Part shown: piece after piece, positions 1 to 64,000 of the stretch
Numbering within the stretch: the first letter of the stretch is position 1
Layout of the letters: each line of letters starts with the position of its first letter
Assembly (NCBI GenBank): GCA_009869945.1
Contig: WIXG01000079.1
Span: 62,001-126,000 of the forward strand
DNA from: Mesaphorura yosii
Lineage: Eukaryota; Arthropoda; Collembola; Poduromorpha; Tullbergiidae
Reading direction: 5' to 3'
Length of the DNA: 64,000 bases
Program-made: the position numbers and the translations under genes
Notes under the pieces: model-generated
Seen by the model: the letters and a program-made list of their open reading frames with translations, nothing else
Told to the model about the DNA's origin: nothing
Database searches by the model: none

Positions 1-1039
1 AAAATACGCTGGACTGTGAGTGCATAAAACTCGGCGTATTAACGATTCATTGCATTCCAAAAATGAAACTGGCGACTAAGTGGCTTGCATTCTTTCTACC
101 TCGGTTCCAGCATCATCGATTCAGAAAATGAAATCTCATCCTCATGTCTGGTCATACGCAGCAGTATCTTGTTTTAACCAACAAAATATGCAGGTAAAAT
201 TCCATTGTTAATAAAATTAAAACGAATTATGAATTCTCGGCCTATAATAATCATACTTGAGCCCTCTTCTCGTCTTCATTTTTGTGTTGTTGAAATATCA
301 CAATTACAAGACAAACAAAACTGAACAGCAGGGTTCATGGTTCTTATACGAAACATGTACAAAGGAATACCTTTTTAATTTACGTAGAGTTATGAATGTG
401 CGTGTACCAGAAAAATCATATTCATGCGCTAATGTGCATTAGCAGCAATATAAACATTAATTTCGTAATACCAGTGTAATTAATCTTGGTAGTTTCATGC
501 TTGCGAGTTTCAAATTGGCACTGCTGATGCTAACGTTAATAGATAATGCATCCTGGTCTTGAGGACTTCTGTAAAACGTGAGCACGGTTATTGAACACAC
601 ACAGCATGATCCAAACGAGCCAGGTGCCTGCCTCTGAGATTATATGGGGGTAGTGCTGAGCTCAGTCCACACTAAATTAATCTAACGCGTGTGTGCAGTA
701 AGCAACCGTGTTTTTATGGTGGTATTGTGGCTAATTATTCATTATCCATTGAGTGTTGAATACAGAATTCAATTACTTGATCAAGAATTGAAAGTATTGA
801 GGAATTCACTACTGAATGATCAACGCGAACTTGGTACCCATCCCAATACCAAAATTGGACTGCTAACGTCATTGAGTAAAGGAACAATACAATTTTAAAA
901 GTACTTGTAAACTCTGCGTATTGCCTAATATTATGGGAGCTCCAATTGTATTTGGGAAGTGAGCAGAATTAATTTCAAGAGACATTAAATGATTCACAAT
1001 GTTTATGCCAAGAATTATGAACTGGAATCCTTCCGCTGC

Positions 1040-1580
1040 AGTGCCCGCATTACAACGGCAAAGTTACGTTCAGGGAATATTTTCGGCTGCACTGCATTGC
1101 GGTGATGTGTTTCCACCCTTGCTTTGCATGCGTGGCTCCTCCACTTGATTGATGGGAAACCCTTATCTACACATTACATTACATAACGACCAAGTCATTC
1201 ATTGTGTGGTTGCCTCCTTGAACGTCCACGCTCGCTTGTCTTGGGTTCCCGGTTATGCGCCTTCACCATACACTAGAAGTTACTAGCTAGCAGCAAGGTT
1301 GTAAGGCTTTCTGGGTTGTCCAGCCTCGCTGATGCCGCCTTAGGGATAGGGACGTTGACCAACGACAATGCCAGATGCGAAAGATCAACCGTGCACCTCC
1401 TGCGCTGGAGTTGAGTAGGGGTGCTCAAAAGCCGACTGACTTAGACTCCCCGCTCATTGCTTGACTGCTTTTGTCCTCAAAGTGGACCACTCCTGACAAC
1501 CGATGACGAAGAGCTGGACCCGATGACTCGCGACACAACATTCAAGGAACCACTCTGACCGAAAAATTGACGAAGTTGGG
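1040..1580. other. GC-richer segment of unknown origin
   Basis: This stretch is visibly richer in G and C than its surroundings, has no long open frame on either strand and no recognisable gene. Compared with the AT-rich sequence before and after it, the composition suggests an old inserted element or a non-coding exon. I could not assign it to a family. Confidence 0.25.
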
Positions 1581-1938
1581 GCTTCAGAAATCAAAGCAGC
1601 CGTAACAACCGAGCAGACTGAAAGTCAAAATTATTCTCAACTTTATTTCATAGTTTGAAGGTCATATTTATAGAAAAACACTGAGTTAACTGTTTATAAA
1701 CAAGACAAAGCAAATTGAATGGAAAGACACAACTAAAATTAGAATGTAGGTCATAACTCTTAGCACAATACAGATTATGTAATTCTTGGTCAAATACAAA
1801 GTAAAAATAGCATAAAACTTACAAAACGTAAATGTTCAAATATACAATCAAATCACAAGGTAAGAAATGAGAAGTCTCAGGTCGAAGACCGTCAAAGTAC
1901 ACATAAAAGATTAAAGTTAGGTGATTGTCAATGGTAAA

Positions 1939-2069
1939 CTAGACGTATCGACGGTGGGCCACCCTCGCTGCGGAATTTCGATTCAAGGTGCATGAACCTC
2001 ACTTTTTTGTACCTAGATATATCGAGAGTGGGCCACCATCACAGGTGCACCAACATCATTTTGACCTAA
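1939..2069. repeat. Two diverged tandem units with a shared GTGGGCCACC core
   Basis: Unit 1 (1939-2012) and unit 2 (2013 to about 2069) both start CTAGA, share the pattern TATCGA-NN-GTGGGCCACC, and later both read AGGTGCA followed by a CTCACTTTT- or ATCATTTT-like stretch. Unit 2 is shorter by an internal gap of about 16 bp. Function unknown; the pair may be part of an old mobile element. Confidence 0.55.
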
Positions 2070-2369
2070 AATTAATATAAATTGTTTTACATAATCGCCC
2101 TGTTCCGCAAGTTATAACTAAGTCGCGTCGTACTTAAAATGGGCATCAAAGTTAACACGGACAACGTAGTCGAGTGTCATATGGTATCTGAACACCGGTT
2201 CTGCTACCATATACAAACTCCGGCACCACCGCCACCGCAACCCAAGCCCGGCAAAATAAATGTCGATGACTCCCATCATTTATTACGCAACGTCATGTCG
2301 CCGTGTCATTTCCAAATATTGCATGTTCCTGGTTTCGATGATTGTGCGCTGCATTATTAAACATACAAG

Positions 2370-5300
2370 GATGAATAGACCAGCATGACTGGCAATAGGA
2401 TAACCAAAACGGTTGACTGCAACAATTTTTGATTCTGCAATGTTTGACATTCGTTTAGTGGAATAGAAAATTTGATATTCATTGCGTTCGAGTTACACGA
2501 CAAGAATGGAATCGATCATGTAAAGATAAATATTGATCGGGAGTATGTTCATTGCTGAAATTAACAATAACTCGACGTTGAGCTAATATCTACGTCCGTC
2601 CATCATTATGGCCAGGCGCAATGAACTCTTGAACTAAGCAAGAAATGCGAGTCACGAGCCCAAACCAAAATAGGAGCGTAAGCGTAGTCGAAATTCTAGC
2701 ACATTCTTAATTGACACGTTTTAAATTCGTAGTTTATGACCTGTGCAATATTTTTAAATTTCCATTTCAAAGAAGAGTTATGGTTATTACCATATTATAA
2801 TACAGATGCCAATTGTAATGGATCTGCTGCGCCGTCGGTTTGAATTTAAAATAGGTCGGAAGAAGATTCGACTCGGACTGGATGCCGGTGGAAGTAGCCG
2901 CGTGCTGAATTGCTGAATGACTCGCAGTGTGCAAATTGTACGCAGTTTATGGAAACGGCTAAAGCAATAAATTTATTCCCACAGAACGAAAACGCGTGAC
3001 GCGACGCGCTGGTGGTTTTTGATCTTGGTTAGTCTATACTTTCTCGTTTCAGCAGCATGTAACATGAAAAGAAATCTAAAAAAGTTGAGAATGCGCGTAT
3101 GTAGTGGGACGCAGGAAGAAAAGGTCACTGTCATCTTCTCTGCGGTGCTTCGTTTCCCCGTGCACAATGACATTGTCCCTTATGATTTATCGCGTTCTAT
3201 TTGTACAGTTTGAATAAACTTTATGAAACTGCGCGCACTTCGTGGTGGAATAACTACGAAAAGATTCGTCTCGATATATATTTATCAAAAGATTTTGACA
3301 CATTACTACGGGACGTATAATAGAAAATTGACGCGTATCATATCCACATAATGCCCGGCATGATGCTTTGATGATGAAAGATTGGAGCACTTTTCCTCGC
3401 GCTCTATCATTGCACCAAGTTGCACAACTTTATCTCTAAAACGAATACTTTTATATTAAAGTTGAGATTTCCTCTTCCTCTTTTAAAATGGCATTTCCTC
3501 CCGCAGCTTTATGAACCAAATTGAAATATGTGAAGGGCAACTTTGGAATGAGAAACTGCATTCTGCAGTTCTCGCTTCACCGTTTTTGCTTCACTAAACC
3601 AGCAGAATCAAAGCAACCGATTCAAGGGCAGCGAAATCTTCTTTTATTAGACACATTCTTCTCATTTCTCAAGTCGAATAGCAGTGAAACGAATTTGAAC
3701 TTCATATTTGTCATCACTTAGCTCACTGAACTGAGCAGGCAACGGAGACATAGACGAACGCAAAGAATGTTCTCAAAATTCGACGGCATTTTTGGCATGC
3801 GTCACGAGAGTGTTTTATTTTGTGTCGTCAAGAGTCGCAATGAACCATGTAATTTTAGGGGTCATTGGGGGAGATAACAAGCCGTAAGTTGAGCTTGGGT
3901 GTTCAGCTGCCGATGAATGTCAACCAGGCATTGTCAATAAAACACACATGACAAACGCAAGCAAATAACTGTGGAGACAGCTCGCGTGGAGACGTCCAGT
4001 CTTGATAGCTTGAATCAACTCAAATAAATTGTTCTCAGATCGACGTATTCTCGAATCCTCGAATTTTCATGCACCGAATGTTAAAAAACTAAAGAGAAAA
4101 CATATCGTTCCCTTTTTGAATTGAGTAGCAACAATCAGAGCTTGTGTCTCAGCAAAATAGGCATGAATATTTACTGTTAAAACTCAAAGGCATCAAACCG
4201 TATTTCAGGAATTAAAAGCAAGTTGTGTAATAATCATATTTCCGCATTTTCTTTCACAGTTCTACCAAGAAAATGAGTCCAACGAATCTGGTCGTATTTA
4301 TACTTGACTCGTAACAACTGTGACGCTGTACTTTGCCCTGTGCCTTGCTGCCACTACCGAGCAGTCTTTCGAAGTGAAAGAAGCAAGAACGACGAAGTCA
4401 TGAAGTGGAAAAAATTTGATTTTATCACGCGAAAATGAACTCGACTACTTTCCTTTCTGGTCTAGTCGTTTGCTTGTACCCACGTCATGAGGCACAGAGC
4501 TCATGCACATTCTTATTTCAGCTAACGACTTGCAGGCAAAATTTGTTGTTGCTGTTATCTTTGCCGTGCCAAAGCACTGGATGAAAATAAATAAAATGCA
4601 ACTAAAAGGAATAAGGAAATGAAACTCGGAAAGGTGAAAGCAGCAGCAGGCTGCCAGCAAGGGCAGAGGACCACGGAATACGCGAAACTTCATAAATATT
4701 ACGTACTTCAAAGAGTCCAAGTACTTAAGGAAACCTTGCTTTGCCTTGAATGAAGCCGATGGATTAACACAAGTGAAAGCAAACCCGAGCGTAGTGTGGA
4801 ATGAGCCGTGAGATGCATTATAAATAAATTCGCCGTCTCCTACCTACCCCGGCGCGCTGTAGGTATCCGTTCTTTATGACCAATGCCAAAATGAACCTTG
4901 CATTTGCAGTGTACTTGCACTGTTATCGTAAAACACACACTCTCGAATATTTATGACAATGCAATTACAACCCAAAGAAACAGTCCTGCACGGTGCGGTG
5001 CTAGAACTCTTGAACTCTTGGCCCATGTATTTTTAACAAAGCGAAAGTTTCGGTCGACCTTCCTGCCTCATTATTTATTTACCAAGTTCATATCATTTAT
5101 TGTGCTTTCCAGCAGCAAAACCCCATGTTGCACTGAATTGTTACGTAATAAATCGAGCGAGCAAGGTTTTCCAATTAGAAGTAATGTGATTTTAGTTTTG
5201 GTATGTTCAATCCTGGTTCAGCAAAGTTCAAAAGTTGTGGTTCACGCGTATTCATTCTTGACTCATTTGGACCAAAAGAGAGGTAGTTAGTTATGTAGTT

Positions 5301-8300
5301 GGCGAGGGGGTATTGCGATTCCGGAATGTTATGGCGAGCAGTCCTTCACAGTGTTCTCCATTTGCTGCACTTGGAAAATAATGTCAAATCTAAAGTCGAT
5401 TTGTGACTGCCAGTTTTCGATCAGAATTTAGCGTTGCTGAGTTCAAGATTGTCCTTTGCCGAAAGTGCATTCAATAAGCTGCAATATGAGAATGTTTTTG
5501 AGTTGGACCATTTTGCATCGTCTCAAGTGTTTCTGAGACTTCGAGCGTGGGGCACGACCAGGAAGAACCGGCATCACTATTGAAGATGCTGATGGATTTC
5601 AGCATAACAAAAACATTGCGTTTCTCAGATATTCTTCTCCAAACTTGCCGTACATATATCCTAGCTGTCAGTATGACTTGAATATTTCCTTTTCCTTTCT
5701 GCACACATTGAAGTTAAAGTTTCTGTGGACCCGAGATCCTGAATTGTCTGCCGTTCCCGTTACTTGATACGCTACACTTTGCCGCAGTTGGAATGGTTGG
5801 AACACAGAAAAATAATGGCAGAAGTAGAGATGAGCCTCATTAGACAAGACAGGTTATAATATGTTATGTCTGAGAGGATTTCTCCTTTTATGCAATAGCT
5901 TGGCAAAATTCCCACGTAGAATTGGATAGATGTCTGCATTTCCGCATTTCAGATGTTCTCGTTCCTTGTCTTGTTTGGATCTAAGGCACATACTTTCCAC
6001 ATTCGGTGCCTTGCCATTTCCTATCCATATTTTGTTGTACTGTACTGTAGTTTGGGTCTTGGTTCAGCTCTGCTGCCTTATTTTAAGTTTTTTGAAGCTG
6101 CAAGATCTTAGACCCAATCTCAATGATTTTTCGCTTCTTTTGTCTCAAATTATTTACAAACATTCAAAAGTAATTAAGAATGGTTCAGAGTGGCGATGGT
6201 TCAGAGTCTGCATTCAGCTAATTCGTGGTAATGATGTGAGTTAATTGCGTCGATTGAATTAATGAATCAAGCTGCTGAAGACGACGATGTGAAAAGATTG
6301 CTCTCTCGAAGCCAGGCATGATCAACTGAGGGTGAAATTATTCATTTTCTCAACTTCAATTCTATTCAAGCAAGCTAATCATAAACAGCATTAAAAGAAA
6401 GAAGTATAAATAGAAGGCGAGAAAGTACGAAAAGCAACACAGAGAAAGTTGAGCTTAAATCGGGTGTGAAATCAATTTCTTTCCCTTTGCACTCTTCTTT
6501 TTCTTGCACCGCATCACGAAATATAAATATAACGTAATTTTATGTAATCAGATTATACCGTACCGTTTTGAATTCCTTTTCTTTTATTCGAACTTTTGTA
6601 CTTTGGTTCCTTCTTACGTTCTGCATTTACTTTCTCTTTGAATAGGATCGTGATTGTGCGTGGCCCCAAGCATACGGCTGGTGCTATAATCCTGAGAAGT
6701 ATTATGCAAAACAATAAAGTTGAATGGCTACCAATTTTTTAGTAGATACAATGGCAAGATAAGCGAGTGAGAGAATACGGAACCAAACCAAAACAGCAGC
6801 TGCGGCGGCTTCCGCAGAATAACGAACAGTGTTGGTATCGAGTTTCTTATTCCACCTTTTGTAATAAAAATCGATTCACACGCACGGTTTCCGTAAACAT
6901 AAGGCAAGACACAGTTCCTGGATGTTGAGCAAAGACGGTCACATACTTTTATTTTTGGCAACAATAAAGGAATCTGCGTAATAATAATAAAATTCGATTG
7001 TATTATTGTTTTTCAGACTCCGAGGACCTCGGTTTGAGTAACGAAGTTGCAGTTGAAGCGGACTCTCTTCTAACCAAGGAATTAAACTAAGCATTGCACT
7101 ATGCTGAAGAGCATTATAAAATTGTAGTTTCATCTTAAATCCTAGCCGTACACCGAATTGGTCGGAACGTTGAATGAAATTCCTGGCAGGAAGCAGCAGT
7201 AAAATAATTGCCAGGCTCAAACTTAAAATTCTTCGACTTCTATTATTCTTATGGTTTGTTCGGTCGAAGTGGTTAATGTAAACGCCTGATTATTGTCGGA
7301 ATACATCCTAACAAAAACACAATTGTAATTAGCTGAGATATTCTGCATTCTGAGTCTAAGTTATAAAAGCACAGTTCTTTTGACTTCTCCAATGCATAAG
7401 CAATAAGCAAGTAGCTGATAAGAATAGAAATGGGCTACTTTTCTTTCCAATTTTCTTTTGCTAATAATTACAAAAATATTCGGGCTCAAGTGAAGAATTC
7501 ATAAAATTGTAGTGACGAAATCACTTCTCAGACATGCCGTATTGAAGCTGAAATTGTGGAAAGAATTTTGACAAGATGAGGGTACCCAGAGCACAAGCAG
7601 TTCTGACATCTGTCTATTCATCTTTCTAGTTTTCATCAGCTATCCGTACACCAGACACCAACCAAGGATTCCCCTGGAAAGAACAACACGAGGAAATAAT
7701 GATTAAAAAAGAAGACGGGATTTTAATTTATACACTTACAAACTCAGCGAGTACATATTATCTTTCCATAAGTAAGTATCTGTATGCAGGGCAGGGGAGA
7801 AATACCAGGCGGAATACAAAAAAATATGTAACTTGGTCTTCGTTCTTCCAATACCCATGCTGTTATTCTGTTGCTTTGTCCTCGTGCTCGGGTCCCCTTT
7901 CTTTGTTCTTGCTGGAGTGGGAAGGAAACACAAAGTCGGGCAACGACAAGTGGGAATCAGATGCAGTAGCAAGATGAGCAGCGCAGCTTCGCAATGGTAG
8001 CAAGCAAATGTCACGACAATGACAAACTTTGTAATAATGAAGAAACAGGCGCAGCGGCGCAGGCAAGGGGAAAAGCCGAAGACGACACAAGTGCAAATGA
8101 AATGAAAAAGGGAGTCTGTGCCCGGACCGAGATGAGAATCAGAATTAAATTCAAAAGATCGAAAGTAATTAAAGGCATGAAATTTGATATGCAAAACTAG
8201 TACTCTGGGAGAAATACTGTAAAGTAGAAGTGCCTGATGAAAATGAAAAAGTGTACATTATGCAAGGTGCAATATGAATATATATGCCAAGAGCAGAAGA

Positions 8301-11240
8301 TTCGCATCTTTGCTCTCTCACAAGAGAATGGACTGAGAAAGAACAAAACCCACATTGCTCGGTTGGTGTTGAATGCAGACCTGAGCTGAAAAGATTCTTT
8401 TCGGGAAAAGTTTGCTGCTCCGAATTCATGCACATTTTTCTGTCTGCTGTTGGAATGCGCGTTGGTTCGTCTCAAGTGAATACCTTTATAATATTGAAAT
8501 TCGAATTCGTGTGCAGCTTGTGCTTTCTTTCATTTTCTTATTTTTATTCTCGCACTTGAATGGAGAACGCTTTTATTTCTTCAAGTGCTTCGCTGCCTGG
8601 TGTGGCTTGTATTTGAATGCTGCCTGCACTTTGCAAAATTTTTACAAGAAATGAAAGAGAAATTCGAGTGCCGCCTTTCCTTATGCGGCCAGAACGAGCG
8701 TGAACACCAGCCAGCAGCCGCAGACAAAGTTTTCCACACTTCATAACCTCTTCTTAATTCTATTTATGTACATCAAGAAAAACACAACCCTTTTATTCCG
8801 AGACCAGGAAACTTCTTACGCAGGAGCACAGTAACACTACAAAGTGTGCAGTTTTATATTTTGCTTTTATCTATAATAATAAAATTCACTGTCTGTCTGT
8901 GATCAAAGACATGAAATCTAACAATAGGTCCAACGCCCTTCCCTTCGGCCCTTCCCATAAAATGGTGGGCTGCAAAACACTTCAACTTGCTTGGACCTTG
9001 CCTTCGATGGAATCGATTCCTTGACATTTCGCTTCTCATATTTTTTGACAGCAGTTTCAGATCAGAATTAGAACGCGACATGTGAGACATTCGTGTCTCA
9101 TCTCAATCCCTTCTTCACGAGTAGACCAAACATAATGAGATGCAAATCTGGCGAATCAAGCCAGGGTTTAACCTTAAGTGATCTCCTGTGGTGAGAGACG
9201 GAAATGTCATGATGAAATCCGACATGTGTGGTAACTTGATCGAATAGATCTTTGAGGCTAACAGTGAAGGATGCAAGTTTTCAAGTTTTAACTGTATGTA
9301 GCCTGTACCTAGGTGTATATAGACAAGACGGTAGCAAATTGACAGTTAATGGATAGCTGAGTAGCAAGAGTCGTCAATACAAAGATATGCACGACTCTCT
9401 CAGAAACGAGCCATGTATGCACGATAAAATCGCGAACTTCTGCAGCTTTTAATATTTGAATCCATGCTTAAAAATGCGCGGGTTCTTGCGTTTTGCTTTT
9501 GTGAAAATTCGACATCCAAAACCCAAAAATGTAACGACGTCGGGTGCCGTCGTGCCACAACGAAATTCTCCTTTCCAGCTCTGGCATTGTTACAACCACG
9601 CCAAGAGTTTGGGCACATAACGCGTAGACGTGTATTGTGGAGAATTCTTGCTTTTATGTCATGTCACTTTTGCAGACAATTCGCATTTGTATTGTTTTTA
9701 ATTTTACTCCTTTCACACAGCCGTCTTCACAATATCCTTGCCTACGAAGGAGCAGCAGCTCTCAACTAGGCGCGTAGCAGCACATCACTTCTTGTCACCA
9801 CAATTTCCACGAAAGAATTTTTCATAGAATCTTAAATTGGGTTTTTGTCAACTTGGGGCGGCTGCCGTGCCTGTGCTTAAAGCACCGAATTCTCAAATAC
9901 GGTCCAAGACTGCTCCTTACCAGCGCTGCAGCAACTTTTCAAATTATACGATGTGCATTTATATTTGTGTCCACTCATAAATTACGAACACGTCAGCCAT
10001 CAAGTTCATTACATTGGGAGTTGTTGTAAACACTCTGCTTCAAATGTGGACCCACCTTTCTACGTTCATTCATTGAAGTTCAAAACAAGTTATCGCATCC
10101 CTCTCAAGTTAAAGTAATAATGTAAGTTTTTAATTCTTGGTGGTCAACAACAAAGTACTGCGAAAACATGAGGAACGTACGATCTTGTTTCATAATAAAA
10201 ATCGAATTATGCAAATTAGAATTTGAGCTGTCGTACCTACCGAGTGATATCGTTTTCTCACGATGCTCACTTCAAAATTCTCGGAACGTGCTTGACCGTG
10301 ATTCGCAACATGTCTTTGTCAGCACTTGTGAGTGCTTATTTAATGCGGTAATTTTGACAAATACTTTCTTAATTAAATTGCAAGCTCAAAGAGTGCTGGA
10401 AGATTAAAAATTAATTTAAGAGTCATTAAAAGCTTCATCCTCCAAGAATATTCAAATAGCAGTACCACGCCCATCTCACGTCTGCACAACTTTAAGCGAT
10501 ACGGGAAGTGGTACTGAATAGTAAGACGGAATGAGAATGAGAAAATTAAAACAGCTTTTAACAACAGAACCAACAACAGAAGCAGGACAAGCAACTGTTC
10601 CAAGTCGAGTATTCTGGTGTTTTGTGAAAACAAAATCCAATTTAAAAAACAATGGGCAATATTGCATCCAAACTTGTGCTTGTGCTCCTCCGAGTCATGG
10701 GTCTGCTCTGCCGGTGTTTTAGAGACCAATTTATATTTTGTAGGTCTTCAAATAAATCTCCAAATGGCACGGTCCAAGATAATAGAAACTGCGTCAATGA
10801 ATTCTAAAAACTTTATTACCAGCGGAAGCAGCAACGCAAAATACATAATACATTATTACACATGAAAGTGTGTAATTTACTTGGTCGCTGTATAAATTGC
10901 ATGATCAGTTTTCTCCAACGAGTTTGGGATGACAATGGGAGCAGTCGTCGCATGCAGTAATTTGTTCCGAGCAGCTTTTAAGATTTCTGTCACGTCCTAA
11001 TTGTTCATTTTGCCATGATGCTGTGTTTGTGTAATAATAGGAACTGAATCCTATAAAATGCTGGGAAGGAAAGGAATTCTATTTTTACAATGTTTCTACA
11101 ATACCGCACTTACGAGTGATCTGAACTACAATGCCTTTGTTCCGATTTTTGCGTCAAAACTTCACGTTTTTCCCAAAAGTTTTCAGTTAACATAAATCTT
11201 CAACATGAGGCATGGTGTATGTATGATTTCATGTTGTCTA
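2370..11240. other. Gene-free stretch upstream of Sidestep-like gene A
   Basis: Only short open frames occur, none with a recognisable domain, convincing codon pattern or splice context. AT-rich sequence with scattered short runs; the hairpin at 4841-4865 is listed separately. The distal promoter and signal-peptide exon of gene A may lie here or further upstream, but I could not identify them. Confidence 0.6.
4841..4865. repeat. Perfect 7-bp stem inverted repeat
   Basis: TACCTAC (4841-4847) and GTAGGTA (4859-4865) flank an 11-base GC-rich loop. A TATAAATA stretch lies about 20 bp before it. It is too short to class as any RNA gene. Confidence 0.3.
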
Positions 11241-11919
11241 TTTATACAATCGTATAAAAACCGCCTATCAAACATCAAGAACGCTGGGAGTGTTTGCGTA
11301 AGTGTGATTGAACAGCATTGATCTTTCACATGTTTTGGTCCACACGTCGAAACCTTCCTATTTCAATCTTGAATGGACGATCGGCACGAACCCTCCAGTT
11401 TTGAGAGCCGCAAGCAAGAATTACATTAGTGTCGCAGGCTCAGTTCGAATGTTCGTGAAAAGGATTTCACCCCATCTAGAGCCAGGAAATCAGCTTCTTT
11501 GGAAAACGTGGATCACTTTCACCTTTGTTCAGCACACGACAAACAACGAGTGGGCTGCCGACGAGATGAACATTAATGTTGCGGAAGAACTCGGCCGACT
11601 GAAAAAAAATTGATTTTGGTTTGATTTGAAAAATTGTAATACCCCTTCAAAAGCATTCAGAGTCATTTGGCCCAGAAACCGAGGAGGATTTCGTTGTCTA
11701 GTTGATCTATCTAGCCAAAATAAGGTAGACTACTGAATCGGGTTAAAAAGCGTTCATTTAACAGTCGTTTTGGATTAATCTTATTTTTCGGGACTGGGAC
11801 TGGAATCGCATTTTATGTGGGATTTTGCAACAGAACGCTGAAATTGAATGAGTTGTTCGGGGTTTTGTCGAATACACTATGTTGCATCTGAATGCAGCGT
11901 TTAGGTTATTTTATGTTAA

Positions 11920-11955
11920 AGCAGCAAGCAAGCAGGCAAACAGGCAGGCATGCAA
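11920..11955. repeat. Short GCAAGCAGGCAA-type microsatellite
   Basis: An imperfect run of GCAAGCAAGCAGGCAAACAG followed by GCAGGCATGCA, a tetranucleotide-like CAGG/CAAG tract about 35 bp long. No function is implied. Confidence 0.5.
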
Positions 11956-12129
11956 TCAAACCAGAAGAGAAGGGGAGCGGCATTCGTGCCGTAGAAGTCG
12001 CAGCGTCCTGTTCAGTAAAAGACAGAGTCTCGTTCTCGTCTAGTTGTCATTAATTGATTCTGAAAAATAAAGTCCTTTCCGGGAGTGTCCAGTTAAAATT
12101 AAGTAGTTTACATGTCCAGCCGTCATCCG

Positions 12130-12412
12130 TCATTTCGCGCCCGAGCCCGGTAAGCGCGTCTCACATTGCCCGCGCGAAGTCGCGCAGCGCAAAGCACGGC
12201 ACAGCGCGAGACGCGTTCATTATAACTAATAGTGAAAAAACGGGCTGGATAAGAATTAATTTATTTTCGATCACTACGGATGAAATCTATTGGGAACAAA
12301 ATATCGAAGACAATTGTTTCCAAGAAGTAGTTTCTAGATAATGTATTTTTTTTCCAGTAAATTGTCCCTAGACAATTATTTCTAGCAAATTGTTCTCAAT
12401 AAATTGTTACAA
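12130..12412. repeat. GC-rich inverted-repeat block followed by ACAATT/AAATTGT motif array (copy 1)
   Basis: A GC-rich block (about 12135-12220) contains GCGTCTC and its reverse complement GAGACGC about 40 bp apart and several CGCGCGAAG/TCGCGC runs. It is followed (12297-12412) by an AT-rich array in which ACAATT, AAATTGT and TTCTAG recur every 14-18 bp. The same two-part layout is seen at 38.73-38.89 kb. Confidence 0.4.
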
Positions 12413-12649
12413 CTTAATTCATGTATGGTTTTTAGATCAATTGAGATTGAAGCGACAACTCATGTGTCTTATCAATATTGGAGTATCTATGCACTAATGA
12501 CAATCAGTCGAACAACACGAAGCTCGTTGCACCCAAGAAACAGAAGCAAATGCACTGATTCGAGAAGTCTGGAAATCAAAACTGTAGGTGGCAGAATGTG
12601 TTCAAATCGCTTCCGTGCTGTGGCTGACGATCAAGCAGGTTTCTGAAAT

Positions 12650-15600
12650 TCTGACGATTGGTTAATTCATTCTTTATACCCTGGAGTTGAAATAATCAAT
12701 CAGTTATATACAGAACTCATCACTTTGCGAATCAACATCCATGTAAGGTCATGGGTCCACATGACATTTAGCAGACCTTTTCTGAGGGGTTCTCATTCAG
12801 CCAAAGAGAAAGTCCCAGAGATGCAGGTATTAATGCAAACTATAAGGACGGGTCCTTTTTGAATCTTGAAACTGGGCTAATGTATTTCCGATTAGGAGCT
12901 GCTCTTTGCTTTGATTTTTATGCAAAAGAACCACATGTTGAGCCGGAGACAGCTTGCAAGTCACCATGCTGCTTTCTCAAGTGAATGAATGGCTTCGGAG
13001 GGCTTACTCACTTTTAATCCTGAACACATATGTATATGTTTGCGCTGATCTAGGGTCGGGAATTCCAGCCGGAGTAAGTATTTTGTGGCATTGCGCTAGA
13101 ATTGAATGAACTTTCGCTACCGGGCTGTGCAATAACGAGCGTAACACAGTTACGCACTATATCCGACGAACTTGTAGGGTTCGGATCTCACATTTCGTTC
13201 CATGCAATTCTCCCTGCTCCTGCTGCTGTTAGTAATCTCTGTTGTTGCGCTAATGGTTCTCCACTCGTACGCGTACATGGAGTAGCAACAGCAACTGCTT
13301 GTAGGCAGAAGAGAAGGGAAAGAAACCAGTGAAAGCGAAAAACAAAGTTTCTGTCAGTCTCTGGAGTCAATTCAGCGAGGTTACATGAAAGATTTCCTAC
13401 TCGTCCACGTTGGGTCTCGTGTTTCATCTGAGAAGTTCTTCAATAGTTCTGGCATGAAGTTCATCACACCTCCTTGGCTCAGTTTTCTCAGGTACGTGCT
13501 CCTGACAATTTTTAAACTTTTACAATAAGCGGGCTGAGAACAATGTCAGATATCAGATCAGCTCAGGCAAGTCTCTCCGCAAATAATTTGGTATGCAATT
13601 GTGCACTGTCCTTCACTGTGACGCTCCACCATAGTTTTTATTATGTCCGAGAATCTTCCATCGTCATACATTGCCTCCATTACATTTTTCGATTGATGGA
13701 CTTCATATTCCTCCTTTGTATTAGGTTGTTCACTGAGCTGTGATTCCATCAGATGGTGAGCCAAGTCTTCGGCCTCGCACGCACGAATACATTTTGTGCA
13801 CATCTCCTGCAATAAAGCACAAACCGGAAAATATATGAAACCTTTGGCTGACCAACCGACCGCCTCTCATCTGTTTTGAAGCATCACCAATTCCTCACAA
13901 TCTTGACCGAGCCAATACATTCCAGCCTCGAACCCTGACTCTAGCCAAACCAAGCTCTTATACCCATTTTTTACTGATATCCTGTTGGTTGGCTCTGTTC
14001 TCCGTGCGACAGAACAAAGTGAAAGTGTGGAGAAAGGAAATGTTGATAATATATTTTACCACCAACTGTGTGCAGTGAGTTGTGGAGTTCTCGACAACAA
14101 ACATGAAGTTTACAGGATTATAGGAAGTGTTCATGTCCATGCCATAGCCATTACATTACATTGTGTTGCAGCACACTGTAGTGCTCGCCATATATGTCCA
14201 GTGAGGCCCATTAAATGAAAATCCAAGTCACTTGTAATTTGACATCTGGGGACAAGAGTGAATTTAAGTTTATGTTCATTTCCTCGTTGATCGGACGCAG
14301 GACGAGAACGGGACGGCGAGACACGTTCGCGAGTAATGCACAAAGTGCACATGTGAACATTTGTACGTAGTGCACAAACTAAAAGCATCTGAATTCGTAA
14401 CCGGCTTTTGCGGAGTCAAATACGCCAACCACCGTGTAACTTTGCTGTTCGCACGCAGCACACATTGATTTACTACTCCATATAATATAATAACGAATTT
14501 AAGTGCTGTTGTATTTCATCATAATATTTACATTATTCGCCCCATGCTCTCTTTACCATAATAAAGTGATTCATGGATGAATGCGCTCATTCTCAGCAAC
14601 AACGCAATTCAGCGCATGCATGTGGCGATGCAGTGGCAATGAAGTGAAGTGCATTAAGTCATAAATAAAGTACGGAAATCAATGCACGATGGAAACGGAG
14701 AAAAGAGCAAGTGAAAGCGCTCGCCGACAAGCCCGGCGCTTGGGAAACATCTTTTTCTCTTCGTCGGTGAATATATTTTACCTCAGCTTGCTTTGGAGTA
14801 CAATAAATTTGAAGAGTACAGATGGGTTCAAGAAAAACGCGACAATAGAGAACGAGATAGACAGAGGTAAGTGAACAAAGAACTTCAAATGACGAAATGA
14901 AAGTCTGTCTGCCTGCCTGCAACATTGAACCTTTTGAATATCGAATTACCTCGACCATTTGTCTTTGTGCGTGTGATGCACTGCGTTTGGTTATGCGCCA
15001 GGGTTAGTTAATTGTAAAACAAAACAGAAATGAGACGAAGCCCTGCGCGTGAAGTCTGTCTTCCTGCTGCAAACTGCAGCGAGGAATCGTGTTGAGCTAT
15101 TTAATTAGACTTCCAGGAAAATGTATGCAAAAGACTACTGACACGACTCGCTCACACCCTCTCGATTCAACAGCTCAGCGTGGTATCTTCTGAAATCACA
15201 TGTTTACACTTACTTAGCATAGGCGAGGAGAAAATGATTAATAAAATGTCCCGCCTGCTCTCGCGCCCGAGTTGAGCTCATGCCATGGAGTGAAAGTTCT
15301 CATTTTTGACGCTGTCGTTGTCGCCAACTTGACTCGTCCCTAAGGCTAAACTTGATGGCAGAGACGAGAAGGGTAATTTTTAGTTTATGTAGTAATGAAA
15401 TGTGAGGAACTGACAAGACTCGTGCAGCATGCAGCATGTACCAGTTTGAGGTAATGCACTTTAGAAATGAAGCGGCTTAACTACAAGAGGATTACATGAG
15501 TTCCTGAGCGCACACAGAGCGTAGGGTTGCTGTATCGTTCGCTGTACGCTTATAATGAGGGGAAATAATTGATATTTTCACTTGAGCTGATGATGAACAT

Positions 15601-17040
15601 TAATTCATCACTTTCTCCTTTATATGTGCGATCCTCAAACTCACAGGCATGCTTGCTTGCATGACACTTTTCTCCCTGCAGCATAAATGTGTTTTAGACA
15701 GATCAAATTTACTACAGTGGTGGTGAATACGTGGCGTTGTGTTGTGTTATGTTGCGCAGCTTTCTTTCGAAGCCTCGTTATATAATTTAACACTGCAAAT
15801 CCTATTATTACAATTACTTTACTTTACACTTCAAGAGCATCGTGTTATTATAAATCAATTTACTCGATTCAACACTTGCGTTGCCAGCGCGTGCATGAGA
15901 AAAAGTGATGATGTAGTTACATGTTCGTTAATGATACAAATAAATTAGTTTTTCACTTATTATAAAGCTTGTTCTCCAAGACATGGACTGTGCCTTGCCT
16001 TCATTGAGAGCAGACAACTGGACAACTGAAACCACATATCATGCAACGCGTGTCATTCGTAATAAGACGAGTGTCAGAAGAAAAGGTGAAGCGGAGTGGG
16101 AGACAGGCGATTGTCTACAAAATAGGTTAAAGAAGGATGCACTTTACCCCAAAGCGAGTGCAGAAGTTTTGCGTCAATTTGCGTTTGATTCGGGAACAAA
16201 CATGTGTACACATTCGAGCGACTATCCTCATTTTTGCAACACGCTTGTCAAACTTATTCCGAACTTTGAACCTAATTTAGCAAATTCGTGATGCGAAAAC
16301 CTCCTCGTTTGCTTGAGCTTTGCGTGTTTGTTTACAACTTCGGACTTGCACCTACTTCAGAGCGTTGATCATGTGTTGACACTTTGACACGACCTCATCG
16401 AACATCCAAGTCAACTTTTGCAACTGACATGTGCATCAACGTCATTGCTAGAGAATTTTGTTGAAACCGCATACACCTCAGCAAACTCGACAGAAATAGA
16501 ATGAATGAACTGTCTCACATTCCACTGCAATTATCTATCAAGTATAGCGCTGCAACATGAATCCAAATTGTGGTTAAGTGTCTACCCCGTGTGCCGCGTC
16601 CTGATTTCGAGCTGAGGAACGACTACTTCCCTCGTTAATTAAACGGCAAATATCTGGCCAGGAAATCCATCTCTCTTAGTTTCTGTGTTTAATTCCTGAA
16701 AAGCTAAAAAGACAGCGGCTTGAGAGTCTGTATTGGGAAGTGGGACTTGCGTTTACGAGAAGGGTCGGAATATTTATTTCCCTGAAACTTAGAGCGGTAT
16801 TACAATTATTATTTGTAAATATCCTTCTGTCAATATACGCAATAACTTAATTTGTGTGGACTGATACGAAATTAATTCCACTTCTTTTCTATATAACTGG
16901 CAAGAGCAGAGGGTTCTAATGGCTTACACCAATCATGCGCTCGTTTGCTTTAATTTATGAACATAAACAAGATGATTGTTCATTTAATATGAATAGGAAG
17001 AATAACTCGTTTCATCATATTTTGCTTTCATTTATTGCAG
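12650..17040. other. Gene-free stretch before the first visible exon of gene A
   Basis: No supported gene. If the transcript of gene A starts in the window, this is intron, ending in the acceptor TTTATTGCAG at 17040. Open frames here are short and lack domain signatures. Confidence 0.6.
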
Positions 17041-20000
17041 TCACAGTAGACCATGTGGAAGGAGTCGTCGGCTTCCGAGCAGAGTTACCTTGTGATATTT
17101 TCACAAGTCGACGGGAAGATGCGGTCTACATGATTTTATGGTTCCGACTCACTGACGGAAAACCGTTATTCACGTAAGTCTTGTTTGTGCCTACTCGGAG
17201 TAAATTTATTTCCGGATCAGCCAGAAGCTGCTTGTTTTAGAAAGTAGTAATATCAATCTCTTGCTATCCAAGCAGATTTCCGAAAGCTCTTGAGTCAATT
17301 TAAAAAAACGTCTCCTCCGTCCGCTTGAAATTGAACAGGAGAAAGTAAACATGGAAAAATAGCAAAGTAAATTGGTATCAAAATTTATTCACGCTTCAGG
17401 CGTAAGAACTTCATAAATATCGGTATCAGGCGAGCAAAAATTTTGACAGTGAATGCAGGTGGCTTTAAAGTATAAAGCGGGCACAATTTTGAATTGGCAT
17501 TGCACCTGTTTATAAGCGTTTATCCAGGATAGCACGGATTCCATGTTCCACGCGAGGAAGGGCTCGAGTTTATGACGGATCAACGATGACATGTCGTTCA
17601 TAGAGTGACGAATAATGTTTCAATCATTTGTCCATTTTAGCTTGCATCAACTCTTTTTCTCCATCATGTTGAGTCGAGCATTTGTTTTTGATACACTGTC
17701 GTGTGATTGATAGTTATTTGAAATTAAATTCATGCACTTTCACGATCACTCTTCGTTTCAGTGCACGGGAGGACTGTCTCAGCCTCGTGCTTGTGCTCCA
17801 AGAATAAGATGGAACCATAAAAGCTTTGTGACAGTTATGTTACGATGTACCAACTAAAAATAGATTCCCATAACTTTGAAGGGCTTCAACCCTCAATAGC
17901 TTAGGCGCGTAGAGAAGGGCAACTCAACAGTTTGGACAATTTCATTCTTCATTCACATCGATTTTCCCGATCATTTCAACCTGTCCTGTCTGACTAATGC
18001 AATTAAAGCAGGCTAAATTTATGCAAAGTCAATTAAGATTCTCAATACTGATATTAGAGCTGAAATTACAGGTTCGATGCTCGGGGTCGTGGAATGCAAA
18101 CTGCCAAGACCTGGTCTTCGAAGGCTGGATTTGATAGACGTGCTGACTTTCACCCTTCATCGTTCCCGGCGCACTTGGCGGTGAATGACTTGAAGTTGAC
18201 TGATCAGGGTATGCAGAATTTATTTCAGGTTTTAATGGTGACGCGCACTTTATTCATTCTATTGCATAACATGATATTTGCTTGCAGGAGTGTACCGATG
18301 TCGCGTGGACTTCAGGAACAGTCGGACGAGAAATTCGTTGGTGAACTTGACAGTTGTTGGTAAGCATGCTCTCTTTCAATGATTCAATAGCAATTATTGC
18401 TGTTAATGCAGATAAATAACGAGCGAGTGGCAAATCAGGTACTAATTCTTCAGTGTATTACGATGGAGTAATTTTATCGTAACGGACTATTTCTTTAGCT
18501 ATTATTCAGCGAGATAAGTGCAAACAAATGGGGATTTGGTTTGGTGCTTCCCAATCCGAACTAACGCACTACAGAAGGCTCTAATCCATTCGACCACAAG
18601 TGCGTCCATAGAGGACATGCCGCGACCATTCATCATTGTTGGGTTATAATCTCAAACAAATGACACAATAATATATCAAAATTATAGTACAAATCAAATG
18701 AAGATCTTGCATTGCGCTGGCATATCTCATGAAAATAAGCTGGGCTGGATAGAGCAGGATCAACGTGTTCCATTTTATCTCCAAAGCCCAAAAGAATTGT
18801 TCCATTCTGTAAGCGCCCGACCAAGGCGCGGGTACAGAGACCAAAGTCACGGCAGACAGTGGCAGGCACGTCATATCTCGCAACTTTCATCTTCGAAATG
18901 GGTAAATTTTGCAGGTTTCCGTAAAGTGAGACACGTAGCGGGCAGAGAATGGGATAAAGACGGCTCAAACTTGTTCTCTTCCAGTCTCCGTCTCCACCAT
19001 TGTTCATATTTATATATTCAGTCATTTGAAATTCATGAATTTTCATTTGACATAAATTTATAATGCGAAGCATCTTTGTTATTCGTGGATGCAGAAGAAG
19101 ACCGAGAGACCTTTTGTGTGACTATTCTCTGGAGAGCCACCGCTCTCTTTTACCAATGCCCTACGCGTGTCGGTCGACGCGGCACAAAGCTCAGTGCAAT
19201 GAATGAAAATGGGTCATTGTGTTACGCTGCAATTCGAATGAAACTGCAATCGTAGCAGCGTGAGCTTTTGCGTCATCATAATAGCATTAATTTTAAGCAA
19301 ACTGGTTCCATTGTTGCTGCTTTCCTTCTTGTTTGTTTCCACTATCTGGATTTTGTTGAGTTTAAAATTCTAATGCTATTTCCAGTGCCTCCGTCGCCTC
19401 CTATCATCTACAACGAGTCGGACGAGGAAGTCACAACAGAATTCGGCCCTTTTCTGGAGGGAACTAGTTTCCTCTTGAAATGTCGCGTCAGAGGAGGTTC
19501 GAAAGTACAATCAAATGTCGCACGAATTACTGAAACGGTCAATTACGTGGTGAAATATTAATTCTTTCATTGCAGGAAAACCAGAGCCAGTCGTCTCGTG
19601 GTTTATAAATGATGTATTAGTAGACAGCACCTATTACGTGAATGGCTACGGAGATGTTATCAACGAACTGCAATTCGAACATGTTAATCGTTCACATCTG
19701 AATTCTCAATTTACGTGCAAAGCTTCCAACACAAGGCTCATTCAGCCTATTGAAAAATCTGTTATGCTGGATTTGCTCCGTAAGTCTTGCATTTGTTGTA
19801 CTGTAGTCCCCAATTCTTTACCTTTCTTCAGCAATTACTTGAGCGATTACTTCTCGAAGGAATTTGCTTTCGTGTTCAAGCAGTAATTATAGCCAGTATT
19901 TAATTGCATGCAAACAATTGGATTGTTTGCATTTGGTTAGCCCGTATGAGGAAAATCATTCTCACGCTTACAGTGAACAGACGGAGGTTTTAATTACAAG

Positions 20001-23000
20001 AGTAGCTGTGCTGTGGTTAGGCTTTCAGACTTTGGTTTAATCGATTATAAACTAACTTTTGCGTAAATGGGCGAATGCCTTCGTATGCGATATGATTGAG
20101 CGTGTCAACGGAGGTCAAGCATCCATTAAAGCTGGACTCAGGACTCACGTTGGCTCAGATCGTTTTAACGTTTTAAGGCCTTAGTGGATTGTCAACATGC
20201 GAATTTCATTTCAATTTTCCTGTGCAATGACAGAAATGTAATGGCTGCTGAAAGCAATTCAGGAACGAGCGCTGAGGTATTACTGGTGTTATTAATGACA
20301 AACTCCACTCTCACGGAAAGAAAGGAAATACGCTGAGACAGGCTAGCTTCCCCTCTTCAAATGCTGCGCACCGTCAGTGCGTAGAATAGAAAATTTTTTA
20401 TCCTAAAATATCAGCGAAGTGTTAGACTTCAGTTACGACTAATTACTAATAACTAAGATTGATCTTTGCCGTTGAGTAAAAACTATGATTCATCACCGGA
20501 GGAGCAAAAGGCGATGCTGCACGCCGCACTTGCCCTTTCCAAATTAATGAAATGCGGTGAGGTGGCACTTGTTTTAATGAAGCCATTTACAGGCTTCGTG
20601 GTTTGATTTGATCAAAATTCGACCCTTGCCTTCAACCTCCCCTTTTATTTTCATGCTCCGAAGTGGATGTAACGTCACTCTGTTTTAATTAATTGGCGCG
20701 AGGCGATAGAAGAGTCCAGCATTCATGGCTGGGTTGGTCTGAACTGCGTCATTTTTCATAGCTTCTGCTCTTATCTGAACTATTGTGGGCTTGAAATTAG
20801 TCACACTATGCGCAACGGAAATGTATTGCACAATAACCTGACCAAAACCATTACAAGACACAGTCTGAATCAGTAATGTAAATTTTAGCATGCTTCCTGC
20901 GTTAAAATTTACGTTAGTGAATTAATTGCGCCTTTCAGGAAACATGTAAACTGACTAAAGTTTTCCGTTCCTGAGCCAGCTAAGGCCCCGATGCTGATTT
21001 CTAATAATGCTGTGTTTTTATTGCAGTGAAACCGCTGTTAGTTCGGCTACGACAGAAACGCATTGATCATGTTGTGGCAGGTACTGAGTATCGTATTACG
21101 TGCGAAACAGCAGGCAGTAAACCGTCGGCAGTACTGAAATGGATCAAAGGCGGCAGAGAAATTACTCCAGCAAATACTCAGGTCAGTCTGTCTCTACTCT
21201 ATTCTCACGATAAAATAACATGGCGTTAGATTGCATGCCGCTTTAACACAATGGGCTAGCTTTCGCCTTGATCTCTTGCCGCACAGTCTTGCATGACGGC
21301 TTGCGGGAACGTACTCCATCGCTTCCTGCTCCTATCAGTCAGTCACTTTTTACCTTGCCACGTATTCAAATTTCAACAGAGAATATTAGCCACAAGTATG
21401 CCTCAGCCATCAAACTCAACGCACAGCCTATTCTTGTGGTGAAAGCAAATTGCATTGTCTCTCACGTACGCTGAGTATGTAACAATGGTTCGCCAAACCA
21501 CTGCACCGTGATTTCACAAGGGAAAAATGTGAAATTTCATGCGTTTGTCTACATCATTGCACAGTAGAGTTTGTAGAGTAGAACTAAAGGCTGCAAGCTT
21601 TCACTCTGCTATTATTGTGGTATTCAGAATTCTTGCATGTGTTATGTGATGTTTTCACATCGTTCGCTTCCTCGTTGGCTTCCCTGTTCTTTTTGCATAA
21701 TTCAAACGTTATCAAAATCTCTGGTGAATACAATTTGGTTGATGGCGATGTGGCCGTGTTTCTTGCCTCCTACTTTGCCGACTGACTTTTAACTTTTATA
21801 CTCATGTACTCATGTCATACCATTATTTTGCATTCTGCACGCTGTAAACCTTGCGCAGCACTCCGTACGTACGTGTAATATGTGCATTTAAGAGCACATT
21901 TCCTCTACAGGCTAGATAAATATGATTTATTGAATTTGGAATGCTAGCATGTAATATTACTTTCATCTAATAATAAATACTTCCGAGATAGCCTCCTGAC
22001 TTGCCAACTGCCAACGTGTGCCATGGCCATGATGCTTGATCTTGTGTACACACTTCCTTTCGATGCACGCTTGTCACGCTAATACCAGCTTTCACTTTGT
22101 TTCTCATGCACAGGAACTGGATGACGGAAACGTAACAATAAGCACACTGGTGTTTGTACCATCACCGGAGGATAATGGAAGCTCCCTCATTTGCCGAGCC
22201 GAAAATCCATCTTCCAGCGTGAACTACGCCGTGGAGGAAGTGTGGCATCTAAATGTGCTCTGTAAGTACAGTTCAGAGTTTATCTCGCTGTACTTGGGTT
22301 AATGCCCGTACTTAGACAATCATTTTATATTCACTTCACGATCTGTCGCTATTTACCCGTGCCAGGAACTCTGCTCAAATTAGTTGAAATTAATTTTACT
22401 TTCCACCAAAATTTTCATTTGACAAAGTTTTACTTTAACTGCCACGCTTACATTTTCTTCATTAAGAGACTGAGTTTCAGTAGCGAGACTAAATTGGGAA
22501 TAAAGCAAATGAACTCTTCGTCGGGAGTCGTAACATTTACAACGAATCGCGCGACATTAACATTCGCATTTGGCATTTGGAGACTGACTCGAGTCTCGCT
22601 GCGTCGAAACACTCGATCCAGCAGTTGGCGTCTTGTCGGCTGCATGGCTTTCGAGAAAGTTGTAATGAGATAAGAAATTCATGAAAGCTATTGGCATCGG
22701 TACATGTGTGCTGGCACTGTCTAACGCTATTTAGTTCCGTAAACATTCTATTTACATTTGTAGTTACGTTGTTTGCGCTGCTTGTTAACTTACAAATAGA
22801 ATATAATATTTGGCATTTGGGTTTCAATCCTCGACTGCCAGTCCAGGAATTTAAAGTCGGAGGAAAGAAATAAAAACATCTGAGCAACAATGTTTATTGG
22901 AGACTGGAGAAAGCCAAGTTGGGTATAGAAAGGAGCAAAACTGAGATGGAGATAAGAAAGTTGGAAACAACAAAGTAGGATCCTGGATCTTGATAGTGTG

Positions 23001-26000
23001 CGCTGTGCACACTTCGGCACACATGCACTCACACTCCAGCAGGCAGGGTTTGTTGGTTGGGAATCGAAACGATATAACGAGAATTGAGATATCTTCTTGA
23101 ATGTTAATTCACTTGGTATCGATTTCAAATGTCTTTAAACTTGACTTGACTTCCACTCTCAAGAGCTACGGGCGAGGAAGAGGCACGTTGTTAACGGGAA
23201 CCAGTCATGTGTGTGGGATGCGAACGCAATAGAACCTGAAATGAGTTTTCCACTTCTGGTGGTGTTTGTGCTGTGCTGGCTGGCTCTGGTGGGTCTGGTC
23301 TAGCGGTCTAGTTCACTTATTGCCCCCAGCAGCTGCACTTTAAAGCTTTATTGCAGATGCAATTGCATTCAATTTAAGGCTAATGCTCATTCAGTAAGAA
23401 AGTCCTCCGCATCTGAAGTGGTATATTAAATTCTCGGACGCAAAGGCACCGGATGCACATGCAAGCACGCTATGAAGTTTGCGCCGGGCGCACTGGCGCA
23501 TGGTGATATATGATATGTAATTACGTTGACGCATTTTTTTTTTTGCTTTTTCAGATCAACCAGAAGTTCATCTCTCTCTTGGAAGCACGCTCAGCCCTTC
23601 TCAAATCAGAGAAGCGAGCGACGTTTACTTTGAGTGTGAAGTTAAGGCAAATCCCCGAATCTCACGGCTCGCGTGGCTGTTCAACGTAAGATTTGAAGTG
23701 CTGATATCAGTATTCAGAAACTGTTTCGGAGTGCTCTGCTCACTGCTCGAACTCAGTTTCTTTAGTCAGCCAAGCTTTTGAACCTATGTGCTTTAGGTTG
23801 TAAGGTCTTAAGACAATTTAGTCTTTGCTAATCCTTGACAAATGATTCTCGTAATTGCGCTCATGCACAACGTAACTCACCTTGTTGACCTCATTCCTCT
23901 AGACTAAAAGTTCAGAATACTCGTCCTCCCAATTTCGAAGATCCGACTGAGATTAATAGCAGGCCCACTCAAGAAAGTAGGAATGCCGCGTTTACATTGC
24001 TTGGCTCGGATTCACTGAAACATTTGTCTGCATTTTTCGGCAGGGAGAAGAACTAAGACACAACTCTGGAGCCGGTGTCATCATGAGCAACCAAAGTCTC
24101 GTGCTGCAAGGAATCAATCGGAAAGCAGCCGGAAATTACACGTGTCTTGCCTCTAATTCAAAGGGTTCCACACAAAGCAATGCAGTTCATCTCAGTGTAA
24201 TGTGTAAGTAAAAAATTGTTTACACTGTTCATTCATGGTGTATGCATCAAGCGAAGCGTAATCGTTTGTATAAATAACAATGTGCAACATGTTTAATAAT
24301 GTGTTATATTTAGTATTAAATAACCTTTCCGCTGCATTTAACGATCGATAAGCGCACAAACTGCAGGACGTCATGATTTCATTATTTCAGTTTCTGGCGA
24401 ATCATTCACTTCACACGGCATTCAGTAAATCGATATTTGCCCACGTGTCATGTTCCAGTGTGTCGGCTTATCTGCAACACATAATTCATCTCTCATTGCA
24501 TAATTTCAGACGCTCCTGTTTGCATGAACGAAGCGAGCACCACCATCGGTGTCACAGTGGGAGAAAATATTGGCCTCCGCTGTGCTGTCAAGTCCAATCC
24601 GACAACTCTCAACTTTGAATGGGAGTTTCACAGCAGCGGAGACAATATTGACGTGATTCCGATAGGAAAAACGGTCTCGCAGGAGGACGTGAGCCGATTT
24701 TTCTACACACCGACTGACACTTCGTACGGCACATTTCTTTGCTGGGGAAGTAAGTGTGAAGTCATGAATTTATAATTAAGATATTAGTAAACTTTATGAC
24801 TCTTGAAAACGTTGTTTCGGATTGCGTAGAAAGTCCTTCCAGACACTTAAATATTCATGCACTAATGAACTGTGGGTGTTTCAGGCAACATAGTCGGGCG
24901 ACAAATTCAACCTTGCGTCTTCCACGTTGTTCCAGCTGGTAAGTGGCAAACCACCGCCGTAACTCATTCCACAGAGCTTGCCTCCTTTGGTCCTTTTAGA
25001 GTTTTGCGTATTTTCTGCCCAATCCAGAAGGAGAAAATCTGTCAGAAATTAGTTTTCATGTTTTATATCTTGTGGCCAGTATAGTCGACTCTTGGTTGCA
25101 CAGGAAAGCAGATTAATAAACGATAAAGTGAGTTCAGTTGGCAATCGTTCGTAGACCTTCTGCAAGTTGCAAAATCTTCCGGGCTAAAGGCTGTAGGCAT
25201 TAGCGAAAGTGAACTTTATTCAATTATGTGCATTTGCATGAATTCTGCTGTGGACTGTGAAGTTAACATTTTACACGGGCTTTCCACGTAATTGTGTAAC
25301 CCACATCCACTTTCCTCTTCGTCGCTCGGAAGTGGAACGAATTAGCATTTTAGGGACTGAAATAGGAGAACCGCAACTGTACGTCAAGCGAAACCTCACT
25401 TTATTTGGCACTTTCACCATTAATCACTATCGCCAAATTCTGGTTCTGCGTGTGTACACTTTGTCAGCATGTTTCTGGTAGAAAGGTTAGAATATAGTCG
25501 CACACTGCCAATTTGTATGTGAAGGCGCAGGCACGTACTGCTCTGAAACTGAGTTCTGCTGTGTTGTTAATATTCACAGTGAAACCTTCTCCGCTTGAGA
25601 GATGCATAATCGTGAACCAGACCGAGGCGATGATCCATGTGGAATGCAGCAACGATCGTGAACTGCCTGCCATTCCTGACCACCCGCTCTCTCGGATCAT
25701 GAACGAAGAAGCTGCCGCCGCCGCTATGGCCAACGGACAAGCGTCGTCGCTATCTCAAAGTCAAAACCATGATTACGGGCTTTTCCCAGAGTATTATGTG
25801 ATGGAAGTTTGGGATCTCAAGAACCGCTCCGTCCGACGGAATCTGAGCGCCGAAACTCCAGTTTTCATTCTGAAAGGATTAGTTCCAGGCTCATGGCTTA
25901 AGCTCATTCTTTACGCTGTCAATTCACATGGAAAATCAGAGCCCACGATGATTGAGACAATCGTAGCTGGAGGAAACACGGAAACACACGCATTTGGTAA

Positions 26001-29000
26001 GCGGACTAATGTATGAGTAATGCAAACGAAATCATTGAAGCAACATGCAATTAGTCGACAACGACAAGCTCCAGTGATGCATTTTGGTTGGGAGTGAGGA
26101 AAGGGCCCCACATGATGGTGATGGCATTGTCATTGTGAAATTGCAGAATCAATATTTAACTTGTGCGTGCATGCACATGCAATAAAACTGCGGGCTGGGG
26201 TTAAATCCGCACCGGCATGAAGGAAATGTGAATATTAACGCCAGCCACGAGAAATCAGAATACAAACTGCGTATTTTTAAACTGTCATAGAAAGTGTTTA
26301 AAATGGGATGAGGCGGAAGGGGAAGGAGAGACGTCTGAATGAGGAAGATTGAAGGGAAGCAAGAAAGAAAAACGACGGTCTTCCTTCCGTGTCCCGTTTC
26401 CCCGTCTTTTCACATCCAGCATAAACTCCTTGACATTTTGCTGCGGTTGTTATTCAAACCAGCAGCAGGAACATGAATGAAACGGAAAACGTACGGAAAA
26501 TCGTGTAGAGAAAGTGACAAAGATGCAATGTGTTGAGCACAAGAGAAGAAGCTCACAGAAGCCTAGCCTAGGTTTTGGGACAAGGAGGAAAAATACTTTT
26601 ACCATGAAACGACATGAAATGGGAAGGAACAACGCGCAGATAATAATATTTGGTTGTGGGGATAAGATGTGGCAAAGAAAGAGAAACATCCACAAAAAAG
26701 AAATTACAATTCCCCTCTTCTGCTGTCTCTGATTTCTTAAATAGGCTTAAATATTGTAAGCTCGCACTCGTATTGCATACTTCAGAGCACAAAGGAGGCT
26801 GTCACATTCGAACTAGGGGCGCTATTAGTATAAAGTCGTCATCGTGGGTCGTTACGCATTTCGATGACTAAACTTTGACCTTAGCGCTGGTGACGGACGC
26901 TGAGTTGGTGCCTCAGTTACAGAATTTGTTCCTGAATATTGCTCCTGTATTGTATGGTTCACTTCATGAGTAGAGGCTGGACACCTGAGAACTTGCTTCC
27001 AAGGCTTGAAAACCTGGAAACCAAGAGTACTTCAGGATTCGAAAGAGAAGTCGTGTATTTAAAATAGGAAATTAAATTGCACTTTTGAGCGTGCACAACA
27101 CGAAGAATAGCAATAGCAACCCCTTTCATCCAATTCGACGCTTGCTCGTTTTTGCTATTTTTCACGATTATAATCTATGTTGTCGTCGAGAGGCGGATTC
27201 TCAGTTACTTGACTTGAGTATTTAGCATTGTGCATTGAACTCTTGTTCTCGCTTCTCCTCCCTTGTGTCATAGTCATTTTGTTAGTGTGAAAGATGTCCT
27301 CATTCTGCCCATGCCACTGTCGTTGTGTTCTGCGGATGCATCTCGGCGGAAAGTAAATGAGACAGATGAGCTCAACCCTTCTTTGGTTGAAGTGAACGAA
27401 CTGACTGTGGAAAGTTTTCTGTTTATTAGACTCTTCTTTCTCTTTGTATGCAAATTCACTCGCTTTCTTCATTAAATGACAGCTCATTTAGCGCTATACG
27501 TGTGTTAGAAATTCCGGCGGCACGGCGGCTTTATCCTGCTGGTTGTTCGTTTGTTTCAATATATTCATTCGGAAGCATTTCGCTTCAATGGGGTTGTGCT
27601 TTTAATCAACTTTTAAATAAAGCACCGAATTCAGATTCCGCCACTCGAGTTCGAACCCCTTCGTAATTACCATTGCCTAGTGTCGTGAGGAAGGTACACC
27701 CCATGATCCGCTTAATTTAGCATTAGAATATTTTCATCTTACTGCGGCCCCAAATTCTGCGATAAATATTAAGTATATGAAATATGAGGTTGATGACAAT
27801 TACCGTGCACGAATTTATTAAAATGAAGATTCATCCCCCCAGCTTTAACAGCGAATGCGAAATGCGTGTGTGCATTATTCGTATTTGGTATTTGCCTGGA
27901 AGTTTAGGTAAAGAACGAAAGCGCAAGCACATTTATTGTGCGCTTGTTGACGTTTGAATAATCCCTTGCAAGAAACGATGGGCAATATTTTACCACGAAT
28001 GAGTACATACGAGCTTTGCGCACAAACCAGTCGCAGGAGCAGAAAGCGAGCAAGTAAAAAAGAGAAATGATGATGTATGTTATGACAGGATTTGAAATCC
28101 CTATAAAAGATATTATTAGCATTAGAATGTAAAAAGTAATAATCATCATGAAGGGTAGAAAAATAACTTTGTGCGAGAGAAAGACCACGCGGCGAGATGC
28201 GAGAGGAGAAAGTTCTGAGCCCAAGCCTCGCTACGGTCGTGGCTGCTGCTTGAAATTACATTTTTGTGCATACGCATACGAAGTGGTGGAGCAAATTGTA
28301 ATACAAGGCTCAAATGAGCTATTGCCTGCTGCTGACTCACACGATCCATAAGGGCTAAATCCCTATCCTAGGAATAGTTCTAGCCTGCACGAGCAATGTT
28401 CAAGTGAGATGAGAGAATGAATTTAGTCCATTGTGCGGTGGTGGTAATAAATGTCATTTGTTGAACAAATTTTCATCTATTTTTTACAAAAGAGACCATG
28501 TACTTCATTTGAATGCGGGGCTGAAGGTATGCCGTACCATGGTGTGTGTGAATAAAAGAATGAAGTGTCTGCTGTCTGCTAAACACTTAATAAATCATTT
28601 TCGGGTAAACCGCGCTTTCGCTCTTCAATCGCGACCGCGAGTCCGCTGATGCTGTTGTACTCGGCGTTAAAATAATAGATTGCATATATTGGAGTTCATG
28701 TGCGTATTCCATGATGCGGTGCATCGTGCACGGGTTTAAGCGTTGAATCAACGAAATTCAGGGAAGAATTCTAAATTGAAACACTTCGAAAACAGAGGGT
28801 ACGTTCCCGCATTCTTTTGACGAATGGTGATGATGAAATCCGATTTTGCGTACTCTTGTCATCTCTTCGTAATTTTGTGCTCTAATAAAATAAAACGCAA
28901 TTCCACTGGCGACGACTGAGAGAGCGTGAAAAATCTGACGCCAAGTGTGAACAATTCGATGAAATACGTTTTGAGGGGAAAAAGACAAAAGATTACATCT

Positions 29001-30502
29001 AATCGTAATGTGAATGGTCCGACGTACATTGCCGTAATGAAATGAGTAACAATGTGATGTGCGATGCGGTGTGAAGTCTTCCAAACACGTTTGAGGCAGG
29101 ACGTGAACCTTGTTCTTGCTACACGAGTGTTCTGAAATGAAGCGAAACAGTTCTTTCACCCGTCAATGTGGAATTTCCTTTCTTGTGTTCCGGTTCACGC
29201 ACTTTGGAAACTCTGGATGCATTCCCTTATGACTTATCCCTCGTTCTCTGTGCTCTCCCGAATGTAAACAAGGCATTGTGCTTACTGAGCACAATCGCAT
29301 CCCGTCGAGAGAATCGCCAAACGCATCCCGCGAACAAGTGTGAAGTACTGATAGAGAATGGGAAACTTCATTAGCGCGGTGAGAGTGATTGTTGTTCACT
29401 TCTCGCCAATCACTTAGAAAGATAATAGAGCGAACCCGAACTGGGGAACGGCTATCTTGTTCAAACCTCATTTCACCCACGCTCCATGCGCTCCGTATGC
29501 TCAGGCTTCATTCACTTCATTTGATGATCTTTTCAATTTCTTTGCTCTCCTCATATTTATGGCAGCAGTTGCAATAAATTAATTCAATCTTACACGAAGT
29601 GCGAACGAACCCAACAAGTTTCATTCGATCTGCTGGTGCAATGATTCATGCCAATCAGAAAGTGCAGTTGAGCTAAATGATTTTGGAACTAATTCAATTT
29701 TGTTCTCCTGCTGCAGGTGAGAGGTTGAGGCAAATGGATTTCATTCCTTTTGTGGCCATCGGAGTTGGAGTTGGAGGAGTTCTGCTGATTCTCATTCTCA
29801 CAATAGTCTTCCGTTCTTGCCTTTGCCATCCGGTGACGTCACCACAGTCACGACACTTGTTAGCATCGAATTGCAACAGTACAAATGCTACAACTGCGAC
29901 CGAAAAAATTTCGCATGCGAATGGATCGGCAATGTCAGCGAGGAAAATAAAGCCCAACTCGATTACAAATTATGAAGCCATTCCGCAAATGGACGGCGAG
30001 TATGAAAAGAATCCAGACATCATTCCTGGAGAGAATTCTTACTCAGCACGTAAGCACGTTCAATTTGTCGATTTTAAGCTGAGATTACGCTAATTACTCT
30101 GTTGTTCCAGTGTATACAAATGGAAAGTGTCATCTTGTGCTGAATTCCTCAGGAGCTTATGCGGCTGAACTAAACGCCCACAACAATCTCAATTCGAACT
30201 CAAGACCTAATCAAGAAGATTACGAGGATGGATTCCAAATTTCGTCTGGGAGAAATACTGCCACAATATTTGATTATCCAATCCAAGAGCACGTCAATGA
30301 GGATTACTTCCCTCCGTTTCAACCCCAGCGACCAACGAGCGTTGACTTCGTTCTTCCTGAATCTCAAGCAATCATCCAGCACCAGCTAAATCTAAATCTT
30401 CCAGTGACCGTATCCTTTAGGCCAGAAAATAACGACTTCAATGCTGTTTATATTCGAGATAAGCTGCTTCATGATTCTCAGATTCCTGAGAGCTGCGTGT
30501 AA
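17041..30502 (+). CDS. side: Sidestep-family Ig receptor, gene A (5' exon missing)
   Basis: Single-pass surface receptor of the Sidestep family; Drosophila members act as ligands for Beat receptors in axon guidance. Exons: 17041-17173, 18072-18208, 18288-18359, 19386-19496, 19576-19779, 21027-21181, 22114-22261, 23555-23685, 24044-24203, 24510-24749, 24885-24938, 25580-25996, 29717-30049, 30111-30502. All junctions are GT-AG and in frame, giving about 894 residues. Ig1 spans exons 1-3 (ELPCDIF ... YRCRVDF), Ig2 exons 4-5 (LLKCRV ... FTCKASN), Ig3 exons 6-7 ([10 protein letters not shown] ... LICRAENP), Ig4 exons 8-9 (YFECEV ... NYTCLASN), Ig5 exons 10-11. Exon 12 is the fibronectin III domain; exon 13 has the membrane segment ([19 protein letters not shown]) followed by RSCLC; exon 14 is the tail ending ESCV. 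The first exon seen starts with two bases of a split codon, so a signal-peptide exon lies upstream and was not found. The paralogue is gene B at 45.3-61.8 kb. Confidence 0.93.
25997..29716 (+). other. Large intron of gene A before the transmembrane exon
   Basis: This 3.7-kb intron separates the fibronectin III exon from the membrane exon. Gene B has a similar large intron (46328-51212) at the same place. I see no additional exon with paralogue support in either. Confidence 0.75.
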
Positions 30503-30617
30503 TATCTCGTCAGTGAAGTTCAACTAATGTTAGTGTACATTTAAGTTCAAATTATCGTATACTTTGAGTACGAGGAGATTGTTGGTGTCGAGATTTCAGT
30601 ATAATTTCATACTTGGG

Positions 30618-30623
30618 AATAAA
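30618..30623 (+). terminator. Poly(A) signal of Sidestep-like gene A
   Basis: AATAAA lies 116 bp after the stop codon at 30500-30502, in the expected place for the 3' end of gene A. Confidence 0.7.
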
Positions 30624-31646
30624 CGTATTTTTGTCCAGTTTTGTTAAAGGACTTTCGAAGTAGAAACAATAACAACTTCCAACTTTACTCAAGAAAATTT
30701 CGTTGAAGATACCGCTGGGAAATTGAAATCACGCCACTGCATAATACTAGATGACCGTAGCAAGTCGAGGTGGGTTGGCTGCATGCTTAACTTCGCACTG
30801 CATTTTGAGTTCCGCACGCGTTTTTCTGGAAACTTCTCACGTATTTGATCTCCGACTCGACAGCCCTGAACGAGAGTTCATTTTCAGGAGGAAAAATTTG
30901 AAGATGAGACATCGCATCAGTGCTTTGGGATTAAGATTATAACATTTTTCAAAACTTGTGAATTGCTTGTAATTTCATTCAGCTCGCATTGTCGAAGTCC
31001 AAGTTAGAACAACGTTTTCACACAGGGTGGCTCCGGTAGGCCGTCTGCGCTTCTGATTGCTGTCGCTTCTGTTTATGAGCATCAACAACCTCGTAGAATT
31101 TAAATTGAAAAAGTTTTGGAACCTAAGAGGATACATCTATTCAAATGGAAGATGGAAATACATCAATGAATGTATTCTCAGACTTTGTTGCACGTCCTTG
31201 GTGCTGAATTGTCAAGTTCGTAACTCTTGAGATGTGAGAGTCTTATTAGCCTATCTAATTCATCATAATTGCAAGTGTCAAGTAACTAATGAGCACTGAT
31301 TTTCACGACTAATAAATACAGAAGAGCTTGATTGTGGAGTTGACCTTGACGCATCTTTTCTGTGACTGACGTCTGGTTCTGAGTGTTTTAAGTGCAGCAC
31401 CCAATCAAATTTTAAACTATCAACACGATCAGACTTACGTAATGCCAACAACATCTGAAAGCAGTAATTAATGGGGCCAAAGGTCAGGGCAAAGCTCGTA
31501 TATCACTTACATAAATGATAGTTTCTTTATAGGATTGGTAAGCACGATCTCAGCAATTTCGTGAAAATTTTTTTGGGGGGGATCTTGAATGACATATATT
31601 GTCTGAACTGAATACAAAGTGTGAATTTTTAAGTCATATGTACATA
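30624..31646. other. Intergenic region between gene A and receptor gene 1
   Basis: About 1 kb with no supported gene. The promoter of receptor gene 1 should lie here; no clear TATA box was seen directly upstream of its start codon. Confidence 0.6.
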
Positions 31647-33758
31647 ATGGTGATTTGGTTCGGATTTTGGATTCTTGTCGCAGCCATAATTACGGGTAAA
31701 AATAAAATCTTTCTACCCTAACCCTCCCTCGTTTGAAAGCACTGACCATGACAAATTGCAGGCACAAAAGCGTCTGAAGATGAACGAAGATTGTTGGCGA
31801 ATCTATTCAAGAATTACAGCATCATGGAGAGACCGACCGCCAATTTCAGTGAACCGCTGAAGGTCAAGTTTGGCGTATCCATCATACGAATGGTGAATGT
31901 GGTAAGCTTGGTCACATGTGGTTTTTGGACATTTTTCTCGACTCAAACAAGTTCTACGAAATACTTTGATGAATTAGGACGAGAAAAATGGCATGCTTGA
32001 GACGAGCATGTGGTTGCGTCAGGTAAGATCAACAATACACTACGCTTGAATTCATTTCTTGGACAATTGCTGACGGTTCCTGACATAGCTCAAAATACTA
32101 AGTAATAATCTGCTTAGATTTGGAACGACAACAATTTGAAATGGGATGAGGCCGATTATGGAGGCGTGAACTTGCTTCACGTATTTGTGGACAGAATTTG
32201 GAGACCCGATATACATGCGTACAATAGGCAAGTGAATCCCTATCATTGCAAACTGCGTCTTCATCTAACCTGTGATACTAGCTTAATGTGTGTTATAGTG
32301 AGCCTATCGGTTATGACATGAACAACGAACACATTATGGCATTGTTGTACTCAAGCGGACAAGTTTTGCATATACCACCCATGGTATTTAAGACAATTTG
32401 CGAGATGGATTTCTCGTTATATCCTTTCGATCAACACAAGTGCAACCTTAAATTTGGGTCTTGGGTACGGAGTAGTTTTATGGTAAGCAAACGACTTGGA
32501 ATACGTAATTCCCTTTGAGGCTTTCACTTGTATTGGTACTGAATCTCACTGTTGAAAAGTTGGAACTCGGATTCTACAACGACGAAGCACACGCTGACAC
32601 GTCTTACTTTTTGAACAACACCGAATGGGAATTATTAGGTCAGATTATCGGATGGAAGTTATCGAGTTAATTTTTCACTCGTTTTTATAATGTAAATAAT
32701 TATTCCAGAAGCACCAGCTGTCCTTAATGTAAAGGTCTATCCATGCTGCGCAGAAAGCTATCAAGGTGACGTTGATCCATGGCTAGAAAACGTTCAAAAA
32801 TAATTTCAACATAGTTAATAACTTTCGTCCCATTCCAGACATTACTTATACCCTGCATATAAAACGGAAAGGTGAATCAATCTACTTTGGTGCAAAAATG
32901 ACAAACATTTTTATATGCTTCCTGATTTTTCTGAGCCTACTTTTGTCTCCCGCGTCCGGACAGAAATTTTTGGCAGGTAATTTGATAGTTGTAATTAGTC
33001 AAGCTTTTTGCAAGACATCATTCTACGTATTATTTTCATGAATTCGCTGATGAAGGGCTCGCTGGTTTGGCAATCAATTTGTGGATAATCGTCTCTGCAA
33101 ACTCAGTTCTTCCGTTTAACCACAATTGCTATATGGGTAAGGTATTTAGACCTAAGATTAGAAAAACGACATTTATTTGTATCATCTACACTGCTATGTG
33201 ATTAATTAATGTGATATTATGTAGCGCGATACTTCGACCAACTGGCGATTCTTGGCTCAATCATTGTGCTTACGAATTTATTGGTGATCCACATCCATCT
33301 TCAAACGCAGCCGATGCCTAGAGTGGTACAGAATTCGCAATTCGATCAACAGTATGAATTAAAATCTTGATAAACGATAACACAATGCATGCTTTTCTAT
33401 TTCGTGTCAGATGAAGAAAATGCTTATCGGATGGCCATCGTCGAGGTTTTGCGTAATTTGTCCTGCTCGAAACAAGAGACACATCACGACGGAATTAGAT
33501 ACATTCCAAAACTGTGTGTATTCAGAAAATTCAGACGTCTCCTTGTCTAATGAGCCAAATCCGGACACGCAGAATTTAATCTCTGAAATTAAGAATCTAA
33601 AGCGACAAATACAAAATGTTGTGGCGGCACAAAATATTGATGCGGACAGTGCGGACGACTGGAAGTATCTGGCCGTGATTGTAAATCGGTGCTTTCTCAT
33701 TTTCTTTAGCATTGTTTTAGTTATTTTTGTATCAATCAATTTTCCGAGTTTAGAATAA
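31647..33758 (+). CDS. Cys-loop receptor, nicotinic acetylcholine receptor type, divergent pore (gene 1)
   Basis: Predicted pentameric ligand-gated channel subunit, 443 residues. Exons: 31647-31695, 31762-31901, 31978-32022, 32118-32227, 32299-32482, 32560-32638, 32709-32765, 32839-32976, 33056-33136, 33225-33325, 33411-33758. The ATG opens a signal peptide (MVIWFGFWILVAAIITG). The ligand-binding domain has MWLRQIWNDNNLKW, IWRPDIHAYNS, the 13-residue Cys loop C149-C163, GSW at 168-170 and vicinal cysteines C215-C216 in YPCCAESY, the alpha-subunit signature. M1 is about 243-258, M2 265-287, M3 about 298-317. The M3-M4 loop is short and M4 lies near the C-terminus (CFLIFFSIVLVIFV). M2 is atypical: Gln at -1', Ala at 9', Ser at 20'. 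Intron 4 has a GC donor. The acceptors at 32559 and 33055 lack a good pyrimidine tract but keep frame and match gene 2 in exon length. Closest relative is gene 2 at 41.5 kb. Confidence 0.9.
32228..32298 (+). other. Probable GC-AG intron in Cys-loop receptor gene 1
   Basis: The coding sequence runs to TAC AAT AG and continues in frame after the acceptor TTATAG, completing the conserved YNS of loop A and reading on as EPIGYDM. The donor is AG|GCAAGT, the usual form of the minor GC-AG class, and no GT donor nearby keeps the frame. The intron is 71 bp. Confidence 0.8.
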
Positions 33759-33759
33759 A
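33754..33759 (+). terminator. Poly(A) signal overlapping the stop codon of receptor gene 1
   Basis: The last codon and stop read GAA TAA and are followed by A, so AATAAA straddles the stop codon (33756-33758). The 3' UTR would be only about 15-30 nt. Confidence 0.6.
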
Positions 33760-33800
33760 TGTTCATAGGCTGTCATCGTGAGATTCTCCTTGGGTATCGT

Positions 33801-33806
33801 TTTATT
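33801..33806 (-). terminator. Poly(A) signal of the orphan minus-strand gene
   Basis: AATAAA on the minus strand, within 120-290 bp after the two possible stop codons (33924 or 34093). Cleavage would fall near 33780-33790, almost touching the opposite-strand receptor gene. Confidence 0.6.
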
Positions 33807-34092
33807 ACGGGGCAAGTATGGACAAAGTTTTCGAATAATCGGGCGAGGTTGATTTTTGACACAATTTTAACAAATGCACAGAAGACAAGTCGGCTTGGTT
33901 GACAGACATGACTTTCCTGGCCATTACAGCAGTGTCCAAGTTCTCTTGCTCGGCCAGCCGCTGTTATCCGCATTCAGTTTCAGAAGAAGAAATTCTGTTT
34001 CGGATTTCCGTGTGGCGTTGTTGACCAGCTCCTCTGCACTGAGCTGGCGTTTTGAATCACGCTGTACCGATTTCGATCGAGCCAGTTCGGAT

Positions 34093-35371
34093 TTATCTTG
34101 AATGATTTCCTTGAGCGGGTCTTGCGCCGCAACTGCAAGTGACGATGTCAAAGAAAAGTGAGCCCTGCTTTTGTGCATTTTGATGGGAGCGATTAAATGT
34201 GGTGGCAATGGTTGGAATGCTGGCCAATCGCAACAGCGCCAAATATTGCGAATGCCTTTTGATTCGTGCTTCGGTCCATTTTTCCTTATTCCATTCATTC
34301 CAAGTTTTCCTGCTTGTGGTTACGCCAGGACACTTCAGAGTCCAGAACATTTCTCTACTGGATGAAAGAACTGCCTCCTTCGCAATTGTCACCGACTCCA
34401 AGTCGTACTTCTCTGCGAAGAAGCCACGTAGCGAGAAGATGGCGCTCTTGATACTGCTCAACAGAATGTTGGATGCCTTCAGTTGCCGCTCTTGCGCTGC
34501 CTCATCAATTGCAGTCAAGAACTCGCGCTTGTAATCGTCAGATAACCAACCTCTCAGGAGATATTCGTCCAGCTCTTCTTCATTCTCTGAACCGGTGTCG
34601 ATGTCGGAATTAATCTCATCCTCTTTTGCGTGCTCTGGTGTCAGGAAACGCCGCAGCAGTATCGTAAGCGTTATTTCTGTGACTTCCCGTGACTCATTCC
34701 CGGCCCGCTTGATTGTCTCAACAAACTGATCCAGGAATTTCTGATTTCCTTCTTCTAGCAGTGCCCTGGCGGTGAACACTGGATTCGTATGAAATTCTTT
34801 GATTTCTTTAGCTTTTTGCTTAAGCCGTAAACCAAATGGTGACAGTGCTGGGTCACCGTGTCTGAAAAAGTTGTGTGGGGGCCCACCTCCTGGGAGCAGA
34901 CTTGTATTTGGCCATTTGTTGGGATGGTCGAAGCCACCTGATTCTTTTCGTTGCGCTAAGTTGCTGTGGTTGTGCGCTGTGAGTGACGTATTCAGAATTG
35001 AATTCGCTCTTGAATCTGATTTCTGCAGAATTTCGTGAAATATTGGATTGTATTGCATTGGTGCCGAGCCCAGTGTTCCGTTTGAGCCTCGTGGGTCTGG
35101 TATACCATCGGAATCTACTGAAAAGTTGCTTTATTTAAGGATAGGATGGAAGATGTACAGGCAGGGGCAATTGGTCACCATCATTCTTCATTTTACAGGC
35201 GGGGCCAGTGCCAGAGACAGGGATGACGGGGAGTGATTGTTCGTGAGGCGTTAGAGGCGAGTGGTATGTAATTCCAGGAGCTATTGGTATCAGAGTGAAA
35301 TTTGGTTCTAATCCAGCACTTGGCATCCGAGGCCACATACCATACGTAATTTGGTCGCCCATTCCCTGCAT
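34093..35371 (-). CDS. Orphan two-exon protein of unknown function
   Basis: I do not recognise a family. Exon 1 is 35371-35197, exon 2 is 35117-34093, joined by an 79-bp GT-AG intron with donor CCT|GTAAAA and acceptor TTTTCAG; 399 residues. The first third is rich in Pro, Gly, Asn and Ser (MQGMGDQITYGMWPRMPSAG). The middle is charged and probably helical (ARALLEEGNQKFLDQFVETI, LLRRFLTPEHAKEDE) with an acidic patch (DTGSENEEELDEYLL); a Trp- and Lys-rich stretch follows (WNEWNKEKWTEARIKRHSQY). No signal peptide or membrane segment is seen with this start, but the frame stays open about 13 codons upstream, so an extra 5' exon is possible. The 3' end is also uncertain: a strong acceptor near 34139 leads to another open frame ending at 33924. 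The gene converges on receptor gene 1. Confidence 0.6.
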
Positions 35372-35654
35372 CTGATCGTATGTTCGTAGTTCACGCGTGA
35401 AAATTCATGGAATTACTAATTGCCAGTCCACATTTAAATTGAATTTGAAAGACTCAAATGAGAAGTTCACGAGGCATGAGAAGTTGGCATTTGCATTTGG
35501 CATTCGTCAAATTATCAAACGAGGAGCCAAAGATGCACATTCGCCTGTAGTTGTCAAGGCTATTAGTCGTCAGATATCACTCATAATCAGAATTTTTATT
35601 TGCACATCTAAAATGGACACACAGGTAAACTAAAAAGGAACTTGCTTTAATTGT

Positions 35655-37799
35655 TTAACAACAAAGCATCCTGGACACAATTGCGCCTAATCCCATCAGC
35701 GCAGTTGGGAATGGATATGACAGATTCGACCGTGCACTGGAACCTTGTTTTGGGCGCACGCGAACGTCCTGATAAATTTGTTTGGTGCGATTGTGGCTGG
35801 TGTAATGAGGTCTTCTAGTGAAATTGCGTCTAACTGCAGGTTTGTCCGTTGACGATTCCCCATGCTCTTTCCCAGCTTCTGACTTGGAGTCGGTGACGTG
35901 AGGATGAATCTGGCCCTTTTCAGAATCGACCACTGGCCTTGGCAAGTTGTTGGGGGCATGATTCGTGTCGCTGCTACTGCTGTTGTCAGTGTAATGGTGG
36001 TGTGGCTCATTGTTTTCATGATTTTCATGCTTTTCGGTGGTGGCGGCGTCTTCAAAATTAAGATCAAGAAACTCATCTTCCTCTCCCTGCTCATGTTCAC
36101 CATCATGATGTTCATGATCAGTTGGTGGCTCCGGCTCTGGCTCGTGATGATGGCGGTGGCCGTGGACTTCATCGTCAGACCCGTGTTCTAGCAACGTGCC
36201 TTCACGTTCTGACTCCAGGTACCCAATGAGCTTCTGTTTTATAAGGGGCTTCGGGTTCCGTTGAGTGCCTCCGTATTTCCAAGGCAGCTGATCAGGGGGG
36301 ATAGCTGCTAACAGAGCTCTAGTCCAAGCGATTTTCTCATAATCATAAATCACAAGTGAATCTTTCGTTTCTTGTCTCATCAAACTTTTAGCTATCTTCA
36401 GCATTATATCGAAGATTCCAGGAGCTGAAAATCAAAATAACCTGTGAAAAATCTAGAGAGCACGCATGATCAAAGGAGTCATGTCCGCTTACTGTTTATG
36501 AAAAAAATACGATGAAACAATCCCGGGTAATAGTTTTCAAGAATTGGGACCAAGTCCGGAACAAGTGTGAGGCCTGTGACCAAAACCAGTCAAGTTTAAC
36601 GAACGAGTGGTACCACCTGGCAAATTGCTGAATACGAATCTTACATTTCAAGCACCCTGTTGAGACCAAATTGTACCCTGCCAAGTCAACAATCATAAAC
36701 GCCTGTGACACGTTTCTGTGTCCGTCCACTAAGCGTCCGTAGTAGATGGATCTCTCAGTCATTTCGAGCATCAACGCGATATAGCGAATCAACACGTGCT
36801 CTTGCCGGGCAATTGTAGTCTTCCGAAGGTTGAAGTGTCCGACAAAGGCTTGAAAAACTGTAATTATATGAAAAGAATAAGCCAATAAGTGAGAAGAATT
36901 GAGTCATTCTGCATGTGCGCAATAAAAATTGCCGGTCAGAGTCATTGTTCCAATGATTCTTCGACACGTTGTGACTTGCACGTGGAAAAGCATTGACATC
37001 GACAACGTGTAATATTCCATGGTGCAACAATGCTTGTGCTCGCTTGTGCGATTTTATGACCCAATTAGATGAATCAATCAACCAACACGACAAGCCGCTA
37101 CACAAGACGCACACTCTAATGACTGCGGACTATATGTGTTATATAAACGTGTTCTTACTGGGGCGTCCCATCTTGTCCACGGATCCATCCAGTACGAAAG
37201 GATACTCCATTTGTATAGATCTTGGAAATGTTTGATACATTATATTCTCGATGTCATTATCTTCGCGCCACTTCATGGCCTGAAGACGCAGAAATTGAGC
37301 ATGCTCCTTACTACATTCCTTCAAAATATTTTAAAAAATAAAACATTTACGAAAATATTTAACTTACGATATTTAACTTTTCTACTGTCGTATCAATGTT
37401 ATGATGAAATGCTACGAAGTTCAATGACAAGAGACTGTTAGACCAGCAGCACAAACCCGAAGACTAGTCTTGGAATTCACTTACCTCGTAGCCATCTCAG
37501 CAGGTACAAATCCTGCTTCATAAACGTTTCGGTGACAATTTCTTCTGCGATTGGCCTGAACTGAAATTGAAACCAATCGTTAGCGCCAAGTTTTGAAAAA
37601 TCGGAGAACTGTGTCTTGAAAATTGGGAATTGGTTCAATAACTCTGTGTTCGGAGTCCGAATTTAGAACTGCCTATGCCTTGACTAACCTCGGCAAGGAC
37701 CTCCAACTCGTCTTCTACGGACAGCGATGCACGTGTCACGCAACCGAAAACAGTGACCAACAGCAGCAGTGCCAGCTGCGTGCAATTGACGAGTTCCAT
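35655..37799 (-). CDS. Secreted-type CRAL-TRIO (SEC14-like) lipid-binding protein with His/Glu-rich tail
   Basis: Exons in transcript order: 37799-37689, 37560-37485, 37381-37368, 37306-37159, 36857-36645, 36573-36493, 36424-35655; 470 residues in frame. CRAL-TRIO proteins bind hydrophobic ligands such as phosphoinositides, tocopherol or retinoids and usually act in the cytosol. Here residues 1-24 look like a cleavable signal peptide (LALLLLVTVFGCVTRA), implying secretion. The N-terminal helical part has LYLLRWLRE and AMKWREDNDI; the lipid-binding domain follows with VLDGSVDKMGRPI, FMIVDLAGYNL, NYYPGLFHRIFFIN and PGIFDIMLKIAKSL; PPDQLPWKYGGT closes it near residue 265. The remaining roughly 185 residues are rich in His, Glu and Asp (HGHRHHHEPEPEPP) and end in a hydrophobic stretch and Cys-Cys. 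The 14-nt third exon is inferred from frame and family fit. The ligand is unknown. The orphan gene begins 284 bp downstream on the same strand. Confidence 0.85.
37368..37381 (-). other. 14-nt micro-exon of the CRAL-TRIO gene
   Basis: Exon 2 ends at a strong donor (CGAG|GTAAGT) in phase 1, while the next exon, beginning at 37306, reads the CRAL-TRIO helix in phase 0, so two bases plus a few codons are missing. The sequence AAAAGTTAAATATC, flanked by TAG before and GTAAGT after, supplies exactly that and adds E-K-L-N-I, giving LLRWLREKLNIEHAQFLRL, close to the family spacing. No cDNA was available, so this is an inference from frame, splice sites and domain length. Confidence 0.6.
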
Positions 37800-38730
37800 T
37801 TTGTATCGCGTATTTCAGCAAAGGATGTGTCCTGATAATGGTCAGTGGAGTAATAATTTATGCAAAACTGCAAGTCCAGACCCAGACCTGCTCAACAGCT
37901 TTTGTCGGGACAGCGTTTGTTCTTGTTTTGTTCACCAGTACGGCATGAATAAATTGTAGGATAGCAGGACGCGATTTTGGACTTCGCATTTTACAATAAT
38001 TTACCTACCTGTAACGATCATCTAAAGAACCCGGCAGCCTTGAGAAGAGAACCGCGACCGCGGTAGTTTAGTTTTATTATTTAGCTTAGGTTAGATATGC
38101 CGGTCATTCTCAAAAGCTCAGCCGACAAACAAAGATGCTCGGAAGATATTTCAAACCCATTCCATATATCGCTTGAGTTAAGCCTGCCATGTACCAAGCA
38201 TGACTTCCCAAAATTATGAATTAAAGCGACAAAGCCTCTGACTGAAATTGCTTCGAGACCAGTTTCCAGAAGTGGCGGTATGTTGGATCTCGAGTTAATA
38301 ATTTTTTAACCATAATTCTTTAACCTGAATGTAATCATTTCAAATGGTTTATAACTTTCTTGCTTCATTGGTCAATCCTTAGGTGGAAGGTCAACTACTT
38401 TGTAACCTTCGTGTACAGAGACTCTATAAAAGACCAGCATTATAATTAATTACAATGTGCCAGGTTCTTGCCATGGGCTGACGATGTTAACACTCCAAGA
38501 TTTCATGCCGCCAGGCTGACGTATTACGTCACTGCTGGTAGTAAACTGGAAACATTGTAGGAATTAATTCTTTTATAAAGTTATTTAATGCATTCTGGTC
38601 ATGTTCATCATGAGCAAGAATATTTTGTTCCTCAAAGAATTAAGTCACTAGAACAGGATTTTTTTTATTAGCTTTGTTTGATTATATGATGCAAAAGCTC
38701 TTGACAGGTTGCGAGAATTGCAAGAAAGCG

Positions 38731-38890
38731 CCTCACGCGTGCGCGGGCTGCTAGCACACGAAGCTCTATTCTTCTGACCTCAACGGAGGCCTCGCGGGTT
38801 CCACACGCGCGGGCATCAGAGAACAATTGCCTTGACACAATTCTCTGGAAACATTTGTCCAGGAACAAATTGTCTGAGAACAATTTCTAA
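38731..38890. repeat. GC-rich block followed by ACAATT/AAATTGT motif array (copy 2)
   Basis: CACGCGTGCGCGGGC (38734-38748) and CACACGCGCGGGC (38802-38814) are near-identical direct repeats in a GC-rich block. From 38821 to 38890 ACAATT or AAATTGT recurs about every 15 bp. The array resembles the one at 12.3 kb, including the phrase GGAACAAA. Confidence 0.4.
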
Positions 38891-39122
38891 TTAAATACGT
38901 TCCTATTAACGGTGTGTAGCTGAAATCACTCGCATTTGACTTCTCACGTTGTCGAGTAAATTCGGATCAAGTCGATGACGGTGTTAAACAGACATTATAT
39001 CATGTTTTTGAATAGAAGAAGTTATCTGAACTATACTTTAACTATATTCCATGCACATTAAATTCTGGATGACAGATGAAGCCCGGGTAGATAAACCCCA
39101 GATACCATCACAAGCCAAAAAG

Positions 39123-39177
39123 TATAAACAAATATAAACGATAAAAGCTTGGAGTGTATGATAGTGTCAGTTCAGTT
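39123..39177 (+). promoter_or_regulatory. Candidate TATA/initiator core promoter
   Basis: Two TATAAA hexamers (39123-39128 and 39133-39138) are followed at 39167 and 39172 by two copies of the arthropod initiator TCAGTT, about 35-40 bp downstream of the second TATA. If real it could serve a spliced leader exon of receptor gene 2, 2.3 kb further on. No donor site linking the two was established. Confidence 0.25.
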
Positions 39178-41449
39178 GGTGGTCAATAATGCAAGTGGTT
39201 GCAACGTCCCTATCTCACAGTTATGTGTATTTATGCGATTAAATTTTCAAGCAACTTCAAACACATCAGCCATCTAGAAAATGCTATTACCTCCATCCGT
39301 TAACATGACCATGATCTACCGATTATGCATTTTTCGAAAATTTTGGCCCGGTATTGCATACAAATTCGTTTATTTACTCCAATCAGGAATTCATACTGCA
39401 TAAAACATTTTTTGCCTTATCAAATGCTTTTTGGATAGCGTCTTCGCTTCTTCCTTAGAATAAATGATTCGACGAAGTTAAGACATAAGAAAAGATTATT
39501 ATTGGCACTTTGGCACAATAAATATGAATTTCAAATCGAATTACTTGCCGTTAACTTTTCAATTACTCTCTGCTGTAGAATTTTGTTGAAAAATTTCCAT
39601 CGATTTCAACATTTTCATCAACATCAAGAACATTTTTGCTCGCCGTAGACGTGATAAATTCATCTTATCTGAAGTGATCAAATTTACATAACCCTTGCGG
39701 GTAGCCATGTCCGTGGCCATGCAGTTTGTGGCTTTCTATGACATTTTGAAACAAAGTTGGCACCCGCAACCACAAAGTGCAATGACTTAATCTGACACGT
39801 TCTTAATTTAATGAGATGTGCGCGAAGTGTGATATGAATCGCGTACAATTCATACTGCGGCCAAATAATTATTTCAAAGCAAGATTAAATTATGGTTATT
39901 GTTCTTTCACACGAAAGCGAATCTGTGTACTTTTCTTCTGCGCTCAGTTCTCAACTTCGGTCTCCATGAGTTGCATTCGGTATTTACATTTGCACATTGC
40001 ACTGGCATTTCTTTCTTTTCTTGCTGTAAATTCATTTGCACTGAAATCCTGAATGAACGTCAACCTCAACTCAACCCTAATGACAAGTCAAAACTTTTGA
40101 ATTGTAATTTGAGTTTGAGTGGATGGATAAGAACGCATGATACTTTGACCCAACGTGCGTGACTAGGTTTGCATTATATTTGTTTTCAACTGTTGTCCAA
40201 CTTTAGCCGCTCACGAATTCTATGTTGAGAGATTTCCTCTCGAGTAAGCGGAAAGAAACTTGCCGTGCTCAGACGACTACTATTCCATTCACTTCAACAT
40301 GCCAATATGTCAGCATGGTGGAAGCATTGCATTTGAACTTAATGAATTTGTTGCGGGGCTTACCTGCGTTGTTACTTGTATTTTAAGCTCCCCGACCAGG
40401 TGAAAAGCCAGCGAAAAGGCATAACATTCATTCTTGGCTTCGGAAATTCGGAATGGAGCAAATTCCGGCATCGAGGAGTTGAAATTCTGCCGCACATGCA
40501 TTATCCATCTTTATCAATGAAAAGCGAAGTAGAAATAACAGGGCATGATTAACTACATGCTAAAATATTCCAGTTGAAATCACTCGTGTTTGGATAATTA
40601 AAAGGGAAATTGCATTTCATAAGGCAGCGCTGCATTTTAGCATATAGTTTTATAGCTTCATTTTCATTCTCAGGCCACTCTTTGCCAACGCCGAAAAGTT
40701 AAGTACTCTAAAGTTTTAGCTCTTGAACTAATGTGTAAAGTCGTAATTCTCTTTTTCTCACTGAACTTGACTTTCTTGACTCTTTTTCAACAAATAAACT
40801 GACACGCACGAATCTGGATGGTAGTACTGTACTGGTATCAAGTTGTTTCAAGCAACAAATTTCCTAAAGATGAGCCGTACATAAATCATGCGGTACAATT
40901 ATGAGATTAGTCTAGTAAGGATTCTTGGAAGTTGTCATAAAAGTGTTAACCTTTTGCCCTTTGTGTAACATCCGTAAGAGAGTTTCTTTATGTGCACGTT
41001 TTTTCGCAGTCGAAGTCTCCTCTTGCTAAAGTTAGCAACGCCTTTGTCTGCGCAATGTAATCAGAGGTTAGCTCTTCGTAAATATTTTAATTTAGAATGC
41101 CAGACGAAATCACACAATTCAGCAGCTTATGTAATGAGTCGAGCACGTCCCCGCGTGAAGATTGTAAAGATTCAATCATAATTTACTCTAAACCTAGGCT
41201 TAATGAGCCTAAATTGACTAATATTTAACTTTGATAGCTTCAACTGCTGTATCACATAATCATGCAAGTACAACAACACAGTAATAGTTAAGCACACAAG
41301 TATAATCAAGCCATTGCAGACGACAAGTGTGACAAGTCGTGGCACTGGCAGAAAAGCAAGAGTCCAAGTCCAGGACATCAGGACAGAGTCTCATTTCGCA
41401 AAATAGTATTCATGTGAAGTGGGATTATTTTCTTGCTCTTTTCGTGCAG

Positions 41450-41490
41450 GCTCAACTCCCTGGAACCGTTGGTCTTGGAGTCCAGGAACC
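41450..41490 (+). promoter_or_regulatory. 5' UTR exon segment with a 3' splice site upstream of receptor gene 2 start
   Basis: A strong pyrimidine-rich acceptor (TTCTTGCTCTTTTCGTGCAG, ending at 41449) lies 41 bp before the start codon. It suggests that the mRNA begins with at least one upstream non-coding exon. The upstream exon was not identified. Confidence 0.5.
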
Positions 41491-43451
41491 ATGGAACTTC
41501 GCCACATACTCGTGTCACTTCTTTGGCTTTCAGTTTCAGGTAATAATTCAATCAAATGTGGCGAACACGTAAGAACTACATGATTTTCTTGCATTTCAAG
41601 GTGCCCATGGATCAATTGCTGAGCGAAAACTTCTGACGAAATTATTTGAAAATTATAATTCCATGGAACGACCCACAATCGAGAGTAAGGACGCCGTGAC
41701 TGTCACAATTGGCATGTCACTACTGTCAATTATTAATGCGGTTAGTCACACCTCGGAATTGTCGCATGTTCTGTCTGTGTCTCAAGCCTCGTTATCCTCT
41801 TATGTTAGGATTCCAAAACGAACACATTAGAAACTATCGCCTGGTTCACTGTTGTAAGAGCCCAGAGTAAGGTTGTGTCGGAAAACCCTGCCTAATGGTC
41901 ATTAAATGCTAGGAATGGAACGACCCCAATCTGCGCTGGACTCCAACAGATTATGATAACATAACGGATTTAAGAATCCCCCCGTCAAAGATTTGGAAGT
42001 GAGTACAGCTGTAACTGATGCAGCGTATATCGAAAGGAGTTTCAGAAGTGATCAGGTTCATCTGAATAATAATTGTTACTATTTCCTATCCAGACCGGAC
42101 GCGTATCTCTATAACAGTGCACACGAACTGTTCGACGCGACCTTTGAGACTTTGGCAGTGTTAAGATCTAATGGATCCATTGTCTATGTACCTCCCGGAA
42201 TCCACAAAACGTCCTGCGGGTTTGACATGAGGTACTATCCATACGATGAACAGAGGTGTAATATTAAGTTGGGCAGTTGGTCACATGACGGTGGTCAAGT
42301 AAGTTGCGACTCGGGTAAAAACAACTGCTTTGTGGATTTTCATCTTATTTCCACGCTTTTCGTATTAGATTGATCTGCAACTATATAAAGAAGAAAAAAC
42401 AGCAGACGTGTCAAGTTATGCTGTCAATTCTGAATGGATGCTGATTGGTAAGGAGCTTAGAAAGGTTGTGCTTTGACATCGAAAAACTGGAGAACTCGAC
42501 TTTGATTGCAGCTGTTCCTGCAACCAGAGACGCCGTGTATTACACTTGTTGTCCCGAGCCCTACGTCAGCGTGACATTCACCGTGCACATGCGACGAAGG
42601 GGACATGTCATTCTTCTGTGGTACAAAGTTATAAATTCGTTCATTTGCTTGATGATTTTATTGAGTTTTGCGATGCCAGCGGCTTCAGGACAGAAGTTAG
42701 CCATGGGTAAGCATGACGCTCATTCATTCGTTCTATCATGCATGTAGTATTCTAAAGTGCCAAAGAGTGCTAAAAAATTGGTGTCTGTTGCAGGAATTGT
42801 CACCCTCATTGTTAATATATGCACCATAGCGTCAATCAACTCCATGTTGCCTTCCCATCATGACTCGAAACTAGGTGAATTGCGTTCCGAAATCCAGCCA
42901 GCATCAGAATCTGAGTATTATCCAGCTAATTCTAAATGTTCTTAGCATTTTATTTCGCGGAGCTGAGCTCATTAGCTTTTTCATCTGTCTTTGCTAATCT
43001 GCTGACGGTGTACATTTACTACCGGCGCAGTGAGATGCCGGCACTGGTAAATACAACCACCTTTAGAAAATTGTACCATTTCGTTCCTTTAGTTTACGGT
43101 TTAAACCTTGAATATTTTCAGATGAGAAGATTGTTGGACAGAACACAAAGGTCGTACGTGAGCCTAATTTGTCCAAAATGGACCTACGAAATAAACGAAG
43201 CAGCAGAAGACAACCATAATCCTTCATACGTTGCAAGCAATGAAGATACGCAGGGCTTGATCAACGAGATTAACAGTTTAAAGAGAAAAATTTCATTGCA
43301 AACGAAAACTCAGCAATTAATAAGCGAATGGAACTACTTAGCATCTGTAGTTGACCGTTGTTTCATTATTGTTTATGCGCTCTGTATTTTTATATTTTAT
43401 ATTTCGCTATTTCCGTCGTTCAATACTTCAGAAGACGGGATTGTGGGCTGA
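41491..43451 (+). CDS. Cys-loop receptor, nicotinic acetylcholine receptor type, divergent pore (gene 2)
   Basis: Tandem paralogue of the gene at 31.6 kb; 436 residues. Exons: 41491-41539, 41601-41740, 41809-41853, 41913-41998, 42094-42298, 42369-42447, 42512-42706, 42794-42874, 42946-43046, 43122-43451. The ATG sits in a good context (AACCATGG) and opens a signal peptide (MELRHILVSLLWLSVSG). Ligand-site elements are EWNDPNLRW, IWKPDAYLYNS, Cys loop C148-C162, GSWSHDG and vicinal cysteines C214-C215 in YTCCPEPY, a near-textbook alpha-type loop C. M1 is KVINSFICLMILLSFAMP. M2 starts after SGQK and has Ile at 9', Asn at 11' and 19', Ser at 20'. M3 contains SSVFANLLTVYIYY; M4 contains FIIVYALCIFIFYISLF. 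Exons of 49, 140, 45, 79, 81 and 101 nt match gene 1 exactly; the 195-nt exon equals two gene 1 exons (57+138). All introns are GT-AG. Confidence 0.92.
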
Positions 43452-43527
43452 ACGAGACGGTGTTGAGTCAAGGTTTTTTATTTCCAACCATCTCAAGATT
43501 GCTCAAAACATTTCATGACGCCGATGA

Positions 43528-43533
43528 AATAAA
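43528..43533 (+). terminator. Candidate poly(A) signal of receptor gene 2
   Basis: AATAAA is found 77 bp after the stop codon of receptor gene 2. It is the first such hexamer downstream. Confidence 0.5.
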
Positions 43534-45210
43534 GATCTTTATCGTACAAATGGCGCCAGATTACGCAACCAATTCAATATTGTGCGTCTATGCGTTGTAC
43601 GCCTATAGCGTGCACAAAAGTTTTGACCCTCCTAAGGTTGGGTTTCAATTAAAAGTTGTCAGTAGTTATGCATTTAATCTCGTTCCGCACGACCTTTGTT
43701 CACTAATTGAAGTTTGCATCCATTGGACGAGGAGAGGGCATAACTTGGGGATGAGTGACAGTCGCTAAGAAATTATGCGTCTGGTCACATTAATGAAATG
43801 TAAGTCCGTTTTATCCATATTATCTAAAGCTTGAGCAAAGATTGGAATCTTCCCGTGTTAGTCGTGCAGTCTTTCCACCAGCACATGGAAAGACATAGGC
43901 GGCGGGAATTTAACAGCAACTTTGTTGTACTTCAACGCTCTAAGCGGTAGCGACAGTGATGGCGAATGTGTGTAAAGTGCAATACTTCAGCATTTTGGAA
44001 ATTATAAGAGAGCAGTCTAGTGAATTCTAGTGAAAAGGAATTAGGGAGAAGGTAATGAGGAAACGAGAGCAGCGAAAAGATAATCCGATTGTCAAGGCGG
44101 TGCACTCGTCCGCTTTCTTCTCCCGTTCCAGTGCCACAAGCTCCAGCCACCGTGCCATGCTCCCATCTCCCATGCATGAATGCTTGTATGCGTTGTCACA
44201 CATCGCGGGCGAAAGTTTGGAAGGAAGAAGTGCGAGAAATGTGGAGATGAAAAACTCTGATCTTGCTCTCTAATTTGTCCTTTTTTAAAGCATTACTTAC
44301 GCACACTGCGCATGCGAGACACTTTAACCGAAAATGTCTTGAACTGCCATGCCATAAGTTTAAGAGAGCTCAAATGTTGGCAAGACACAACTTTAAATCT
44401 GGCCTTAAGTTCCAGCTGCTTCCGTCGTGGTCACGTGGTTAACAGGCTAAAAGACCCCAATTCTAAGAAGACGGACCCTTTTTTAGAAGGGCTCCGCATC
44501 TCTTAATGATCCTGTTCAGGGCACGGATTCCGAACTTCCTAAAAGATACTAGTCAAAACTCCGGAATTGAGAATGTCCAGTTTCATATAAAATGGGCTTC
44601 TATAACGAGTTGAAGTCTCGAGTTTTGACTTTGAATTCCTTCCAAGTGATGCATTTTGCACGTTTCAATAAAATTTTCTTGCAATATTGAATATCATTAT
44701 TCGGTTTCCGCAACAATTGACTTCATCACGTTGAAATGAAATTTATGAAACGAAGGACGGAGATGCAGCACCTCGTTAGCTTTAACAATTTACAGGTTGT
44801 TGCGAAGATTCAAGCACATGCATGGCATTCCCGTCGCATCGGCATTTTTGGTATGATGACTGTCCGTGAACCTCCACAAGTCAGTACTGCAAGTGTTCGC
44901 CCACATCCTGTGATGTCATGAACCATAGCGCGATGGATGTCCACTGCCGGTCGGGCCCGAAGAGGTTAAGATGACGACGATAAAACAAGGACCGATGTCG
45001 CGGTAACTCATTTTAGATGGAAGAAGGTTCCTAGAACACAACGTACCGGGACCCACCAGCCTTAGCCTATTGTCGGATTTTGGTCGAATCGCTAAATACT
45101 TTGTCATGTTGAAATCAGCCAGCTGTGTGATGTCATTTCAGCTGGCTTCATCTAAAAGCATTGCATAGCACAGAAGTCGTTTCGAACTCATTCATAAATC
45201 CTTCTAAGCT
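43534..45210. other. Convergent intergenic region between receptor gene 2 and gene B
   Basis: About 1.7 kb between two poly(A) signals. Open frames are short and carry no domain signature; I see no gene, repeat or RNA. Confidence 0.6.
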
Positions 45211-45216
45211 TTTATT
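45211..45216 (-). terminator. Poly(A) signal of Sidestep-like gene B
   Basis: AATAAA on the minus strand, 100 bp after the stop codon at 45318-45316; the distance is similar to that in gene A. Confidence 0.65.
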
Positions 45217-45315
45217 GAGGATTTTGTTCTTAAATGGATTGTAAGTACGGAGAATCCACGTTCGTTAAAAATTAAAGTACAATCTTGATAAGAAATAGAG
45301 CCCGAGATTGTGTCT

Positions 45316-48300
45316 CTAGACACAGCTTTCAGGGATGTGGGAGTCGCGAAGCAGCTTATCTCTAATATACACTGTATTGTAACCGTTGCTGGCAGCAGAG
45401 GAAGGTGGAGCGGCATGATTCGGCAAATTGGGTTCATTAGTGATTATGCGATGTTGGGAACTGGAAAAGGGCATTTCTGGCTTGAAATTTAGCGCATTAG
45501 GATGGACAAGGGAAGGATGCGGTGGTCGTGGATCGATGGATTCCTGGTAGTAATTATTACTCGAGCCACTGCTATAACTATGGATCACACTTGAGTAGCC
45601 TGCAGCCAAATTATCCGCGTGCTGCTTGTAGTGCCGAAGATCTGCTGAGTTGGGAGACGAAGTCGATTCCCGCTGAGATCGACGAGCCAGTGAGTTATAA
45701 TTCTCTAGCACTACTGGACCCGATGCTGAAATGTAAACTCCTGGCTGCCTCAGCGTAAGTTGGCAACAGTCGTCGTCGTACTCTGAAAGACAATGGAATC
45801 ACAAAAAAAGTATGAGTTTAGCATTCTTTTTGCGTGAAGCTTGACCTCATTTCAAATATCTGCTGGATAATGATGTTAAGGTGTCGCGTGCCAAAATTCC
45901 AGGAAAGAAAAGCCAAGTGGGCACGGACGAAGAATTTACGATCGTGCGGTCTTACCTGCTGAAAAATTATTGGCACCAGGAATAATGTCTGGATTTGTGT
46001 CCACTTCGTTCTTCGGCAGTGGGAATTGTCTGTAGCTATTATTAAGTGAGTTGGAGTTGTTGGTGGTGGTGGTCGAGTGCTGGGATGACATCATCATCAG
46101 CGACGTTCCATGTGGGTCTTTCTCACAGTGGGCAGGAGTCGTGGTTGAAGAATTATTTGTAGTACCGTTCGATCGGAGTAAATTATGTCTTGGCCGGGCT
46201 GATTGTGGGCAAACGCAGGATCGAAGGAGAAGCGTGAGAAGAAAAACGAGGATGGTGCCAACACAAGCAGTTCCAATTCCAAAAACTACCAACGGAGACA
46301 ATTCCATTGGACTGCTCCCGCCTTCACCTACGTAAATAAAATATACCGTGATTAAAGGGCGGATTCCACGTGTACGAGGGAGAAATACTTTCTTGCGAAA
46401 TACTGGTTCCATTTCAGATGCTATTTCAGCATTGTTGCCTGAACTATTAACCCATTCATGTTTTGTAGAAGTATCCCGAGGTACTTTTCACACAGTAGGA
46501 AGTTGAACTTCGCGAATTGGTGATTCTGAATAAAGATGAACGCGGAAATAAATGCTATCACCTTGTAAAAATAACAATATTGCGACTTGCTAATAATTTG
46601 CATATGACGATCTCCAGCATCGAAGAGAATACGAGACGAAATTCAGCGGACTCTAATATGGAGCTGCATAGTAAATCGCACCTTTTTCTGATTTTCAAAA
46701 GTAATGGCAAATACCAGGTCGAATCCCATACCGCACTCCCAGCGAACGAACCAGTGAGCGAAAAAGATCAATGCACGTCGCGAGCAGCACGCGAATTGGA
46801 ATACGCACAGAATACAATTTTATTTAAAAACACGAGAAGGAAAACGGCACATTGGCATCCTTTTTTATTCGAAACATGGATTTTTGGTTCCGAGATTTAT
46901 GTTCATGATAAGGAAAAATGTGTCCGTCTGTTTGTCTTGTCTGTGCGGCTTGCCTTGCCTTTCTCGGAGTGTGAACTAAACTAATCCTGAATCTAAAATA
47001 GGAAATCCATGGAAAGCGCAGCGGAGAATTGGTTTAGGAAATCTAAAGATGAAAAATTTGGGAGATTCGCTTTCTCTGTCTCTTGTTCTGAATGCGGAAT
47101 TTTTTTCAGAGGAATTCTGATCAAGTCTCTTTAAGTAATGGGCTAATGTTGCGTACAATGTGTAAATGTAAATGACGCAGATGCAGGATAAAGACACGCG
47201 ACGGGCTTCGAAAGCCTCCATACCACAACAGAAAGAACAAAAACATTATTGGGCAATTTGATCGATAAAATGTGTAAGAGAACATTAAGAAAAATACTTC
47301 TGTTTATCATTTCAGACACTTTCCCGATTATATCGTAAGTATAAAGACGAGGCCATGTAACGGAGTTATTTATGAATGAGAGGTGGTCTGATGAGTTCTC
47401 GATGAATGGACGTTAACGGTTGGATAAGATCCAATCACAATAATCGGATCAGATCAAAAACCAATGAGCCACAAATGACCGTTGACCAAATCGATGAACC
47501 AACACTGATTCTTGTAATTAGTCCGGTTTTATATTTACAAAGCTATTAGTTATTTTATTCAAGTTACGCTGAAAACGTATGAGAAAGAATATTAATTATG
47601 ATTTGTTGTAATGAATTACGAAATAGAGTTTACACTTTAAATATTGGAGAGCAAGATGAGTTGTTATTTACAAGTGGAAGATTAAAGACTGAATGAAATT
47701 GACGCTGCACTTCTTCCTCTCCCTTCGACTCTCGATAACTCAAAATGTAGCGAGGCGTATTTGTATTTCACTGTTGACTCTCGGCTCATGGCATGACTCG
47801 TTACGCTAGCGTTACAGCCAGGGGATCCGCTCACTCATGCACTCGCAATAATGCCTTTGAACAATCGCGGTCAGGGGCACAAAAAAATTTCTGATGCACC
47901 AAAAATGCAGCAGATCACAAGTTCAGATCGCAATAATTGCGTCAACAAATAAGGGCTCTGCTCTTCTCATTGATCTGAACGTTCTTTGATGTTTACTTGC
48001 GGTTCAGTGGAATCTGCTTTTGAAATTAACCACACGCATCTCTTTGCAGTCTGCATTCGGGGAAATTAGGTTGTGTGAGATAGATAAGGGAAGTGCTTCA
48101 CTTTGTGAGAGTGAAAGATAAACCGAATTACGCACTGCATCAGGCGACGGAGCATCCACGGTCACAAATGCCATCAGACAGGTACGAGTTTGCCGTTTGT
48201 CTTCCAAGTTTCAGTTTGCGGTGAAAGACAGCACAACTCGCAACTCACGCTGGTGCCTTTTCATGTGTACAATGCAGGAAGGATCGCCTTCATTTAATGG

Positions 48301-51300
48301 CATGCAGTGATGAAAATGCGTTTCCCTTCAAACAAACACCATTTCACACTTGACTTGACAAAGCACAGAGTCGCAGTCGCGTCAACGTTGCAATTGTTGC
48401 AACTGGACGCAGTGCAACGCGCGTGAACGTGAAGTGAAACCAGCGAGCTTAATCTCTAGTGTCGATTGTCCTCAACTTTCAGAGTAGTTACAACTATCAC
48501 ATCACTTGACTGCACATTGGACTGCATACATTGCAGTTTTCTCTCCCGTTCTCTTATCTTTTTCCTGCTCTGTCTTTAGTCTGTCGTCTGATACCGATGC
48601 CGATGCTCACATATGTGTCACATTTACCAGAAGGAAGTATATTTGAATTTTTGCACCATTTCATTTGTAGATGCTTCTGTTTAGGCCTTGCAAGTTACAG
48701 GAGAAATCCTTACATTAAACAATACTAGCGTTAAGCCCTAGATTCAGGAAATTTGGCTTGCTCATTACAAATTTCGTTCAAGAATGCGATTCAACACACG
48801 AATTTATGGTTTCACAAAGCAAGCAGCGTCACATTTCATTCCTGAATGAAAATAAATTAATGCATTGTTTTGCTCCGTCGTGCGAGTGAAGCTAAGTGAA
48901 ATTTATGCATTTTGCATGTATGCTGCCATTATTACGCGTATTGCGTATTATTTATAGTTGAGAAACCGTGACTTTGATTTATACATCTTGCTGTCACTAA
49001 ATCCAGTGGAGGCATTGTGGTTGGAAAGTGATTATTTTCTTGTGCGCAGGAAAAATTATAATTTAGATGTTTGTGGGATTTGAAATGTAAATGTAAGAAA
49101 GGCAAAGAGGATCAAGAAGCATTCGTACGCAAACGTGAGAAAATTTAAATCCACTTCCTTCATGAGGATTTATGTTTCAGAGAAGCTCACAATATTTGAT
49201 CCTTCGTTCCTGTTTGGATTCGCAATTCGCATTTCATTCCCAAAGCGAAGCCTGAGTAAGACGATTTCTAATTACTTTGAAAGAGCTTTCGCAAATCAGG
49301 GTAGAATTTGAGACTGGTGAAAATGCGTGTCAAAATATTCATCTTGCGATGATTCATGAATCCATTAGACAGGTCTTAATCTTGTGTGATCTAAAAATAC
49401 TCGCCGCTCTCTCAATTTGAGGCACAACAAATCCTTCCCACCAATAATACCGTAAATCATGTCTGCTTTTTACTTTTAATTATTGCCGTAAATGTAATGC
49501 CTTCGCCCACGAAAACATGACTCCAATTTATTATTAATAACGCAGTTTGCAATGCCATGTTGGTTTATTGCTCTCATTACATACCAGAATTCACCATGGT
49601 TTTTAGTGCGTAAGAAAGAAAGGCGAGTCGTGTCCTCAACTGTCGTAAGTAACGGCGGTAGTTAGACTCATTAGAGCAAGACTATAAAATGTAAATTAAG
49701 AAATGCACGCAGCCAGGAAGACCAGCACAGCAGCAATACAGACAGCGTGCTTTAATTACTCCGCTGCACGGGAAGGGAAGACCCGAAAAGACAAAAAGTC
49801 TTAACCATTATAAATAAAGTTATAATTAACCAGAACTAACCATTACGGTCTGACTTTATTTGCAGCTATTCACTACGCTACGCGGTGAGTGCACAAAGCG
49901 TTTCATCGAAGCATTGCATCAAGCCGCTTGTAGGCAGCCAAGTCAAGCCAGCGCACAATGGAGAAAGTAGACTGCCTGCATCAAAAATTGTCTATAGCAA
50001 GGCAGAGTATAAGACTCTCCAAAAATTTGCATTTAAAGAGATGTGAAGGCAGCTCATTAAGATTATAAAAAAAGTCAAAGAAACCACACCAAATGTGGTG
50101 GGCCGGGCTCTCAAGAGCAATTCATTTCTCCCTCCGCATTTTGTCTCCCAAGAACAAGTCAACGGAGAGCGCCAAGGCCAAGTCACAAGACACCGCGGGC
50201 CGCTTTCTCGAGCTGAGTCATAATTTCTATTGTCTTAATATAAGTTAAGAGGGTTAAAATGGTGACACTCGCCGTGTACACTTAAACATGCACACTTTCG
50301 AAAATAAATTGCTGGTGGAAACCGTAAAGGAGGTTCCCTGCGATGTGCTTTTGGCATGGCGTTTGATGGCACCAAGGTTTTACTTTTCACTTTTGGCCAA
50401 GAGCTCTATATTTTAAGACCACTCTTTTATAGCGACGGGCCGCCAAGAAGAAGGGCTGCTGCTGGCACTGTCATTCTTTTCTCCGTACAAATGATTGCAT
50501 GTGTACTGTTTAATGTAATTTACTCTTACTGCTTGTGCAACTGGCGTCTGCTGATGTTTGATGGTATTAATGAATAAGATTTCATTTTCTCTCCTCCTTT
50601 TGTGCTCCTTTCGGTTTGAGTAGGATATAAAAGGCTCCTTTTATACGTAATGCATCCATAACACTAATTCTTTGCCAACCGCCACCAGAGCCCAGAGAAG
50701 AGACTCATGTAAATATGAACGACTATGAAGAAAATGTCATTTTGTATTGCTATATCATATTTTATAGCTTCCTTTCATTTCTGGCTCTTTTGTTCCACGT
50801 AGCCCGCAGTCACACATCTTTCGTCCAGTTTCTTTTCTGGATTTACTTTTACTTCTGTTCCGGCCATAAATTTTGCTCGTTCTTTTAATTCTGCTCATTT
50901 CGTACGTGTCCTAAAATCTTCTTAATGATATTACAATGGTGACAAGCCACAAGGAAGAAAGTCACACATAAAGTGAAAATTATGGCAGTTAAGGATTTTA
51001 ATAAAAAGTTTATGTTCTCAACGGCTGACCTCGTCCATTGTCTTCATATCTCAAAGAAAACCATTATTTTGGCCAACACTTCGAGGCACTTTGACTTTGG
51101 GCAGGCGCATGAAATTCTTTATGCTTTCAGCAATGGCCCTCGACACGCAAACTCTTCCTGGTGAATAACTTAAAAGTTAAGGCAGAAGTGAACAATTTAA
51201 ATTAGAACTCACCAAGTATTTGTGTCTCTGCATCGCCTGTGACGAGTGTCTCAATTGTGACGGGTTCAGATCTTCCGTGGGAGTTGGCAGCATAGAGGAC

Positions 51301-54300
51301 AAGCCGGAGGCCAGATCCTGGAAGGAGCCCTCGCACAATGAAAAGTGGAACTTCCGCACTCAAATTCCGTCGAATTGAGGCAGTTTTCATGTCCCAGATT
51401 TCCATCACATAATACTCGGGGAATATTCCATACTCGCTGGGGTTCTGTTGCCCTCCAGAACCACTGTCCTCCTCGCCTCCACTCTCGCCACCACCGTTCA
51501 TAATTCGGAAGAGTGGCTGGTCGGGAATTTGGGGTATTTCTCGCTGGTTGCTGCATTCCACATGAATCATTGTCTCGGTTTGATTCAGTATGCTGCACTT
51601 TTCCAATGGATTTGGCTTCACTGAAAATCAAAACGCATTAAATTGTATTCATCAGTCGTACGTAGTATATCGTAATTCAGACTGGAATGCTTCCTTCACA
51701 TGTTAATTTTAATTAAATCACAAGTATTGGATGACAAATCCGATTCCTCACACGAGAAGCACAAATCGTGCCCTGGGCATCCTGGAACAACCTAGTATTG
51801 CCCACCATGAATAAGACTTCAATATTTGAATGTTTGGATAATTGAGCAATTCGTGAATTGTTTATTAAGAGGATCGGATCATCACTCGCACAATCACCAA
51901 AGAACAGGATGACAGTGAAGAATGAACTTAGTCGACAATGAATTTATTCTCACTGAATTTGTATATAGAATTCATGGATTCACATATACTATTATTACAC
52001 ATATTGTAAACTTTTTACCCTATTGTCTTTATCAAGCGCGCATTATTGCCGTTCGTGTGCCTGCGTTTCCGCTGCAGATAATGCAAACCACAGCATTGAC
52101 AGATGCCTATTGTCATGCAGCGGCGTTTAGAATTCCAGGCGCATAAATCGAAGTGAAGTGATTGTGAATTCGACTCCGGATTTACGAAGTACGGTTTCAG
52201 CTAATCTATATGCATTACACTACACACTTCACTTTCTCACTTTCTCTTACGTATTCCACTTTAAACAATCTCCTTTGAATGTATAATCTGTAATAGAGAC
52301 GTCTCTCACGCTTCTCTATGCCATTCCATTTCATTCTGCTTTGCATTCGCCGTGCAATAGCGCGTAACATAAATGAACAGTGATTAATGATGAATGTGAA
52401 TTTAGCATACGAGAGAAAACTCTTTGACTGATTAGTGAGGTTATCCACTTTATATGCGGTTCGAAACTAACTTTCATTCACCCGACTCGTGCACAGCAAC
52501 TGCACATTTCATGCCATGCTTTAGCTTAGATGTACGAGAAGCGAGACGTATTCGTACCCTAATACGAGTGTACGGTGAAACTGTAAACAAATCAGTCGAA
52601 AGATTTGAATATTCATGCCACAAATCGTCTCCTGTTCGCATACGAGTAAATATGAAGCATTTAATTGTCTTCAAGTGTGCTCTGAAATCGTATGTCAAGC
52701 GCTTATTCACAGCTTCGTACGCCGTACACACTTGACGTGCGAGTAACAGTAATGCCGTGATGTTTACAAATGACTTGACTAATGTTCACTTTATTACATG
52801 CTGCCTTTCTCTGCCATAATGCCTGAACCAATACACACTGGATCAGGAAATTGTAAGGATGGGATTCAAGTCGTTGAGTTTGGATGGAAGATGATTGATT
52901 CTCGTTTAGTTTGAGACTGTGCTTTTGCCGTTTCTCACACGATGTTGATAATTGTTCACTTTTAACAATATGTAAACCAGAAAATTGAGTGAATTGATAT
53001 TGTTAGTCTTCTTTAAGCTTACAGAAGCTTTTTGATATTAAGAGGCGCAATTTGTAACTCACCTGCTGGAACAACGTGGAAGACGCATGGCTGAACTTGT
53101 CGTCCGATGGAATTGCCTGAAATGATTAATGAATAATTAAGCTCAAGAATGAGGTTGGAAGGAGCAGCCAGCCTTGGTATTGGCTCAAGCAGCCTCAGTA
53201 ATATTGAATCATCGGGAAATGAAATTGAATTTATGATTATGGAACGAGCACTTACTTCCCCAACAAAGAAACGTTCCAAATGAACTATCAACGGGTGTGT
53301 AGAAGAAGCGGCTTAAATCACCCTGTGAAACAGTTTTTCCAATTGGAACCACATCAATATTGTCACCAGATCCATGAAATTCCCATTCGAACCGAAATGC
53401 GGTGGGATTCGATTGAACCTATTTTCAATGTTGTTGAACTTTCAATGTTGCAAAATAAATTTGCTAAAGCATAAATTCAAATCAAACGAATGTACGTACC
53501 GCACATCGCAGTCCCACATTTTCACCTTTGGTAACCCCAACTGTGACACCGTTTTCAGCGAGACAAACAGGAGCATCTGCGGGAGTGAGGAAGAAAAACG
53601 AATTCAGCGAATGAAACGAGCCAAAAATAGCACATGTTCAAGCATTCGGAAAAGAAATGGTAAAAATGAATAAATGCTGATAGATTTATGGAAGATATGA
53701 AATAGGAAAACTATAAAATGTGGAAAATGGGAATAAATCTTTCACAATTTTCCCACAAAACCTGGAAATTTATTACGGCCATAAGTTTGTAAGAATTCCT
53801 GTTCAGCCTGCCTGCTTTATTCGAAATTGAAGAAAGCAAGCAAGTGTGAGTGGATTGCTACTTCAAACGCAATGAATTTTAGTTAAGCTTCACAATTCCA
53901 TACGCTTCGGGCTAACAGTGGCTCATCCCATCTAAACTTCCAATGTGGATTTATTGGTAACAAATTGAGTACTGCTTCATTTTGGATCTAAGCGAGGCAA
54001 GCGTGCCAAATTTGACATTCCTGAATTCCATTATGGAATTCTTCACATTTTTAACATCTTCCGGAAATTCCACTTGCTTCAGAAAAGACTGAGGCAAAAG
54101 ACTGAGAATTGTGCAATCAGATTCAGGTATGGTATGGTAAACAAGAGCTTGACACATGATCAAATGATTTACATTTAGCATACTTCTACGAATTTACCAC
54201 TACGAATAATCGATTTGTTTACCGACTATACAAGATTAATTTCAATATCTTAACTTTTAAGCCCACTTGCAACTTCTACTTTGATTTCCCAGTTTAAAAA

Positions 54301-57300
54301 GTTGGCGTACACTGATTTTATATCATGCAGGCATGCAGAATGTGCAGCGTCCACAGGGCATCGCAAAAAAAGAATGGTTGGATAGATTACAGCACAGCTC
54401 ACAAGCAAGACTGCCTTCGTCGCATCACAAGTGGTCGGCGTTGAATCGCTAGAAAAGATGTATGGCCTTGCTGATTTTTGCACACACATGGTCACACCCC
54501 TCAACGACTTTAATGCACCAAGGCATTGTATTAAATAATAGAATTGATTTAGTAGCACCCATTATTTATAATACTTTCTCGTCTTTGTACTTTAGTACTT
54601 TGCTCAGACAAAAGATCAACTCAGAAGATCGTGTTTGCCTTTCTCCTTTGGCAGTTGGGTGGGTTCAGCAAGGGCACTGACAAGACTATCAAGTACTGGA
54701 GCTAGATGGCAAAGTTAATAACGTTTTATTTATGACCACTGCGAGTGCGAATTTGGTTTGGTGCACCCATTCAGAGATTCGAACTTAGAAAATGCAAGAT
54801 AGCACGCGAGGAAAGAAAAGGTTCTTCACACTGTGGCGACCAAAATGGACGGGAACGGGCCGGGAGAGCAGGAAAAGTGAATAGCTAATAACATGGCTGT
54901 TCCCGCAGGGCCGCGCCGTAAGTGTTACTTACACAGTACGCTCAGATGAACGGCATTGCTCTGGGTCGAACCTTGGGAGTTCGTGGCTACACATGTATAA
55001 TTTCCGGTTGCCTTTCGATTGATTCCTTGGAGAACAAGACTTTGGTTGCTCATGATGACACCAACCCCAACGTTGTGCTTCAGTTCTTCGCCCTAGAAAA
55101 AGAAAGAGTTCATTCTTGAATGTTGATCTTACAAGCAAGCGCATACGTAAGAATTAGGCCGTCTAGTACACGGTCGGTTCTCTCAACGGCTACCCAATTT
55201 CATGATCTTTTGATCGGCCCCATTAATTTTGTGAACAAGCTGGATTACATTCGAGTTTTATCCTCGGCTCCTGCTAAAAGTCGAGACCGGAATAAGGTTG
55301 GATAAAAATTAACCAAATAAATGAACGAGCACGCTCATTTTCGCACTCGAGCCATGAACGCAGAACTTATCTCACGAAACCAAAAATTCTATTATCAAAA
55401 ATGAGTCTCATTATTTTTTCAGCCACGAGAAAGCTGTGTGTCGCGTTGAAGAATCGAGACTTCATGTGTAACTAAAAATTCGCATTGGCGTATTTTCAAC
55501 GGATTGACATTTTAAACAAGATTCATATACTTATTAAACGCACTCGGGACTAGAGTTCTCTTTATCGTGTCGATCCTACAGAATCAGATTAATAATAATT
55601 ATTGACGTCTTCAAAGTGCATTTTAAGTCACGTATTCTTTTGCTTGGGCAACCGATCGGAAACGAAGTGTCATTCAGGGCCTTTTTTTTTATCACTAATC
55701 TAATTACGAACGCAAATCGGGAAGACGGAAGCGCCCAAATTAGAAGAAGTTCATTTCACTACTTCACAAATGGAAACCTTAACAAAGACCATGCCGTTTA
55801 GACTTAAGAATTACTATCCGAAATCATTAAATTTAGTTAATTAGCGGCGGGGTAGGGCTGCGATGCAGCAAGGAATGAAATGAAATGAAGTGCTTCTGTG
55901 AGACGGTTCCATTTTATGATGATGATGCTATAGTTTTAATGTAATTAACTATTAGAATTTATGAGGAAGGGCGCTCAGAGGTGTGAATAACACTAATTGA
56001 ACTGAAATGCGGCTCGTTCTTTCATCTATCGAGCCCTGGCGAAAGCGAATGAAATGAAAGTGCAATAATTAACGGGGACTATCATAAATTGAAAGGAAAT
56101 AGTAGACAGAGTGAAGTACTGAATTTCAATCAGTGTAGCACTTCTAGAAAGGTGTTTCGAACCTAATTAATTTCACAAAGTGATCCTAAATATGATTGAA
56201 TGGGTTTTAAGTGATTTATTACAGCCGTGTAACTTCGAACTTATAATAATAGAGCTTTATTGATAAAAATCCTACCTCTTTAACTTTTGGCCTCTTTCGC
56301 TTTACACTTTCTCCTTGTCTGTACTTTGCCGGTCTTCACCGAAAATCATTTCTCTTGGAAGGAGAATGAAAGCAATTACACCGTCTTTGACTTCCATTCA
56401 CATCAAGATAGCATTATATTTTAGTGTCTTGCACTCTGACTCCTGGGAAAACACACCTTGCACCAGAATCAAGACCGCCCTTCGTGCTGTGGTTTGGCTT
56501 CTTGACCTCAAACTAACTCTTATTATTATACAACGCTCTAACTTTACTCTGTTTCGTACACATGGTAAAGGATTACACTCCATACAAGATAGGTGAGATG
56601 AGTCGAAACGGAAAGGCAAGTGAAATCGCAACTAACAATGCGGCACACGTAGAAAATGAGAGAATGATACAGAAAATTCGGTAGTTTCAGGAACCGGTAG
56701 AATTCCCAAGCACGATACGGTGATACGCCCGCCCGCAAGTGTTTCGGCATTTGTGCCGGTACATGAGTGGAAATATTTTATTCATATCACGCAAACCAAT
56801 CCGGAAATTATATTGGGTTTTGATAAAGCCTGCAAGCTTCAGTCATAGGCATAAGTTACATACGATTCATTAATATTGCTAAAAACAAATAGATCAAGAA
56901 TCCATTGCATTTGAGACTTCTGCTTCTCAGCGTAGAGAAAATTTGTCGCGCTCATGAATTTTAAGCGAATGATTATAATCTCATTGGTCTCTGGAAGCAG
57001 AATTTGTGCTCCAAAGGTGTCAAAAGTCAATTTATTTCACTCTGACCAGTGCCCTCAACTGCTATGCTTTGTTGCTTCAACTAAGTACGATAGTTGACGT
57101 TCAAAAATCATGGAGGCTGATACACAAACCTTTTGTATCTGCATAGCCGGTAGCGGCTTACATACAACCAGAGCAGCCAAAATTTTATTAAGGCATAAAG
57201 CATTTAAGTGCAGAAAACTTCGCGTAAATTATGGACTGGATAATGTGCAATAAAAACGCCTAAATCAGTCTTTATGTTTCCATTTTTGCATGGAGTTGGA

Positions 57301-60300
57301 GTTGCATGGGAGCGACAAATTGCGGGTCAAGGAAGTGACGCAGTGTCAAGTTACCTATTTGCTAATAAAAAAGCTGAGAGAGCAACGGTAAAAGCAAGTC
57401 AAGCCAAGCCGTATGAAGAGATCCAGAAGAATAAGTCGTTTGAACTTTCTTCGTGCACTTTCCAAGACATTCAAAAACTAGAAACTTAAACAAGATTATT
57501 ATTATTGCCATTTCTATTACTTCAATACTATATTATTATCCATCAGCTCTAGCTAGCCCAGCTCTATACACGTTCAAGTACAAGCACTCCAATTTTTACA
57601 CTCCCAATTTACGCAGGTAAATTATTTGAAAACTTTGTTTTTCTTTCCCTTGCTGCTTCTCGGTCGTTGCCCGTTGCACCTTGACTATAGCCTTACCGGC
57701 TCTTGCGTGGATTCTAGCAGTGCAGCACCCACACTCATACAAAGAGAAAGAACTAACTTCTCAATTGCCAACTGCGAAAAACTCGACCAATTCTACTTTT
57801 AGCTTTATTTCAGTCGAAACGACAAATTGAGTGTCCCAAAAGTAAAAGAAAAAAGTTGGTCGGGCGAAGCACGAAGCGAAATCTCAAGAAAAGCGTTAAA
57901 TGGAACGAGTCACAGGTTTGTGCTCTCCGGTCGCCACTGCAATTTCCGAAAATAAATGTACTCGAATTACTCGGGCTATTGAAACACGCGTGAAAAAGTG
58001 AGTACACACTTGACACTTGCAGTTGAATGGCTTTTGCATGGACTCGAGAAGAAAATTGGTCCCGTTCATGACATTTCAAGCCGGCTAGGTTCACTGTACT
58101 TTGTTCTGAATTATGATGACAATTATTGTTGCTGTTCGACGTGCTGTTATTCTCAAGATTATTGTTATTATTTCGACATTACAGATAAACAATTTAAAGA
58201 ATTCTCGACTTACACTTCTCTGAACTTTGACTCGACGGCTGCGACTCCATGCAACCGTGCCGTATAATGATGCAAAGTTTTTGCAAGGGCGAACTTTTCG
58301 CTCGTGTACACACACCCAAATGATGTTTGTTATTATTTCGATTTTTATCAAATTACCTGGCTGGCTGCGTTGCACACACATGACAAGGTGCTGGGTCAAA
58401 TAAGAGTAAATTATATGGCCATATTTATGCCTTACGCCTGCGTTGCCTGACTGAACTCCATACTCCAGCCTGCACTGAGTCAATCCAGGGGAGAAACGCA
58501 AATAAAGTAATCCAAACATAAAGGCATGTAATAAGATACGGCGAAAAGAAAGTCCGTAATAATAATTGTTTCACATTTTTTTTAAATTGGGCAGCTCGAG
58601 TGCGTTTCATCTCACCCAACTCTTGCGGAATATGAACTCATGTGCCATGAGAAGATTAAAAATGTAAAATTCACGTTTGAATTGTTTTGCTCGCACAAGC
58701 ACACTCAAATTAAGTGAGGGCTACAGTTTGTACTTTCTAAGAGCTTTAAATTGGCCTGTGCAACTTGGTATGGGGTCAGCGGGTAATCTTAATCGCATAA
58801 ACTTCCGGACTTTTCAAGAATTACTGTTTATATTTCGTAAAGACATGCAAATTGTTACTCTCAAGCTTGCACTCGTGCTCTTTCCCTCTTTCTCAGGCGT
58901 GTGGGCCTACCCACACCACGGAAGGAGTTGGTAATTAAACAGGCTTGACTCTCACTCTGCTCGAACGCATTCATTATGGCCATTATATCAGCTCTTTTGT
59001 GTACGCAATAAGTGTGTTATATGACTAATCTATCACTCACGCTCCGTGACGTTGACTTGTAAAAAAAGGTTGACAACTAATTATTAAAACGAATGTATAA
59101 TCAAAGATACGCAAAATGAACCGAAATCTTAACTTTTACACTGAATGAATGAGTCGTAACCAAGCTAATGAGTTTAGTAACGCCAATTATTACCAACGAA
59201 GTCATACATTTCATCTATGCGCAAGATTAGTAAGCCGAGCACTGGTCTCTCTTTGCAATTAAAACCCTGAGTAATTGTAATGCTTACGTACGTTGAAAAG
59301 CCATGTAAGTCTCGAAATCTTTGGATTCGCCAAAATCTTGCATTCAAAATAGACGTCTGTCCCTTCTTTGATTTCCATAGGATTTAAGGTGCTCCCCAAT
59401 GATAATTTTACTTCAGGTAGGTCTAAATAAAGATACATAGAACAATATTAGTTGGTTCAGGTTTCTTGTTCACATCCAATTATGATTTTACTTAATAGAT
59501 GTGCGGTTTCTTTTTGACAAGTTATTGAATACTCCACTACAAGTTCGTAAATAGTCGGTTTATACGTTTACGCAGCGCTGCAATGAGCTGAGTGGAGCAC
59601 TCGTGTCTCAACGACTCGACAGTGCACTGTGGGAATATTGCGTAACTTGCCACAATTAATCTCAGAGGTTCATATTACGTGAACGTGCATATATTTCAGA
59701 GCCAGTTCGTCTTGTCTCCAAGCAGTACAAAAACAAGTACTTTTTGGGTTTCTGTTCAATCTACATAAGAGCTAAATTGGAAACAGAATGAAATATGAGC
59801 CAGTACAAGTACACGTGCAATGCGAATGTAGAACAAAAGAAGAAAAGAGAGAGAAGTGAAATAGACAAAACCTCTTCTTTCGCTGTGCGTACGCGTATTC
59901 TTTTCTTTTGTTACGCTTTCTGTCGTATATCTTTGGAGCAACGTGCAGGAAGAATGAAAACGTGATTTTTATCCTAATTTCGGTGTATGCGGAAATATAA
60001 ACTAATACACCACAGCTACGGTCGCTGTGTCTGGTTGTGTTCCTTTTTATTGAATTGAAACCCGCAGCATTACAACAGCGTGCTAGAAAACCGTCAAGAA
60101 GGATTGAACGGTGAAACAATAGCAAAATTGCTATTGCTAAATAATACAAGCAGCACATGCGAAATTCTGAAATAGGCTGCATACTCCTGCTGCATTTTGC
60201 ATCCGCTTGAGTAAAGAGGAGGTCATTTTTGTTTGTTAGCCAAATTCGATTCTTTTATTTAGTATGTATTGTGTGCAGTTCGCAGAGTTTGGCGGTGTGT

Positions 60301-61833
60301 GTGTTTAGTGTAGCCAAGTCATTGGCCAACAAAGATAACAAGAAATATTAAGCAAACTATTCCTCTCTCGCTCTGTTCGTCAGGCTTTATCTTGATTTTG
60401 GCTCTGACTTTCTAAATTTCTCGTTTCTTCCCTAATGCCTTAAAGCCTTCCTTTCTCTTTTACTTGCTCTGAAATTGAACTCCTGGAATGACATACGTAC
60501 GATTGTAAATTGTAGATAATGCCATTGTATAATGATGAATCTAATAAGAGCGAGTGAAAGCAGGGTGGAAGCAAACTTTTCCATTTGCCTTCTCTGCTCA
60601 ACTTGAGCCGCCTGGTTTCAGGTAGATAGAAATTTCTTTTGTTTGCTTAATTTGTCTTCGCTAGCTTCACATCTCGAATTCTTTTTGTGAATGCTTTAAG
60701 TACAGCGCCTCTGCTGCTTCTCAGCGTGCTTCATTTGATTTAAACTCAGTCTACCTTGCAATGGAATGTATTGCTCTTTTCTTAGCGGAGAGTCAATTAG
60801 TGAGCTTATAAGCCCTCTTCGCCTTTGCATAATCAATTAAACTAATTTTGAGACTTTTCTTCGTTATGCACATTAAGAGAGATGGATGACTTCAAAGATG
60901 AACGAAATTACAGACACTGACAGAAGGAGAATTGTAAATATAAAACTCACAGATCACATTTAAGTGCCACACTTCTTCCAAAATGTGAGTTCGATTCAGC
61001 GACGGGTTCTCGGCTCGGCAAATGAGCGAGTCTCCGTTGTCTTCTGGGGTTGGAATAAAGATGAATGTGCTAACTGTGATATTTCCGCCGTCCTGTTCCT
61101 GAAAAAGAGGGAAAGAGGTTAACAATAATCATGTGTACAGGAAGAGCATGTGTGACATGTGGTGATCCGGAATCCCATGCGATCATTAAATTAGCGTTTA
61201 ACACACTTACACCGCGTATCAAATCAAATCTCTTATACAGCAAAGCGAAGTGCATGAGCGAAATCAGATAAAGTAAACGTAAAATAAACGAAGGGGAAAG
61301 ATTCTGATGCAAATGTTTTGTGATTAAACGCGGAGGATTCAATTGAAGTAATAATTTATTTATGGCCTATTACATGTCCTGACTTTAAAAGGCAAATGCT
61401 ATCGAAATCCTCTTATCGGAAATACTCACAACATTTACAAGAATCTGATACATTTCCGCAGGAAAAAGTAAAGAGTGGATTCCATAAATTGTGTCCATAA
61501 GTTCAACGAAAATGTTAGGCATGTGGTAAAGATTAAAAGGAATTTAATTTTTGTCAGCTTTTGACCGGGACGTTTGTGCAGGAAAATATTTTATGAAGTA
61601 TGCTTTTGTGAAGAGGTACTCAGGAATCTGTGAATATGAAAGTGGAAGTGTAGACGATAACAAATTCGTCCATCTCACCTGAGTATTCACTTGAGTAATT
61701 TCTCTTCCTCCTTTGATCCATTTGAGTGTTGCTGGTGGCTTGGATCCTGCTGTTTCACACGACACGCGGTATTCTCTGCCAGCCATTATATGATCAGTCT
61801 GTTTTTGAAGGAGACGAACAAACAGCGGCTTCA
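45316..61833 (-). CDS. side: Sidestep-family Ig receptor, gene B (N-terminal exons outside window)
   Basis: Paralogue of gene A on the opposite strand. Exons in transcript order: 61833-61679, 61098-60951, 59422-59292, 55092-54933, 53576-53500, 53418-53256, 53116-53063, 51620-51213, 46327-45956, 45782-45316 (stop 45318-45316); 710 residues remain open through all junctions. They encode Ig3 ([19 protein letters not shown]), Ig4 (YFECKI ... NYTCVATN), Ig5 (GLRCAV ... GTFLCWGS), a fibronectin III domain (VKPNPLEKC ... EYYVMEIWD), a membrane segment (LSPLVVFGIGTACVGTILVF) followed by RSCVC, and a Ser/Asn/Pro-rich tail ending RDS-HIPESCV. Exons of 155, 148, 131, 160 and 54 nt are identical in length to gene A; the 240-nt A exon is split here as 77+163 nt. 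Exons for Ig1, Ig2 and the signal peptide were not found between 61834 and 64000 and must lie beyond the window end. Confidence 0.93.
46328..51212 (-). other. Large intron of gene B before the transmembrane exon
   Basis: This 4.9-kb intron sits at the position equivalent to the 3.7-kb intron of gene A. It contains a 155-codon plus-strand open frame near 46.5-47.0 kb with no recognisable domain, which I regard as chance. Confidence 0.75.
55093..59291 (-). other. Large intron within the Ig4 region of gene B
   Basis: This 4.2-kb intron separates the two exons of Ig4; the corresponding intron of gene A is only 358 bp (23686-24043). No gene, repeat or RNA was recognised inside it. Confidence 0.7.
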
Positions 61834-64000
61834 CTGCAACACACACAAAAAGACAACTTCAATTTAGCAGAAAAGGTAATTAAACATAAATAAAAGTGGA
61901 CCGTTCCTACGCACACAATTCAAAGTGCGCAGCAATTTTACGAAAGAATTCAAAGTGATTATTTCTCATTAATCGATTAGGGCGCAACTCAAACAAGAAA
62001 CAAGCCACTTACTCTACTTTTCCAGCAGCGGAATGGCTTTGTGGGAGGATGCTCGTATTTGTCAAGTGGACAGAAAGAAAGTTCAAGTATGCACTTTGGC
62101 CCACGCGCAATGCATCGGAATCAATTAAAATGCTTTTGTAAGTTCAGCTTATAGTCGCCAATTAAAGTAGACCAAATAATATCCTCCAATTAACAACGCA
62201 TTCACGTCATCACTGCGCGGATTCCATACAAAAAATACGAATAGACTGTCAGACAGAACTGAACGTTGTTTTTAATTGCAAAGCTATCCTGAAAAATTTG
62301 GTTTGCTGTTAACAAATGGTTGGGGTGCTTTTCTGCCTGTATGACAAAGTTTGCGATGATACTCAACATTGCCAGCAGTGTGTGCGAGTATTCATCTCTT
62401 ACACCTCTTGAATCATGTAACCCACGTATAAACTTTTAGTAGAGGAAAGCGAGCGTACCAATGTACAAATAATTTGCGTTTCTAAAAATTTAGCTCGTAT
62501 GATGCAAAGCTTCCGTGTACAGGAACAGAAACGATAAGCCATGCTGTCTTCCCGGCATCCAGCACAGCTTTCATCACCACCGAGCCTTCCCGACTTTGCG
62601 GGTTGCTTCGCTTTAGTAAATTGTTGAATCTGTTGTCATGAACCCCAAAATGAACTTCTCATATCTAAATTACGGCAGTGCACTGTGCAGCACAGTACTT
62701 TCGTGCGTGAGTTCAGGAAGTGAAAGCAAGTCTGTGAACACTGACTACCGACTGAAGCTATGCCGCCACATTCTGGCGAGAAAATGAATGAGGTTTAGTA
62801 ATTATGGTTAGGAGAAAAGCAAGGCAGGGAACGAGAGTAACTGAAGGTAATTTGGAAAATGTTATTGTTTCACTAAGTCTTTCAAAAGCTGGTATTTTTC
62901 TGTAAGTCTTCTCGAGACTCGAGCTACAACAAGGTTTTAGTCAAAATTTCCTTCCTGTTGCCACTGCTTTTGTGCTCCTATTTCTCCTAGACTGAAGCCA
63001 AGCACTGTAAGCATGTCTACTACTTATTACTACAAAATATGTATCGACGTTTCCATTTTCGTCGTCTGCTTTTGTGACTTGCAAGTAAAATTGAGCCGAG
63101 TGAGTATAACAGCCGAATGTCTCAAACAAAATTGTGGATGTAAGAGCGACTGTGACTGTACTAATTTAGGCACGGAAATTAAACAGAAATGATTTAAATT
63201 GGCGTTCAAGTCTTGGAGGTTTGCCAAATTTAATTGGACTCACATTGAATTCTAAGATAATAAAGAATACCGAAAAGGTAACCAGCTTTTTGTCGAGTTT
63301 ATTACTTCTTTTAATTAAACATGAAAACATGATTTCTAATCACATATTATCTCGCAGCCATAAATGGTATTAATTAGTCATGTGCATGAGGCAAGCCTTG
63401 TGCCTTTTGAAGGAAGCAAATTCTTCAAAGCATATAAACTTCGACTAAGAATGTGGGCTAAATCCTTTCCAGCTGACTAGATTCGTGATTGTGGTAAAAA
63501 TAGGTTTAAACCTCCGTGGAGGCTCTGCATTATTCTGCACGTACTAAAGCGGCACGTATCGATTATAACGTACGAGGACTTTCTCTTCCTTGAGCCCGTG
63601 CGGTGCACTTCACGTGGAGAGAATTTTCTTTATCAAAATGAACGTCTTCTGTGATTACTCGAAGAATGCCACAGGTTTGTGGTTTCCTCCTTCTGCACTT
63701 CTCCCTTTGTTCTACATACTCTCAATTCTCGACAGTCGACAGTCTTCCAACCCAACGCCAAGAACACGGAAGCCGACTTTCACTTGTAGTGGAAAACGGA
63801 ACGACGGCGGCGGTATAATATAAGAGCAGGAAATAAAAGACAGAAGGAGAAAGAAAGCAATCAAAGACTGGAAAAGAGCATAATATAAAAAGCGAGAGGA
63901 AGCCCTTTTAATATGAAAATGAAAGAACAAAAGAGCTTCAGTCTCTCACCGCGCTTTCACATTGCCATGCCTTACTGCCTTGCCTTGACTCTATGATTAT
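61834..64000 (-). other. Intron of gene B running off the window
   Basis: No homologue of the Ig1 or Ig2 exons of gene A was found on the minus strand here, so the remaining 5' exons of gene B must lie beyond 64000. Nothing else was recognised. Confidence 0.6.

What the first reader, a model, noticed from the sequence alone, without database searches (positions are those of the whole stretch)
31647..43451. Two tandem nicotinic-type receptors with intact ligand site but altered pore
An ungapped alignment from SG[E/Q]K to Pro 23' against typical nicotinic M2 shows, in both genes, Gln instead of Glu at -1' (cation-selectivity ring) and Ser instead of Glu at 20'. The 9' Leu gate is Ala in gene 1 and Ile in gene 2; position 2' is Leu or Ala rather than Thr/Ser. 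Asn at 11' and 19' is shared by the pair. Loop A, B, C and D aromatics, the Cys loop and the vicinal cysteines are kept. This suggests subunits that bind a cholinergic-like ligand but conduct unusually, form an anion-permeable or silent channel, or work only as accessory or binding proteins.
Basis: partly seen in the sequence, partly recalled or inferred. Interest (0 to 1): 0.7.

Follow-up and report, generated by a model that had tools for sequence, protein, structure and literature searches.

The report
Nicotinic receptors with a rewritten pore
A small arthropod genome carries relatives of the alpha7-type acetylcholine receptor that keep the acetylcholine-binding part but have a rewritten membrane pore, so they probably tune, block or mop up acetylcholine signals rather than work as ordinary channels.

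Summary
Gene 1 (443 aa, 11 exons) and gene 2 (436 aa, 10 exons) are intact nicotinic alpha-type genes with the M2 residues listed. Q-1' lies in the M1 exon, and scans found no canonical M2 exon nearby.

They are not an isolated pair. A third gene (contig C51) has the same altered membrane domain, and a fourth place (C382, letters not read) matches it. Tree and introns place them with the alpha7-like (alpha5/6/7) genes. Their ligand domain stayed conserved while M1-M3 was rewritten: identity to canonical subunits, membrane/ligand ratio, is 0.44-0.55 against 1.08-1.30 in 14 canonical subunits. Among the three, M1-M3 is about as conserved as the ligand domain, M2 most: re-engineered rather than decaying, though constraint is weaker than in canonical channels.

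Best reading: regulatory subunits that bind acetylcholine but give a charge-poor, weakly or non-conducting pore. Anion selectivity is not favoured (unchanged linker, no proline insertion). Arthropod subunits without GEK, and a spider pair with S20', are in print, so this is a new variant of a known kind. Function is untested.

The parts
31647..33758 (+). Gene 1: nicotinic alpha-type subunit, 443 aa; exons 31647-31695, 31762-31901, 31978-32022, 32118-32227 (GC donor), 32299-32482, 32560-32638, 32709-32765, 32839-32976, 33056-33136, 33225-33325, 33411-33758
   Evidence: 10 of 11 exon starts and ends recovered with gene 2 as the only query; PF02931 E 8.8e-59
32118..32765 (+). Gene 1 ligand-binding core: loop A (AYN), Cys loop (CEMDFSLYPFDQHKC), loop B (GSW), loop C (VYPCCAESY)
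   Evidence: read from the alignment; ligand domain 40% identical to human alpha7
32839..32976 (+). Gene 1 exon holding M1 and the SGQK linker (Q at -1')
33056..33136 (+). Gene 1 M2 exon (A9', N11', W13', N19', S20', P23')
   Evidence: not recovered by the canonical-only profile
41491..43451 (+). Gene 2: nicotinic alpha-type subunit, 436 aa; exons 41491-41539, 41601-41740, 41809-41853, 41913-41998, 42094-42298, 42369-42447, 42512-42706, 42794-42874, 42946-43046, 43122-43451
   Evidence: 8 of 10 exon starts and ends recovered by the canonical-only profile over all its hits; PF02931 E 4.7e-63, PF02932 only through residues 360-424 (MA/M4), E 7.6e-8
42512..42706 (+). Gene 2 exon holding loop C (VYYTCCPEPY), M1 and the SGQK linker
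42794..42874 (+). Gene 2 M2 exon (V6', I9', N11', C13', N19', S20', P23')
33924..37800 (-). Unrelated gene between the receptors: CRAL-TRIO (SEC14-like) protein with a His/Glu-rich tail (extent approximate)
   Evidence: PF00650 E 3.8e-23 on a hand-joined translation

Best explanation
The two genes belong to a small paralogous family (gene 1, gene 2, C51, probably C382) that split from an alpha7-like (alpha5/6/7) nicotinic receptor of this arthropod lineage. The membrane domain (M1-M3) was rewritten, most simply once in their common ancestor: the acidic positions -4', -1' and 20' became neutral, the 2' and 6' positions became aliphatic or Gly, the M1 proline was lost, a basic residue and asparagines entered the helices, and two residues left the M2-M3 loop. 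The ligand-binding domain stayed alpha7-like. Shown by sequence: gene structure, descent, the asymmetric change, conservation of the new membrane domain among the three genes, and intact ligand residues in genes 1 and 2. Inferred: the proteins are made, bind acetylcholine or a similar amine, assemble through the conserved ligand domain with each other or with alpha5/6/7-type subunits, and lower conductance, calcium permeability and/or gating of those pentamers. They are thus regulatory, pore-weak subunits rather than stand-alone cation channels.
For: Descent: clade of the three read genes 100/100, with C18a/C18b (alpha7-like) 99/99 and human alpha7 97/95. Gene 2 shares 8 of 9 introns with C18a and 7 with C18b, but 1-4 with the nine canonical genes of other groups and 2 with C18c_1; 175/1 and 240/1 occur only in the two alpha7-like genes and the three family genes, post12/0 only in those two and genes 1 and 2.

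Asymmetry: membrane/ligand identity ratio 0.44, 0.49, 0.55 against 1.08-1.30 in 14 canonical subunits. Canonical-invariant columns kept in all three: 22 of 29 in the ligand domain, 3 of 13 in M1-M3 (p 0.002). Shared new residues: 2 of 205 against 9 of 88 columns (p 0.0005). Stem of the three genes 0.94 in the combined tree; the branch between family and rest is 3.44 (2.27 + 1.18) in the membrane-domain tree; gene2+C51 stem 0.35 in the ligand-domain tree.

Constraint now: within the family M1-M3 identity is 35-42% (shifted control mean 7-8%) and M2 48-52%; codon position 2 is conserved over 3 (0.67-0.76 against 0.22-0.44).

Binding: ligand domain 40% (gene 1) and 47% (gene 2) identical to human alpha7, box aromatics present.

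Precedent: replacing the -1' Glu in vertebrate alpha7 abolishes calcium but not monovalent permeability (stated in PMC2064938, section 6 part 1 read). Drosophila subunit mixtures that include Dbeta3, called highly divergent in PMC8505678 (passage), gave acetylcholine-evoked inward currents with changed agonist affinity or efficacy (PMC9934367, passages).
Against: No transcripts, protein, binding or current data. M1-M3 identity within the family (35-42%) is only somewhat above that of the M3-M4 loop (27-33%, 11-20 gap columns), M1 and M3 alone are 28-42%, and canonical pairs of like ligand-domain identity have a membrane mean of 52% (minimum 40%): constraint is weaker than in canonical channels. 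Mean hydropathy of six pore-lining positions is 1.65, 2.33, 1.72 against 0.82 (C18b), 2.35 (human alpha7), 2.47 (C24b), the only three canonical subunits computed, so it does not set the family apart; 'non-conducting' rests on lost acidic and polar rings and on Trp 13' (gene 1 and C51 only). C51 has lost the loop A Tyr and the loop C Tyr190 equivalent, so binding is not conserved across the family. The ligand-domain tree alone leaves gene 1 unplaced (AU p 0.45 for holding the three together). The membrane-domain tree carries warnings for long branches and for C51's composition. The authors of PMC9934367 note that co-expression does not prove co-assembly in neurons (passage). Only 40 of 100 receptor regions asked for could be fetched, so closer relatives may exist.
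Confidence: 0.45

Rival explanations
1. Membrane-anchored acetylcholine-binding proteins: pentamers that capture acetylcholine or another amine and conduct nothing, a tethered counterpart of soluble AChBP (buffer, decoy or adhesion role).
For: Ligand domain conserved, aromatic box whole in both genes. Acids at -4', -1' and 20' gone and M2-M3 loop shortened. Soluble AChBP is reported in a spider (PMC4569296, passages). Two ligand-domain hits (C302, C863) have no membrane-domain match in the list.
Against: A mere tether should let M2 drift, yet M2 is the best conserved of M1-M3 within the family (48-52%). Four hydrophobic segments in each protein and the stretch before M4 are kept.
Confidence: 0.25
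2. A working channel of its own kind, made by family members together, with neutral filter and unusual selectivity (monovalent-only, weakly selective, or anion).
For: M2 conserved among the three after the change, with shared new Q-1', N11', S20'. The parent line can form homomers: search listing and start of abstract only for tick alpha6 (PMC12721288) and cockroach alpha7 (PMC8471617). K0' is kept with no acid at -4', -1' or 20'.
Against: 2' and 6' are aliphatic or Gly in all three; Trp 13' in two of three. M2-M3 loop lacks two residues and the M1 proline is lost. No proline insertion as in anion-selective receptors (recalled).
Confidence: 0.2
3. Ordinary divergent arthropod subunits of the kind already catalogued (insect alpha9/beta2/beta3 types), perhaps orthologous to them, with no special role of the pore change.
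For: Replacement of GEK is in print for Bombyx (STR, TIR; PMC2045683, passage), Tribolium alpha9 (PMC2064938, section 6 part 1), Aethina alpha9 (KDR; PMC7017565, passage), Bemisia (REK, MER; PMC4647701, passage); spider CsnACh1A/B have K-1' and S20' (PMC4569296, passage). Bee alpha9 and beta2 are high in the Nasonov gland (PMC10947401, passages).
Against: Orthology could not be tested: no arthropod protein collection here. The alpha7-like introns and ligand domain argue for an origin from an alpha5/6/7-type gene. The spider pair lacks the vicinal cysteines.
Confidence: 0.3
4. Pseudogenes or gene-model errors.
For: Weak or absent Pfam membrane match; one GC donor; gene 1's M2-M4 exons were not recovered by the canonical-only profile.
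Against: Open frames over 10-11 exons, splice sites recovered with the other gene as only query, shared introns, codon-position constraint, a third gene with the same motif.
Confidence: 0.03

Closest known systems
Alpha7-like nicotinic receptors: human CHRNA7 and the own-genome C18a/C18b genes (arthropod alpha5/6/7 type)
   Same: Ligand domain 40-52% identical to genes 1 and 2, loop C spacing, Cys loop, intron positions, M4 region
   Different: M1-M3 only 18-25% identical; acids at -4', -1', 20', M1 proline and two M2-M3 loop residues lost
Divergent insect nicotinic subunits lacking GEK (Bombyx alpha9/beta2/beta3, Tribolium alpha9, Aethina alpha9)
   Same: GEK replaced; ion selectivity left open or only surmised in the passages seen
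   Different: Motif here is GQK rather than STR/TIR/KDR; YxCC kept, where Tribolium alpha9 has FxCC; orthology untested
Spider CsnACh1A/B (Cupiennius salei)
   Same: Both -1' and 20' glutamates replaced, 20' by Ser (passage)
   Different: -1' is Lys there, Gln here; the spider subunits lack the vicinal cysteines, these keep them
Acetylcholine-binding proteins (AChBP)
   Same: Acetylcholine-type ligand domain; possible non-conducting role
   Different: These have four hydrophobic membrane segments; AChBP has none
Own-genome C18c_1 (divergent tandem copy next to the beta1-like gene C18c_0)
   Same: Membrane domain less conserved than ligand domain (ratio 0.70), two-residue M2-M3 deletion
   Different: Groups with C18c_0 in the combined tree (100/100), keeps E-1' and E-4', lacks vicinal cysteines: a separate second case

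Membership tests
Nicotinic acetylcholine receptor alpha-type subunit | Cys-loop ligand-binding domain | tested here: met
   PF02931 199 and 212.9 bits, cut-off 26; 13-residue Cys loop in both
Nicotinic acetylcholine receptor alpha-type subunit | Vicinal cysteines (YxCC) and aromatic box of loops A-D | tested here: met
   Both window genes, read by eye; C51 keeps the two cysteines but lacks the loop A Tyr and the first loop C Tyr
Nicotinic acetylcholine receptor alpha-type subunit | Four membrane helices with a recognisable membrane domain | tested here: inconclusive
   Four hydrophobic segments after the ligand domain in each; PF02932 passes in gene 2 only through residues 360-424 (33.3 bits, cut-off 28.1) and is not reported for gene 1
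Nicotinic acetylcholine receptor alpha-type subunit | GEK motif / Glu at -1' and acidic 20' ring | tested here: not met
   SGQK and S20' in gene 1, gene 2 and C51; canonical -1' E in 14 of 14, 20' E in 13 of 14
Alpha5/6/7 (alpha7-like) group | Phylogenetic position | tested here: met
   99/99 with C18a/C18b, 97/95 with human alpha7 in the combined tree, as a long-stem clade; ligand-domain tree leaves gene 1 open
Alpha5/6/7 (alpha7-like) group | Group-specific intron positions and phases | tested here: met
   175/1 and 240/1 only in C18a, C18b and the three genes; post12/0 in C18a, C18b, gene 1 and gene 2, not C51
Anion-selective Cys-loop channels | Pro insertion / Pro-Ala-Arg before M2 | tested here: not met
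   SGQK with unchanged linker length; motif definition recalled
Acetylcholine-binding protein | No membrane helices | tested here: not met
   Four hydrophobic segments
Insect/arachnid divergent nicotinic subunits | Orthology to Dbeta3/alpha9-type genes | not testable with these tools
   No arthropod protein collection held; only passages and one section of papers were read
Ligand-gated ion channel | Ligand-gated current | not testable with these tools
   Needs expression and recording

The most novel reading that the evidence does not exclude
A family of alpha7-derived proteins in which evolution kept the acetylcholine sensor and replaced the channel: membrane-bound acetylcholine receivers with a new, conserved and non-canonical membrane domain, working either as non-conducting sensors or decoys, or as a new pore with a neutral filter.
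Probability: 0.3. Interest if true: 0.7.

Novelty: new variant of a known kind. Interest (0 to 1): 0.45.

Why it matters
In the 14 canonical nicotinic subunits compared here, M1-M3 is more conserved than the ligand domain (ratio 1.08-1.30); in these genes the order is reversed (0.44-0.55), although they descend from the alpha7-like line. If they bind acetylcholine without ordinary conduction, they offer a natural test of which pore and coupling residues are dispensable for assembly and binding, and of what the long-noticed GEK-less arthropod subunits do. They could also be neonicotinoid-binding sites that give no current.

Tried and rejected
Alternative splicing that restores a canonical M2: not supported. 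Q-1' lies in the M1 exon. A six-frame scan of window 31001-44000 for SGEK to M2 gave at best 30 (an M1 segment) against 104-125 for the 14 canonical M2s. Since alpha7-like genes have an intron inside M2, a second scan used 5'-23' only: best 26 in the window, 67-85 for the canonical set, and it found the M2 exons of C18a/C18b as control at 72-77. Spliced scans of the whole window with the canonical membrane profile gave three weak hits (65, 66, 72), the last using gene 2's own M1 exon.

Decay of the membrane domain: opposed by within-family conservation and the shift control, but the margin over the M3-M4 loop is modest.

Raised pore hydrophobicity: tested, not found as a distinguishing feature.

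Recent tandem duplication: not supported; gene 2 is nearer C51 and C382 than gene 1, though the combined tree weakly joins gene 1 with C51 (81/48).

Organism name: not found. COX1 search found nothing, the rRNA search failed, one paper search on compact arthropod genomes led nowhere. TTAGG repeats (26 forward, 14 reverse, control 0) and sidestep-like neighbours (family recalled) agree with an arthropod. Tardigrade and dominant-negative paper searches gave nothing useful.

Rows dropped: C18b_1 (alternative exon fragment, score under 400) from the alignment; C139 from the ligand-domain tree (partial). Of 100 receptor regions asked for, 40 were delivered, so own-genome paralogue counts are lower bounds.
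Full report
OBSERVATION. The window lies in a 93 Mb genome of 1127 contigs (G000:C79:62001-126000) with TTAGG repeats, so most likely an arthropod; the species is not known. I built both genes from the DNA. Gene 1 has 443 aa in 11 exons, gene 2 436 aa in 10 exons; all introns are 59-95 bases. With each gene as the only query for the other, a spliced aligner recovered 10 of 11 exon starts and ends of gene 1 and 8 of 10 of gene 2. A profile of canonical subunits alone recovered 8 of 10 for gene 2 but 6 of 11 for gene 1, missing gene 1's M2 to M4 exons; those rest on reading frame, splice sites and likeness to gene 2 and C51. The pair is 37% identical and shares 8 of gene 2's 9 introns in place and phase.

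LIGAND DOMAIN. Pfam's ligand-domain model matches at E 8.8e-59 and 4.7e-63. The best solved relative of both is human alpha7. Both genes keep the 13-residue Cys loop, the loop A Tyr, loop B Trp, loop D Trp, YxCC and the second loop C Tyr at alpha7 spacing (read by eye). The third member, C51, keeps the cysteines but has lost the loop A Tyr and the first loop C Tyr, so the intact site is a property of the window pair, not of the family.

MEMBRANE DOMAIN. Pfam's membrane model misses M1-M3 in both proteins. Against 14 canonical subunits (11 of this genome, 3 human) the three genes share: Q at -1' (E in 14 of 14), no acid at -4' (D/E in 14 of 14), S20' (E in 13, K in 1), N11', a lost M1 proline (14 of 14) followed by Asn, Lys or Arg within M1, an Asn in M3, and a two-residue deletion in the M2-M3 loop. 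Mean identity to the canonical set is 0.38, 0.40 and 0.37 in the ligand domain but 0.17, 0.20 and 0.21 in M1-M3, a ratio of 0.44-0.55; the canonical subunits lie at 1.08-1.30. Of columns invariant in the canonical set all three keep 22 of 29 in the ligand domain and 3 of 13 in M1-M3 (Fisher p 0.002).

NOT SIMPLE DECAY. Among the three genes M1-M3 identity is 40, 35 and 42% where shifted controls average 7-8%; M2 reaches 48-52%. Shared new residues are 9 of 88 columns in M1-M3 against 2 of 205 in the ligand domain (p 0.0005). Against a strong claim: the M3-M4 loop is still 27-33% identical in its aligned columns, M1 and M3 alone are 28-42%, and canonical pairs of like ligand-domain identity (68 of 91 pairs) have a membrane mean of 0.52, minimum 0.40. 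So constraint is real but weaker than in canonical channels. Codon positions show the usual 2 > 1 > 3 order; part of the position-2 signal may come from hydrophobic composition.

DESCENT. With ligand domain plus M1-M3 the three form a clade (100/100) beside the alpha7-like genes C18a and C18b (99/99) and human alpha7 (97/95). The ligand domain alone groups gene 2 and C51 (100/98) with C18a and C18b (95/89) but leaves gene 1 unresolved; holding the three together is not rejected (AU p 0.45). Long branches are a concern, so intron positions matter: gene 2 shares 8 of 9 with C18a and 7 with C18b, and 1-4 with the canonical genes of other groups (gene 2's ninth intron lies in the signal exon, which the other models do not cover). 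This supports descent from an alpha5/6/7-type gene independently of substitution models. Exon ends of the canonical genes come from the aligner and may include errors.

FAMILY SIZE. Membrane-domain searches of the whole genome find gene 1, gene 2, C51 and C382, plus weak matches to C18c_1, C18b and one place on C227. C382 is 50-55% identical to gene 2 over four stretches of the ligand domain and 54% over the M1 stretch, but its letters could not be fetched. The genome gave 154 ligand-domain matches of Cys-loop type, counted by exon and a lower bound.

MECHANISM. Shown: intact genes, descent, asymmetric rewriting, present constraint. Inferred: expression, binding, assembly, effect on current. 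Loss of the acids at -4', -1' and 20' with K0' kept argues against a normal calcium-permeable cation pore; replacing the -1' Glu in alpha7 abolishes calcium but not monovalent permeability (stated in PMC2064938, section 6 part 1 read). No proline insertion or linker change speaks against a standard anion filter (criterion recalled). Aliphatic or Gly 2' and 6', and Trp 13' in two of three, speak against free conduction in homomers, although mean pore hydropathy does not set the family apart. Changed M1 and M2-M3 loop suggest altered gating. I therefore favour regulatory, pore-weak subunits, with a tethered binding protein and a new kind of pore as rivals.

KNOWN WORK. GEK-less subunits are described for Bombyx, Tribolium, Aethina and Bemisia, and a spider pair has K-1' and S20' (passages and one section read); their selectivity or role was left open or only surmised there. 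Drosophila mixtures that include Dbeta3, called highly divergent in PMC8505678 (passage), gave acetylcholine-evoked inward currents with changed agonist affinity or efficacy; the authors note that this does not prove co-assembly in neurons (PMC9934367, passages). In eight paper searches I saw no account of an alpha7-derived arthropod family with a kept aromatic box and a rewritten M1-M3; I opened ten papers, by passages or one section, and most subscription papers are not in that library.

VERDICT. Observation confirmed; interpretation partly supported; new variant of a known kind.

Noticed in passing
window 19554-30502 (+) and 45316-51627 (-): Two paralogous membrane-protein genes face each other around the receptors (exon pairs 58% identical over 142 aa, 30% over 119, 43% over 61). 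They resemble the arthropod sidestep family (recalled); Pfam gave only sub-threshold Ig and fn3 matches in the + strand gene and none of that kind in the - strand gene.
   Followed up: partly
window 33924-37800 (-): CRAL-TRIO (SEC14-like) gene with a His/Glu-rich C-terminal tail lies between the two receptor genes.
   Followed up: partly
L024 (G000:C18:383500-389500): Divergent tandem copy next to the beta1-like receptor gene: no vicinal cysteines, E-1' kept, T20', membrane/ligand ratio 0.70. A second, separate case of a fast-changing membrane domain in this genome.
   Followed up: partly
L001, L003, L005, L007, L014, L015 (contigs C17, C351, C523, C574, C8): Several anion-type Cys-loop receptor genes look intronless (open frames of 414-467 aa); the C17 and C523 copies are 89% identical.
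   Followed up: partly
G000:C302:53925-54287 and C863:11853-12266: Ligand-domain hits related to gene 2 (38% and 36%) on contigs without a membrane-domain match in the list: AChBP-like, or further receptors with a divergent membrane domain. Not fetched.
   Followed up: no
L020 (G000:C18:334500-343000): The alpha7-like gene C18b holds a second copy of the stretch from loop C through M2, like the alternative exons 8 of insect alpha6 (PMC2064938, section 6 part 1).
   Followed up: no
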